Source: a bacterium
GTDB lineage: Bacteria > Bacteroidota > Bacteroidia > NS11-12g > UBA9320
Assembly: GCA_018223105.1 (NCBI GenBank)
Contig: JAAEYY010000011.1
Span: 1 to 47,701, forward strand
DNA length: 47,701 nucleotides
Direction of reading: 5' to 3'
Positions 1 to 47,701 of the stretch are shown in pieces. The notes under the pieces are model-generated. The model searched no databases and was not told where the DNA came from. It saw nothing but the letters and a program-made list of their open reading frames with translations. Each line of letters opens with the position of its first letter. Within the stretch, counting starts at the first letter, position 1. A program made the position numbers and the translations under genes.

Positions 1-1089
<1,089 letters not shown>

Positions 1090-1228
1090 AAAAAATTTTG
1101 ATCTTGAATTCAAGGTAATTATTTGTCTCAAAAATTGACTTTGAGTTCCCGCTATTTCTACATCACTTCAAAGAACTTAATTTATCAAAACTTAAATGAT
1201 AAAATTCTATTGTTTTAAAAAAGGACTG
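1090..1228 (-). promoter_or_regulatory. 16S leader with boxA-like element and 12-bp palindrome
   Basis: Transcribed leader between promoter P1 and the 16S 5' end. On the minus strand it holds GTTCTTTGAAG (1166-1176), a sequence that resembles the boxA/antitermination-type element often seen before Bacteroidetes 16S genes; the same GTTCT-TGA core recurs after promoters P2 (about 1294-1304) and P3 (about 1383-1394). A perfect palindrome CTTGAATTCAAG lies at 1103-1114, 14 bases before the mature 16S end, and may form part of the processing stem. Function is inferred from position only. Confidence 0.5.
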
Positions 1229-1258
1229 CAAAGCTAATTCGAAGTTTCATTCCCGCAA
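1229..1258 (-). promoter_or_regulatory. rrn promoter P1 (TTG-N19-TAGCTTTG)
   Basis: Minus-strand -7 box TAGCTTTG (1229-1236) with TTG (1256-1258) exactly 19 bases upstream, matching the Bacteroidetes primary sigma consensus TTTG-N19-21-TAnnTTTG. It is the promoter nearest to the 16S gene, about 140 bases from its 5' end. The box is followed by CAG and a pyrimidine-rich stretch, like P2 and P3. Confidence 0.75.
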
Positions 1259-1284
1259 ATTTTTATTTAAAATTTTTGGTCTTT

Positions 1285-1425
1285 TTTCGGTGCCTCACAG
1301 AACGTTTTCCTAAAGCGGCTGCAAAAGTAATTTAGGATTTTATTTCTGCAACTTTTTTTTGAAAACTTTTTCCTTTTCCCGCCTTCAGAGAACGTATTTC
1401 TTTCTAAAGCGGCTGCAAAAGTAAT
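1285..1425 (-). repeat. Two degenerate ~94-bp direct repeats carrying P2 and P3
   Basis: The segment taaagcggctgcaaaagtaatt occurs at about 1311-1332 and 1405-1426, and each copy is preceded on the plus strand by a CAGAGAACG/CACAGAACG element. The repeat unit therefore contains the -7 box, the initial transcribed region and the GTTCT element. P1 is a more diverged third copy. This looks like duplication of a promoter module; it is not a mobile element. Confidence 0.6.
1322..1351 (-). promoter_or_regulatory. rrn promoter P2 (TTG-N19-TACTTTTG)
   Basis: Minus-strand -7 box TACTTTTG (1322-1329) and TTG (1349-1351) with a 19-base spacer. The downstream bases GCAGCCGCTTTAG and a following ACGTTCT-TGA motif are shared with P3, so P2 and P3 look like copies of one promoter module. 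Lies 93 bases upstream of P1. Confidence 0.8.
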
Positions 1426-1445
1426 TCGATATTTTAATTGAACAA
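1416..1445 (-). promoter_or_regulatory. rrn promoter P3 (TTG-N19-TACTTTTG)
   Basis: Minus-strand -7 box TACTTTTG (1416-1423) and TTG (1443-1445), again with a 19-base spacer, followed by the same GCAGCCGCTTTAG initial transcribed sequence as P2. Lies 94 bases upstream of P2. It is the most distal promoter seen for the rrn operon. Confidence 0.8.
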
Positions 1446-1789
1446 CTGCTTCCTTAAAAAAACCTTAATTTTTTGTTGATTTATCCTCTCCTCAACCCCA
1501 AATCCCCCTTTTTACAACACTTCCATCCCAAAAAACTTTTTTAATTTTTTTTTCAGGCCTCCACTCTTTTCTCTGCAACTTCCATTTCCCGGGTTTCATT
1601 TAAACCCATTTTTGTCCTTTTTCAACCCAAAAATTCTTCTCATTTTTTTGAAATTATTTTAACTCTATCTCATTTGACGAAATAAAAAATAAAATCTATC
1701 CCAAATTCTTCTTCCTATTCTTCTCAAATTTTCACTTTTCATCCTAAAATTCTCATCGAATTCCTCCACCAAAAAATGTATTTTTGAGT
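1446..1789. other. AT-rich intergenic region, no gene seen
   Basis: About 340 bases between the distal rrn promoter and the start of the plus-strand gene at 1790. It is very AT-rich with homopolymer T/A/C runs. No tRNA, no clear promoter box for the plus-strand gene and no convincing coding frame was found. Confidence 0.5.
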
Positions 1790-2638
1790 ATGCCTCGATC
1801 CATCTTTTTCTGCTTTTATCTCCTATCTCTATTTTTTGCTTCTGCAGAAAATCCAAAAATCGATACACTCAATGCCGAAAAACTCGAAATTCTACTCGAA
1901 AAAACCCATCGTTACCTCAGTATAAAATTGTATGAAGCTGTCCGAACCGGAAAAATTGAAGGATATGCTGTTTACGATACTGCCATCCTTCTAGATAAAA
2001 ACGACCTCCTTTGCCTCGAACAACTCTCCTATAACAAAGACTCCAACATAATTAATATAGATATACCAAAGAGTTTTGCCGACCACGGCTGTTCCTGGGA
2101 GAACTATGGACCTAATAGCGGTACAGCAATTAAACTTTTAGCCGCAAATGAAGAAGATCCCGATCTTCCTAGGGCTATTGTTATATGCATGGAGAAAATG
2201 ATTGGCTTCGCCAGTTTTGGATTGATAGATAGAATTTATGTCCCAATTGAATCTTACAAAGACGTTTTAGATCCCTATGAATTAGAATATATTAAGGCTC
2301 TATATAAGGTATCTTCCAATACCGAATTCGAAATCCCTCCTATTGAAAGCTCAGATTCTCGAATCTACAGAACAAAGGATCTTGAAATAATTCCGCAATC
2401 TGCACTGTCTAATATGGTTTATCAGACTTTAATGATTGACTATATATATACTATGGGATTTCAATCTCAAGATTCATGCATGGGCACATTAATAGTGGAG
2501 AACAATCAGAAATCGATTCGTTTCAGTGTCGAATCCATACAATGCCATGATCCTAAAACCGTGATTCCGGCGAAAACTGCTAGCCTCAATCCTCAGCTCA
2601 CTGATTTAATAGCGCGCTGGAATAAGCTCTCTCAGTAA
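1790..2638 (+). CDS. Hypothetical secreted protein
   Basis: 282 aa, not recognised. The start is placed at ATG 1790 rather than the TTG two codons earlier; this gives an N-terminal signal peptide (MPRSIFFCFYLLSLFFASA, then ENPK). The mature part is soluble-looking, mixed alpha/beta, with several cysteines (for example around LLCLEQL, DHGCSW, QDSCMG and IQCHD) that could pair in the periplasm. No membrane segment after the signal and no lipobox. It is transcribed away from the rrn promoters and converges on the caspase gene, with the two stop codons overlapping by 7 bp. No function can be assigned; the protein is probably exported. Confidence 0.75.
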   Translation: MPRSIFFCFYLLSLFFASAENPKIDTLNAEKLEILLEKTHRYLSIKLYEAVRTGKIEGYAVYDTAILLDKNDLLCLEQLSYNKDSNIINIDIPKSFADHGCSWENYGPNSGTAIKLLAANEEDPDLPRAIVICMEKMIGFASFGLIDRIYVPIESYKDVLDPYELEYIKALYKVSSNTEFEIPPIESSDSRIYRTKDLEIIPQSALSNMVYQTLMIDYIYTMGFQSQDSCMGTLIVENNQKSIRFSVESIQCHDPKTVIPAKTASLNPQLTDLIARWNKLSQ

Positions 2639-5600
2639 ACCCAGAAAACATAATCGTACTGTAAATTCTCTACTCGGGTTGTTGGCTTCTGTGCGCCATG
2701 AGTTAGTTCTTCTACTTTCAATGCTACATACTTCTGCAGCTCCTCCAAAGCTATCTCACCATCTTGGTCGATATCTGCTGCTCCCGACTTCATTCCATCA
2801 ATCACAGCATAAGTAAATACACCATTATTCCATTGGTCGCCCTCCAAAGCATACTCAGCTCCTCCTGCGCTTGATATTATTGTTGCACCTGAGTTGGTTC
2901 TGAGATCATTGAACATCATCCTCATCAATGCAAAGACTTCATCCTGCTGCATCCCTCCGGTACTTTCTACAACTACACCTCTAACATCATTACGTACAAT
3001 CTGCGCTCCGGAAGAATCTGCTCTGACTTCCTCCTTATCTATTTCACCTGAATGGCATGCATCAATAAATACTGTTCGTGTTCTCGACCTCAATGTGCCA
3101 ATTTCTTCTTCCAAGAATGTGTAATTCAAACCGTGCTTCTCCGGTTTCTTAAATTTCATATCATAGGTGGCTAAGTAATAATTGAGATCTTCATCTAACA
3201 ATCCATGACCGGCTATATAAACTATGACATGGTCATACGCTTTTGCTTTGTCGAGTTTTTGTAGTGAGTTTGCAATGTTCTCGTTGGTGACCTCCGAGTT
3301 AATCAAAGTGTCAATAATTACATTGTTGTATTTAGAAGATTTAGAGTAGAAATCAACGAAGTCTCGAATGTCTTTTGCCGCATATGATAGATTATAGTCA
3401 TCATCTTTATACTCCGATGCACCTATACCTAATATATACAAGTCGGGCTTTACTTCAGCTGTATCAAAAAAGATGAATCGAGTTTCGCGATTGGACTGGA
3501 TGCCTTGAGTATTGGTGCACCACATTTGGATCTTGTTCATTCCCGGAGTGAGGGTTACATGGGTTATATTAATCAACATTGCGGTTGCCGTTCCTCCTAT
3601 AACCCGATTTCCATCTCTTCCATATATTGGCACTCCATTGATCGTTACAAATTCTGACTGAACACCGTACTCAAAGTCTGTCATAACATGATTCAATCCG
3701 AAATAAGAGGATGTAACCGTTTGATTCTTCGTCTTTACTTCAATGCTTGGTGCATCGTCTACAGTACTAAACTCACTTTCGGTTAAATTTAATTTCTGCA
3801 AACGTTTCTCTCTGGCCATTCTTAACGAATTAACAAGCGACTCAGAACCGGTGCTGAACAGCTCCAAGACCAAATCCGGACGATTTATCTGTATATCAAA
3901 TTGCTCAAAAGAGTAAAAGTTCGCCAGGGTATCCGAATGAAAAGACTGCTGAAAACCTAATCTTTGGCTACCCAATCTTGATGCAGCATAATACAAATCA
4001 TCCGTCCATAAAATCCATTCTCCATCATTTGATACAAAAAGCGTAGCTGCCGGGTTAACAATTGGATCATATTGTAAATCATATAATTCTAGCATGTATG
4101 CTTCACCTCTCTCCTCGAAAATAGCTTCTATTTTATCTGTGCCATAAGTTTCTTTGAGATCGCTAATCCACTCATCATAGGTTTTGGGTAGTTTACCCTG
4201 ATCAGATAAATCCCAGAAACAAATGGTTTGATCTGCGCTAGCTGAGACCATGTATCTATTATCCGCTGTGAAGGCTACTGAAAATACATCTCCATGATGT
4301 CCTCTATAAGTTCTTTTCACCTTGCCACTGGAGTCAAACACATTGAGGCCAAAAGTTGAACCAACGGCAATATCATTATTTGGCGTTAGCGAGTAACAAT
4401 TGATATAACCTTCGCGCCCAGGGTCTAGATTGATATAATGCTTATCAATGTTTATATCCAACAAAGACAGTTGATTTCTATTCACCATCTCCAAAATGAA
4501 GTTGTCCTTATGTGTATTTTCTGATTGATAAATACTGTCATCAATCTCTTGTTCAAGAAGCTGTAATGTATTTAAATCGAAGACTTTATTTAAACCACCA
4601 TAATCATTAACTCTTGGATATTCATGCCTATCTGTGCTAAAAGCAATGGTACCATCTGCTGAGGTCGCCACTTTCCAATTACGCAGCCCTTTACCAACAA
4701 AATGATTGTATACTTCACCTGTGTACAGATTCCAGACAAAGATATCTCGAGTACTTCCTCCGGCGGTGGCTACAATGCTATCACCAAAACATGCGGTCGC
4801 CATAACTGTATTATCATGACCCTGAAATGTGACCATCTTTGTTCCATCAGGAATACTATACGAAATCGCATTCTTTTGTTCGAGCTGACTTGTCCCAATT
4901 ACAATAGCTTTACCATCACCGGAAAAGCAAACGGAATGAACATCATTTAATCCTATATATTCTGTTTCAGGTAATTGGTCAATTTCCTTTAATAAGGTTC
5001 CAGTAGTATCATAGAGAAGAATACGATTATCATATCCAACTGTCACGAAATATTCTCCCGTTGGCGAGAATGCAGCATCCCTCAATTCTTCTGTATGATC
5101 TCTTAATACTGTTAATTTTGGTTTTCCGGAATTAAAAGTGGCTTCCAAATTCCAAAGTATTGCAGTTGAATCATAAGATGCACTAATTAAATATTTACCA
5201 TCCGGAGAAAATTGGGCTGCATAAACGGCGTCATTATGACCTGTTAACTTTGTTCCAGCCCCGTTTTTCAAGTTCCATACTCCTATATGACCATTTGAGC
5301 CTCCGCTGGCCAACATAGATTGATCTTGAGAAATGTCGAGAGAAACAACCGTAGATTGGTGGCCTCTGTATACAGACAATACATCGCCTGAATAAGTACT
5401 ATAGAATCTGATTTCACCGGCATTATCTTGATTCTCACCCAAATAACCGGCTACAGCGATGTAGTCACCATCGGGAGAAATTGCGCCTGAGTTTAACATT
5501 CCAACGTTACCCCTTTCACTATACCCTCTAAACGTATTTACCAACTCATCATAGTTCAAGTCCCACACTCGCACTGTCTTATCATCCGATACAGAATAAA

Positions 5601-5742
5601 GTTTGGATCCATCGGGTGAAAACATTAAAGCTTTAATATTTGCTCGATGCCCGCCGGGCTCAATTACAATTTGTATGTTACTATCTAGTTGACAAAAGGA
5701 TAAAAGCGGCCATAGCAAGGCCAGTAAACAGGTTGATCTCAT
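2632..5742 (-). CDS. Secreted WD40-repeat caspase-like (C14) protein with EF-hand
   Basis: 1036 aa. Signal peptide 1-18 (MRSTCLLALLWPLLSFCQ). Residues about 30-540 carry canonical WD40 repeats (for example HRANIKALMFSPDG...VRVWDL, HNDAVYAAQFSPDG...ILWNL, HHGDVFSVAF...ICFWDL), forming one or two beta-propellers. After a linker with an Ig-like strand region comes a caspase-fold domain (about 760-985), beginning KPDLYILGIGASEY, with His846 (YIAGHG) and Cys896 (FIDACHSGE) as catalytic dyad. A canonical EF-hand loop DIDQDGEIALEE lies at 990-1001, and the protein ends in a conserved-looking tail QKPTTR...FWVY. A paralogue with the same order lies at 32803-36384. Peptidase C14 membership is well supported; the substrate, calcium control and final location (periplasm or surface) are inference. 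Confidence 0.93.
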   Translation of the reverse strand: MRSTCLLALLWPLLSFCQLDSNIQIVIEPGGHRANIKALMFSPDGSKLYSVSDDKTVRVWDLNYDELVNTFRGYSERGNVGMLNSGAISPDGDYIAVAGYLGENQDNAGEIRFYSTYSGDVLSVYRGHQSTVVSLDISQDQSMLASGGSNGHIGVWNLKNGAGTKLTGHNDAVYAAQFSPDGKYLISASYDSTAILWNLEATFNSGKPKLTVLRDHTEELRDAAFSPTGEYFVTVGYDNRILLYDTTGTLLKEIDQLPETEYIGLNDVHSVCFSGDGKAIVIGTSQLEQKNAISYSIPDGTKMVTFQGHDNTVMATACFGDSIVATAGGSTRDIFVWNLYTGEVYNHFVGKGLRNWKVATSADGTIAFSTDRHEYPRVNDYGGLNKVFDLNTLQLLEQEIDDSIYQSENTHKDNFILEMVNRNQLSLLDINIDKHYINLDPGREGYINCYSLTPNNDIAVGSTFGLNVFDSSGKVKRTYRGHHGDVFSVAFTADNRYMVSASADQTICFWDLSDQGKLPKTYDEWISDLKETYGTDKIEAIFEERGEAYMLELYDLQYDPIVNPAATLFVSNDGEWILWTDDLYYAASRLGSQRLGFQQSFHSDTLANFYSFEQFDIQINRPDLVLELFSTGSESLVNSLRMAREKRLQKLNLTESEFSTVDDAPSIEVKTKNQTVTSSYFGLNHVMTDFEYGVQSEFVTINGVPIYGRDGNRVIGGTATAMLINITHVTLTPGMNKIQMWCTNTQGIQSNRETRFIFFDTAEVKPDLYILGIGASEYKDDDYNLSYAAKDIRDFVDFYSKSSKYNNVIIDTLINSEVTNENIANSLQKLDKAKAYDHVIVYIAGHGLLDEDLNYYLATYDMKFKKPEKHGLNYTFLEEEIGTLRSRTRTVFIDACHSGEIDKEEVRADSSGAQIVRNDVRGVVVESTGGMQQDEVFALMRMMFNDLRTNSGATIISSAGGAEYALEGDQWNNGVFTYAVIDGMKSGAADIDQDGEIALEELQKYVALKVEELTHGAQKPTTRVENLQYDYVFWVY

Positions 5743-5799
5743 GGGTAAATTTTAAATATTCATACCAAGAGATTATCAGAGGTAAATCTATGAATGACA

Positions 5800-5835
5800 G
5801 CATTCGATAGTTACCCCTTCACTCTCGACGAATGC
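5800..5835. other. Inverted repeat GCATTCG/CGAATGC between bestrophin and caspase genes
   Basis: Perfect 7-bp arms at 5800-5806 and 5829-5835 with a 22-base loop; a second GAATG copy at 5792-5796 can pair with CATTC at 5801-5805. It lies in the 119-bp gap downstream of the bestrophin gene and upstream of the caspase gene. No U-tract follows on the minus strand, so a rho-independent terminator is not well supported; an operator or mRNA hairpin is possible. Confidence 0.3.
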
Positions 5836-5861
5836 CGTAAAAATAAAAAGGCAATTGAAAA

Positions 5862-6848
5862 TTACATCAAGAATCCCTTTTTCTCTTGCATCGGCTGAGG
5901 AATATTATCATCCTTGATCATCTCTCGAATGTCAATTTCAATTCCTACCGCAATAGATGTAATAGGCACATCATTGTAAGTGCCTTCAAATGGGTTCTCG
6001 GAATAATCGCCTATCATTTCCATCAAAAAGAAGATCCAGATAATGATCCCGGAAACAGCCGGACCAATCCAAAATGACCAATCTGCATGGTCTTTAAAAA
6101 TATCCATCAGACCGAAAGGAACAAACACAGCAAAAACAATGGTAAGCCAGTACGCCTTAGATGCATACTGCCTTGGAAAAGGAAAGTTCTTAATCCTTTC
6201 CGACTTTCCTTGATCATCGTAAAACTTCCCAACTAGTACATGTAGTTCCATGTGTCGGAAATCATCGAAATAACCCTCGTTCCTCATTTTTTGGAGCCTT
6301 TGCGACTGCTTTCTCATGATTTGAGTGGCTCTATTTGAATGCATTTTCAGTTCCTGAATTTCTTCAGCACTGATATACCTTGCCAATTCATTATCCAGTT
6401 TATTATTATAATCTTCGCATATCGTCGGAACATAATGTCCATTCAAACGCTCATCTACATGCTCCCAAGTTCTGCTTAACCTCAATTGATGTCTTAAAGC
6501 TGTGAGCCATGCAACATGGCGATATATCAATTCTTTTTGATAATCCGCTGCTTTTTCTCCTTGAATAAAAGATACCGCAGCCGCACTGAAGGTTCTAGAA
6601 TTGTTTACTATACTTCCCCAAATCTTTCGAGCTTCCCAAGTTCTGTCGTAAGAGCTGTTATTTTTAAAACCCAGATAAAACGCAACTGCTATACCTATAA
6701 CAGAAACAGGCTGCCACGGTAATGATATCTGAACATCCATCAGAACCGAAATTATTGCAATTAATAATGCATAGATAGCTCCAAATATTAGTGGTTTCTT
6801 AGACCAATTGAGGGTCATCCAAAACCCATACCTCCTCTTTACGTACAT
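5862..6848 (-). CDS. Bestrophin-family (UPF0187/YneE-like) anion channel
   Basis: 328 aa, the normal size for prokaryotic bestrophins. After the N-terminal MTLNWSKKPLIFGAIYALLI comes a first membrane helix, a second helix, and the family signature NNSSYDRTWEARKIWGSIVN at about 63-82. A long soluble helical middle with many charged residues follows, then two more hydrophobic helices (about 230-285) and the C-terminal part with ENPFEGTYNDVP, which matches the usual ENPFG..DND.P motif. Family members form pentameric inner-membrane channels, mostly passing anions. A TACTTTTG box at 6870-6877 lies 21 bases before the start. It is a single-gene unit. Confidence 0.9.
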   Translation of the reverse strand: MYVKRRYGFWMTLNWSKKPLIFGAIYALLIAIISVLMDVQISLPWQPVSVIGIAVAFYLGFKNNSSYDRTWEARKIWGSIVNNSRTFSAAAVSFIQGEKAADYQKELIYRHVAWLTALRHQLRLSRTWEHVDERLNGHYVPTICEDYNNKLDNELARYISAEEIQELKMHSNRATQIMRKQSQRLQKMRNEGYFDDFRHMELHVLVGKFYDDQGKSERIKNFPFPRQYASKAYWLTIVFAVFVPFGLMDIFKDHADWSFWIGPAVSGIIIWIFFLMEMIGDYSENPFEGTYNDVPITSIAVGIEIDIREMIKDDNIPQPMQEKKGFLM

Positions 6849-6869
6849 TTATTTGATTTATTTCTAAAC

Positions 6870-6877
6870 CAAAAGTA
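6870..6877 (-). promoter_or_regulatory. -7 box TACTTTTG for bestrophin gene
   Basis: Exact match to TAnnTTTG on the minus strand, 21 bases before the ATG at 6848. No good TTG at the right distance upstream was found, so this is a -7-only match. Confidence 0.5.
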
Positions 6878-6938
6878 GGTCAAAAATTCTAAGGGATTAG
6901 GAGCTGGAAATAAAGTAAATTAAAAGTGGAGCTTGGAG

Positions 6939-8825
6939 TTAGTTATTGAGGAGTTCATCCAATTCCATCCAACGCATCTCCTTCTCATCCAGCATAGTCA
7001 TCACTTCTCCCAGTTTAGAAGTCCATGAATTTAGCTTTTCAAAGTCGGTTTCGCCGGAATTCAAATTTGCTTCTAATACCTTTTTCTCCTTTTCTAAGGT
7101 GATCAGCTCTTTCTCTAGGGTTTCAAACTCGAGCTTGTCTTTATAGGATGGCTTATTCGTAGTTCTTGTTTTTGCCGGACTATTCTCCGCTTTCTCTTGC
7201 TTCTCTTTTTGTACTATTTCCTTCTGCTCTTCCTCCACAATTTCTCTGTATTCAGAGTACGTTCCAATGAAACCTTTTACCTCACCCCCACCCTCAAATA
7301 CAAACAACTGGTCTACCAGCTTATCCATGAAGTATCGATCGTGTGAAACCAAAATCAAACAACCCTGAAAAGACTCAAGAAATTCTTCGAGTTTATTCAA
7401 GGTCACCAAATCCAAATCATTCGTTGGCTCATCCAGAATCAAAAAGTTTGGATTTTGGATTAATACAGTTAATAAATGAAACCTTCGTTTCTCACCTCCG
7501 CTGAGCTTGCTAAATAAGGTCTGCTGCATTTTGGGAGGAAATAGAAAGTAGTTCAGGAACTGAGATGCTGTTAGTTTCCGACCATCAGAAAGAGTTAAAA
7601 TCTCAGCATAATCCTTTAAAACATCAATAATCTTCTTGTCTTCCTTGAGCTGCAAGCCTTCCTGGGCATAATAGCCAAAGACCGTATTGTCACCCACATT
7701 GCGTTTTCCGCTATCCGCTTGCTCTAAGCCGGTTAGAATATTTAAAAAGGTAGACTTACCGACCCCATTTTTCCCAACGACCCCTATTCGTTCGCCCTTC
7801 TTAAAGGTATGATCAAAACCCTTCAGGATTTCAAGGTCACCATAGCTTTTATAGATCTTTTTAAGCTCCAAAATCTTGCCACCCACCCTCGACATTTTTA
7901 TGTCCAGGTTCAATTCCTCCTTCTTCTTGCCCGATCCTGCTTTTTCTTTGGTTTCATAAAAAGCCTGAACCCTCGACTTCGACTTAGTTCCTCTGGCTTT
8001 TGGACTTCTTCTAATCCAATCGAGCTCTTTCTTCATAAGCTGACCTGCTTTGTGAATTTCCGCTTCCTCCGCGAGTTCTCTTTCCGCTTTTTTCTCCAAG
8101 AAATAGCTGTAGTTCCCTTTATGGGTATAGAGTTTCCCGCCTTCAAGTTCTATGATCATATTACACAACCGATCGAGGAAATAACGATCATGGGTAACCA
8201 TGAGCAAGGCGATATTAGACTGACTCAAATACTTCTCCAACCACTCAATCAGCTCGACATCCAAATGGTTGGTTGGCTCATCCATAACCAGAAATTCCGG
8301 ATTATCCATGAGCACCAAGGCCATAGACAACCTTTTCTTCTGACCTCCTGAAAGAGTATCTACATTCTGATCTAAATCATCAATTCCAAATCGACTCAAC
8401 ATTTCAGTAAGCCTTCGCTCATAATCCCATGCTTTGTGCTGGTCCATTAAGGTTGAAGCTTTTTCCAACTGAGTTTGGAGGCTATCCGAATAATGATCTT
8501 GCTGCTCTTCTAGAATTCGATTGTAATTCTTAATTACATTCAGAGTTTCTGAGTTTGCAGATTGAATCAACTCCTGAATGGTTTGATAAGGATCAAATTC
8601 CGGATCCTGAGATAAGTATGCGGTTTTTATAGTAGGACGCAAGTAAACTTCACCTTCATCTGCAGTGTCTTTCCCCATCAACACCTTCAAGAGTGAAGAT
8701 TTTCCGGAACCGTTGCTGGCAATGAGCCCAATTTTCTCTCCCTTGGCTACATCCAGTCGTATATCATCAAATAATACCTTGTCTGGATACGATTTGCTTA
8801 AACCTTCCGCCGAGAGATAAATCAT
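6939..8825 (-). CDS. ABC-F family ATPase (Uup-like)
   Basis: 628 aa from the ATG at 8825; the frame is open five more codons to a TTG, but family members start MxYLSxExLSKSY as here. Two ABC ATPase domains in tandem and no membrane segments: first Walker A SNGSGKSS, signature LSGGQKKR and Walker B FLVMDEPTNHLD; second Walker A GKNGVGKST, signature LSGGEKRR and Walker B FLILDEPTNDLD. The linker between them is basic (RRSPKARGTKSKSR), and the C-terminal ~90 residues are a charged coiled coil typical of Uup. ABC-F proteins act on ribosomes or, for Uup, at branched DNA/ribosome interfaces. A precise subfamily role is not provable here. Confidence 0.92.
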   Translation of the reverse strand: MIYLSAEGLSKSYPDKVLFDDIRLDVAKGEKIGLIASNGSGKSSLLKVLMGKDTADEGEVYLRPTIKTAYLSQDPEFDPYQTIQELIQSANSETLNVIKNYNRILEEQQDHYSDSLQTQLEKASTLMDQHKAWDYERRLTEMLSRFGIDDLDQNVDTLSGGQKKRLSMALVLMDNPEFLVMDEPTNHLDVELIEWLEKYLSQSNIALLMVTHDRYFLDRLCNMIIELEGGKLYTHKGNYSYFLEKKAERELAEEAEIHKAGQLMKKELDWIRRSPKARGTKSKSRVQAFYETKEKAGSGKKKEELNLDIKMSRVGGKILELKKIYKSYGDLEILKGFDHTFKKGERIGVVGKNGVGKSTFLNILTGLEQADSGKRNVGDNTVFGYYAQEGLQLKEDKKIIDVLKDYAEILTLSDGRKLTASQFLNYFLFPPKMQQTLFSKLSGGEKRRFHLLTVLIQNPNFLILDEPTNDLDLVTLNKLEEFLESFQGCLILVSHDRYFMDKLVDQLFVFEGGGEVKGFIGTYSEYREIVEEEQKEIVQKEKQEKAENSPAKTRTTNKPSYKDKLEFETLEKELITLEKEKKVLEANLNSGETDFEKLNSWTSKLGEVMTMLDEKEMRWMELDELLNN

Positions 8826-8906
8826 GCTGCAAAAGAACAATAAATAGGGACTCTACACTCCACTATTATTGTTGAATCAACATTTTCTTAGAAAGAGAAT
8901 TGATTA

Positions 8907-10397
8907 CTAGTGTTTGAAGTGTCTGGTACCGGTAAATACCATGGTCAAGCCTCGCTCATCGCATGCATCGATGGATAAGTTATCTTTAATAGACCCTCCC
9001 GGTTGAATAATAGCGGCAACACCAGCTTCTGCTCCAATTTCAACACAATCTGGGAAAGGGAAAAAAGCATCCGATGCCATTACACAGTCCTTTAGGTCAA
9101 AGTTAAATGCTTTTGCTTTGGTTATTGCTTGTCTTAAGGCATCTACTCTGGAAGTTTGGCCTGTTCCGCTAGCAAGAAGTTGTCCGTCTTTAACCAGGAT
9201 AATTGCATTAGACTTGGTATTTTTTACAAGCTTATCTGCAAACAAGAGATCTTCAATTTGAGCATCGGTAGGTTTCTTTTTAGTTTGAACCTCTAATTCA
9301 GATGCTTTGACATTCTTCATGTCTCTGGCTTGAACCAACTTACCGTTTAATACAGTTCTTTCAATGTCTTGAGTTAATTCCACCATATTCCATTTAAGTA
9401 GAATTCTCTTTTTGGAAGAAGACAAGATTTCCAATGCTTCGGGATCAAATTCAGGAGCAATACAAATCTCATAGAAGATCTTATTGATCTCTTCAGCAGT
9501 TTCTTTATCTATTTTACGATCAGAAATGAAGATTCCTCCAAAAGCAGAAACCGGATCAGCAGCAAGTGAAGCTTCAAATGCCTCGAGAACCGTATCACGT
9601 TGAGCGCAACCACAAGCATTATTATGCTTTAATACTGCAAAGCTCGCCTGATCTGATCTTCGAATATCCATGATCAAATTCACTGCAGCATCAACATCTA
9701 AAAGATTGTTGTAGCTTAGTTCTTTACCGCCAAGTTGTTCAAACAACTCATCTATATTGCCGATAAATGAAGCTTCCTGATGAGGATTCTCACCATATCT
9801 CAATACTTTAACATCATTTCCCTTGAAGTAATTTCCGATAGCGCGATCGTAACTCATACTAGTTTCAAATGCAGCTGCAGCCAATGACTTTCTGAATTCC
9901 TCGGTTGTAGATCCCCCTTCAGATTTATAGTGTCGCTCAAATTCCTCGTACTGAACTTTGCTTGAAATGATGGCGGTATCTTTATAATTCTTGGCCGTTG
10001 CTCGAATCAAACTGATTCCACCTATATCAATTTTTTCAATAATTTCCTGATGACCAGCTCCGGAAGCTAAGGTTGCTTCAAAAGGATACAAATCAACAAT
10101 TACTAAATCAATAGATGGAATTCCATGCTCTTCAAGCTCTTTAAGGTCCTGCTCGTTCTCTCTTCGGTATAAAATTCCACCAAAAATTGCGGGATGAAGC
10201 GTCTTCACTCTTCCACCAAATACAGCAGGGTAATTCGTATAATCTTCCACTGCTTCTACTGGTATACCCAAATTCTCTAGATACTTTTGAGTACCCCCGG
10301 TTGAATAAATTTTAACTTGATTCTTTGCCAATTCTTGGGCTAATGAATCTATACCTTCTTTATTGAAAACTGATATTAAAGCTGACTTGATTTGCAT
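8907..10397 (-). CDS. purH: Bifunctional AICAR transformylase / IMP cyclohydrolase
   Basis: 496 aa, slightly shorter than E. coli PurH (529). Catalyses the last two steps of de novo purine synthesis: AICAR formylation with 10-formyl-THF, then closure to IMP. N-terminal MGS-like cyclohydrolase domain (MQIKSALISVFNKEGI, then IYSTGG and GGRVKTLHP), followed by the transformylase domain with the catalytic Lys-His motif in VLKHNNACGCA, and a C-terminus with SDAFFPFPDCVE and IIQPGGSIKD. A single transcription unit: -7 box TAGTTTTG at 10405-10412 only 7 bases before ATG, implying a nearly leaderless mRNA. Confidence 0.97.
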   Translation of the reverse strand: MQIKSALISVFNKEGIDSLAQELAKNQVKIYSTGGTQKYLENLGIPVEAVEDYTNYPAVFGGRVKTLHPAIFGGILYRRENEQDLKELEEHGIPSIDLVIVDLYPFEATLASGAGHQEIIEKIDIGGISLIRATAKNYKDTAIISSKVQYEEFERHYKSEGGSTTEEFRKSLAAAAFETSMSYDRAIGNYFKGNDVKVLRYGENPHQEASFIGNIDELFEQLGGKELSYNNLLDVDAAVNLIMDIRRSDQASFAVLKHNNACGCAQRDTVLEAFEASLAADPVSAFGGIFISDRKIDKETAEEINKIFYEICIAPEFDPEALEILSSSKKRILLKWNMVELTQDIERTVLNGKLVQARDMKNVKASELEVQTKKKPTDAQIEDLLFADKLVKNTKSNAIILVKDGQLLASGTGQTSRVDALRQAITKAKAFNFDLKDCVMASDAFFPFPDCVEIGAEAGVAAIIQPGGSIKDNLSIDACDERGLTMVFTGTRHFKH

Positions 10398-10404
10398 TGC
10401 GCGG

Positions 10405-10412
10405 CAAAACTA
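10405..10412 (-). promoter_or_regulatory. -7 box TAGTTTTG for purH
   Basis: Exact TAnnTTTG match on the minus strand, 7 bases before the purH ATG at 10397. The expected start point falls within a few bases of the start codon. Confidence 0.6.
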
Positions 10413-10470
10413 CACCGATCCTTTTTAAGAGCCATTAAATTCCTTAAGATTTATACGTATTTATTCACAT

Positions 10471-13461
10471 TTAAAAACCGTAACCTAAGGAAAGGTGCAG
10501 CATCGACTTCTGAAGACTCGAATTTTCAATGCCATAAGCTAAGTCTGCTCTTAAAGTGTAAGAATAAATTTTGGTATGTAAGCCCCAACCAATGCAACCT
10601 ATCATTGGGTTCTTTATGTTTCTTACTTCTATAGTGAGGCTTGATCCGCGAGAATCAAATGTTCTTGAATTTAATGCATTGGCAGGATCCAATATGGATG
10701 TTCCATACATGGAGCTTCCAATGTCGCCGAATACTACAAATTGTAAATGATCAAACAACTCCGAAACTATGGGTCTTTTGTATACCAGTTCGAGAAATTT
10801 GAACCTCAATTCAGCATTTAAAACCCCATAAGTATTGCCATTTCTATAATTAATCGGGAATCCCCTTACTCCATAGATCATCCTGTAAAGTGAAGCAGGT
10901 TTATAACTGCTAAATTCGCGATTTTCAAAATTGGCCAGTAAATCAGCTGAGGTTCCGCCCAAAACAAAAAACAAGGGTTGAGTTCCAACTGAATTTCCTG
11001 CACTTCCTCTAACAAACATGTGAAACCAAGGCCTGAATGTCTTTTCTAATTGAGCAGAGAGACTGGTAGTAAGCGCATATTTTTGATTACTAAGGTCGTA
11101 TAATGGCTCAACACTCAGGTCACTCGAAAAGATAAGTGGTTGCGGTCGGCCTTGCTCAGCTTGGTTTACGCCAAAATGAAAGTTGAGCCTGTTCTGAAGA
11201 AAATACTTCTGTTCGCTTTCCTGCTGCAAATTCTCATCATCTGTAACTAATGGATTTCTAATATCCAATCTTGCTGCAATATCGTGATTCACTCTCCACG
11301 AATTACCTGCTAAAACCCTCCAATTTAGGCCAATTAAGTTAGTGCCATTTTTGAAAAGATCAGTGCGGCTCCTCGACTCAAAGCTTAATCTTTGGCGATG
11401 TAAAAACCGAATAGAAAAAGGAAGTTTTGCCGTATTAGTATACTTAAAAACCACATCTCTATTAGTCCATATTCGGAATCCATAATAACTGAGTTCTATT
11501 TTTTTTGTGTTAAACTGATTCTCAAATCCGGCACCCAGTCTTACCCCCAATTGGTTAGGGCCGTAAGATGGAATCGCGGTTCCAAAAGGCACATCTCGCG
11601 TTACGGGAAGTTCATTGTAAAACTGGAAATAGAAAAGCTTCGGTCGATATAATTCAGGTGAAATGCTGATAGTAGCATTTTGATTATTTAAATAATCTGC
11701 CACTTGCTTTAGTGAATCGTAATTAGACAAGGTAAAATCCATTTCCGGTGGCACCGGCGACTGAAAAATGTAGTCTGGTAAAGAATCCTCCGAGATTACA
11801 TACTCATCCGTAATTACTTTGCTCGTTTCTTTTGAAGACCTACTGAATAAATAGGTTGGGATTAAAGTGTCGTATCGGAAATATTCATCATAGGGTATAG
11901 ATTCAGTAATAAACAAGGATGATTCTCCCAAATTACTTACATACTCAGCCAAGAATTTCTCATTTACCTGATGATACAGAATATCTGCTCTGTAATCTGT
12001 TAGATATACCAGTTCTCCTGTTTCCAGATTTAATACCATCCCGTTGTAAACACCATTTAAATTACAGTTGAAGTATAGTAGCTTATCTACCTTTATCATT
12101 TGACGGATGTTGCCATTCATCTTCAATAAAGTGTCTTGTATACCTTCTACTTCTGATACTAGCACCCCTTTAGCCATTTGGGAATGCAAAAAGTAAATAG
12201 CCCCGTGGTCTGAAAATGCAAAATCTCGAATAAAAACATCTGACTTTTCAAAAAGCTTCTGTGGTTCAAGTCCTGCCTTTGTTTCTTTTATAGCGAATAC
12301 GGTACTTTTTAATACGCTGGAACTCAATACATATAACTGATCATTCTGTACCCAAACTTTCTCTATTCCGGGTATCTTAAGTTGGTAGTATTTTAACTTG
12401 CCGCTATGGTATTTATACACTCCATACTCCCCATTTTTTAGTACGAAAGAATAAAGAACATCAGCCTGTTTAATGAGTCCGCCTTTAAAACCCGCAAGTG
12501 GTAGATCTTCCTTCTTATAATTAAATATGGTTTTAGTTTTTTCATGCTCATGCAGAGTCAATGCGTAGCCATCCAAATGCCGATCTACGGTGTAAAGCTC
12601 ATGCTCACCGGCAACATAGAGATCATGCGTTTTCTGATCTGATAACAAAATACCATTTACCGGCATTCTTTTTTGTTGATCAAACAAATACGCGGTGTGA
12701 TAATACTCCCGCCATTCCTTGAATAGCTCAAAACTTGTTTTTTGAAAAGAGAAATACAGTGCAGAATTAAATTTCCGGGTAAGTCGGGTCATGTACAAGA
12801 CTGTACTAATTGCACTTTCCCCATACTCATCAGTGAGAAACTTCCAGAACGACGCTCCTTTGATTGCATCGTATTCATCCGGTACAGCACTGAAATTTTC
12901 AATTCCGTACCGCTCATAAACAAGTCGCCAGCGATTATCGAGTTCCGGACTCCACTGATCTCTCAAATACAACGTAATGCCCGGTATAACCCAGGAAGGT
13001 AAATAGAAAAGATTAGCACTTTTCACTCTATCTTGAAAAGTACTTCCGTATATCATCTCCTGAAGGATGAGTAATACCAATTGACTTTTGAAGTCGCTTA
13101 CAATCTTTGACTCTTCATCGTAAACATTAATTACAATTTTATCAATCTTATCTATCAAGGTCCCCCCCTGATTTCCATCTTTAATTACATACTCAGAACC
13201 CAATTGATCTGCAATTCGAGAATTTTCAACCAGCATAATGTCCACTTTACCATTGAGATGGTAGTTGAGACTATTCTGGAGTTTGTAGAGTTCTGATTTA
13301 AACTGAGGTCGGAGATAGTCTACAAAATCTGCTTTTTCTCCTTGGTAAAAGAAATTGAAATCTTCTATACTGTGTATATGCCATTCACCATCATCGGCTT
13401 TGGCAAATGAGACAGTGCTCAGTATAAGAATGAATGATATTAGCTTTTGAAAAAACTTCAA
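10471..13461 (-). CDS. Outer-membrane beta-barrel protein with degenerate peptidase-MA-like N-terminus
   Basis: 996 aa from a TTG at 13461, chosen because it gives a clean signal peptide (MKFFQKLISFILILSTVSFA, then KADD); an in-frame ATG at 13530 would add 23 residues and bury the signal. Residues about 25-260 resemble the peptidase MA/gluzincin-like region of TolB-type fusion proteins, but the expected HExxH is QEMIY (134-138), and LPSWVIPGITLYL (154-166) lacks the glutamate usual in the W..EG motif. A middle region of repeated beta strands (about 280-560) may be a propeller. The last ~330 residues look like a BamA/surface-antigen-type barrel ending in LHLSLGYGF, with terminal Phe. Role unknown; probably a non-catalytic outer-membrane scaffold. 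Confidence 0.82.
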   Translation of the reverse strand: MKFFQKLISFILILSTVSFAKADDGEWHIHSIEDFNFFYQGEKADFVDYLRPQFKSELYKLQNSLNYHLNGKVDIMLVENSRIADQLGSEYVIKDGNQGGTLIDKIDKIVINVYDEESKIVSDFKSQLVLLILQEMIYGSTFQDRVKSANLFYLPSWVIPGITLYLRDQWSPELDNRWRLVYERYGIENFSAVPDEYDAIKGASFWKFLTDEYGESAISTVLYMTRLTRKFNSALYFSFQKTSFELFKEWREYYHTAYLFDQQKRMPVNGILLSDQKTHDLYVAGEHELYTVDRHLDGYALTLHEHEKTKTIFNYKKEDLPLAGFKGGLIKQADVLYSFVLKNGEYGVYKYHSGKLKYYQLKIPGIEKVWVQNDQLYVLSSSVLKSTVFAIKETKAGLEPQKLFEKSDVFIRDFAFSDHGAIYFLHSQMAKGVLVSEVEGIQDTLLKMNGNIRQMIKVDKLLYFNCNLNGVYNGMVLNLETGELVYLTDYRADILYHQVNEKFLAEYVSNLGESSLFITESIPYDEYFRYDTLIPTYLFSRSSKETSKVITDEYVISEDSLPDYIFQSPVPPEMDFTLSNYDSLKQVADYLNNQNATISISPELYRPKLFYFQFYNELPVTRDVPFGTAIPSYGPNQLGVRLGAGFENQFNTKKIELSYYGFRIWTNRDVVFKYTNTAKLPFSIRFLHRQRLSFESRSRTDLFKNGTNLIGLNWRVLAGNSWRVNHDIAARLDIRNPLVTDDENLQQESEQKYFLQNRLNFHFGVNQAEQGRPQPLIFSSDLSVEPLYDLSNQKYALTTSLSAQLEKTFRPWFHMFVRGSAGNSVGTQPLFFVLGGTSADLLANFENREFSSYKPASLYRMIYGVRGFPINYRNGNTYGVLNAELRFKFLELVYKRPIVSELFDHLQFVVFGDIGSSMYGTSILDPANALNSRTFDSRGSSLTIEVRNIKNPMIGCIGWGLHTKIYSYTLRADLAYGIENSSLQKSMLHLSLGYGF

Positions 13462-13515
13462 GTTCTGATCAGTGCAATATAATAGCAACGATTCTTTTAA
13501 TGAAATCGCATTCTT

Positions 13516-13523
13516 TAATTTTG
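13516..13523 (+). promoter_or_regulatory. -7 box TAATTTTG for rocD
   Basis: Exact TAnnTTTG match ending 5 bases before the rocD ATG (13529), so the transcript should be leaderless or nearly so. The -33 element is not clear. The box lies inside the 67-bp space between the divergent rocD and barrel genes and argues against any rocD start upstream of it. Confidence 0.6.
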
Positions 13524-13528
13524 CTCCC

Positions 13529-14764
13529 ATGCAAAAAGATCAGAATTATTACATTTCTCTTGAAGATAAATACGGAGCTCATAACTACCATCCACTGCCG
13601 GTAGTACTAGAAAAAGGGGAAGGAATTTATGTTTGGGATACCGATGGTAAACGATATTTCGATTTCCTCTCGGCTTATAGTGCGATGAACCAAGGACATT
13701 GCCATCCCAAAATCATAAAGGCTTTAACTGATCAAGCTCAGAAACTTACACTTACCTCAAGAGCATTTTATAATAGCGCCCTTGGCGAATACGAAAAATA
13801 CATCACCAATTATTTTGGATACGATAAAGTATTACCGATGAACTCCGGTGCTGAAGCTGTCGAAACCGCGCTGAAGCTCTGCAGAAAATGGGCTTACGAA
13901 GTAAAAGGGACATCTGAAAATGATGCTGTCATTCTTTTTGCAACTGAAAACTTCCACGGAAGAACCCTTGGAATTATATCTGCATCAACCGACCCGAGCA
14001 GCAAAGCCGGTTTTGGTCCTTACTTGCCCGGTGTTCAAGTTATTGAATACAACAACCTAGATGCGCTTGAAACTGCGCTTCAAAATAAAAATGTTGCGGG
14101 ATTCTGTGTAGAACCGATCCAAGGTGAGGCCGGTGTGGTTGTACCTGATGAAGGTTATCTAAAAAAGGCATACGAATTATGTAAGGCTAACAATGCCTTG
14201 TTTATTGCCGATGAAGTTCAAACCGGAATTGGGAGAACCGGTAAATTATTGGCTTGCGACCATGAAGAGGTAAGACCCGATATTGTGATCTTGGGAAAAG
14301 CACTTTCAGGAGGAGTATTTCCGGTATCTGCGGTCTTAGCGGATGATGAAATCATGCTTACCATAAAACCGGGAGAACACGGCTCTACTTTTGGTGGAAA
14401 CCCCTTGGCTAACAAAGTAGCTGAAGCAGCATTAGAGGTGATCAAAGATGAACAATTAGCGGAAAATGCACAGCGCTTAGGAGTGATTTTCAGAGACAGA
14501 ATGGAAAAAATCGATAGTGATTTAATTGAACTCGTTCGAGGTAAAGGCTTGCTTAATGCTGTGGTTATTAAGCCCTTCGGGGACAATAAAACGGCCTATG
14601 ATGTCTGTCTAGCTCTACGAGATAAAGGTCTGCTTGCGAAGCAAACTCATACCCATATTATTCGCTTTGCGCCACCATTGGTAATCAACGAAGAGCAATT
14701 GCATGAAGCATGCGACATTATACAAAGCACCATTGAAGAGCTGAGCATGGTGGCAAGTAACTGA
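13529..14764 (+). CDS. rocD: Ornithine aminotransferase
   Basis: 411 aa. PLP enzyme converting ornithine and 2-oxoglutarate to glutamate-5-semialdehyde and glutamate, linking arginine and proline metabolism. N-terminus [20 protein letters not shown] is diagnostic for ornithine aminotransferase. Other class III features are [24 protein letters not shown], the PLP-phosphate and ring contacts around [11 protein letters not shown] and FIADEVQTG, and the Schiff-base lysine in [14 protein letters not shown]. An in-frame TTG 57 bases upstream is rejected since the family begins at this ATG and the -7 box lies between them. Divergent from the barrel gene and convergent with the phosphatase gene. Confidence 0.97.
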
Positions 14765-14765
14765 T

Positions 14766-14788
14766 GATTAAAAGCTTCCTGTTTAATC
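14766..14788. terminator. Possible bidirectional hairpin between rocD and phosphatase genes
   Basis: Inverted repeat GATTAAA (14766-14772) / TTTAATC (14782-14788) with a 9-base loop, just past the rocD stop and overlapping the stop of the convergent phosphatase gene. The stem is AT-rich with one GC pair, so it is weak. Called on position more than stability. Confidence 0.3.
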
Positions 14789-15289
14789 AGGCATATCTTC
14801 AATCAGTCTCCTTAAATTAGGAAACCAAAACTTATTATAGCCGTATTCTTCAGATTCAAACTCAGATAGAGCTTGTTCTTTAGTCCACCCTTCTACATGA
14901 ATACGATATGCAGCAATGGCCACACCGGTTCGGTCGGAACCGTGTTTGCAATGAATCAACAAGGGTTTTGGTGCTTCCGCAATGGTTGCAAGGATACGGT
15001 TGAGGTCTTTTTCATTCATGAGTCGGGCAGAAATGCGAAGATGATACAGCTTCACTTTAGAACCTCCAGCTTCTTTCTCATCACTGGCAAAGGCTCTGAG
15101 ATTCAAGACCGATGCAATCCCCAAACTATCCAAAGCTTTAAAATCTAAGGTGGAGGGTTGAGCAGATCTGCAAATACTATCGCTGACCCAATGAAAATTT
15201 TCTATTTGTGTAAAGCTTGTAACGGGCTCTCTTGAAATCCATGAGCCGCAAAGGGCCAAAACTAGAATGAGAAGCAGGTTTTTAGTCAT
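14783..15289 (-). CDS. Exported dual-specificity/tyrosine phosphatase-like protein
   Basis: 168 aa. N-terminal hydrophobic segment ([18 protein letters not shown]) is a signal peptide or, with Cys14 in LALCGS, possibly a lipoprotein signal. The body has the DSP/PTP-like order: [13 protein letters not shown] (like the YRSGQP motif of this family), a VLNLR strand, and the P-loop [10 protein letters not shown] with Cys114 and Arg120. The usual HCxxGxxRT signature is intact, so the enzyme should be active; the substrate (protein, phosphoinositide-like or sugar phosphate) cannot be told. The ATG lies inside the end of miaB (8-bp overlap), so the two are probably co-transcribed and translationally coupled. 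Confidence 0.85.
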
Positions 15290-16676
15290 TCACAACCCTA
15301 CCAATCAGACTTGTAGTGGTACTTCTTTCAATCTCCACGGTCACATATTCGCCTTTTTGATAATGCTCCTTTGGAAAAATACAGACAATATTTTGATCGT
15401 TTCGGCCCATCCAGTCTTGATCCGACTTTTTAGACTCTCCTTCAATCAGCACCTTATACCTTTTACCCTCTCTGGCTTTATTCTTTCGCTTCGCGACCGC
15501 ATTTTGAATCTCAATCACCTCTGCTAAACGACGTTTTTTCACATCGTATGGAACATCATCTTCAAACTTTCGGGCGGCAAGGGTTCCCGGTCTTTCTGAA
15601 TAGAAGTACATATACGAAAAATCGAACTCAGAATTGCGCATCAAGTCTAAAGTATCTTCATGTTCTTCTTCTGTTTCGGAACAGAAGCCTGAAATGATAT
15701 CACAGCTAATTCCGCAATCCGGTATCAACTCTCTTATTCGAGCCACTTTAGAATCGTACCATTCACGAGTATAGGTTCGATTCATTTTCTCCAAAATTCT
15801 GGAGTTTCCACTTTGTGCCGGTAAATGAATATAGTTACAAATGTTCTCGTACTTCATCATGGTGAAAAGAACATCGTCGGTAATATCTTTTGGATGAGAG
15901 GTAGAGAAACGAACTCTTAATTCCGGACTCACTTGAGCCACTTTTTCTAATAGCTGCGCAAAGTTCACGCTTTGCTCCTGCTCTTCTGCACTCAGTTTAT
16001 CAAAATTCTTCTTTGGACCACCGCCATACCAGAGGTAAGAGTCTACATTCTGCCCCAAAAGGGTTACTTCTTTGTAGCCTTGAGCGTGTAATTCTTGAAC
16101 CTCGCCTACGATGCTTTCCGGACTTCTGCTTCTTTCTCTTCCACGCGTGAATGGCACAACACAGAAAGTACACATATTATCACAACCTCGCATGATAGAA
16201 ACAAAAGCAGTGACTCCATTACTGTTTAATCGAGTAGGCTGAATTTCTGCATAAGTTTCTTCCAGTGATAAGATGACGTTCATGGCCTTGCGACCGTCTT
16301 CCACCTCACTTAAAAGAATGGGAAGTTCTCTATATGTATCTGGACCGGCTACGATATCTACGAGTTTCTCTTCTTCAAGAAGCTGTTTTTTCAATCGCTC
16401 TGCCATACAACCCAAAACCCCAATGGTGAGATCGCGGTTGTGTTTTTTATTATGTCGAAGGGCCTTAAGTCTATGTCTGATCTTCTGCTCTGCATTATCG
16501 CGAATAGAGCAAGTATTGATGAAGATGATGTCTGCATCCTCTTCATTCTGAATTGTCTCTACTCCATTCTGAGCCATGATAGAAGCCACAACTTCACTAT
16601 CTGCAAAGTTCATTGCACAACCATAGCTCTCGATAAAGAGCTTCTTCCCTTCTGTTTTTACTTCTGTCGTTTCCAT
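15282..16676 (-). CDS. miaB: tRNA-2-methylthio-N6-dimethylallyladenosine synthase
   Basis: 464 aa from ATG 16676 (a TTG one codon earlier is less likely). Radical-SAM methylthiotransferase that modifies i6A37 of tRNAs reading UNN codons. N-terminal UPF0004 domain with the auxiliary 4Fe-4S ligands Cys20 (SYGCAMNF), Cys56 (NTCSIRD) and Cys90 (VLGCMAE); radical-SAM cluster Cys164, Cys168, Cys171 in [11 protein letters not shown]-terminal TRAM domain (about 400-460). The motif [16 protein letters not shown] is typical of MiaB rather than MtaB or RimO. A TACCTTTG -7 box lies 10 bases upstream. The downstream phosphatase gene overlaps by 8 bp. Confidence 0.96.
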
Positions 16677-16686
16677 CAAAGAGTTG

Positions 16687-16694
16687 CAAAGGTA
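16687..16694 (-). promoter_or_regulatory. -7 box TACCTTTG for miaB
   Basis: Exact TAnnTTTG on the minus strand, 10 bases before ATG 16676. Predicted 5' untranslated region is about 5 bases. No matching TTG at 19-21 bases. Confidence 0.55.
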
Positions 16695-16788
16695 ATATCA
16701 ATATGCAAAGAATAGCGAAGGCTATTATTGCTCTAATCTGAATATAATGTAATTTACATGCTCTAATATTGTGTAATTCTCCATTGAA

Positions 16789-17568
16789 ATGAAAAACATC
16801 ACTCTAGTTCTCTTCTTATTTTCCCTTTTTGCAGTAAATGCATGTAAAGAAAAACCTGAGCCGGAACCCACTCCTGTGGTAAATATGGAAGTGAAATTTG
16901 ATGGCTGCTTACTACTGAGCCAAACCGAAGATGGACAACTCATTGAATATACCTACAGCACTAATCATCGAATTATTGAGGCTAAATTCAATAATAAAAC
17001 CACTGAGTTTAAGTACGATAATGACAATAGAATAATAGAGATTGTAAATGGATCTAATGTTGCAGAACTCACCTATAGCAATAGCCAAATATATCCCGAC
17101 CGTATTGAGATTAGAGATGATGATATACTAGCGCAGTACTTGGTAATTGAACAGAAAAACATGCAACTCACCAAAGTAAAAACCTATAATAATTACGATT
17201 CAATCAATGCTGAACAAGTATTGGCCCTGGTTTACGACAATCAAGATTCTTTAATACAAATGGTGGTGGATATTTATGACTTTGCTTCAAAGGGGTATTA
17301 CCGCTTCATTGATGCCCGAAACATCGAAACGGATGGTAACCCAAATCCATTGTTCCAGAGTTTTGCCACTTTGTATATGAATATTACCAATCCCTTTGCA
17401 TATTCCAAACTCAATATTATTGATGCTGACCTGTTTATTCTTGGCCAGCCTTCAAACTTCAACAGCTCCTACACCTATAATGAGGATGATTACCCTTTAA
17501 CTGCAGATATCAATATTCCGGGATTTGTTAAAAGCCTAGAATTCACATATAAATGTGCAGAGAAATAA
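16789..17568 (+). CDS. Lipoprotein with YD-like beta repeats
   Basis: 259 aa, no named family recognised with certainty; resembles Bacteroidetes DUF4595-type proteins. Lipoprotein signal with lipid Cys19 (FLFSLFAVNAC, then KEKPEPEPTP, a proline/glutamate tether). The mature part has short repeated strands of the YD-repeat style (YTYSTNHRIIEAKF, FKYDNDNRIIEIVN, LTYSNSQIYPDRIE) and ends in LEFTYKCAEK. Probably sits on the outer membrane facing periplasm or surface. Divergent from miaB. A near-match -7 box TAATATTG lies at 16764-16771. The next gene encodes a related protein. Confidence 0.75.
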   Translation: MKNITLVLFLFSLFAVNACKEKPEPEPTPVVNMEVKFDGCLLLSQTEDGQLIEYTYSTNHRIIEAKFNNKTTEFKYDNDNRIIEIVNGSNVAELTYSNSQIYPDRIEIRDDDILAQYLVIEQKNMQLTKVKTYNNYDSINAEQVLALVYDNQDSLIQMVVDIYDFASKGYYRFIDARNIETDGNPNPLFQSFATLYMNITNPFAYSKLNIIDADLFILGQPSNFNSSYTYNEDDYPLTADINIPGFVKSLEFTYKCAEK

Positions 17569-17653
17569 GGCTCGGGTTTAAAATTGACAAAGGTAGCTTC
17601 CGACTTGACGAGTAGCATTCCTTCTAAATTTTCAATCCCGATCTTTGAATGGA

Positions 17654-18454
17654 ATGAAAGCCTCTATATCAAATATTAGCCTGTTCTTCTTTCTTGGGCT
17701 TGGAATTTTTAACTCCTGTAAAGACCGCATTGACATGCCTGCAAGCTCCGGCAATAATGAATGTCGTCTCACTTTCTACTCAGAAACTGACAGTACGAAT
17801 CAGGACTTTTATAGAGTTGAATTTGAATTAGATGACCTTCTGGATAAAATTCGTTTCGCCCACGTGATGGACAATGGAATGTCTTACAAGTATTTCTTTC
17901 ACTATTCCAATGATAGTCTCATCCTTGCGAAAGAAGGCGACCACAGTTATCACTTCAAATACAAAAATGATCTACTTTCAAGAATTGAAGTTAAATACAA
18001 AGGAGCACTTGCCGGGATATATGAAGTGATGTACTTGGGTAACGACGAGAAATCAATCAATTGCTACGCGCCCAATGACACTTTAACAAGTAAGCGTTAT
18101 AGCTATGCCAGGAACACCAATTCCGGCATTTATATGGCCGACCTAGACTATGTAGATACTGCAAGACGAGTTCTAATAAACGCAATACGAGATTCCATGG
18201 ATATTGAGGTATTTCAAAACTACCCTTTGATGCTCACTCAATTAATTCATCGACAAATGATGCCCGAGTTTTTAAATGCACCATCCGTTAGGTCATGTTC
18301 ATGGATAGGAACCAATGCAAGTTATAAATACAAAAAAGAAATAATTAAGGCAAATGGTTTACTCCCTCTGCAGACCAGAGGCCGATTTTTCAACCTGGAA
18401 GATTCAACTACTTCTTTCAGAGAATACAACTACCGATATACCTGCTTGCCATAA
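17654..18454 (+). CDS. Second YD-like lipoprotein, related to its neighbour
   Basis: 266 aa from ATG 17654; a TTG three codons earlier is possible. Lipoprotein-type signal with Cys22 (FFFLGLGIFNSC). Like the preceding gene it has an N-terminal Cys-containing strand (NECRLTFYSE), YD-like strands (SYKYFFHYSNDSLILAK, YHFKYKNDLLSRIEVKY) and a closing strand with cysteine (YNYRYTCLP). The pattern suggests an old tandem duplication with strong divergence. The 85-bp gap between them has no clear promoter. Function unknown; an envelope-anchored beta protein is likely. Confidence 0.72.
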   Translation: MKASISNISLFFFLGLGIFNSCKDRIDMPASSGNNECRLTFYSETDSTNQDFYRVEFELDDLLDKIRFAHVMDNGMSYKYFFHYSNDSLILAKEGDHSYHFKYKNDLLSRIEVKYKGALAGIYEVMYLGNDEKSINCYAPNDTLTSKRYSYARNTNSGIYMADLDYVDTARRVLINAIRDSMDIEVFQNYPLMLTQLIHRQMMPEFLNAPSVRSCSWIGTNASYKYKKEIIKANGLLPLQTRGRFFNLEDSTTSFREYNYRYTCLP

Positions 18455-18502
18455 GTCTAGATAATCTTCAGAGAACTGATATATTAGCGGCTTATTAGAG
18501 CT

Positions 18503-19438
18503 GTGCTAAAGTTTAAACTTGATTTCGAGATTCCTAAGGTTCCAATCATTCACGATTTTGGCAAGGTGTTTATGCTGGGTTCTTGTTTCGCAGAAAATCA
18601 ATCGAATTACTTCAATAATTTCGGCTTCGATTGCAACAGCAACCCTTTTGGAACCATCTACAACCCACATAGTATCGCCTTGCTTCTCAATAGAATACAA
18701 AGCTTAAAACCCTATCGCGAAGCAGAATATAACAGTGATAATGGCATGTACTTCCATTATGATCATCACGGCAGCATGAGCCGACCGGATTTGCAAAATG
18801 CTGTACATGTGGCCAATAATGAACTTGAAGCATCTCGCCAACACATTGAAAGATCAGAAATTGCTGTAATCACATTGGGCACATCTTTGGTCTTCAAACT
18901 AGTAGATTCCGAAAGAATTGTAGCGAATTGCCATAAACAGAAAGCCGCATTATTTACTCAGGAGTTTTTGGATAATGAAGCCATTCTCAACTCCTTAGGC
19001 ACCATTGAAATGGAGCTTCGAGCGATTAATCCGGGAATTCATATCATTTGGACCATCAGTCCGGTACGACATGTTCGTTCCGGCTTAGAACATAACTTCA
19101 TCAGCAAGTCAAGACTTCGAGTGGCCTTAGATCAACACCTTCAGAATAAAGAGAATCAGTATTACTTTCCTTCCTATGAAATTGTGATGGATGAGTTGCG
19201 CGATTATCGCTTCTTCAAAGAAGATATGGTTCATCCAAATGACTTGGCACAACAATATGTTTGGGACCGGTTTGTTGACACTTATTTCGAGAAGGAATTA
19301 AGAAGTAAGCTGGAAGAAGTGGAGGCATTTCGGAAGTTTGAACAGCATCGCCCAAGGCAAAATCAAGAACAGCACGAAGCTGAAATAGAGAAGAAAAGAA
19401 CATCGCTTAAAAATAAATACCCGTCGATTCACATATGA
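18503..19438 (+). CDS. GSCFA family protein
   Basis: 311 aa. The family-naming motif is present: VFMLGSCFAEN at about 26-36, followed by NPFGTIYNP, ITLGTSLVF, TISPVRH and EDMVHPNDLA. The GSC, GT and H(P)N motifs in this order recall SGNH-hydrolase blocks I, II/III and V, so the protein may be an esterase-like enzyme, but the family is functionally uncharacterised. The start is GTG 18503; the first internal Met is only two residues before GSCFA and too late. The stop overlaps the next gene by 4 bp (ATGA), so they are translationally coupled. The C-terminus is a charged helix (EQHEAEIEKKRTSLKNKY). Confidence 0.9.
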   Translation: MLKFKLDFEIPKVPIIHDFGKVFMLGSCFAENQSNYFNNFGFDCNSNPFGTIYNPHSIALLLNRIQSLKPYREAEYNSDNGMYFHYDHHGSMSRPDLQNAVHVANNELEASRQHIERSEIAVITLGTSLVFKLVDSERIVANCHKQKAALFTQEFLDNEAILNSLGTIEMELRAINPGIHIIWTISPVRHVRSGLEHNFISKSRLRVALDQHLQNKENQYYFPSYEIVMDELRDYRFFKEDMVHPNDLAQQYVWDRFVDTYFEKELRSKLEEVEAFRKFEQHRPRQNQEQHEAEIEKKRTSLKNKYPSIHI

Positions 19439-20343
19439 AAAAGGTACTCATCACCGGAAGCAATGGGCTTCTCGGACAAAAACTAATAGATTTATACCTC
19501 GAACAAGATAATGTGGAACTTGTAGCCACGTCGAGAGGAGCAAATCGATATCCCGGTACGGGTAATTATACCTACCGAAGCCTAGACATCACGAATAAAG
19601 AAGAAGTGAATGAGGTACTATCTTCTGAAATGCCGGATTGTATCATTAATACAGCGGCAATGACCAATGTTGATGCCTGCGAAAATGATAAAGAAGGCTG
19701 TAAAGCCCTCAATATTGAGGCAGTTCGATACTTGGTAGATGCTGCAAATTCTTGCCTCGCTCATTTTATCCACCTCAGTACAGATTTCATTTTTAATGGA
19801 GAAAGCGGGCCTTATTCGGAAACAGATGAACCGGACCCATTGAGTTATTACGGCTGGAGTAAGCTTGAAGCAGAACGCATTATTGAAGAAGAATGCAATG
19901 ATTGGTCTATCGCCCGAACTATTCTGGTCTATGGAATTGTTGCCGATATGAGTAGAAGCAATATTGTGCTTTGGGCGAAAGGTGCTTTAGAGAAGGGTGA
20001 ACCTATAAAAGTGGTGAACGATCAATACAGAATGCCAACACTGGCCGAAGATCTTGCAAAAGGTTGTCAAATCATAGAAACGAAACATGCCAATGGCATT
20101 TTTCATATTTCCGGGAAGGACTTCATGCCCATTACTGAGCTGGTAAGAAGAGTGTCAAAGTTTTATGATTTAGACGATGATATTATTGAAGAAATCTCGA
20201 GTGAAACCTTGAATCAGGCAGCGAAAAGGCCCCCTATCACCGGCTTCGACCTCAGTAAGAGCCAATCCGTATTAGGATATAATCCCCACAGTTTCGAGGA
20301 AGGGTTAGAAATCCTCCAAGAACAGCTTGAAGCATCTTTTTGA
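19435..20343 (+). CDS. RmlD-like NAD(P)-dependent sugar reductase/epimerase (SDR)
   Basis: 302 aa. Extended short-chain dehydrogenase of the RmlD (dTDP-4-dehydrorhamnose reductase) substrate-binding type: Rossmann glycine motif TGSNGLLGQ (7-15), DITNKEEV, NTAAMTNVDACE, STDFIFNG, and the catalytic YxxxK as Tyr139-Lys143 (YYGWSK). The matches support the superfamily; the sugar substrate is not known and no other rhamnose genes are nearby. It shares an ATGA overlap with the GSCFA gene, a pairing that suggests a joint pathway, perhaps envelope glycan modification (inference). Confidence 0.88.
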   Translation: MKKVLITGSNGLLGQKLIDLYLEQDNVELVATSRGANRYPGTGNYTYRSLDITNKEEVNEVLSSEMPDCIINTAAMTNVDACENDKEGCKALNIEAVRYLVDAANSCLAHFIHLSTDFIFNGESGPYSETDEPDPLSYYGWSKLEAERIIEEECNDWSIARTILVYGIVADMSRSNIVLWAKGALEKGEPIKVVNDQYRMPTLAEDLAKGCQIIETKHANGIFHISGKDFMPITELVRRVSKFYDLDDDIIEEISSETLNQAAKRPPITGFDLSKSQSVLGYNPHSFEEGLEILQEQLEASF

Positions 20344-20345
20344 CC

Positions 20346-20353
20346 TATATTTG
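20346..20353 (+). promoter_or_regulatory. -7 box TATATTTG for T9SS propeller gene
   Basis: Exact TAnnTTTG just after the stop of the RmlD-like gene and 12 bases before ATG 20366. It suggests the T9SS gene can be transcribed on its own, and supports the ATG over the TTG at 20327, which lies upstream of the box. Confidence 0.55.
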
Positions 20354-20365
20354 TGTCTTACGCCT

Positions 20366-22714
20366 ATGAGATCTTTAATACTTACCCTCGCCCTTGTTTT
20401 ATCTCTTAGTTCATTTTCTCAATTCAGCGGTCCTTACCGACTCACATGGGATGGAAAATCCTATTACGTGACGAATAGAGGTAGCGGAAATGTGGTGGAA
20501 ATTGACAGTGCATTCAATTCTTCAACGATAATTACAGGTCTTAATAATCCAACAGAAATACTTTTTGGTTCTTTTGGAGGTCAGTCTGCAATGCTCGTAC
20601 TAGCGAATAATGTGATAAAACTTTACGACCCTAGTACCTTTCAAAATATCTGGAATGTAAATATTTCAGTTACGGATGAAGCTCATGATATCGCCTATGA
20701 TCCAAGCAATCAAAATGTATTTTATATCAGTGATAGAAAAGGGAATAAAATTGTAAAAGCCACAGTTGGCGGAGCGCCCTTGTACCTAGTAAGTTATAGC
20801 ACTCTCATTCCGAGTATTCCAAGACCTGCCGGAATGATGTTTGATAACCAAGGAAGATTGATTGTGGTAAGCGATACTTCGGATGCCAATATTTATGCAG
20901 TGAATGTTGATTCTGCTTCAGTTGACACTATACTAAGCACAGGTTTAGACAATCTAAATGATATAACGCAAGACCAGCAAAACAACTATTATGTGACCTG
21001 TTGGGGTGATGACAAACTCTATAGAATAGATCGTGACATGACAAGCATGACCAATCTAGCGCAATACAATAATCCTGCAGGATTGTATAACAACGCTACC
21101 TACGATTATTTGGCTATGACCTGTCATAACTGCAATAAAGTGGAGTATAAATTGTATCACTTATTTAGTCCACTAGACGATGTGCAGACCTGCGCAGGAG
21201 ATTCGTTTTATGTAGATTTTAATCCAACGTACAAAGGCATTGGAACCTATGGAAGTAATAATAAGTTCATAGCTCAAATGTCTGATAGTAATGGTAGTTT
21301 TTCTAATCCAACGTATATTGGACAAGTGAGTACAGACACCGTACCCAAGTTTTTCTTTGCCAATGTTCCTTTAGGCAATTATGCGGATACAGGTTATGTA
21401 TACAGGATAATTTCTACCTCTCCGCAGGTTGAAAGTTATTTCACAAAAAAAATAAAAATCAATCCCGGACCTGCATCTAAAATCTTTGGTAGTGATACCG
21501 TAAATCTTTGTTTAGGTAGCACCTTGCAGCTAGGCCCCGGATTAAACAGTAACCATACATTTAATTGGTCTCCCGGGACACTCGTTTCAGACTCTACTAA
21601 AGGAAAAGTGAGCTTTGTTGCTACTTCAGCCGGCGAGTATGATATCCACCTAAATGTTAAAGACAATACTTCGATGTGCAGATCAGAAGGTGAAGTTCAT
21701 ATCTCAGTGGCACCTTCGCTCAGCATTTCAGGACTCCCTTCAAATTTACAAATGTGTCAAGGTGATACAGTTAGTGTAGGAATAAACAACTTACCTTACA
21801 TCATGAGCTGGTCAAATGCACCTGGCCTTTCCAGCCAATCTGCATCTAATCCTAAATACTATGGATTTACTTCGAGATGGCTATTTGTAGAATTTAGTGA
21901 CAGCTCTAGTATATGCTCAGGCACAGACAGTTTATACATCCAAGTAGATACTGTGCCAAACACCGGAGTTCCTGTGGGTTATAGCCTCGAAACCTGTACC
22001 AATCTTGTTCTGATGCACGGATTAGATTTAGACACAACTTTAAGTTACTATTGGTTTGGAGATTCAGGGATTACGATAAGCCCATATCAGTACGATGCTG
22101 CATTTATGTTTACCAAGGCAGGTAAGTACGAACGAACTGTAGAAGTAACCAATCCGGGAACAGGATGTTCTAATTCCGGCTCACTGGAGATTACGGCGTA
22201 TTACAGGCCTCAGGTAATCGACCTTGTTCTCGATGTAAACTCGGTTAAAATCCAAAACGCTACCGGCTCGGGTTCTAATGTGGAGTGGACCATTAATGGT
22301 ATTCCATACCCACATCTCACAGGTTATAGCATTCCTATAGATACATTGGAAGCTTTGGAAGATACCGTAGTGGCGAATGTAGTTGCCACATGGCATGTTA
22401 CAAATGTGAACGGAGACACCTTATGCAGTGTTGAAAGCAGCCCATTTGTATATGATTTCAGCAATGTTGAGGAATTGAAAATTAGCTACAATATTTATCC
22501 GAACCCTGCTGAAGATCTAATTACAATATCAGCATCTGAAACATTTTCAACGCTCAATATTTACAGTATTAGCGGACAATTAATTCGAAGTGAAAAGCAT
22601 GCAAAAACTTTAGAGCAAAGTGTTGATGTTTCTAACTTAGATGAAGGGATGATTATTATTGAGATCATTCACGATAATGCAGTAAGCAGAAAGAAGGTGA
22701 ATATCCAGCGTTAA
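20366..22714 (+). CDS. T9SS-secreted protein: SMP-30/NHL-like propeller, PKD-like repeats, type A sorting domain
   Basis: 782 aa from ATG 20366. Signal peptide MRSLILTLALVLSLSSFSQ. Residues about 20-260 are a six-bladed-propeller-like region (YYVTNRGSGNVVEID, NVFYISDRKGNKIVK, NYYVTCWGDDKLYRID). The middle consists of Cys-containing Ig/PKD-like modules (TCAGDSFYVDF, LCLGSTLQLGPG, MCQGDTVSVGI, TCTNLVL). The last ~75 residues form a T9SS type A sorting domain starting YNIYPNPAEDLITISAS, with LNIYSISGQLIRS and ending RKKVNIQR. Such proteins cross the outer membrane by the Por/Gld type IX system and become surface-attached or released. The stop lies one base from the stop of the convergent ubiA-like gene. 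Confidence 0.9.
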   Translation: MRSLILTLALVLSLSSFSQFSGPYRLTWDGKSYYVTNRGSGNVVEIDSAFNSSTIITGLNNPTEILFGSFGGQSAMLVLANNVIKLYDPSTFQNIWNVNISVTDEAHDIAYDPSNQNVFYISDRKGNKIVKATVGGAPLYLVSYSTLIPSIPRPAGMMFDNQGRLIVVSDTSDANIYAVNVDSASVDTILSTGLDNLNDITQDQQNNYYVTCWGDDKLYRIDRDMTSMTNLAQYNNPAGLYNNATYDYLAMTCHNCNKVEYKLYHLFSPLDDVQTCAGDSFYVDFNPTYKGIGTYGSNNKFIAQMSDSNGSFSNPTYIGQVSTDTVPKFFFANVPLGNYADTGYVYRIISTSPQVESYFTKKIKINPGPASKIFGSDTVNLCLGSTLQLGPGLNSNHTFNWSPGTLVSDSTKGKVSFVATSAGEYDIHLNVKDNTSMCRSEGEVHISVAPSLSISGLPSNLQMCQGDTVSVGINNLPYIMSWSNAPGLSSQSASNPKYYGFTSRWLFVEFSDSSSICSGTDSLYIQVDTVPNTGVPVGYSLETCTNLVLMHGLDLDTTLSYYWFGDSGITISPYQYDAAFMFTKAGKYERTVEVTNPGTGCSNSGSLEITAYYRPQVIDLVLDVNSVKIQNATGSGSNVEWTINGIPYPHLTGYSIPIDTLEALEDTVVANVVATWHVTNVNGDTLCSVESSPFVYDFSNVEELKISYNIYPNPAEDLITISASETFSTLNIYSISGQLIRSEKHAKTLEQSVDVSNLDEGMIIIEIIHDNAVSRKKVNIQR

Positions 22715-22715
22715 G

Positions 22716-23591
22716 CTACAACCAGATTATTCCCAATATATAGGCAGCAATAAGCACTTGTAGCAGTCTATGCATTATTTTACCTCGTTTGAGAATATCG
22801 TATCGAATTAAAAACAAGGAAATTATTTTTAAAGCGCCTATGGCGATAATAGCTGCCATCATCTCCGGTTTATGAACCAATAATGGTACTGCAAAGTCTA
22901 CCATTAGACTGATAAATACAATCAGTTGAAACACTCTAATACTCGATGAAATCCCAAGTGTTGTTGCAATACTCTTATAACCATAAAGTAGGTCGCCTCG
23001 AAGCGATTTCAAATCCTTATAAATTTCTCTTGAAAGCAAGGTAAGTACCAAGCCAAAACCATAAACAAAGAAATGCAGATGGTACATTTGAAAATAAAGC
23101 AAGAGACTAAAAAAGGCCATTACCGAAAGCATAGTTGCAGCAAACTCAGAGATCAAAACTATTCGGCTGAGCTTGTGAGAATAGAACCATAGTAATAAGG
23201 CAAAAACCAAAAAGAAGATGAAGATCCTCCAAGAGGCTAACCATGCTACACTGAGCGCTAAAACATTGAGAAACAAGTACAGATTTAAAGTGAAGCCTTT
23301 GCTTACAATTAACTGAAATCGAGTTCGCCAAGGGCGATTGACCATATCTCGCTCCTGATCATAAAAACTGTTGATGATATAACCTGCGGCTACCACTAGG
23401 ATGGTCGAGATTATGATAATGTGAACCTTGTATTCATGCAGAGCTTCCCAGAAATGTTCTCTGTTATTAAATGCAAAAAGAAAGGCTAAATATTGAGCTA
23501 AAGCTGTAATGAAAACAGATTTCCACCGAACTATGGATAGTAGTGCTGCTAGTTTAAGCCAAAATGTGGGTTGTGATTGATTTTGAGGCAC
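22716..23591 (-). CDS. UbiA-family prenyltransferase
   Basis: 291 aa, about eight to nine hydrophobic helices. The first Asp-rich prenyl-diphosphate site is visible as INSFYDQERDMVNRP (NxxxDxxxD type), and the second as REIYKDLKSLRGDLLYGYKS (DxxxxxGD-like). The gene is last in the mevalonate operon, 1 bp after the mevalonate kinase stop, which fits a consumer of polyprenyl diphosphate. Flavobacterial homologues at this position are often named geranylgeranylglycerol-phosphate geranylgeranyltransferase; quinone or heme prenylation are alternatives. Only the family is certain. Confidence 0.88.
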   Translation of the reverse strand: MPQNQSQPTFWLKLAALLSIVRWKSVFITALAQYLAFLFAFNNREHFWEALHEYKVHIIIISTILVVAAGYIINSFYDQERDMVNRPWRTRFQLIVSKGFTLNLYLFLNVLALSVAWLASWRIFIFFLVFALLLWFYSHKLSRIVLISEFAATMLSVMAFFSLLLYFQMYHLHFFVYGFGLVLTLLSREIYKDLKSLRGDLLYGYKSIATTLGISSSIRVFQLIVFISLMVDFAVPLLVHKPEMMAAIIAIGALKIISLFLIRYDILKRGKIMHRLLQVLIAAYILGIIWL

Positions 23592-23592
23592 A

Positions 23593-24522
23593 TTAGATCT
23601 TATAAACCAGTTCCAGTTGATAATCCTTCAACCTCGCCTGAGCTTTTTCAAGATCCTGTGTAAATCCCAGGATATACCCTCCACCGCCTGATCCGCAAAG
23701 TTTGAGGTAATAATCTCCACTTTCAATTCCTTGCTTCCAAACTTCTTTGAACGATTCTGGAATCATTGGACTAAAGTTCTTAAGAAGCAATGTAGAAAGT
23801 TGCTTCAAATTGCTAAACAATGGATTGAAATCTCCCTTCAAGAATGATTTGATGCATGCATCGTTGTACTTCTTGAATTCGGTTTTAAGCATGTTTCTAA
23901 ATCCTTGCTCTTTCATCTTCTCCAAGAAAATCTGAACCATTGGTTGAGTTTCACCCGGAGATTGAGTATTGAGTAAGAAAATAGCTCCTTTTGCCTGTTC
24001 TTGCTGTTCAGGTAAACCTACCGTATTCAAATCTTCTTTAGAATTGATAATAACAGGAAGATTGAGGTAACAAATTAGAGGATCTAATCCTGAACTTTTG
24101 CCGTGGAAATACGATTCCATCTGACCAAAAATCGACTTCAAATTCATGAGGTCGTCTTTGTCTATGGATTCCGGATCAATTGTATTAACAGAGTATTTGT
24201 GGTAAACAGCAGCAACTAATGCACCTGAACTGCCTACGCCAAATCCTTGAGGAATTGAGGAATCAAAGGCAAGTCCTTTATTTAAGTCCTCCTCAAAAAG
24301 ATCGAAATCGATTTCGCAAAACAATTCACCTTTCTCATGTAATGATTTTAGGTAATTTTTAAACTTAACGATTTCTGCATTGGAGTGGGCATCTTCTTCT
24401 GTTCCGAAATGTAATTTACCCTGATAGAAATTATAGGGAATTGATAGACCCATGGCATCCTGAATAATTCCATACTCTCCAAAGAGTAGGATCTTACTGT
24501 AAAACATGGATTCTTTGATCAT
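23593..24522 (-). CDS. Mevalonate kinase (GHMP kinase)
   Basis: 309 aa. Phosphorylates mevalonate to 5-phosphomevalonate with ATP. GHMP motif 1 at the N-terminus (FYSKILLFGEYGII), motif 2 ATP loop QGFGVGSSGALVAAVY, and motif 3 LCGSGGGGYILGF near the C-terminus. The LLFGEYG start and the adjacent mvaD and HMG-CoA reductase genes make mevalonate kinase the best assignment. Start codon overlaps the mvaD stop by 4 bp (ATGA), so the two are translationally coupled. A role swap with the upstream GHMP kinase (26743-27642) cannot be excluded from sequence alone. Confidence 0.85.
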   Translation of the reverse strand: MIKESMFYSKILLFGEYGIIQDAMGLSIPYNFYQGKLHFGTEEDAHSNAEIVKFKNYLKSLHEKGELFCEIDFDLFEEDLNKGLAFDSSIPQGFGVGSSGALVAAVYHKYSVNTIDPESIDKDDLMNLKSIFGQMESYFHGKSSGLDPLICYLNLPVIINSKEDLNTVGLPEQQEQAKGAIFLLNTQSPGETQPMVQIFLEKMKEQGFRNMLKTEFKKYNDACIKSFLKGDFNPLFSNLKQLSTLLLKNFSPMIPESFKEVWKQGIESGDYYLKLCGSGGGGYILGFTQDLEKAQARLKDYQLELVYKI

Positions 24523-25550
24523 ATCAATTTATTGGGTCCTGAACCAATTCTATCACAAATATACAACCCATTTTGACAGTATTGCTTCAACTCCTTATCA
24601 ACAAAGCTTTTCGCGATTTGTTCATCCTCAGCGGGATATAAAAAATGAACATTGGCTCCTGCATCCAAAGTAAAGCACCATTTTCGCTTGTTTTTTCCTC
24701 GCTCTGCCCAGATCTTTTCAATGATTGCCAGCGTATTTGCTTTCATCAGAATGAAATACGGATCAGATGTCATCATTAATGCATGTAACATAAGTGCCTC
24801 GGATTCAACTACTTTCATAAATGAATCGAGGTCGCCATTTTCCAGTGCTGATTTAATCTTGCTCATATTTACTGTTGCAAGCTCAAATCGTTTTTCTCCG
24901 AAAGGATGGTTCTCAATCAAGGCATGACCAATAGTTGAACTCACTTCTTTCTGCCCGGAATCTACCAATAAAATTGTGTCGCAAAAATCTTTAAACAGTG
25001 GGCTAACATCTATAAATGGAGTGGCAAAGTCATCCGATGAGCCTTCAAAATCATAGTGTCTTCCCCATTCAGCAAGAGGAGCATAAATAGATCTGCAAGC
25101 ACTTCCACTTCCCAATCGCGCAATTTCTGAAGCTTTGCTCATCATTTCCGATTCTTGAAGTTCATGGCGCTGAACTGCAATATCACAAATACACAAAGCG
25201 AGGGCACTCATAGAACTGGCACTGCTGGCAATGCCGGTACCATAAGGAAACGTGTTTTTTGTATCGATATGAATAAGCGAAGTATCTAACCATGGGAACT
25301 GCTCCGCTATCCGATCAAAGAAGGTTTCAATTTTTGGAAGAAAATCCGGTTTTAAGTCTCCATCTAACCAAATCTTCACCTCTCGTTGTTCTGCCGGACT
25401 CACATCAATAGCGGTTATTGTTTTACTCTCACTTAAAGTGAAACTAATTGAAGCATTAGCAGGCAATTGGACCCCTTCCGGCTGTTTGCCCCAATATTTC
25501 ACAAGGGCTATATTGGAGGGACTCTCCCATTTAGATCTTAAGGTCGACAT
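24519..25550 (-). CDS. mvaD: Diphosphomevalonate decarboxylase
   Basis: 343 aa. ATP-dependent decarboxylation of mevalonate-5-diphosphate to IPP. Diagnostic N-terminus SPSNIALVKYWGK (11-22), Ser-rich ATP loop PYGTGIASSASSMSALAL (102-119), ARLGSGSACRS, and the C-terminal FTLDAGANVHFLYP, where the Asp corresponds to the catalytic aspartate of the family. Full length. It starts 6 bp after the stop of the AAA ATPase gene and overlaps the mevalonate kinase start, so ATPase, mvaD, kinase and prenyltransferase are probably one transcript. Confidence 0.96.
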   Translation of the reverse strand: MSTLRSKWESPSNIALVKYWGKQPEGVQLPANASISFTLSESKTITAIDVSPAEQREVKIWLDGDLKPDFLPKIETFFDRIAEQFPWLDTSLIHIDTKNTFPYGTGIASSASSMSALALCICDIAVQRHELQESEMMSKASEIARLGSGSACRSIYAPLAEWGRHYDFEGSSDDFATPFIDVSPLFKDFCDTILLVDSGQKEVSSTIGHALIENHPFGEKRFELATVNMSKIKSALENGDLDSFMKVVESEALMLHALMMTSDPYFILMKANTLAIIEKIWAERGKNKRKWCFTLDAGANVHFLYPAEDEQIAKSFVDKELKQYCQNGLYICDRIGSGPNKLI

Positions 25551-25556
25551 ATTATT

Positions 25557-26684
25557 CTATTTCAGATACCATTTTCTAAACCATAGTGCGAAGCCGGGAT
25601 CTAGGAATAGAGGATTACCTTCAAAATAATCCAAGACTTCCTTTTGTTCCAGGGCTTCTTTTATACGTTTTATGTTTCCAATGGAACCTAAATTGTAATT
25701 TTTTAAATTCTTCTTTTTATAAAACTGAGTCACGCCTTCAGTTAGGGCGCGAAGGTATTCAATCTGATGTGCAGATAAATCATCAATAATCTTACGATAG
25801 AGAATTTGGTTTTGATACAGCATTATTTCAACCGCTTGATCAAGTTCTTTTTTACCCGCATGTCTATCGCAGTTTAAAAAAGTAACATAGGCCAATTGCT
25901 GAACGTAATAACTATGGCAATCCATTAAATCCGCTATCTCTTCTGCCACATTTTCATCTACACTTTTATTAAACAATAAAAATCGTTTTTGGATATAGGA
26001 GGTCCATTCTTTTTTTTCAATCTTAGAAAGGAACATCAGGTCGCCAAAACCATAAAAGGGTAGGTTTTGCTCCGTAAAAAAGCGATTCATTAAACTCCGT
26101 TTGCTACCGTAAAGAATATAGTTCACCGCAGAATGATGTTGCCAATGAGACCTCAATAGTTTTTGCAGCTCATAGTCCTTATCAAAATCAGCCAGGTTCT
26201 GAAACTCATCAATACACATTACAATGGTTTTGCCCTTTTCCTCGGCCAACTTCTGAGGCAGTTCCAAAATCTCAGATTCCGGCACTTCGTCGTCTCTCCA
26301 ACTTAATTTAAAAGAAAGTTCAGCATTGGGGTCCGGCGATAAAGATAATTCAGGTATGAGCTTTGAAAAGAAAGTTTGAATAGACCGGATCAACTCATCC
26401 GACTTCGTTTCTGTGGCTTTAAGAACAGCGGAAGCATAATGCTCAAAGAACTGTTTTCTACTTGCTACGCGAAATAAATCGAGAAAAACGAAGATTACTT
26501 CGCCCTTGGAGAATGAATCCGTTGCTTTATGCACCAATGAAGTCTTACCCCATCTACGAGGTGATATCACCACCGTATTTACTCCATGTTCAATATTGGT
26601 ACTGAGACGTTTTAATTCTGCCTTTCTATTGAGAAAAACGCGTCTGTTGACCACCGTGCCGAAGTAAAAAGGCTGCTCCTTCAT
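25557..26684 (-). CDS. AAA+ ATPase of the archaeal-type ATPase_2 family
   Basis: 375 aa from ATG 26684; a TTG three codons earlier is rejected since it overlaps the -7 box. Walker A is ISPRRWGKTSL (about 40-50, Ser in place of the first Gly, as often in this family), Walker B IVMCIDEFQNL, then a sensor-like stretch YILYGSKRSLM and a C-terminal helical, probably winged-helix part (about 290-375). No membrane segment. Relatives are single-chain STAND-like ATPases of unknown role, sometimes paired with toxins or nucleases, none of which is seen here. It is an unexpected member of the mevalonate operon and has its own promoter overlaid by repeats. Confidence 0.88.
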   Translation of the reverse strand: MKEQPFYFGTVVNRRVFLNRKAELKRLSTNIEHGVNTVVISPRRWGKTSLVHKATDSFSKGEVIFVFLDLFRVASRKQFFEHYASAVLKATETKSDELIRSIQTFFSKLIPELSLSPDPNAELSFKLSWRDDEVPESEILELPQKLAEEKGKTIVMCIDEFQNLADFDKDYELQKLLRSHWQHHSAVNYILYGSKRSLMNRFFTEQNLPFYGFGDLMFLSKIEKKEWTSYIQKRFLLFNKSVDENVAEEIADLMDCHSYYVQQLAYVTFLNCDRHAGKKELDQAVEIMLYQNQILYRKIIDDLSAHQIEYLRALTEGVTQFYKKKNLKNYNLGSIGNIKRIKEALEQKEVLDYFEGNPLFLDPGFALWFRKWYLK

Positions 26685-26690
26685 TACACA

Positions 26691-26721
26691 CAAATGTATT
26701 ATACATTTATGTATTATACAA
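26691..26721 (-). promoter_or_regulatory. Promoter of AAA ATPase gene (TTG-N20-TACATTTG)
   Basis: Minus-strand -7 box TACATTTG (26691-26698) and TTG (26719-26721) with a 20-base spacer, both matching the Bacteroidetes consensus. The box ends 6 bases before ATG 26684, so the mRNA would start almost at the start codon. It is one of the few boxes outside the rrn leader with a well-placed -33 element. Confidence 0.7.
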
Positions 26722-26734
26722 GTTAGTACTATAC
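26692..26734. repeat. Operator-like array: 17-bp palindrome and repeats at 15-bp spacing
   Basis: Perfect palindrome AAATGTATTATACATTT at 26692-26708. Its core GTATTATAC (26696-26704) recurs at 26711-26719 and, with one change, as GTACTATAC at 26726-26734; centres are 26700, 26715 and 26730, i.e. exactly 15 bp apart. The array covers the -7 box, spacer and -33 element of the ATPase promoter. This is what a cooperative repressor site would look like; the regulator is not identified. Confidence 0.65.
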
Positions 26735-26742
26735 ATTAATGT

Positions 26743-27642
26743 TTAGTACTTGATGAGGTCTTTATAACTCAAAACCACTGAATATCCGGCATTTTTAAAG
26801 TATTGTTCAGAACCATCTTCGGCGCAAACCAGAATAAAATCGCCGCCCCAAGCTCCCAATGACTTGATGGCAAATGGATAATCTTTAAAATGCTCCGTCT
26901 TTACAGGGTTTAGACCTGTAACTTTCGAGATGAGCTGCTCGTGCTCCGAAACCAATTTTTGAAACTCCTTAAAATCATCGGTCCCAACAATAGATCGAGT
27001 AAGTTCACTACAAGTTTCAATATCTGATAATTCAACTTCCTTTTCTTTAAAACTCGAAATAGCGTCTCTGCTATTCTTCTTCCGGCCTAAATACACAAAG
27101 AAAAGTTGATCTCGAAATGAAGGTTGATATACAAAGCTATCCCAAGCAGGCGGTCGACTATAAATCAGCTCACTGCCCACCATACCGACTGCGATATCCA
27201 CTCCGCTCCCGCCTAAACTGGCATCCGACAGTGCAAAAGCATTGGTCTCCGACCATTTTGCGATATTGCAAATAAGAGTGCTGCTGCTGCCCAAGCCCCA
27301 AGAACGATCAAAGTCCAATTTCGTTTCAACTTCAAAACCACTATTTTGAGCTAAAAATTCAGGATTCTGGTTTCGGGCTTCAATCAAAAGCTTTTGAATA
27401 GTCTTGGCAACCTCTGCATCAGTGCTATTTACAATAGCCATTGTAGGAACATCCAATTCAGCCACAAACCAAACTTCATCCTTAAGGTCTTTTGCTGTCC
27501 ACATAAGTTTACCATATGAATCTGAATCACGGACTACCAAGCTTTGTCCGGGCTTAGTTGGAAGTGCAAAGGCTTCAGCTCCACGCAAGACTAAATACTC
27601 GCCTGTAATCAATAATTTACCATGAGAAAAGAAACGGTTCAT
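26743..27642 (-). CDS. GYDIA-type GHMP kinase, candidate phosphomevalonate kinase
   Basis: 299 aa. GHMP fold: motif 1 HGKLLITGEYLVLRGAEAFA, motif 2 WGLGSSSTLICNIAKW, and the segment GGSGVDIAVG, which corresponds to the GSGYDIA motif that names this flavobacterial family, with Val instead of Tyr. The C-terminal motif is SLGAWGGDFILVC. The operon encodes HMG-CoA reductase, mevalonate kinase and diphosphomevalonate decarboxylase but no obvious phosphomevalonate kinase, so this protein probably fills that step (inference). It lies 68 bp after the HMG-CoA reductase gene; a near-match -7 box TACTTTCG lies at 27650-27657. Confidence 0.82.
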   Translation of the reverse strand: MNRFFSHGKLLITGEYLVLRGAEAFALPTKPGQSLVVRDSDSYGKLMWTAKDLKDEVWFVAELDVPTMAIVNSTDAEVAKTIQKLLIEARNQNPEFLAQNSGFEVETKLDFDRSWGLGSSSTLICNIAKWSETNAFALSDASLGGSGVDIAVGMVGSELIYSRPPAWDSFVYQPSFRDQLFFVYLGRKKNSRDAISSFKEKEVELSDIETCSELTRSIVGTDDFKEFQKLVSEHEQLISKVTGLNPVKTEHFKDYPFAIKSLGAWGGDFILVCAEDGSEQYFKNAGYSVVLSYKDLIKY

Positions 27643-27710
27643 TCCATTGCGAAAGTAGAGCAGGCGGTGAAAGCAGCAAAAGAAAATTAGTCGCTGTTCA
27701 GGTTGGAAGC

Positions 27711-29042
27711 TTATTTTAAAACTTCTCCGCCTCGTAATCGCTTAAAAGCAGAGACAACTTCCGCATGATGCGGTGTATGATTTATGAAGTACTTTACGAT
27801 GGTTTGTTTCTCGTCTTCAGTCGCTTCCAACTGATTCAAGATATTCAGAAGATGCATTTTCATATGCCCTTTTTGAATGCCGGTAGTGGTTAAGCTTCTT
27901 AGTGCAGAGAAATTCTGTGCAAGTCCTACAGATGCAGCAACTTGCATCAATTCTTCTGCTCCCGGATGACCCATCATCTCTAAACCGAATTTCACCATAG
28001 GATGCAATGTTGTAATTCCACCCACAGTTCCCAAAGACATTGGGACCTCGATCCAAAAACGAAATTCTCCGTCACTCATATCGGCATGAGTCAAGCTTTG
28101 ATAAGAGCCATTTCGCGCAGCATAGGCATGAGCGCATGCTTCTACTGCTCTAAAATCATTGCCACTGGCGATGATTACAGAGTCAATTCCATTCATGATC
28201 CCTTTATTGTGTGTCACTGCTCTATAAGGCTGAGTTTCTGCAATCTTAACTGCAGTTGTAAATCGCTCGGCAAAAGCCTCCGGTGCTATATCTGTACCCT
28301 CAACCATTTGTGCAATGGGTGTTCGAACTTCTGATCGAACCAAGCTCTCCGGTGTGTAATTACTCAAAATGCACATCACCACTTCAATCTCAGCAGGAGA
28401 TAAATTGCTCTTTGCAACTTCCTCTTTCAAGACATCTGCAAATTTCTCTAAGCAGGTATTGATGAAGTTCGCCCCCATACTGTCACAAGTATCAAATCGC
28501 GCTTCAAGCTGATAATAATTCGGGATATCCGAAGTCTTATCAACCAATTCAATACTCAATATACCCCCTCCTCTTTTGCGCATATTCTCAGTTACTTGAG
28601 AAGTGGCTTCGTAGAATTTGGAGTTGATATCAGTTATCAATTTCTTGAGCTCAGCTTTGTTCTCTCCTTCCCAAAGGAAATGCACATGGCCAATTTTAAC
28701 CATACTTAGCACTTCCGCCTTAAATCCACCTTTGTTGTACCAAAAGTTTGCCGACTTGGCCGCTGCAGCAACCACCGAACTTTCTTCAATGGACATTGGA
28801 ACTGTATAGTTCTTTCCATTGATCAAGAAATTAGGTGCAATACCAAAGGGAAGATAGAAATTCGTTAGCGTGTTTTCTATGAACTCATCGTGCAATTTCT
28901 GCAGTTTCGCGTCTTCATTCCAATAGGTTTTCAAGGTTGCTAATGCTTGTTCCGAATCATTGAAATATTCCTGAACCAACCATTCAATTTTTGCTTCCTT
29001 GCTCAGTTTTGAAAAACCCTTGATGTATTTAGTATCTCCCAT
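27711..29042 (-). CDS. HMG-CoA reductase, class II type
   Basis: 443 aa. Interconverts HMG-CoA and mevalonate; here, with the rest of the pathway beside it, surely acting in the biosynthetic direction. Class II features: no membrane anchor, catalytic Glu in VPMSIEESSVVAAAA (about 81-95), DSMGANFINTCLE, Lys in VTHNKGIMNGID, Asp in GNDFRAVEACAHAYAARNG, and the mobile-flap histidine in GIQKGHMKMHLLNIL. Length fits the class (about 430). Starts 3 bp after the stop of the IPP isomerase gene, so the two are in one operon. Confidence 0.95.
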   Translation of the reverse strand: MGDTKYIKGFSKLSKEAKIEWLVQEYFNDSEQALATLKTYWNEDAKLQKLHDEFIENTLTNFYLPFGIAPNFLINGKNYTVPMSIEESSVVAAAAKSANFWYNKGGFKAEVLSMVKIGHVHFLWEGENKAELKKLITDINSKFYEATSQVTENMRKRGGGILSIELVDKTSDIPNYYQLEARFDTCDSMGANFINTCLEKFADVLKEEVAKSNLSPAEIEVVMCILSNYTPESLVRSEVRTPIAQMVEGTDIAPEAFAERFTTAVKIAETQPYRAVTHNKGIMNGIDSVIIASGNDFRAVEACAHAYAARNGSYQSLTHADMSDGEFRFWIEVPMSLGTVGGITTLHPMVKFGLEMMGHPGAEELMQVAASVGLAQNFSALRSLTTTGIQKGHMKMHLLNILNQLEATEDEKQTIVKYFINHTPHHAEVVSAFKRLRGGEVLK

Positions 29043-29045
29043 TTC

Positions 29046-30044
29046 CTATCTCACCTTTAAAAATTTATTGGCCAATTTTAAGCCCTCAATTTGATTATGT
29101 ACGTATTGTCTTAATTCTTCGTATTCACCCCGAGCATGTTTCAAGAACCCGGATGCTTGACCATAAATAGCATTTGCCACAATTTTCTCCGTGAGGTAAT
29201 ATCCGTCTATGAAGCCTTTAACACCACCGCTGATAATGATATCAGCATTAGTATTACGGTCTCCTAATTCTTCTGCAAGACAATTATAAAACCCCACCAT
29301 TTCTTCGGCAGTATGTCCCCAATGTGAAACCCCGTCGAATGCTTCATGCTCAATATTGCTTCTTCTAAACATCTCAAGCTTGCTGAAATTAGTTCCGCCG
29401 TGAGCACCAAAGTCGATAGCAGTAAGTGGAAGCTTCATCAATGCTTTCAAGCTTTCCGGACCAAAACCCTGACCAACTTCTTTCACAATCACATTTACCC
29501 CTAATTCCAACATTGCTTCTATTGCCTGCAAAGGTGCTCTTTGGAACCGATCGCCTTCCGGCTGCAACCACTCTTGCAATGGGTTAACATGAACAATTAA
29601 ACCATCCGTTTCCGTTTTATTGATTAACTCTTTTACAAGATTCAGCTTCCCTTGATCTTGCAGTTCCTCAATTTGTGCAATACCGAGGTTGGCAAATAGA
29701 GACTGATTTGGCATTAAAGATCTGAGTTGAAAATCTTTTAAATAGGTATCATCTTCAAGGATGATTCGGCAGGAACCCAAGCCCATTCCAAGTCCATATT
29801 CACCGCAGACTTTTGCTAGATTTTTATTGATATGGCCTGCTTCTTTTGTCCCACCGGTCATGCTGCTTACCCAAATTGGTGCTGACAATTTCTTGCCCGA
29901 AAACTCAACTGATAAGTCGTCGTTGGCAGGATGACCCGTAAAAAGAGGCTCGTAGTAAAAACGTGGATCCGTTCCCTTCACCACAGAATCAAATGCCAAT
30001 TCTATATGATCTTTTTTTCTTTCGGATGTGTTTGTATGTCCCAA
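29046..30044 (-). CDS. fni: Type 2 isopentenyl-diphosphate delta-isomerase
   Basis: 332 aa. FMN- and NADPH-dependent isomerase converting IPP to DMAPP. TIM-barrel of the IDI-2 family: N-terminal RKKDHIELAFDSV, WVSSMTGGT, GLGSCR, HVNPLQEWLQPEG, KEVGQGFG, DFGAHGGTNFS, IISGGVKGFIDGYYL and YGQASGFLKHA. The frame has no ATG upstream of the conserved N-terminus; the start is TTG at 30044, with an in-frame stop a few codons before. Transcribed together with HMG-CoA reductase. Confidence 0.95.
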   Translation of the reverse strand: MGHTNTSERKKDHIELAFDSVVKGTDPRFYYEPLFTGHPANDDLSVEFSGKKLSAPIWVSSMTGGTKEAGHINKNLAKVCGEYGLGMGLGSCRIILEDDTYLKDFQLRSLMPNQSLFANLGIAQIEELQDQGKLNLVKELINKTETDGLIVHVNPLQEWLQPEGDRFQRAPLQAIEAMLELGVNVIVKEVGQGFGPESLKALMKLPLTAIDFGAHGGTNFSKLEMFRRSNIEHEAFDGVSHWGHTAEEMVGFYNCLAEELGDRNTNADIIISGGVKGFIDGYYLTEKIVANAIYGQASGFLKHARGEYEELRQYVHNQIEGLKLANKFLKVR

Positions 30045-30086
30045 TGCTACAATTTATCTAATCGGTAAATAACAATTCTATAAGTC

Positions 30087-30905
30087 TTAAGTTTGAATGC
30101 TCACGCGATATCCGGCATGACTCCTTACATTCAGTACGGAACCATCCGTAAAAATCAGGTATTGACCTTTAATACCCATAAGCTCTTTTTCTATTAGAGG
30201 CACTTTATCTAGTTTCATGCTTTTCACTTTCTCCGGATAGTGAAGTACAGGATATTCTATTTGAGTGATTTCCGGATTATCGGTCAGATATTGTTTCAGT
30301 TCACCCGGCACATGCGAAGCCATTTCATCTCTCACTTCAATTATATCCATTGGGTTTTCAATGATGCCTTTCAGCATCTTCTGCCAATGCGTTTTATCTG
30401 CGATATGCGATTTAAGCGATACTTCGATCAAACCTGCTAATTGACGATAAGGAACTTCAGCTAAGCGTACGGCTTTCACTGCACCTTGATCAATCCAGCG
30501 ATAGGGAATATTAGTATCTCGAGTAACTCCCACCTTATATCCATTGGTCAGCGAGATATAAACCACATGCGGTTGCATATGATGTTTCATCTCCCAATCG
30601 TAATCGCGGAGCGCTACACCTTCGTGAATTCTGCTGAGTTCGGGGCGAATAATACTCGGACTTGCCATTGGACTTTCCATAAACTCCTTGTATGTCAACC
30701 CTTCACCGTAGGCTTTCTTCATTTTTTCACCGGAAAGCACAGAGTTTATATAGCCTTTGTATTCAATTTGAATGGTTTTACCGATGAGCGGATTAAACGA
30801 AATCGCATCCACCGGGGTGAGTATATCGTGAACGGGCAGAGTGTATTCAACTTTACCTTGGTTCAACTCAGTATCAAACATTCTAAGGTTTCCCTCAATT
30901 TGCAT
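30087..30905 (-). CDS. DUF2797 domain protein
   Basis: 272 aa, soluble. Recognised by the DUF2797 core: SIIRPELSRIHEGVALRDYDWE, HHMQPHVVYISLTNGYKVGVTR, YRWIDQGAVKAVRLAEVPYRQLAG and LKSHIADKTHWQKML. No cysteine pairs are present. The function of the family is not known. It lies 42 bp upstream of fni on the same strand and could be the first gene of the operon, though a separate unit is possible because fni has its own short upstream region. Confidence 0.85.
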   Translation of the reverse strand: MQIEGNLRMFDTELNQGKVEYTLPVHDILTPVDAISFNPLIGKTIQIEYKGYINSVLSGEKMKKAYGEGLTYKEFMESPMASPSIIRPELSRIHEGVALRDYDWEMKHHMQPHVVYISLTNGYKVGVTRDTNIPYRWIDQGAVKAVRLAEVPYRQLAGLIEVSLKSHIADKTHWQKMLKGIIENPMDIIEVRDEMASHVPGELKQYLTDNPEITQIEYPVLHYPEKVKSMKLDKVPLIEKELMGIKGQYLIFTDGSVLNVRSHAGYRVSIQT

Positions 30906-30965
30906 GAAGCGAAATTAACTATTTGAGAAAAAGGACAGTTGAATAGTTATTATTTTATTCCGTTC

Positions 30966-31000
30966 CTTTACTGTAATGTCAGGATTGAGGGCCAGTAAAG
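30966..31000. promoter_or_regulatory. Inverted repeat CTTTACTG / CAGTAAAG upstream of M14 gene
   Basis: Perfect 8-bp arms at 30966-30973 and 30993-31000, separated by 19 bases, in the 154-bp space between divergent DUF2797 and carboxypeptidase genes. The dyad centre is about 77 bases from the carboxypeptidase start. Could be a regulator site or mRNA hairpin. Confidence 0.3.
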
Positions 31001-31059
31001 TGAATGCTAAACAACATACATAAGCTCATGAAATTGATAGTTTCAGTTTTCTTTGTGGA

Positions 31060-32802
31060 ATGAACAAAGTCTTCTTTCCAGTTTTACTCCTTTTTCTTTT
31101 TTCATGTGCTGATAAGAAATCTGAATTCAATGCAGAAAATCATACTACTGTTTTTGAAAAATCAGAAGGATTAAGAAGTGCTGATTACCACGAGGGCATT
31201 CAGTGGTGGAAAGATATAAGCAAAGCCTCGGCGCAAGTTCAGCTGCTGGAGTTTGGAGAAACGGATGCAGGATATCCTTTACATCTGGCTATTCTATCTC
31301 AAAATCCCATTCAATTAGAAGAAATAAAATTCTCCAATAAATCCTGCATTTTGATCAATAATGCGATTCATCCCGGAGAACCGGATGGTGTGGATGCCAG
31401 CATGATGCTATTTCGGGATTTAGTGGCTTCCCAGAATGAAGTACTAGACAGCGTAATATTAGTCTGTATTCCATATTACAATGTTGGCGGATCTTTAAAT
31501 AGAAATTCTCATTCAAGAACGAATCAGGAAGGTCCGGAAGAATATGGATTTAGAGGAAACGCTCAGAACTTGGATCTCAACCGAGATTTTATAAAATGCG
31601 ACAGCCGAAACGCAAGAAGCTTTGCCCAATTGCTTCAAGTTTTAGATCCGGATGTTTATGTTGAAACGCATGTGAGCAATGGCGCGGACTATCAATACAG
31701 CATGACCTACCTCAGCACTCAGCCTGATAAGTTGGGTTATGGTATGGGAGAATATTTGAGTGATGAGTTTATACCTCAGCTGGAAAAAGGCATGGAAGAA
31801 AAAGAAGATGCTATGGTACCCTATGTGAATATTCACGGATCGGCATTGGATAGTGCTTATGATGCTTTTTATGACTCACCACGATATTCTACCGGTTTAA
31901 CTACCCTTCATCAGATCTTTGGTTTTATTACCGAAACTCACATGCTCAAACCTTTTGATCAGCGTGTGAGGTCGACCTACAATTTCTTGGAAACTTTGAT
32001 CCATAACACCGCTAAGTCGAATAGTAAACTTCAAAAGTTACGCGAGGAGGCCAAAAAAGAGGTAGCCTCTACCCCATCCTATGCTTTAGATTGGGAGAAA
32101 GATACTAGCTCATTCAGAAGCTTAACATTTAATGGCTATGAATACAGCTATCAAACTAGTGAAGTTACCGGTCAGCCAAGACTAAAGTACCATCGAGATC
32201 AACCCAAATTGATCGACATGAAGTACTATCACAAGATGAATGGCATTAATAAACGCGAAAAACCCAAATTCTATATCCTGAAAGCCGGCTATCATGCAGT
32301 TGCTGATTTATTGAGAGACAATGGAGTAGTATTTGAAACTTTAGAACAAGATACTACCTTAAATGTGATTTCATATAAAATTGAAAATTTCGAAACCAAC
32401 ACCAGTACATACGAAAAGCACTATTTTCATTACAATACTTCATTCAGCAGGGATACTATGGAAGTCAAATTTGTAGCAGGAGACTACCTGATCCCACTGG
32501 GAACGGATAAAGACCGATTCTTGGTTGAGCTATTAGAACCCGACGGACCCGACTCTTATTTCAATTGGAATTTCTTTGATGCTGTTTTACAGCAAAAAGA
32601 ATGGTACAGTGCTTATGTTTTTGAAGACAAAGCAGCAGAATATTTAGCAAAAGATACTGCGCTTAAATCTGAGTTTGAAACAATGAAGAATGAGACTCCC
32701 GGCTTCTCCGAAAATGTTCAATGGCAATTGTACTGGATCTATAAGCACACTCCTCATTACGAAAAAGAGCATATGAGATTGCCGGTTTACAGAATTGAGT
32801 AA
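31060..32802 (+). CDS. M14 family zinc carboxypeptidase, lipoprotein
   Basis: 580 aa. Lipoprotein signal with Cys16 (PVLLLFLFSC). M14 metallopeptidase domain about 40-320: zinc ligands His104 and Glu107 in NAIHPGEPDG and His204 in YVETHVSNGAD, substrate-binding NLDLNRDF, and a candidate catalytic Glu292 in GFITETHML. The C-terminal 250 residues are a further domain seen in large Bacteroidetes M14 proteins. All metal ligands are present, so it should be an active peptidase acting on peptides or peptidoglycan outside the cytoplasm. Its stop abuts, with no gap, the stop of the convergent caspase gene. Confidence 0.92.
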   Translation: MNKVFFPVLLLFLFSCADKKSEFNAENHTTVFEKSEGLRSADYHEGIQWWKDISKASAQVQLLEFGETDAGYPLHLAILSQNPIQLEEIKFSNKSCILINNAIHPGEPDGVDASMMLFRDLVASQNEVLDSVILVCIPYYNVGGSLNRNSHSRTNQEGPEEYGFRGNAQNLDLNRDFIKCDSRNARSFAQLLQVLDPDVYVETHVSNGADYQYSMTYLSTQPDKLGYGMGEYLSDEFIPQLEKGMEEKEDAMVPYVNIHGSALDSAYDAFYDSPRYSTGLTTLHQIFGFITETHMLKPFDQRVRSTYNFLETLIHNTAKSNSKLQKLREEAKKEVASTPSYALDWEKDTSSFRSLTFNGYEYSYQTSEVTGQPRLKYHRDQPKLIDMKYYHKMNGINKREKPKFYILKAGYHAVADLLRDNGVVFETLEQDTTLNVISYKIENFETNTSTYEKHYFHYNTSFSRDTMEVKFVAGDYLIPLGTDKDRFLVELLEPDGPDSYFNWNFFDAVLQQKEWYSAYVFEDKAAEYLAKDTALKSEFETMKNETPGFSENVQWQLYWIYKHTPHYEKEHMRLPVYRIE

Positions 32803-35800
32803 TTACCAGATTACAAAATCAAATTCGGCCATGGCAGCTCTTGACGTAGGTTTTTGGAATCCATCGGTCATGTCTTCCACCTGCCTGCTTACGTAATTTA
32901 GAAGTTCAAGCACGGAAACCGACTCATCTTGGTTCAAGTCACCATTATACCCATTCTCAAATGTGTTGGTATTAATCGCCCTTAAGAAAGTCCAGTATTC
33001 GTGTTCATCAATAATTCCATTTCGGTTTAAATCCATTTCATCTTTGCTTATTGAATAAACCTCCTCGTCATTGGATTTTCGCAGCGACTGTAATATACAA
33101 TAGGTGAAAACTCCATTTTTCCATTCGCTACTTTCAAGGGCATAGCTATTTCCTGCTGCAGCGGCAATTACGTAAATTCCACTGCCTCTGCTCACATCGG
33201 CAAAGACCTCTTTCATCAACTCAAAACTATTCTGCAGACCTAATTTTGGTTCTTCTTCATTTACAAAAACCCCTCTCGCACCATCAACCAAATCATGATG
33301 TTTTGGATGATCAGTAGCTGTTTTGTCTACTTCGCCGCTATGGCAGGCATCCATTAATAAAATTCTCTGTCTGGAAGGCGATGATTTCAATACCTGCTCA
33401 AGCAAGTCATATGAAATACCTCGTGCTCTTGGATCCTTAAAGTCTATATCATTCCCGGCATAATAAAAATTCAAATCATCATCCAAGACACCGTGTCCTG
33501 CCACGTACAAGATCACTCTATCCTCGAGTTTAGCACCTTGGAAGAAGTCAGCCACTTTTGACAGGTTTTCCAATTTTACATCTTGATCAAATAAAGAGTC
33601 GATAAAAACATTTCCATATCGATATACATCTTCTTGAATATTACCGTCGAAGTCTTGGTAACCTTCCAACAAAAGTCGATTCTGCTTTGCAGCATTCAGA
33701 ATGTCCCTGCCGTCTTTTCTAGCATATTTCAAATCATAACGATCATCTTGGTAATCACTTACCCCAATAGCAAAAACGTATAAATCAGGTTGAATTTCCT
33801 TTTCCGGAAGGTATGTTATGTTTTGTACTATTGTTTTTGAGCGTATACCGAGTTCATTTTCACAAAAAATCTCAATAATATTTTCCCCTGCACCTAGTTC
33901 AAAAGGCAGGTATATCCTAAAGCGGTTCAAATTATTGGAATCAGATAAGGGATTCTTCAAATTCCTAAACATCATAGCCATATCAAACATTGAGCTAATC
34001 TCTGTTGTAGGCATTTTACTGATAAGTGGGTTGGCTTTAAAGTATTCTAAAAGCTCCTTATGATGCCATTCATAAACAGGCACACCGTTGATATAGGCAT
34101 ATAGCTTATCTATTTCAGATGAAGAACTATTGGCATGAAACAATAAGCCAATTTCTTGTCTTGAAGTGACTCTAGTGGCACTATCCATTCCAAAAAACTC
34201 AGGCCTTGACTTTGGGTCAAATATGTCTTCATTGAAACTATACTTCTCTGATCTTTTCTCAAATACTCGATGCATCAATTCAATAAAATCAGAATCAGTA
34301 GACCCTATTTCTTCGAGAATAACGTGGGGTCTGTTAAAAAATAAATCGTAATGACTCAGCGGAACAATTTTTCCCAATTCGTTAAATGAAACGAGTTGAT
34401 ATGCATTCTTATCTGATTTATAAAAACAGTCATCATTGTAAATCACCCAACTTTCTATAATACCTTTAGAACTATGAATCAATAGCTTAAGTTCACTATC
34501 TCCTTTTCTAATTAAACATTCTCCATTTCTGAAACCAAAGTAAAATGCTCCTGATGAGTCTGCATCAAAATCATAAAGCTCTGATCTTGTAAATTCTTGA
34601 TGAGACAATTCTTCGCCATTTTCAATAATGTAATATCGAGCTACATGGTCATTCAAAATCAGACCAAATTGCCCATTAGATAAGCGCTTAAACTTTGAAT
34701 CTGATTGATTAAAAAGACTTGTAGCTTTTAAATACTTCCCAGAACCGGGATAATAATGTAATGCATAATCACCTAGAACATAAAAACGTCCATCCTTATC
34801 TAAGTGAATACTTTTTCCATAGACCAAAGGATAGCGCTTCGACATTCTTGTTTTGCCGAGCTTGTATCGAGAAATACCCTCTTTATCTAAGACATATACA
34901 CCTGTCTCATCTAGAGCAAAATCCAAAATTGGTGCTTTATGTTCTATTATCAGCTTTTGCCCTTCATCGTGCATATAGATCTTAGTAGAGTCTGATGCAT
35001 ATGTATAGTATAGTTGGTTATTGTAGAAAGCTAAATCGCTGAGCTTATTGCTAGGATCAAAAGGCAAAGCATTCACAATTTGATTAGAATTTGAATTATA
35101 GGTAAAGGCATTCCACAATAAGTTCTCATTCCTTAAATTTTGAACCTGCAAATAGAACAGTCCTTGATCTCTATTATAAAGAAACCGACTAGGATTTAAT
35201 GGAATGTTGAAATCTGCTTCTACTTCTGCTTTATTAAGATCATAGGACCATAGTGCATCAGAATTTGATAGATATAATTTTCCATTTGCAGACAGCAATT
35301 GCTTTACCGACGCTAATCCTGGCCCAAACTCTTTCGTTATTCTAAACATATCGTCTTCATAGGTGTATTCTAGGATGTTAGATCGACATCCAATTATAAC
35401 ATCCTTGACAGAATAATTTGAATGTGCGTAAAGAGCATCACTATAGTCTCCTAGCGCATCAACAAGTGGCTTTAAGACACCGGGTTCAGAGAGTTTTGAA
35501 ATACATTCACCAAAAACAATTTCGTCATTGTCATCATTGTAGGCCAATTGATTGTACTTAATAAAATAACGCTCTTTACTATGCTTTAATGCAAATAGTC
35601 CAGGGTTTGTTGAATCTATCCAACGATCTAATCTCGTAACTTTTCCTGTAAGAGCGATGTGATAAAAACTTTTTTCGGTAGCAACAAGTAGAGCCTCAGC
35701 AATCATCCTCTTACCTTCAATATACTTTAGATTTAAAACCTTACCGTCGCTATTGTTTAAATAATACCTTCTGAAACTGTACGTAGAATATTCTGTAGAT

Positions 35801-36384
35801 TTATGATGAGTTATAACCCCATTATTAGCCGTAAAAATCTGTGTGGCATATTCATCATAACACGTCGCTTCCGCTGTATCTAGCCCATTTACTGGAAATC
35901 TTTTAAACTCTTGTTTATTATCATAATTCAATAATATTCGTTCCTTGGTGGTATGCACCTGCAATACCTTGCCATATTTGTTTAGTGACTTGGCGCTATT
36001 GTAATAATTTACCGTCACATTAATTACCGAATCAGAAAAGCTAAATTGAGATATTAGAGTATCAGCATTGTAATCGTAAAACAAAAGCTTTTTATCGCGA
36101 TATGAAGAAACTACTATAAAATATTCTCCAACACCGCCAAAAGCTTGGATGAAATTAATTCGGCTGATATTGAGTTGTATTCTTTTTAGTAATCGTTTGC
36201 TTTTCAATTCCCACTGATGCACATTACCCATATTATCAGCAGTGAAAACATGAGTAAACTTAGGATCTTGGCACATAGCTGTAATATCAGCCCCATGTCG
36301 CAGTTGAGGAACTATATCAGGCCTTTGTGCATTGAGCACAAAAGTGAAACTTATGAATAAAAGTATGCTTAAATATCTACTCAT
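32803..36384 (-). CDS. Secreted propeller-caspase (C14) protein with two EF-hands
   Basis: 1193 aa. Signal peptide MSRYLSILLFISFTFVLNAQ. The N-terminal ~650 residues are repeated beta strands of propeller type (for example HVFTADNMGNVHQWELKSKR), far more degenerate than the WD40 repeats in the paralogue at 2632-5742. The caspase domain begins near QPDLYVFAIGVSDY, with His964 (YVAGHG) and Cys1014 (LMDACHSGE). EF-hand loop DLNRNGIIDEHE lies at 1118-1129 and a second, less regular one DLNQDESVSVLE at 1149-1160. The tail QKPTSR...FDFVIW matches the paralogue. The His-to-Cys distance is 50 residues in both. Probably an exported, possibly calcium-responsive protease; substrate unknown. Confidence 0.9.
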   Translation of the reverse strand: MSRYLSILLFISFTFVLNAQRPDIVPQLRHGADITAMCQDPKFTHVFTADNMGNVHQWELKSKRLLKRIQLNISRINFIQAFGGVGEYFIVVSSYRDKKLLFYDYNADTLISQFSFSDSVINVTVNYYNSAKSLNKYGKVLQVHTTKERILLNYDNKQEFKRFPVNGLDTAEATCYDEYATQIFTANNGVITHHKSTEYSTYSFRRYYLNNSDGKVLNLKYIEGKRMIAEALLVATEKSFYHIALTGKVTRLDRWIDSTNPGLFALKHSKERYFIKYNQLAYNDDNDEIVFGECISKLSEPGVLKPLVDALGDYSDALYAHSNYSVKDVIIGCRSNILEYTYEDDMFRITKEFGPGLASVKQLLSANGKLYLSNSDALWSYDLNKAEVEADFNIPLNPSRFLYNRDQGLFYLQVQNLRNENLLWNAFTYNSNSNQIVNALPFDPSNKLSDLAFYNNQLYYTYASDSTKIYMHDEGQKLIIEHKAPILDFALDETGVYVLDKEGISRYKLGKTRMSKRYPLVYGKSIHLDKDGRFYVLGDYALHYYPGSGKYLKATSLFNQSDSKFKRLSNGQFGLILNDHVARYYIIENGEELSHQEFTRSELYDFDADSSGAFYFGFRNGECLIRKGDSELKLLIHSSKGIIESWVIYNDDCFYKSDKNAYQLVSFNELGKIVPLSHYDLFFNRPHVILEEIGSTDSDFIELMHRVFEKRSEKYSFNEDIFDPKSRPEFFGMDSATRVTSRQEIGLLFHANSSSSEIDKLYAYINGVPVYEWHHKELLEYFKANPLISKMPTTEISSMFDMAMMFRNLKNPLSDSNNLNRFRIYLPFELGAGENIIEIFCENELGIRSKTIVQNITYLPEKEIQPDLYVFAIGVSDYQDDRYDLKYARKDGRDILNAAKQNRLLLEGYQDFDGNIQEDVYRYGNVFIDSLFDQDVKLENLSKVADFFQGAKLEDRVILYVAGHGVLDDDLNFYYAGNDIDFKDPRARGISYDLLEQVLKSSPSRQRILLMDACHSGEVDKTATDHPKHHDLVDGARGVFVNEEEPKLGLQNSFELMKEVFADVSRGSGIYVIAAAAGNSYALESSEWKNGVFTYCILQSLRKSNDEEVYSISKDEMDLNRNGIIDEHEYWTFLRAINTNTFENGYNGDLNQDESVSVLELLNYVSRQVEDMTDGFQKPTSRAAMAEFDFVIW

Positions 36385-36419
36385 CTGCTTATTAATGACT
36401 TAAAAGCAGGAAAGGTAAA

Positions 36420-37112
36420 CTACTTTCTTAAAATTTTGGCAGTTTTTAAGACTCCTCCAAGTGCAAAATTTGCTGCGATGGTTTCGTAATTCACAGTAAT
36501 GGTTACCATACTATTGCCCAAAAATCCATTATAAAACTTTTGATGGAGAATCACCTTTTCGCGAGTTTCAGACTCATACAATTTTATAGTAAGAAGTTCA
36601 AAGGGTTTTCCATCGATACTGGAAGTACTTTTTTCATAGTCCACAGGCAGTTTCATGTTCTCATAACTTTGTATCAGAGCTTCTTGTCCCTGTGCGAGTT
36701 TCGCTGCAATATCTCGCTCCGTTGCTATAGCTAAACCGGAATTTTCACGAACGATAATGATGTTATTTCGCTGATCTTTCCTGAAACCACAAATCACAGG
36801 CTTTGGTCCCGGTGATTTTGGGTCAACCCCAATATTTTGCATTAAAGCATTGATATCAAGATCGGTAAGTTCATTGTACCCTTTGGGTTGTCTGACCTTC
36901 ATAACAAAACCATTCTTAAGGTCAAAGGTCTTGAAATCGGGTTCCTTTTTCTTAAATCCAGCCGGTAAATCACTGTCAACTTTTGAAACTGAGCTAGAAT
37001 CTTTCTTGTCTGCTTCTACAGTTACGTCTTTATCCGAATCATTACTCGCCGTGTTGCAAGAGGACCATGTAAAAAGTCCAAGTATTGTGATTAAAATATA
37101 GTTCTTTATCAT
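36420..37112 (-). CDS. Lipoprotein of unknown function
   Basis: 230 aa. Lipoprotein signal with Cys19 (ILGLFTWSSC), then a polar Ser/Asp/Lys tether to about residue 60. The globular remainder (about 60-230) has no recognised family; features include NGFVMKVRQPKGYNELTD, ICGFRKDQRNNIIIVRE and a C-terminal MVTITVNYETIA strand. Start codon and the PBP1A stop share one base (TAATG), so it is translationally coupled to the peptidoglycan synthase and may act with it at the envelope (inference). Confidence 0.75.
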   Translation of the reverse strand: MIKNYILITILGLFTWSSCNTASNDSDKDVTVEADKKDSSSVSKVDSDLPAGFKKKEPDFKTFDLKNGFVMKVRQPKGYNELTDLDINALMQNIGVDPKSPGPKPVICGFRKDQRNNIIIVRENSGLAIATERDIAAKLAQGQEALIQSYENMKLPVDYEKSTSSIDGKPFELLTIKLYESETREKVILHQKFYNGFLGNSMVTITVNYETIAANFALGGVLKTAKILRK

Positions 37113-39364
37113 TATTCTTCTTTCTTTTCAGCACCCAAAACTTCGCGTAAGAATCGTTTTAGTTTCTCTTTTCTTCGTTTTTTGCGATCGTCATCTTCCG
37201 GCGAGTCCTCAGTTTCAGTTCGAATTTGATCTAACCAATCACGGAGCATGCTGTCTTCCAGGTAGTCCGGACAATCCAATTCATCTTGCCAGTCCTCATT
37301 CATCGCCGGGAATTGCCCTTTCCATCGCGCACCCGCTGCTGACTGTCTTAAAATTTTTAAGGTATGTCCCACCAAAGGCAGAGCCAAAGCACTACCCGAA
37401 CCACTTCCCGTACTGAAGTGAATCTGAGGTGTAGAGGCTCCTACTCTTGAGGCCAAAACCATACTGCTATTATAAGCAATAAACCAGGCATCCGCGTAGT
37501 TCTGAGATGTTCCGGTCTTTCCTGCAATATCGCCCGAGTACCAATATGAATTCATTCCTCTACCCGTTCCTTCCTTCATTACTTTTTGAAGGAAATAGTT
37601 CATATAGGCAGCTGTCTTTTCATTTAAGACTCGTCTTTTTTTCTTAGCCTTATGCTCATAAATCACCTGGCCTTCACGAGTGCTAATCGATTCGATCATA
37701 TATGGTTCAACCTTATACCCGCCATTAGCAAAAGCTGCATACGCCACAGCTGCTTCGTACAAGCTGGCATCCACAGGCCCAAGAGCCGTTACAGGACGGT
37801 CTTTCAAAGTAGAGCTAAAGCCTAAGTTTTTCCAGGTCATCACCAATTCTTTAAAACCAACTTCAAAGTACAAATTCACCGTTGGGATATTCATGGATTT
37901 CGCTAATGCGCCTGCCATAGAATAAGTACCGCCGTAGGAATGATCGTAGTTTTCAGGGCTCCAAGGTTTGCCGTCGATCAAAACAATTGAATCATTATCC
38001 AAACGTGTGCAGGGATCAACCCCTGATTGTAAAGCCGCTGCATATAATATGGGCTTGAAAGAGGAAGCCATTTGTCTTTTTGCATAAATTTGGTCGTAAG
38101 GTTGAGTCCTGAAATCAACTCCTCCTACCCAGGTTTTCACTGCACCTGATTTAGGGTCCAGTCCAAAAATACCGGCATGAAGCAGGGTTAAGCTCAATGC
38201 TAAACTATCTTGAACTGTAAGAGTGTCGGAATAGAATCCATCCCAGTCAAACACTTCTTGAACATGCTCCTCTATCTCTCTTTTTTCAAAGCCTAAGCGC
38301 TTTATTTCGGCGTCTATTACCGCCTTAAGCCCTTTCTTATTCCATTTAAAATAGTGATTTCGGAGTTGCTTTTGCATCTTCGACAAATGAGTAGCCATTC
38401 CTTTCAAAGCTGCGTTCTGAGCAGTGTAATCCAATGTGGTTTTAATTACTAAACCATCTTTCTTTAAATCGTGTTCAGAACCACCTTCGGAATTGAGTTG
38501 TTCTAAAATTTTTGCTGCATTCTCTTTAACATGCACTAAAAAGTAATTAGCAGGACCTTTAGAGCTGAAATTGGCATAATCCAGATTAAGAGGTAGTGCC
38601 TGAAACGAATCTTTCGCAGGACCATCGAGATAATCATAATTTGCCATTTGAGCTAAAACTACATTCCTTCTAGCTTTACTTTCTTCCGGGTGTAATCGAG
38701 GGTTATAGCTAGTATTCGCTTTCAGCATCCCAACAAGTACCGCTGCTTCTTCCAGACGCAGATCCCGGGCCTTCTTGTTAAAAAAGCGTTGCGCAGCAGA
38801 CTCTATACCATATGTATTTTCTCCAAAAGGAACCTGATTCAGATATAAAATCAGGATTTGATCCTTATCAAATACTGTTTCCAGCCTTCTAGCAATAATT
38901 GATTCTCTAATTTTTGCAACAGGTGCAGAAAGAAATCCAAGATCCTTCCTGCCATACATGTTTTTGGCCAATTGCATTGTAATTGTGCTTCCACCGCCGG
39001 CATCTTGATTAAGAATCAAGGTTTTTATAAGTACTCTGGCTAAACTTCTTGAATCTAGTCCTTCATGTTCGTAGTAGCGAGCATCTTCGGTAGCAATTAA
39101 TGCATCAATAACATATTGTGGTAGTTCATCCAGAGAGAGGTCTGTACGATCTTCTACATAGATTTTCCCAATCAGTTCTCCCTGTGCAGCAATTACTTGC
39201 GATGCCTTGTATTGCTCAAACGATTCTAATTCTGATTCTGTAGGTACATGACCAAATGCACCAAAATATACCAAGGCGAAGAGTAGAACTACTATTCCCA
39301 ATCCTCCTAAACCAATTCTAATTGCCCACTTTAACCATAGGCGTTTTTTCTTCTTCTTTGCCAA
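37112..39364 (-). CDS. Class A penicillin-binding protein (PBP1A-type)
   Basis: 750 aa. Bifunctional peptidoglycan glycosyltransferase/transpeptidase in the inner membrane. Lys-rich cytoplasmic start, one membrane helix (about 15-34), GT51 domain with catalytic Glu93 in EDARYYEHEG and GGGSTITMQLAKN (123-135), then the transpeptidase with SxxK at Ser434-Lys437 (ASSFKP), SMN at 490-492 and KTGTS at 616-620. The acidic/basic C-terminal tail is cytoplasm-like in composition but would be periplasmic. The start is TTG; an in-frame stop lies a few codons upstream and no ATG fits. A near-match -7 box CATCTTTG is at 39373-39380. Confidence 0.95.
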   Translation of the reverse strand: MAKKKKKRLWLKWAIRIGLGGLGIVVLLFALVYFGAFGHVPTESELESFEQYKASQVIAAQGELIGKIYVEDRTDLSLDELPQYVIDALIATEDARYYEHEGLDSRSLARVLIKTLILNQDAGGGSTITMQLAKNMYGRKDLGFLSAPVAKIRESIIARRLETVFDKDQILILYLNQVPFGENTYGIESAAQRFFNKKARDLRLEEAAVLVGMLKANTSYNPRLHPEESKARRNVVLAQMANYDYLDGPAKDSFQALPLNLDYANFSSKGPANYFLVHVKENAAKILEQLNSEGGSEHDLKKDGLVIKTTLDYTAQNAALKGMATHLSKMQKQLRNHYFKWNKKGLKAVIDAEIKRLGFEKREIEEHVQEVFDWDGFYSDTLTVQDSLALSLTLLHAGIFGLDPKSGAVKTWVGGVDFRTQPYDQIYAKRQMASSFKPILYAAALQSGVDPCTRLDNDSIVLIDGKPWSPENYDHSYGGTYSMAGALAKSMNIPTVNLYFEVGFKELVMTWKNLGFSSTLKDRPVTALGPVDASLYEAAVAYAAFANGGYKVEPYMIESISTREGQVIYEHKAKKKRRVLNEKTAAYMNYFLQKVMKEGTGRGMNSYWYSGDIAGKTGTSQNYADAWFIAYNSSMVLASRVGASTPQIHFSTGSGSGSALALPLVGHTLKILRQSAAGARWKGQFPAMNEDWQDELDCPDYLEDSMLRDWLDQIRTETEDSPEDDDRKKRRKEKLKRFLREVLGAEKKEE

Positions 39365-39449
39365 AATCTGTGCAAAGATGACGAATTACCTCGTCAAATT
39401 ATTATGCTTGTTAAGGTCGAGTCTCAAATACTATTCAGTACCGAGATAC

Positions 39450-39463
39450 ATGATTAAAATCAT
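39450..39463. promoter_or_regulatory. FNR/CRP-type palindrome ATGATTAAAATCAT
   Basis: Perfect dyad containing TGAT-N4-ATCA (39451-39462), the form of FNR-type sites. It lies 68 bases upstream of the DUF2892 start at 39531 and about 64 bases before the start point expected from the near-match -7 box GAACTTTG (39508-39515), a spacing usual for class I activation. A second, imperfect dyad GTAACCTTGGTCAC lies at about 39472-39485. Binding by a Crp/Fnr family regulator is inference. Confidence 0.5.
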
Positions 39464-39530
39464 ACCTGAAAGTAACCTTGGTCACGCTCAAAGTCCTAAA
39501 ACAAGCCGAACTTTGGTTAAAATTTTAATT

Positions 39531-39743
39531 ATGAAGAAAAATATGGGAAGCACGGATCGCATTATCAGAGTGATATTGGCCGTAGTTATTTTAATATTAT
39601 TCCTTACCGGTACCATTAGCGGAACATTAGGTATTGTGTTACTTGCTTTAGGTGGTATATTCTTAGCTACATCTTTCATTAGCTTTTGCCCATTGTACAA
39701 ACCTTTTGGCATTAGTACTTGTAAAGTAGAAGAGAAATCATGA
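39531..39743 (+). CDS. DUF2892 (YgaP-like transmembrane) protein
   Basis: 70 aa from ATG 39531; the open frame extends upstream but that part runs through the regulatory palindrome and is not family-like. Begins with KNMGSTDRIIRVILAV, the DUF2892 signature (xxxxDRxIRxxLG), followed by two close hydrophobic helices and a cysteine-containing end (FCPLYKPFGISTC). Such proteins are small inner-membrane proteins linked with sulfur or metal handling. The stop overlaps the HMA gene by 4 bp, so they are co-translated. Confidence 0.88.
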   Translation: MKKNMGSTDRIIRVILAVVILILFLTGTISGTLGIVLLALGGIFLATSFISFCPLYKPFGISTCKVEEKS

Positions 39744-40009
39744 TTGAAGAGAAAATACAGATTGCCAATATCAAGTGCGGGGGCTGCGAAAAGAGCATTG
39801 AAAACAAACTTGCTGAAATAGAGGGTGTTTCTATGGCTAAAGCCGATTTTGAGACCGGAACTGTGCATTTTAAACACAGTGGAACAACAGCAAGGATGAA
39901 GGTGCTACAGGCTCTGAAAAAGATGGGATACCCGGAAATATCAGAGGAAAATCCATGGACCGACAAGGTTAAATCCTATGCTAGTTGCATGATTGGGAAG
40001 ATGTCTTAA
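39740..40009 (+). CDS. Heavy-metal-associated (HMA) domain protein
   Basis: 89 aa. One ferredoxin-like HMA domain with the metal site Cys13-Gly-Gly-Cys16 (IANIKCGGCEKSIENKL), then ALKKMGYPE as the usual end of the domain, and a short tail with one more cysteine (SYASCMIGKM). Probably a soluble copper/zinc carrier. Paired with DUF2892 in an ATGA overlap. The stop overlaps that of the convergent membrane-protein gene by 4 bp (TTAA). Confidence 0.88.
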   Translation: MIEEKIQIANIKCGGCEKSIENKLAEIEGVSMAKADFETGTVHFKHSGTTARMKVLQALKKMGYPEISEENPWTDKVKSYASCMIGKMS

Positions 40010-40518
40010 GTTTTGCGAACGGGATCGATAAAGGCTACAATCAAGAGATAGATAGAGGCCAAAGCTCCAAAACTGATGAGTAGAATATCTGCTCCTTTGT
40101 AGTGCATTATCTTAAAAATAACAGCTAAAGCACCAAGCCCAGCAATAATTGCAGTATACTTATTGAACACAAACTTGATCCAGGTTTGGTTCTCTTTCTT
40201 TCTGTAACTCATCACAAGAATTACGAGTAGCAAGATATTAAGTAAATAAGTGAGTCCGCTGTTTACACCTTCAGAAAATTGAAGAAAAAAGCTCAAATTG
40301 GCGAAACTCAAACAGTACATCAATACAAAAATCCATTTCAGAACATCAAGAACTTGTTTTTGTGTTTTATTAATAAATCGGATACTGTAACCAATAGCCA
40401 AGAGAAAAGCACCGACCATCAGGGCCTCGCTATTCCCTCCCAATCTAAGCAAGGAAAACAACAATGCCATTACAAGTGCTGCTAGCCCCACACAAATCAA
40501 TATACGAGATGCTTTCAT
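40006..40518 (-). CDS. Small integral membrane protein, unknown
   Basis: 170 aa with about five or six hydrophobic helices (starts ICVGLAALVMALLFSLL). The segment IFKIMHYKGADILLISFGAL resembles the FKIMHWPGA motif of GldL-like membrane proteins, but the length and number of helices do not match GldL, so no family is claimed. Its start overlaps the gpsA stop by 4 bp, suggesting coupled translation with glycerol-3-phosphate dehydrogenase. Confidence 0.75.
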   Translation of the reverse strand: MKASRILICVGLAALVMALLFSLLRLGGNSEALMVGAFLLAIGYSIRFINKTQKQVLDVLKWIFVLMYCLSFANLSFFLQFSEGVNSGLTYLLNILLLVILVMSYRKKENQTWIKFVFNKYTAIIAGLGALAVIFKIMHYKGADILLISFGALASIYLLIVAFIDPVRKT

Positions 40519-41507
40519 GTTAAGGCCAAGGTTAATTTTTTCGCTGCCACTCTCGCATTAGCACTATTGTAAATCACATCGTAAACAAAATCCAGAATAG
40601 GCATTTCTACCTTATACTTTTCATTTAATTTACTAATACTTTTCGTTGCATAATATCCTTCTGCTACCATTTCCATTTCAACCAGAGCAGACTTTACCGA
40701 ATATCCTTTACCCAACATTGCCCCAAGGGTTCTATTTCGGCTGTATTGAGAGTAGGCTGTTACCAATAAATCGCCCAAATATGCAGATCCATCCGGGTCT
40801 CTATCGATAGGATGAACAGCCTCTATAAATTTTTTAATTTCACGAATAGCATTACTCACTAATACCGCTTGAAAATTATCCCCATATCCGAGGCTATGAC
40901 AAATACCGGCAGCAATAGCATAGACATTCTTAAGAACCGCACTAATTTCAGTTCCGTAAATGTCTGCACTTGGAGTAACCTGAATAAAATCACAGGAGAG
41001 TAAGCCACACATTTCATCACAAAATGCTTCATTGGTGCTTGCAAACGTGAGATAAGAAAGTTTTTCCTGTGCTACCTCTTCCGCATGGCAAGGGCCCGTT
41101 ACCACTCCAAAATCTTCTGTATTTATTCCTTTGTCTTGAAACAGATAATCTCCAAGAATTTGAAGAGTATCCGGAACCACACCTTTTATAGCGGATATTA
41201 CTTTTTTACCTTGTAAAACGGCATTGGGTATTGGGTGAATAAGGTCGTAGACAAAAGCTGAAGGTGTCACTAATAGAATCACATCTGCAGCAGCAATCAT
41301 CTCCTGTGCATTTGTTCCTGCAAGCAATCTGTTCGTATCAAATTTAACTGAGCGAAGATATTTTGGATTTGATCCTGTTTCGTTGATATGAATGGCCATG
41401 CTTTCGCTTCGTACCCACCACGACAATTCAAGATCAGACTGTTGAAGTAGTATCTTAACAAGTGCAGTTCCCCAACTGCCTCCTCCCATCACCAAAATTT
41501 TCTTCAT
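40515..41507 (-). CDS. gpsA: Glycerol-3-phosphate dehydrogenase [NAD(P)+]
   Basis: 330 aa, usual length. Makes sn-glycerol-3-phosphate from DHAP for phospholipid synthesis. Rossmann motif GGGSWGTA (8-15), SAIKGVV, TGPCHAEEV, catalytic Lys in EISAVLKNVYAIAAGICHSLGYG, and GDLLVTAYSQYSRNRTLG. A near-match -7 box CATTTTTG lies 4 bases before the ATG at 41512-41519. First gene of a two-gene unit with the small membrane protein. Confidence 0.96.
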   Translation of the reverse strand: MKKILVMGGGSWGTALVKILLQQSDLELSWWVRSESMAIHINETGSNPKYLRSVKFDTNRLLAGTNAQEMIAAADVILLVTPSAFVYDLIHPIPNAVLQGKKVISAIKGVVPDTLQILGDYLFQDKGINTEDFGVVTGPCHAEEVAQEKLSYLTFASTNEAFCDEMCGLLSCDFIQVTPSADIYGTEISAVLKNVYAIAAGICHSLGYGDNFQAVLVSNAIREIKKFIEAVHPIDRDPDGSAYLGDLLVTAYSQYSRNRTLGAMLGKGYSVKSALVEMEMVAEGYYATKSISKLNEKYKVEMPILDFVYDVIYNSANARVAAKKLTLALT

Positions 41508-41538
41508 CGTTCAAAAATGGTGATTTTTGATGGATTAC

Positions 41539-43428
41539 CTATTCAATTATCACTTTTTGACTGTGAATTACATCGCCATTTTCTGCTTGAATACTAAGCA
41601 CATACATTCCCGTAGCCAAGTCATTAACATGCACCAAAAATGCTGCACTACCGGCACGAACTTGCTGATTTCTTAGCTCTTTCACTCTTTTTCCACTGAT
41701 GTCGGTCAAGAAAACATTGACAGTCTGGTCTTCTGTGAAATTTGCAGCAACCTGAACACTAGAACTCGCGGGATTTGGATAGGTCAAAATAGACTGAACC
41801 AATTCCAGTTCATCATTTACATCCACTTTGGCAATCCAAACATTATTCTTTCCCGTAGAATCACCATAAGAGCCACATAGCCAAACTATGCCTGCGCGAT
41901 TATACTGTCTTTGTATATCAGTGTAGTCGCCCCAACGCTCCAAAGAATCTGCAACGAAAGTATTGATGATGCTATCCCCTTCTTTGATCACATTGATTTC
42001 TGAATAAATGCTTTCTAAACTCGATAGACCATTGTAAAAAACCAAACTAGTACCCGGATAATCCTGTGCTCCTGAATGAGAAAAAGTGATCATCATCGGT
42101 CTTTTATCCTGAGGCTCTCCTCCAGTAAATGTAATCGAGGGATAAGCAAGATCGTAGTCCGGGTGATTGAGTCTCTGAGCAGTAACATTGCGAGCTCCAT
42201 CTAATTCAGAAATAATCCCGTGATATATACCGGAACTTAATGGTTCGGGAATAAGAGTACTTTGAACAAAATGAATTGAATTCTCGTATAGTGTCGCTGA
42301 AAGCACCCGTGTATCGTTGGTTTGAAGTAAAAATCCTTCTGTAGGCTGGAGGGCACTCGGTGGAACCCCGTAAGCCAAACCTGAACGCAGTACATCTAAG
42401 CTGTGCTGTCCATTGCCCGAATTAGAAGACTCATTTATGTAATGAAGAAAAATCGTATCATTCATCTCTGCATCGGGACGAACAGATAGGAAATACATGT
42501 CTTCCTGATTGAGAGCTTCAGCGGGCTGAACCGGACAGATGCTCCAAACAGGTTGATTCTTGTATTCAATGTCATAAAAAAGATTCTGAGTCAGACTCTC
42601 ACCATTATAACCATCTTCTTTATTAATCTGCCAAATGAAGGATTGAAGAAAGCCTTCTTGCCAACTTGTATTGTCCAACAGAGAATTAACCGTAATGTAA
42701 AGGTCTACCCCGTTATGAGCAATGATTGGATAATCGCTCCACGTATTTCCTCCTAAGGGTTTACCGTTGATTTGATAAAAGTTCCAGTTACCGGTAGGAT
42801 CATTGGTTTGAGTAAATCCAACTATAATTCTCGTATCATCACTTGTGCTACCCTCAAGGAAAACCAGTATAAAACGATCTGCAATTGGATCGTAGAGTAC
42901 TTTAGGGTCATAAAAACGATCTAAAATCCCAAGTTGACCTGCCACAATACCTGCCAAAGATCTAAATTTCAGCACATTGCCCGTAGAGTCTAGTATAGTA
43001 ACAGTAGTATTAATCGCGCTAATGATTATTCCATCGTTACTTACAGCAATAGTGTTATCATTGGGTATACCGGCAGGACCAATAGGTTTCCCTGTAAAAT
43101 CCTCACCAACTGAGGGATTCAGGTCCTTGTTTGTGTTCGTATATGGTGATGTTTTATATCGAATGTCAGTATTTGCTTTGCGCTTTGCATCTAACTTCTT
43201 TTTTATTTCATCGGTGTTAGATAAAGGTTCGGGAGATGCGGAATTATGCTTAAGGGCGCTGAGTTCTAAATCTTGGTTTGACTCAGAAAAATCTACCACC
43301 CATTTCCTCACCTGAAATTCGGATGCGTCCATAACTTTATAGGAACTCTGAGCCTGAACAACTTCTGTATACAAGAAGCTGAATAAAAGGCTAATTACTA
43401 CCGCCCGCAGTGGGAAATTCAATTGCAT
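41539..43428 (-). CDS. T9SS-secreted protein with type A sorting domain
   Basis: 629 aa. Signal peptide MQLNFPLRAVVISLLFSF...VVQAQ. The long middle (about 60-540) is a beta-rich, propeller-like region (TITSAINTTVTILDSTG-like strands, YDPIADRFILVFLEGSTSD, WNFYQINGKPLGGNTWSDYP) found in Bacteroidetes exported proteins of unknown role. The last ~80 residues are a T9SS type A sorting domain: TYPNPASSSVQVAANF, VFLTDISGKRVKEL, LATGMYVLSIQAENG and HSQKVIIE. It is cleaved and surface-attached or released by analogy. -7 box TACTTTTG lies 5 bases before the ATG. Confidence 0.88.
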   Translation of the reverse strand: MQLNFPLRAVVISLLFSFLYTEVVQAQSSYKVMDASEFQVRKWVVDFSESNQDLELSALKHNSASPEPLSNTDEIKKKLDAKRKANTDIRYKTSPYTNTNKDLNPSVGEDFTGKPIGPAGIPNDNTIAVSNDGIIISAINTTVTILDSTGNVLKFRSLAGIVAGQLGILDRFYDPKVLYDPIADRFILVFLEGSTSDDTRIIVGFTQTNDPTGNWNFYQINGKPLGGNTWSDYPIIAHNGVDLYITVNSLLDNTSWQEGFLQSFIWQINKEDGYNGESLTQNLFYDIEYKNQPVWSICPVQPAEALNQEDMYFLSVRPDAEMNDTIFLHYINESSNSGNGQHSLDVLRSGLAYGVPPSALQPTEGFLLQTNDTRVLSATLYENSIHFVQSTLIPEPLSSGIYHGIISELDGARNVTAQRLNHPDYDLAYPSITFTGGEPQDKRPMMITFSHSGAQDYPGTSLVFYNGLSSLESIYSEINVIKEGDSIINTFVADSLERWGDYTDIQRQYNRAGIVWLCGSYGDSTGKNNVWIAKVDVNDELELVQSILTYPNPASSSVQVAANFTEDQTVNVFLTDISGKRVKELRNQQVRAGSAAFLVHVNDLATGMYVLSIQAENGDVIHSQKVIIE

Positions 43429-43433
43429 GAAGT

Positions 43434-43465
43434 CAAAAGTATGGCAGGAGTGTTAATATTGCCAA
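43434..43465 (-). promoter_or_regulatory. Promoter of T9SS gene (TTG-N21-TACTTTTG), overlapping divergent start codon
   Basis: Minus-strand -7 box TACTTTTG at 43434-43441, 5 bases before the ATG at 43428, with TTG (43463-43465) 21 bases upstream. The first base of the box is the A of the ATG of the divergent glycosyltransferase gene (43441), so the promoter lies inside that gene's start. Confidence 0.6.
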
Positions 43466-45105
43466 AATTCGTGTCAGTATTCCATAAAAATATAAGTTTT
43501 ATCATTCTGCTTCTAGGCTATGTATTTGTGATTTTTTACAATGCCCAAATGCAGCCCTTGATTGCGGATGAGCCAATAAGAGCGCTGGGGGCACTGGAAA
43601 TGGAGATCTCCGGAGAACCAATTCCAAGCATGAATGGCGAAGCCTATATTAACAAGCCTCCTTTATATAACTGGATATTACTAGGTACATTTAAATTGTT
43701 CAACTCTCACTCCGAATTCATTGTAAGGCTACCGGCTTTGCTGTCCCTACTTCTTTTTGGTGTGATTATTTACTATTGGATACGAAAGATTTCAGATGAT
43801 AAAAACATTGCATTTTGGACTGCAATGGCCACTTTTATTAGTGGAAATATACTATTCTATAGCTCATTGCTCGGACATATAGATGCTCTGTTTTCTGCTG
43901 TTGTTTTTAGTCAGATTATGGTGATTTATCACCATGCTAATAAAAGCCAATGGTGGAAGTTTTTCATGTATTCATTTCTTCTTTGCTTCCTGGGCTTTAT
44001 GCTAAAAGGACTCCCCGCTCTGGTTTTTCAGTTTATTTCTGTGCTTACCATGCTTGGAGTCAAAAAAGACTTTAAAAAGATCATCTCAAAAGAGGGGCTT
44101 CTAAGCGGTTTTGGGTTTATAGTTCTGATCTCGATTTTCTTTTATTTCATGAGCCATTATGTGCCTTTGGATACCTACATCTCAAACCTCTGGAACGAAA
44201 GCAGTAAGAGAACAGCAATAGACCACAGTCTTTGGTCTAGCATTCAACATATTTTCACTTTTCCGCTTCAATACATTATAGACACTGCGCCATTTAGCTT
44301 ATTACTGATTCTATTTTTCAGCAGATCTAATAGATTGATGTTTAAAAACAACCGCTCCTTAATGGCCATTCTTCTGCTATTCATTCTAAACATCATTATT
44401 TATTGGCTATCACCGGATAACCGAGCTCGGTATATTTTCATGTTATATCCACTGCTGTTCTATATCCTGTTTTTCACTTTTTACAACTCCGCAGAAAACA
44501 AGACACATAGTATTGGAAATATTATTTTTAGGATACTCAGTTATAGCTTTCCATTTATTCTTGGAGTAATCTATATTATTGAGAATGAACATGTTCATAA
44601 TAATATAGAAGTATATTACATTTCACTGGCGCTTGCTCTCGGAATTGCCGCATTATGCTACTTTAAAAAGCTAAGTTCATTTATCAGCATAACCGCAGTA
44701 ATGCTGATCTCAAGACTTCTATTTGATGCCTTTATTATTCCAAGCAGAACTATATACATGCCTGCATCTGAAGAGAAAAGACAAGCCCTGGAAATTGCGG
44801 AAATATCCAGGGAGGAACCATTAGCCATGTATTTCTCTAATTTACAATTCAACATGGCCTGGTACATCAGCGAAGAACGAATGCAGATCTTACCAATTAA
44901 AGACTATGACGATGAATTTAGCACCGGTGAATTCTATCTAATTCCTTCAGATGTAATAACCGATTCAACAGAATATCAAAGCTATTATACCTTTGTGCGC
45001 AATTTCGGGAATAAGAAGTTCGAATTAATCAAGTTCAAAGAACTTCCTCCCTCAAGAAAAAAACATGGCAAAAACGATCTCTCTAGTGATCCCCGTCCTC
45101 AATGA
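43441..45105 (+). CDS. ArnT/GT39-type membrane glycosyltransferase
   Basis: 554 aa from ATG 43441 (an earlier TTG would overlap the opposite gene). GT-C fold: about twelve hydrophobic helices, acidic motif Asp43-Glu44 in the first periplasmic loop (PLIADEPIRALGALEM) and YINKPPLYNWIL, the HKPPLYYWL-like motif of ArnT/PMT enzymes. Such enzymes move a sugar from a polyprenyl-phosphate donor to lipid A or a protein on the outer side of the inner membrane. The donor is probably made by the next gene, which overlaps by 41 bp. Acceptor unknown. Confidence 0.87.
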   Translation: MAGVLILPKFVSVFHKNISFIILLLGYVFVIFYNAQMQPLIADEPIRALGALEMEISGEPIPSMNGEAYINKPPLYNWILLGTFKLFNSHSEFIVRLPALLSLLLFGVIIYYWIRKISDDKNIAFWTAMATFISGNILFYSSLLGHIDALFSAVVFSQIMVIYHHANKSQWWKFFMYSFLLCFLGFMLKGLPALVFQFISVLTMLGVKKDFKKIISKEGLLSGFGFIVLISIFFYFMSHYVPLDTYISNLWNESSKRTAIDHSLWSSIQHIFTFPLQYIIDTAPFSLLLILFFSRSNRLMFKNNRSLMAILLLFILNIIIYWLSPDNRARYIFMLYPLLFYILFFTFYNSAENKTHSIGNIIFRILSYSFPFILGVIYIIENEHVHNNIEVYYISLALALGIAALCYFKKLSSFISITAVMLISRLLFDAFIIPSRTIYMPASEEKRQALEIAEISREEPLAMYFSNLQFNMAWYISEERMQILPIKDYDDEFSTGEFYLIPSDVITDSTEYQSYYTFVRNFGNKKFELIKFKELPPSRKKHGKNDLSSDPRPQ

Positions 45106-46006
45106 GGAAGACAATATTAAGGTACTCGCAGAACGCATTATCAGCGGTTTAGAATCATTCGAGTTTGAAGTTCTCTTTGTAGACGATGGTTCAACAGACA
45201 GCACTGTAGAACGTATACTTCAGCTCAATGATCCTCGATTTAAAGCCGTAGAGTTGATGAAAAACTTCGGGCAGAGCAGTGCCATGCAAGCGGGAATTGA
45301 TGCTGCATCCGGAGAATATATCATAACCTTAGACGGAGATTTGCAAAACGACCCTTCAGACATCCCAATGATGATTCAAGTTCTGGAAGAAAAGAATGTG
45401 GATCTTGTTGCAGGCGAAAGAATTAATCGTCAGGATGGAATGGTTATCAGAAAATTACCGAGCAAAATTGCCAATTGGATTATTAGAAGAACTACGGAAG
45501 TTCGAATTAGAGATTACGGTTGTACACTTAAGGTCTTCAGAAGAGAGATTGCTAAAAATTTGCATTTGTATGGAGAGCTTCACCGTTTCATTCCGGTGCT
45601 GGCACACTTGCAAGGTGCTAGAATAGTTCAGGTTCCCGTGCAACATCACGCTAGAATCCACGGAAAAAGTAAGTACGGAATTAATAGAACTTTCAAGGTA
45701 GTAAGTGATTTAATGCTGATGCTATTTTTAAAGAAATATCTGCTCAAACCAATGCATTTATTTGGAGGTATTGGCATGGTGATTCTTAGTATTGGTTTAC
45801 TGATCAACGCATACTTTGTTTATCTCAAAATTATGGGCGCAGATATCTGGGGAAGACCTATGCTACTGCTAGGCATTTTACTGGTAATGGGCGGAATACA
45901 GGTAATTACGATTGGTATTTTAGCCGAAATACAGATGCGTACATATTACGAGAGTCAGAATAAAACGACTTATAATATCCGGAAAATACACCGGCATGAA
46001 GCTTAA
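45065..46006 (+). CDS. GtrB/DPM1-like polyprenyl-phosphate glycosyltransferase (GT2)
   Basis: 313 aa. GT2 domain: LVIPVLNEEDNI, VDDGSTDST, GQSSAMQAGID, the metal-binding LDGDLQNDPSDIP, and HARIHGKSKYGINRT before two C-terminal membrane helices (about 225-285). This is the ArnC/GtrB pattern: transfer of a nucleotide sugar to undecaprenyl phosphate at the cytoplasmic face. Start ATG lies inside the upstream GT39 gene, and its end overlaps the next gene by 11 bp, so the three are a tight operon. Confidence 0.92.
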   Translation: MAKTISLVIPVLNEEDNIKVLAERIISGLESFEFEVLFVDDGSTDSTVERILQLNDPRFKAVELMKNFGQSSAMQAGIDAASGEYIITLDGDLQNDPSDIPMMIQVLEEKNVDLVAGERINRQDGMVIRKLPSKIANWIIRRTTEVRIRDYGCTLKVFRREIAKNLHLYGELHRFIPVLAHLQGARIVQVPVQHHARIHGKSKYGINRTFKVVSDLMLMLFLKKYLLKPMHLFGGIGMVILSIGLLINAYFVYLKIMGADIWGRPMLLLGILLVMGGIQVITIGILAEIQMRTYYESQNKTTYNIRKIHRHEA

Positions 46007-46850
46007 AAAAGTCCTAGGTTACTTCCTTAAATTAGGGGTAAGTGCATTCGCCATTTTCTACATTTTTAAAAATGTAGGAACCGACGATTTATGGGAAACA
46101 TTATCTTCTACTTCTATTCTAATCATTCTTTTATGTTTGAGTTTGTATATCCTATCTCAATGGATATCAACACATCGCTTGAATGAAGCGCTCCGTGCTA
46201 TTGACATCAAGGTGCCATTCATAGAGAACTTTAGACTGTATTTCGTAGGCATGGCCTATAACTTATTCCTTCCGGGTGGAATTGGAGGTGACGCTTACAA
46301 AGTGGTTTACTATACGAAGCACTATACAGATCAACGAAAAAAAACCATAGCTGCTTTATTGTACGATAGGCTAATTGGACTACTCGCTATATTTTTACTA
46401 CTAGCTGTATTCGCTTCCATGAGCCCATTGCCTTTCAAGGCCTCCTGGCTCATTGTTTTCGCTGTTGTACCTATTTTCTTTATCGCTCGACATCTAGGTA
46501 GCTTGACATTTAAAAGTTTTACCTCTGTTTTTACCAAGATGACCGGGTTTTCCCTCTTTGTACAACTCACACAAGCCGTGCTGATTACAGCACTCGCTCT
46601 TTCCTACGGATTAAACGATTTACCTGCTATTATTTGTATTTTTTTTATCAGTACCATAGCTACAAGTATTCCTATTTTTCTAGGGGGCTTAGGAGCTCGA
46701 GAAATCGTTTTTGTAAAGATGGCTCAAGTATGGGAACTACCTGAGAGTCCAATGCTCAGCATAGCCGTAATCTTTTCCTTAATTAATGTGATTAGCGCAA
46801 TACCCGGCTTAATTCTAGACTGGAAGATGAAACCTAAGGCTGAATCTTAG
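45996..46850 (+). CDS. Flippase-like (LPG synthase transmembrane domain, UPF0104) protein
   Basis: 284 aa with about eight hydrophobic helices. Signature FLPGGIGGDAYKVVYYTKHY (about 92-111), an R-E motif in FLGGLGAREIVFVKM and ALLYDRLIGLLAIF fit the UPF0104/AglD family, related to the membrane part of lysyl-PG synthase, without the C-terminal aminoacyl-transferase domain. Overlaps the GT2 gene by 11 bp. In such clusters it may help with movement of the lipid-linked sugar, though this is not proven. The 3' end overlaps the convergent LolA-like gene by 17 bp. Confidence 0.88.
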   Translation: MKLKKVLGYFLKLGVSAFAIFYIFKNVGTDDLWETLSSTSILIILLCLSLYILSQWISTHRLNEALRAIDIKVPFIENFRLYFVGMAYNLFLPGGIGGDAYKVVYYTKHYTDQRKKTIAALLYDRLIGLLAIFLLLAVFASMSPLPFKASWLIVFAVVPIFFIARHLGSLTFKSFTSVFTKMTGFSLFVQLTQAVLITALALSYGLNDLPAIICIFFISTIATSIPIFLGGLGAREIVFVKMAQVWELPESPMLSIAVIFSLINVISAIPGLILDWKMKPKAES

Positions 46851-47580
46851 CAATATTTTCCTTACTGAAAAAACTACTGGGAATGCTCTGATCAAAAATC
46901 ATTTTTTCATATCGCATTGTAGTTTTATAGCCGTCCTTTCCTTCGGGAATCATTACGTACTTGGATGCCAACATTCTGCCTCCCATGCTTTTGATATCAG
47001 AACCAATAATGGAATGAACCAAATCTAGGTCTTCATCATAAAACTGAGCCCTCATCTGGATATAGTTGGTTTTATCAATCAATAAGTCAATTCTAGACCA
47101 GATTGAACTTGCTTCATCTTTAGGACTCAAGCTAATGTTATAGCAAGTTTTTCCTCCAAAGGCTAAAGTACCATTCAAAGTTGCTTTATAATCCTCACTA
47201 AAAACTGAACCATTGATAAGGTCATCATTTGTGAGATCTGTACCCATCCAGTTTTGGCTCAACATGCTCATTGGCATTTTGATGGTTTTTTTGATCTTGG
47301 GCAAATAGTTCCAAACTTCATCTTGGTTCTTTAAAAATACTGTACCTTCATCGCTTGAAGGGGCAAGTACGTATGCCGCTGCATAATCTGTGCCTTTCAC
47401 CCATGCCTTCAGGCTCATTTCTTTGTCCCATCGCGGCCGCTCAATTTTAACATTAATGTTTGCGATGACCGTTGCCGCTCGAAGATTAGCTTCCGATTTT
47501 TGTACAATTTGATCTGCAGTAAGATCTGATTTTAATGATAGAAAACCTAAGCTAAAAAGTAAGACTAATTTGGATTTCAT
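46834..47580 (-). CDS. LolA-like outer-membrane lipoprotein-sorting family protein
   Basis: 248 aa. Signal peptide MKSKLVLLFSLGFLSLKS, then a DLTADQIVQKSEANLRAAT start as in LolA_like proteins, AYVLAPSSDEGTVFLKNQDEVWNYLPKIKKTIKMPMS, and SQNWMGTDLTNDDL, the most diagnostic part of the family. No lipobox and no membrane helix beyond the signal, so a periplasmic lipid-binding fold is expected. The start shares a base with the stop of the upstream gene (TAATG), so they are coupled; in other bacteria this family often follows an RND/MMPL or ABC transporter gene. Confidence 0.88.
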   Translation of the reverse strand: MKSKLVLLFSLGFLSLKSDLTADQIVQKSEANLRAATVIANINVKIERPRWDKEMSLKAWVKGTDYAAAYVLAPSSDEGTVFLKNQDEVWNYLPKIKKTIKMPMSMLSQNWMGTDLTNDDLINGSVFSEDYKATLNGTLAFGGKTCYNISLSPKDEASSIWSRIDLLIDKTNYIQMRAQFYDEDLDLVHSIIGSDIKSMGGRMLASKYVMIPEGKDGYKTTMRYEKMIFDQSIPSSFFSKENIAKIQP

Positions 47581-47701
47581 TAATTTGCTTTTGCCGTGTT
47601 GTAGTATTCAAGAGCTTTTGGCATGAGCTCTTTGAGTCGTTCTTTTCTGCGGTCACCATCCAAGTAAGTACTTAAAAACTCGCGAAGTCTTTCCCCACCG
47701 C
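47580..47701 (-). CDS. C-terminal end of an unidentified gene (partial)
   Basis: Reading the minus strand gives an open frame through the window edge that ends with RKERLKELMPKALEYYNTAKAN and a TAA at 47580-47582, overlapping the ATG of the LolA-like gene by one base. Only about 39 residues are inside the window: charged and helical, no motif. Its partner suggests a membrane or transport protein, but nothing in the visible part shows this. Confidence 0.6.
   Translation of the reverse strand, partial: GGERLREFLSTYLDGDRRKERLKELMPKALEYYNTAKAN

Follow-up and report, generated by a model that had tools for sequence, protein, structure and literature searches.

Caspase homologues of bacteria are usually presented as cytoplasmic proteins that do without calcium and are associated with cell death. 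In a 47,701-nucleotide stretch of bacterial DNA (hereafter the window), a gene had been predicted to encode an exported protein combining WD40 repeats, a caspase-fold (C14) domain and an EF-hand. We asked what kind of C14 protein this is, and whether calcium might bear on its activity.

Gene, domain order and export

The original prediction proved mostly right, with strand, domain position and paralogue count to be corrected. Indeed, the open reading frame is real and spans exactly 2632-5742, but it is read on the minus strand, from 5742 down to 2632, and encodes 1036 amino acids, the plus-strand frame over the same interval being full of stops. Its ATG start is fixed, since a stop sits just upstream. 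A whole-protein AlphaFold model (36-sequence alignment; pLDDT 81, pTM 0.74) showed, in order, a signal-peptide helix, propeller strands, helices 522-557, closing strands, helices 616-659, an all-beta stretch 666-759 and the C14 domain from residue 768 (Table 1). The gene end overlaps by 7 bases a convergent gene (1784-2638, plus strand) for an exported 284-residue protein with no Pfam match.

Table 1. Coordinates of the WD40-C14 gene and its features in the window
Feature	Positions	Strand	Basis
ORF, 1036 aa: signal peptide, WD40 propellers, helical linker, probably Ig-like domain, C14 caspase domain	2632..5742	-	
Signal peptide, residues 1-17, predicted cut before Gln18	5692..5742	-	Sequence; family N-termini; predicted helix 2-16
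WD40 beta-propeller region, residues 22-515	4198..5679	-	PF00400; model strands; Foldseek
Helical linker, QFD...NRPD motif, residues 516-660	3763..4197	-	Invariant residues; model helices
All-beta domain, residues 661-760, probably Ig-like	3463..3762	-	Model strands 666-759; Ig label inferred
C14 caspase-fold domain, residues 766-1034	2641..3447	-	PF00656; AlphaFold; Foldseek
Catalytic His846	3205..3207	-	H in 83/83
Catalytic Cys896	3055..3057	-	C in 83/83
Asp791, predicted S1-pocket acid, aligned to Asp95 of TbMC2	3370..3372	-	D in 83/83
Asp894, predicted second S1-pocket acid, equivalent of TbMC2 Asp211	3061..3063	-	D in 83/83
Variable low-confidence p20-p10 type linker, residues 897-950, after catalytic Cys	2893..3054	-	pLDDT; identity
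Arg921, conserved linker base, candidate autocleavage site	2980..2982	-	R/K column; cleavage inferred
EF-hand-type loop DIDQDGEIALEE, residues 990-1001	2740..2775	-	Ligand conservation; modelled helix-loop-helix

The N-terminus is hydrophobic (MRSTCLLALLWPLLSFC followed by Q), and the short signal peptide ends LLSFC/QLD. This fits the Q-rule for Bacteroidetes, Gln after the signal-peptide cut (PMC5837995). In at least 74 of 82 relatives, a simple heuristic recognises a signal-peptide-like N-terminus whose first residue past the predicted cut is Gln, which upholds the signal peptide first proposed. No lipobox was found in the N-terminus, and a T9SS C-terminal sorting domain is absent: the chain stops where the C14 domain does, and no CTD family was matched. 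The periplasm would be the simplest location for such a sequence. Export of a propeller-fused C14 protein had been presented as a different setting, but this was overstated. Fourteen of 24 Bacteroidota C14 proteins with a readable N-terminus looked exported by a heuristic, and a survey from 2012 counted 46 metacaspases with an N-terminal helix that is probably a signal peptide and named WD40 as the commonest partner domain of bacterial C14 (PMC3501461). At least 458 related stretches occur in named public genomes, and thus exported WD40-C14 proteins are not unusual in Bacteroidota.

The predicted WD40 propeller was borne out by a Pfam search (PF00400, E=1.6e-50, residues ~25-515), by the modelled strands, whose number fits about two propellers, and by Foldseek, which matched the full model to seven-bladed and double propellers, including 2ymu, 7bie (seven-bladed, TM 0.93) and 1nr0 (double). 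This region diverges fastest, with a mean identity of 19% versus 43-52% on the two sides of the post-Cys linker. The following linker (516-660), helical at 522-557 and 616-659 in the model, has invariant D616, N620, R621 and D623; no Pfam family was found for it, and it is possibly a new domain. Some proteins of the broader exported WD40-C14 group share its QFD...NRPD motif. The all-beta domain after it is, from the model, probably Ig-like.

Caspase-fold domain and active site

A profile search and a structure prediction, both suggested as checks at the outset, recovered the caspase domain. Peptidase_C14 (PF00656) matched residues 773-1027 with 52.9 bits, versus a cut-off of 21.4. Modelled alone on 63 sequences, the domain gave pLDDT 84.9 and pTM 0.85, with pLDDT of at least 95 across much of the core and the EF region. 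Its best Foldseek matches were MALT1, plant metacaspase 9 and bacterial 3bij (E about 1e-9). A sequence search against solved structures yielded weak metacaspase matches only.

Conservation was counted over 83 aligned family members, and since most of these were picked for closeness to the query, the figures given here are inflated. His846 and Cys896, the dyad reported as intact, are indeed present and invariant (83/83), and so are Asp791 and Asp894. In a profile alignment to metacaspases, Asp791 pairs with the Asp of the L-x-G-C-x-N-D motif (LRGC.ND), while Asp894 sits two residues ahead of the catalytic Cys. In TbMC2, Asp95 and Asp211 are the aspartates that hold basic P1 residues (PMC6426788); acidic S1-pocket residues accommodate a basic P1 (PMC6426788, PMC5756287), and Arg or Lys at P1 is preferred by all characterised C14 enzymes except animal caspases (PMC5756287). 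The invariance of Asp791 and Asp894 therefore predicts a protease with Arg/Lys specificity.

About 140 residues follow Cys896; in the model, their helices and strands are integral to the caspase fold and form a p10-like half. The linker just past Cys896 was modelled as disordered (pLDDT <50 at 901-940 and 942-949), and its identity is 26% versus 43% and 52% on its flanks. Within it, the Arg921 column holds R in 69/83 and K in 10/83 members (R/K in 79/83), often as F-R-[G/A/N]. A conserved base at the place where caspases are cut suggests self-cleavage, and makes Arg921 a candidate site.

EF-hand-type loop and the question of calcium

A canonical EF-hand had been announced at residues 990-1001, after the caspase domain. 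The loop does exist (DIDQDGEIALEE, a DxDxDG loop with Glu at position 12, flanked by helices 975-986 and 999-1013), and the helix-loop-helix was modelled with pLDDT of about 95. Its placement was wrong, however. The last C14 strand (1032-1035) comes after the loop and helix 999-1013, and the Pfam match extends to 1027; lying between the last two helices and before the last strand, the loop is inside the C14 domain. Ligand positions 1, 3, 5 and 12 are all acceptable in 81/83 relatives, with Asp1 in 81/83, Glu12 in 83/83 and Gly6 in 55/83 rows. A strict EF motif arises in 1% of shuffled versions of the query protein, but the retention of the ligands in 81/83 homologues rules out a chance origin. 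Moreover, column entropies showed positions 1, 3, 5, 8 and 12 to be conserved and the intervening ones to be variable, a pattern of selection for a metal site. From these alignments, the loop is very probably a selected calcium site.

Other Bacteroidota C14 subfamilies mostly have no EF loop. In the sampled proteins of the broader exported WD40-C14 group, no EF-type loop was found, so calcium is not needed for the WD40-C14 architecture as such. A paralogue in the window (win2; 32803-36384, minus strand) has EF-type loops at residues 1118-1129 and 1149-1160, namely the family loop without Gly6 and, 31 residues upstream of it, an inserted canonical loop (DLNRNGIIDEHE). Win2 may thus carry an EF-hand pair.

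It had been reasoned that metacaspases need calcium and that the EF-hand would therefore exert control, but this link does not carry over. Metacaspases have their calcium sites in p20 and in the 280-loop of p10 (PMC5756287), whereas the motif found here is an EF-type helix-loop-helix, so the link is not one of homology. The sequence alignment to metacaspases spans p20 stretches only. Calcium control of activity is nonetheless plausible.

We propose, with a confidence of about 0.58, that the gene encodes an exported, Arg/Lys-cutting C14 endopeptidase with propeller docking, maturation at Arg921 and a one-calcium site on the p10 side. What the computation shows of this reading is the fold, the dyad, the acidic S1 residues, the export signal, and the fact that both the calcium ligands and the basic linker residue are conserved. 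The protein would be made with a Sec signal peptide and exported, probably to the periplasm, where its C14 domain would act as a caspase-fold cysteine endopeptidase cutting after Arg or Lys. The WD40 propellers would dock a partner or substrate; they vary between paralogues, and we therefore suggest that every copy has a target of its own to watch. The C14 domain would mature or open through a cut at Arg921, in the disordered linker. The single EF-type helix-loop-helix would bind one calcium and hold the p10-like half in its active shape. The envelope being rich in calcium, a signalling switch is less likely than a structural ion, or than one that licenses the protein to act only once it is outside. 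Against this reading stand the sub-threshold Pfam scores of the EF-hand, the loss of Gly6 in about a third of members, the two members devoid of the ligand set, and the broader WD40-C14 group in which no such loop was found. We also considered a bolder version, in which the protease is off in the low-calcium cytoplasm, is licensed by calcium and cleaves itself at Arg/Lys once exported, interchangeable propellers choosing its targets; this is a tentative and rather doubtful idea.

The alternatives differ mainly in what they make of the loop. One of them, to which we would give even chances, keeps the same exported protease, but with a purely structural, always filled calcium loop and an activity set by propeller-bound partners. 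It is in line with the sampled C14 proteins bearing the loop, which also look exported by the heuristic (bar one ORF with a broken N-terminus), and with one member (G005_C5) that lost the loop yet keeps its dyad. It sits less well with ligands that are almost invariant over deep divergence, and with the location of the loop in the p10-like half, where metacaspases also bear a calcium-related loop (PMC5756287). That the loop is an EF-hand look-alike with a packing role only, binding no calcium, seems unlikely, because conserved positions separated by variable ones are the signature of ligand selection, and because win2 bears a second canonical loop. Several observations nevertheless speak for it: EF-hand scores are below the Pfam gathering thresholds (PF00036, 19.3 versus 25.4 bits; PF13202, 18.2 versus 25.9 bits), Lys, Asn, Asp or Gln stands in place of Gly6 in about a third of members, and the loop is single and unpaired in the query. 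In addition, G005_C5 retains Glu12 (Glu1001) though the rest of its loop is gone, and thus this residue may have another role.

A third alternative questions export itself and takes the protein for a caspase effector that is cytoplasmic or of an immune type, either EACC1-associated or a defence caspase, with the N-terminal helix as a membrane anchor. Weak matches to NF047832 and PDLC02987 point that way. We consider it very improbable, since NF047832, the EACC1-associated caspase family, scored 76.2 bits against a cut-off of 140, and PDLC02987 scored 31 bits, far below membership. Furthermore, the neighbours of the gene are housekeeping genes (a bestrophin-type channel, an ABC-F protein and AICARFT), no relatives were found in viral contigs, and the heuristic predicts cleavable signal peptides family-wide. 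Assignment to a defence system was likewise rejected, the PADLOC and NCBIfam matches being too weak.

Set against known systems, and retaining the exported C14 endopeptidase, the best reading is a variant of the bacterial orthocaspases that would be envelope-located, Arg/Lys-specific and propeller-guided, with a calcium site on the p10 side. Bacterial orthocaspases and metacaspases (MEROPS C14; MaOC1, 3bij) share the caspase fold, the His/Cys dyad, the acidic S1 residues (here D791 and D894) and a frequent WD40 partner. The query differs in being exported and in carrying an EF-type loop in its p10-like half. It also departs from the definition of orthocaspases as p20 only, with no p10 half, by the residues that follow Cys896. 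The studied orthocaspase is reported to autoprocess without added calcium (PMC5756287), and a review calls bacterial orthocaspases calcium-independent. Eukaryotic metacaspases (TbMC2, AtMC4, AtMC9) resemble the query in fold, S1 aspartates and predicted cleavage of the post-Cys linker, but have no propellers, and their calcium sites are of the other kind described above. The MALT1 paracaspase, the best Foldseek match, also has an Ig-like domain beside its caspase domain; its Ig3 however comes after that domain, and it has neither calcium loop nor export. EF-hand motifs are reported in seven archaeal orthocaspases (PMC6426788), which thus combine C14 and EF-hand in one chain; that paper mentions no WD40. 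Other exported Bacteroidota WD40-C14 proteins (L190, L193 and L198 among them; ~1040-1150 aa) share with the query a signal peptide, a similar length, a C-terminal C14 domain and, in many cases, the linker motif, but no EF-type loop was found in them. A literature search covering few subscription journals found no paper on the Bacteroidota WD40-C14 family, on its calcium-type loop or on any assay. What is noteworthy here is that a large exported family carries a calcium-type loop, almost invariant, inside its protease domain, along with acidic S1 residues and a conserved basic linker residue as a candidate site of self-cleavage. This combination makes calcium licensing of an envelope caspase homologue directly and cheaply testable.

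Paralogues, neighbours and family spread

The gene had been described as the first of two paralogues. In fact, the genome holds five C14 genes, four of them with the WD40-C14 architecture, and the two copies in the window are distant (35% identity in the C-terminal part) and are not sisters in the tree. The tree places the query gene, on weak support, among relatives from several Bacteroidota. The other two WD40-C14 copies belong to a cluster of genes for exported proteins on contig 42 (L092, contig C42, 4100-16858). It opens with an OMP-like protein and a lipoprotein, continues with four predicted exported proteases in a row (WD40-C14, a short C14 protein of 663 aa, a trypsin-like protein with ankyrin repeats, and WD40-C14) and closes with a second lipoprotein.

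When 198 genomes were sampled evenly across the phylum, only 15 (including the query genome) had a match at E <1e-20, indicating that the family is widespread but patchy. Nearly all of the 78 loci retrieved came either from Bacteroidota MAGs or from cultured genera, environmental ones such as Leeuwenhoekiella, Reichenbachiella, Lutibacter and Crocinitomix. Two members, labelled as belonging to a Thermoplasmatota MAG (L161) and a Delongbacteria MAG (L140), possibly lie on mis-binned contigs. In L096:2246-5605, a relative in genome G001, the signal peptide is in a separate upstream ORF, possibly through a frameshift or an assembly error. A viral origin was rejected on the search of viral contigs mentioned above.

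We also looked for a conserved operon partner of the query gene and rejected the idea, its neighbours being housekeeping genes and its closest relative (L101, 57%) adjoining cytochrome c peroxidase-like genes. A promoter scan returned sites no more numerous than in shuffles. A VWA-like lipoprotein or an outer-membrane-like protein is adjacent in a few relatives only. Upstream lipoproteins of similar size in L105, L109, L113 and L137 had no VWA match; VWA-like lipoproteins are encoded directly upstream of WD40-C14 genes at L154:3302-4294 and L141:2169-3134. Elsewhere in the window, positions 24519-30905 (minus strand) hold, by sequence reading, a mevalonate-pathway cluster (decarboxylase, kinases, HMG-CoA reductase and type 2 isomerase).

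Follow-up and report, generated by a model that had tools for sequence, protein, structure and literature searches.

A bacterial propeller-caspase (C14) protein whose conserved tail most likely belongs to the caspase fold, with an expanded EF-hand-like loop region and a conserved linker step

P0001, a gene of the window (the whole 47,701-nucleotide stretch of Bacteroidota DNA analysed here), probably encodes a C14 protease with a propeller. The conserved tail would be the last element of the caspase fold, an EF-hand-like loop would be a probable Ca2+ site, and the linker between p20 and p10 would undergo self-cleavage; we give this reading as a whole a probability of about 0.7. Family, dyad, tail conservation and fold placement, loop position and linker conservation are all supported computationally. 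The initial annotation drew attention to the tail that P0001 shares with its paralogue P0002. That observation is correct and its main explanation is ordinary; the interest lies in the expanded Ca2+-loop region and the conserved linker step. The predicted architecture runs from a signal peptide through a double beta-propeller and a beta-rich domain to the p20 and p10 parts of a single C-terminal caspase domain (Table 1).

Table 1. Features of P0001, its paralogue P0002 and the gene convergent with P0001 (window coordinates; residues numbered within each protein)
Feature	Position	Strand	Basis
P0001, secreted-type double-propeller / caspase-domain (C14) protein, 1193 aa	32803..36384	-	PF00656 E 1.1e-11, 45.3 bits against cut-off 21.4
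P0001 signal-peptide-like N-terminus, residues 1-19	36328..36384	-	sequence; cleavage site by eye
P0001 predicted double beta-propeller, residues ~27-606	34567..36306	-	tandem-WD structures, Z up to 16.6; model confidence low in parts
P0001 beta-rich domain directly upstream of caspase, residues ~744-858	33811..34155	-	strands in model; possibly Ig-like
P0001 caspase (C14) domain including tail, residues 865-1193	32806..33792	-	Pfam, domain model, structure match
P0001 Asp891	33712..33714	-	invariant (115/115); aligns with metacaspase Asp of N-D motif
P0001 predicted catalytic His964 (GHG)	33493..33495	-	115/115
P0001 predicted catalytic Cys1014 (DACHS)	33343..33345	-	115/115
P0001 Arg1037-Gly1038 in p20-p10 linker, candidate self-cleavage step	33271..33276	-	linker conservation
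P0001 42-residue insertion between caspase helices alpha4 and alpha5, residues ~1106-1147	32944..33069	-	absent from every relative examined
P0001 extra EF-hand-like loop DLNRNGIIDEHE, residues 1118-1129, canonical	32998..33033	-	loop pattern
P0001 family-position EF-hand-like loop DLNQDESVSVLE, residues 1149-1160, Gly6 lost	32905..32940	-	loop pattern
P0001 conserved tail QKPTSRAAMAEFDFVIW, residues 1177-1193, probable end of caspase fold (beta6 region)	32806..32856	-	Pfam, counts, model, structure match
P0002, WD40 / caspase-domain protein, 1036 aa	2632..5742	-	PF00656 well above cut-off
P0002 tail, residues 1018-1036	2635..2691	-	sequence
P0002 single EF-hand-like loop, residues 990-1001	2740..2775	-	loop pattern
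P0002 Arg921-Gly922 in linker	2977..2982	-	linker comparison
Convergent neighbour of P0001	31060..32802	+	zinc-carboxypeptidase-like by eye; no Pfam/NCBIfam match

Assignment of P0001 to C14 comes from a PF00656 score above the gathering threshold and from a His-Cys dyad on a modelled caspase fold (Z 21), and protease activity is predicted on that basis. On the point that separates metacaspases from orthocaspases, a p10 domain after p20, both the Pfam match and the fold extend over a p10-like stretch as far as the C-terminus. In the full-length model (pLDDT 67.8, pTM 0.60) residues ~27-606 form a tandem-WD-like double propeller, which the structure comparison places in the beta-propeller fold with the partly low model confidence given in Table 1. 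The best 50 Foldseek matches listed for this model were all propellers, with no caspase among them, and a search of solved structures with P0001 as a single sequence returned unrelated weak matches only.

Three sources supplied relatives: 58 near genomes, of which 10 gave a match to P0001; 198 class genomes, of which 76 had a C14 match and 12 had one above 200 bits; and 75 named-genome loci. The last were found by the patterns DACHSGE and WxNGxFTY, which are consequently over-represented among them, the tail, loop and spacing being free of this selection. Among 161 distinct rows, 118 had the dyad and scored at least 200 bits, 33 scored 50-200 bits, 2 fell below 50 and 8 lacked the dyad. The 118 were reduced to 115 scored rows, a second dyad pattern having missed L120 (in which the tail is present), L123 at 108-3494 and L049. 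Both L123 at 108-3494 and L049 have degenerate tails.

PF00656 matches all 17 aligned members at E<=1. A tree of the 115 members and 20 outgroup rows places P0001 and P0002 on different branches of one C14 subfamily, as the initial annotation supposed, rather than in unrelated clades; one long-branch outgroup row strays inside this tree and its deeper forks are weakly supported. D955, D1012 and E1084 (P0001 numbering) are invariant in all 115 rows together with D891 and the dyad residues H964 and C1014, and E1160 (111), Q1177 (114), P1179 (113), R1182 (113) and D1189 (103) are nearly so. His and Cys lie 50 residues apart in 113 of the 115 rows at or above 200 bits, 49 in one and 51 in one, and the same spacing recurs in 15 of the 33 more distant C14 proteins. 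The matching spacing in P0001 and P0002 (His846 and Cys896), correctly reported at the outset, is thus a family rule and not a special link between the two. The genome that holds the window has five C14 genes, of which four belong to the subfamily: P0001, P0002 and a pair on another contig. Among the 198 class genomes, multiple full matches above 200 bits occur in G000 (four), G094 (five and one partial) and G244 (three), and nine genomes have one. The sequences point to a large, mostly Bacteroidota subfamily of secreted-type, caspase-fold (C14) predicted proteases; no paper on this subfamily or on a tail of the P0001 type was found in the literature searched.

P0001 and P0002 were originally described as otherwise divergent, which does not hold: residues 646-1193 of P0001 and 576-1034 of P0002 form one BLASTP alignment (28% identity over ~550 residues, E 3e-66), and by sequence the two are homologous across the whole C-terminal half, beyond the tail alone. 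Both proteins end as described, in QKPT[TS]R...[YF]D[YF]V..W (QKPTSR...FDFVIW in P0001). Both genes also meet a convergent gene in the manner reported: the stop codon of P0001 (32803-32805) directly adjoins that of its neighbour, with 0 bases between, and the 3' end of P0002 overlaps the convergent ORF 1784-2638 by 7 bases.

Judged from sequence and model together, the tail is best read as the strand region at the C-terminal end of the caspase fold (beta6), and most likely not as a new anchor or switch. It was found in 114 of the 115 members, which bears out the expectation that it is conserved across the family, and the sole row without it, L126, is apparently frameshifted. The PF00656 match in P0001 spans profile positions 6-230 of 233 and extends to residue 325 of a 330-residue fragment, running into the tail. 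A model of the domain built from 109 sequences (pLDDT 81.7, pTM 0.83) has a helix at residues 1158-1172 before the tail and short strands within it, the tail itself having a pLDDT of ~81-89 (65-84 in the full model). Its closest structural matches are MALT1 (Z 21.1, rmsd 3.0 over 207 residues), metacaspase-4 (Z 20.4) and caspase-7 (Z 20.0). For each of the best 50 solved chains listed (caspases, metacaspases and MALT1), the alignment runs up to and including model residue 374 (W1193 of P0001); these alignments (VIA-align) were read by their first and last aligned residues, so the tail is placed as a segment and not residue by residue. In MALT1 (561), caspase-7 (302) and caspase-3 (276) the aligned tail reaches the end of the caspase part. 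Of the 33 more distant C14 proteins, 28 again have the Q-x-P core but only 6 have the EF-hand-like loop. Taken together, the Pfam match, the aligned fold ends and this recurrence place the tail in the caspase fold, where a Q-x-P turn and the beta6 region would be held by the core. Caspase dimers form along beta6 (PMC4357240), and this strand may likewise pair two P0001 molecules. A reading rule can be drawn: where a Pfam caspase match reaches the last residues of a protein, the tail is to be read as fold.

If the tail is part of the fold, what is the role of the EF-hand-like loop that precedes it? The loop lies between NGxFTY and the tail, in the alpha4-alpha5 turn, and was recognised in 103 of the 115 members, the tail also being seen in 102 of these. 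NGxFTY and the tail are separated by 45 residues in 100 of 114 rows and by 38 in 8 loop-less rows; the separation is 87 in P0001 alone and 38-50 in the 113 others. Short loops amount to two changes on the tree, with 8 such rows in one clade (support 100). These distances and the clade pattern suggest that the loop is a losable decoration of the turn, expanded in P0001. The 12 members without a recognisable loop keep the tail, the dyad and the spacing; the tail is therefore independent of the loop, and neither an obligate partnership nor the earlier expectation that the tail always follows an EF-hand survives. In most members the loop would probably hold one Ca2+ and stiffen the p10 part; one clade would have lost it, and P0001 would have added 42 residues with a second loop.

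The count of two loops in P0001 against one in P0002 given in the initial annotation is accurate. The insert with the extra loop is a new detail, found only in P0001 within the samples examined: when insert and tail were searched in 395 class genomes, query residues 1-32 were covered by the P0001 gene itself only. A duplication of the EF/alpha5 segment as its origin is unsupported, 1202 of 2000 shuffles having scored equally well. The insert is modelled at low confidence (pLDDT ~46-57 in the domain model), and a P0001 fragment stays below the Pfam EF-hand cut-offs (EF-hand_1 15.3 against 25.4, EF-hand_5 14.6 against 25.9) with the loop pattern itself present. The lost glycine of the family-position loop in P0001 counts against the proposed explanation.

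A Ca2+-operated switch, in which Ca2+ bound by the loop moves beta6 and so activates the protease, is an unlikely alternative. It draws on the frequency of the loop before the tail, the near-invariance of Glu1160, the two loops of P0001 and the mostly Ca2+-dependent behaviour of metacaspases studied so far (PMC5756287), but the 12 members that dispense with the loop retain every other element. Moreover, the predicted setting outside the cell favours a structural site. Secreted proteins usually meet steady millimolar Ca2+. More doubtful again is an elaboration in which p10 has a built-in Ca2+ site beside the dimer strand, made in P0001 into a paired cooperative Ca2+ sensor that would set tail dimerisation and linker self-cleavage. 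Comparing the natural loop variants would offer a way to test what calcium does in a bacterial caspase.

In the p20-p10 linker, 100 of 103 members have a basic residue with G, A, S or N directly after it, at a distance of 17-30 residues upstream of the p10 LF motif. Shuffling leads one to expect 45.1, the interval and residue set having been chosen post hoc after the sequences were viewed. Unplaceable rows numbered 12 of 115 in this test and 9 of 115 in a [KR]G test. Among eight further members held out, the step was present in 7 of 7 scorable rows (3.4 expected) and the spacing was 50 in 8 of 8; this set is small and was found by tail similarity, which leaves spacing and linker as its independent counts. 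Metacaspases cut after Arg or Lys (PMC5756287) and mature at Arg or Lys in the linker, the Candida enzyme being cut after basic linker residues (PMC9622860). Because the Candida cuts fall in the same linker, self-cleavage of P0001 at Arg1037 is a fair inference and this residue a candidate site, after which the protein would cut itself to mature. P0001 may also share the metacaspase preference for Arg or Lys, the pointers being confined to the aligned invariant Asp891 and the basic linker residue. The Asp of metacaspases with which Asp891 aligns presumably has an S1-pocket role. For little-studied secreted bacterial caspases, the subfamily offers two testable points: a conserved predicted self-cleavage step, and a p10 Ca2+ loop lost in one clade and added to in P0001.

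The propeller would bind a partner or substrate. The initial annotation described it as having lost the WD40 consensus, and this stands at the level of sequence, PF00400 having no match in P0001 at E<=1 while P0002 matches strongly; the model nevertheless keeps a double propeller. PF00400 matches 7 of 8 scanned relatives at E<=1e-5, and since the remaining one, L072, also lacks a match, the loss is not unique to P0001.

Could such a propeller-caspase be a defence or self-killing effector of the CHAT/caspase conflict type, and not a housekeeping surface protease? We consider this quite improbable. There are several paralogues per genome, and a PADLOC caspase model matches at E 0.0017 in P0001 and 3.2e-8 in P0002, hits weak enough for assignment of P0001 to a defence system to be rejected. 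The nearest named bacterial model, NF047832 (EACC1-associated caspase), covers p20 and, in P0002, the EF-loop region, but this similarity is distant (69.5 and 76.2, far below the cut-off of 140) and no EACC1 partner was seen. A simple scan found a hydrophobic, signal-peptide-like N-terminus in 59 of 67 complete relatives, which also argues against a defence role. Loci L006, L007, L068-L142 and L162-L166 were searched for neighbours resembling PBP1A, the lipoprotein, DUF2797 or the carboxypeptidase, with a PBP1A-like match in L131 as the sole result; the search showed no flush convergent gene next to these relatives. An operon or conserved partner gene is accordingly rejected, no neighbour being kept beside the relatives examined.

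The weakest alternative, very unlikely in our view, is the original proposal of an undescribed functional end (an anchoring, sorting or activation element) apart from the caspase fold: the very high conservation of the tail, including Arg1182 and the final aromatic residue, and its fixed length in 92 of 115 rows (17 residues, counted from Q to the stop) would suit it, but the tail lies within the Pfam match and the aligned fold ends, its core is found in distant C14 proteins, and it is not always terminal, with 432 residues beyond it in L097 and 13-15 more in 4 rows. A type IX sorting or anchor signal was rejected specifically: among the window genes on which the models were run, TIGR04183 had no hit in P0001 or P0002 and scored 39.8 and 38.7 bits in two others (cut-off 23). 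A plain edge strand would not need the degree of conservation seen at Arg1182 and the final Trp, and the tail may for this reason additionally contact something else.

P0001, read as a C14 protease with a propeller, resembles several known systems in part. Prokaryotic WD40-linked metacaspases and orthocaspases (C14) have in common with it a caspase domain with the His-Cys dyad; of 671 prokaryotic metacaspases, 73 have WD40 repeats (PMC3501461), and an EF-hand motif is reported for 7 archaeal orthocaspases (PMC6426788). P0001 differs in its N-terminal propeller with a signal peptide, in having the EF-hand-like loop inside p10 and in the extra loop of its insert. Type I metacaspases (Candida glabrata, Trypanosoma brucei) match it in sequence over p20, with the aligned invariant Asp, and have a basic linker residue, at which the Candida enzyme is cut (PMC9622860). 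No sequence match to them was found for the p10 part, and P0001 has in addition the propeller, the signal peptide and the loop at alpha4-alpha5. MALT1 paracaspase, the best structural match and aligned to the last tail residue, also has a beta-rich domain flanking the caspase part, but its Ig domain follows that part in solved chains whereas the domain of P0001 precedes it. GSU0716 of Geobacter (3bij), a bacterial caspase fold, matches part of p10 in sequence and the fold with Z 19.8; unlike P0001, it is a stand-alone domain without a propeller.

The two genes directly upstream of the caspase gene lie on its strand and encode a lipoprotein-like product and a PBP1A-like transglycosylase/transpeptidase; possibly, they form one operon with it. 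Elsewhere in the window, a type IX secretion sorting domain scored above cut-off in two genes, and a mevalonate-pathway-like run (names assigned by eye) comprises kinase, decarboxylase, HMG-CoA reductase and isomerase genes. On another contig of the same genome (C42) a gene run, all in one direction, encodes in order a lipoprotein-like protein, a propeller-caspase, a separate caspase with DUF4384, a trypsin-like protease with ankyrin repeats and a second propeller-caspase.

Coordinates of genes in the window and of loci elsewhere
Location	Coordinates	Feature
Window	20327-22714	Type IX sorting domain
Window	23593-30044	Mevalonate-pathway-like run
Window	36420-37112	Lipoprotein-like gene
Window	37112-39364	PBP1A-like gene
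Window	41539-43428	Type IX sorting domain
L006 (C42)	3866-15234	One-direction run with two propeller-caspases
L097	1-2991	Caspase with ankyrin-like repeats
L126	37-6837	Tail-less caspase
L146	605-1138	p10 part and tail
G496, contig C2	109606-110422	Divided caspase match

Among the 115 scored rows of the C14 subfamily, the sole one lacking the conserved C-terminal tail (L126) seems to carry a frame shift right at its position. In L097 the subfamily caspase runs on beyond the tail into ankyrin-like repeats, judged by eye, and a 178-aa ORF (L146) holds only the p10 part and tail. One caspase match in genome G496 is divided, with its p20 and p10 parts in two adjacent ORFs, reflecting either a split gene or a sequencing error.

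Subfamily members also occur beyond Bacteroidota, on contigs labeled Planctomycetota, Cloacimonadota, Delongbacteria and Spirochaetes (L079, L080, L071, L104, L107, L123, and L096). A complete member (L138) lies on a metagenome-assembled contig labeled as a Thermoplasmatota archaeon, through either transfer or mis-binning.
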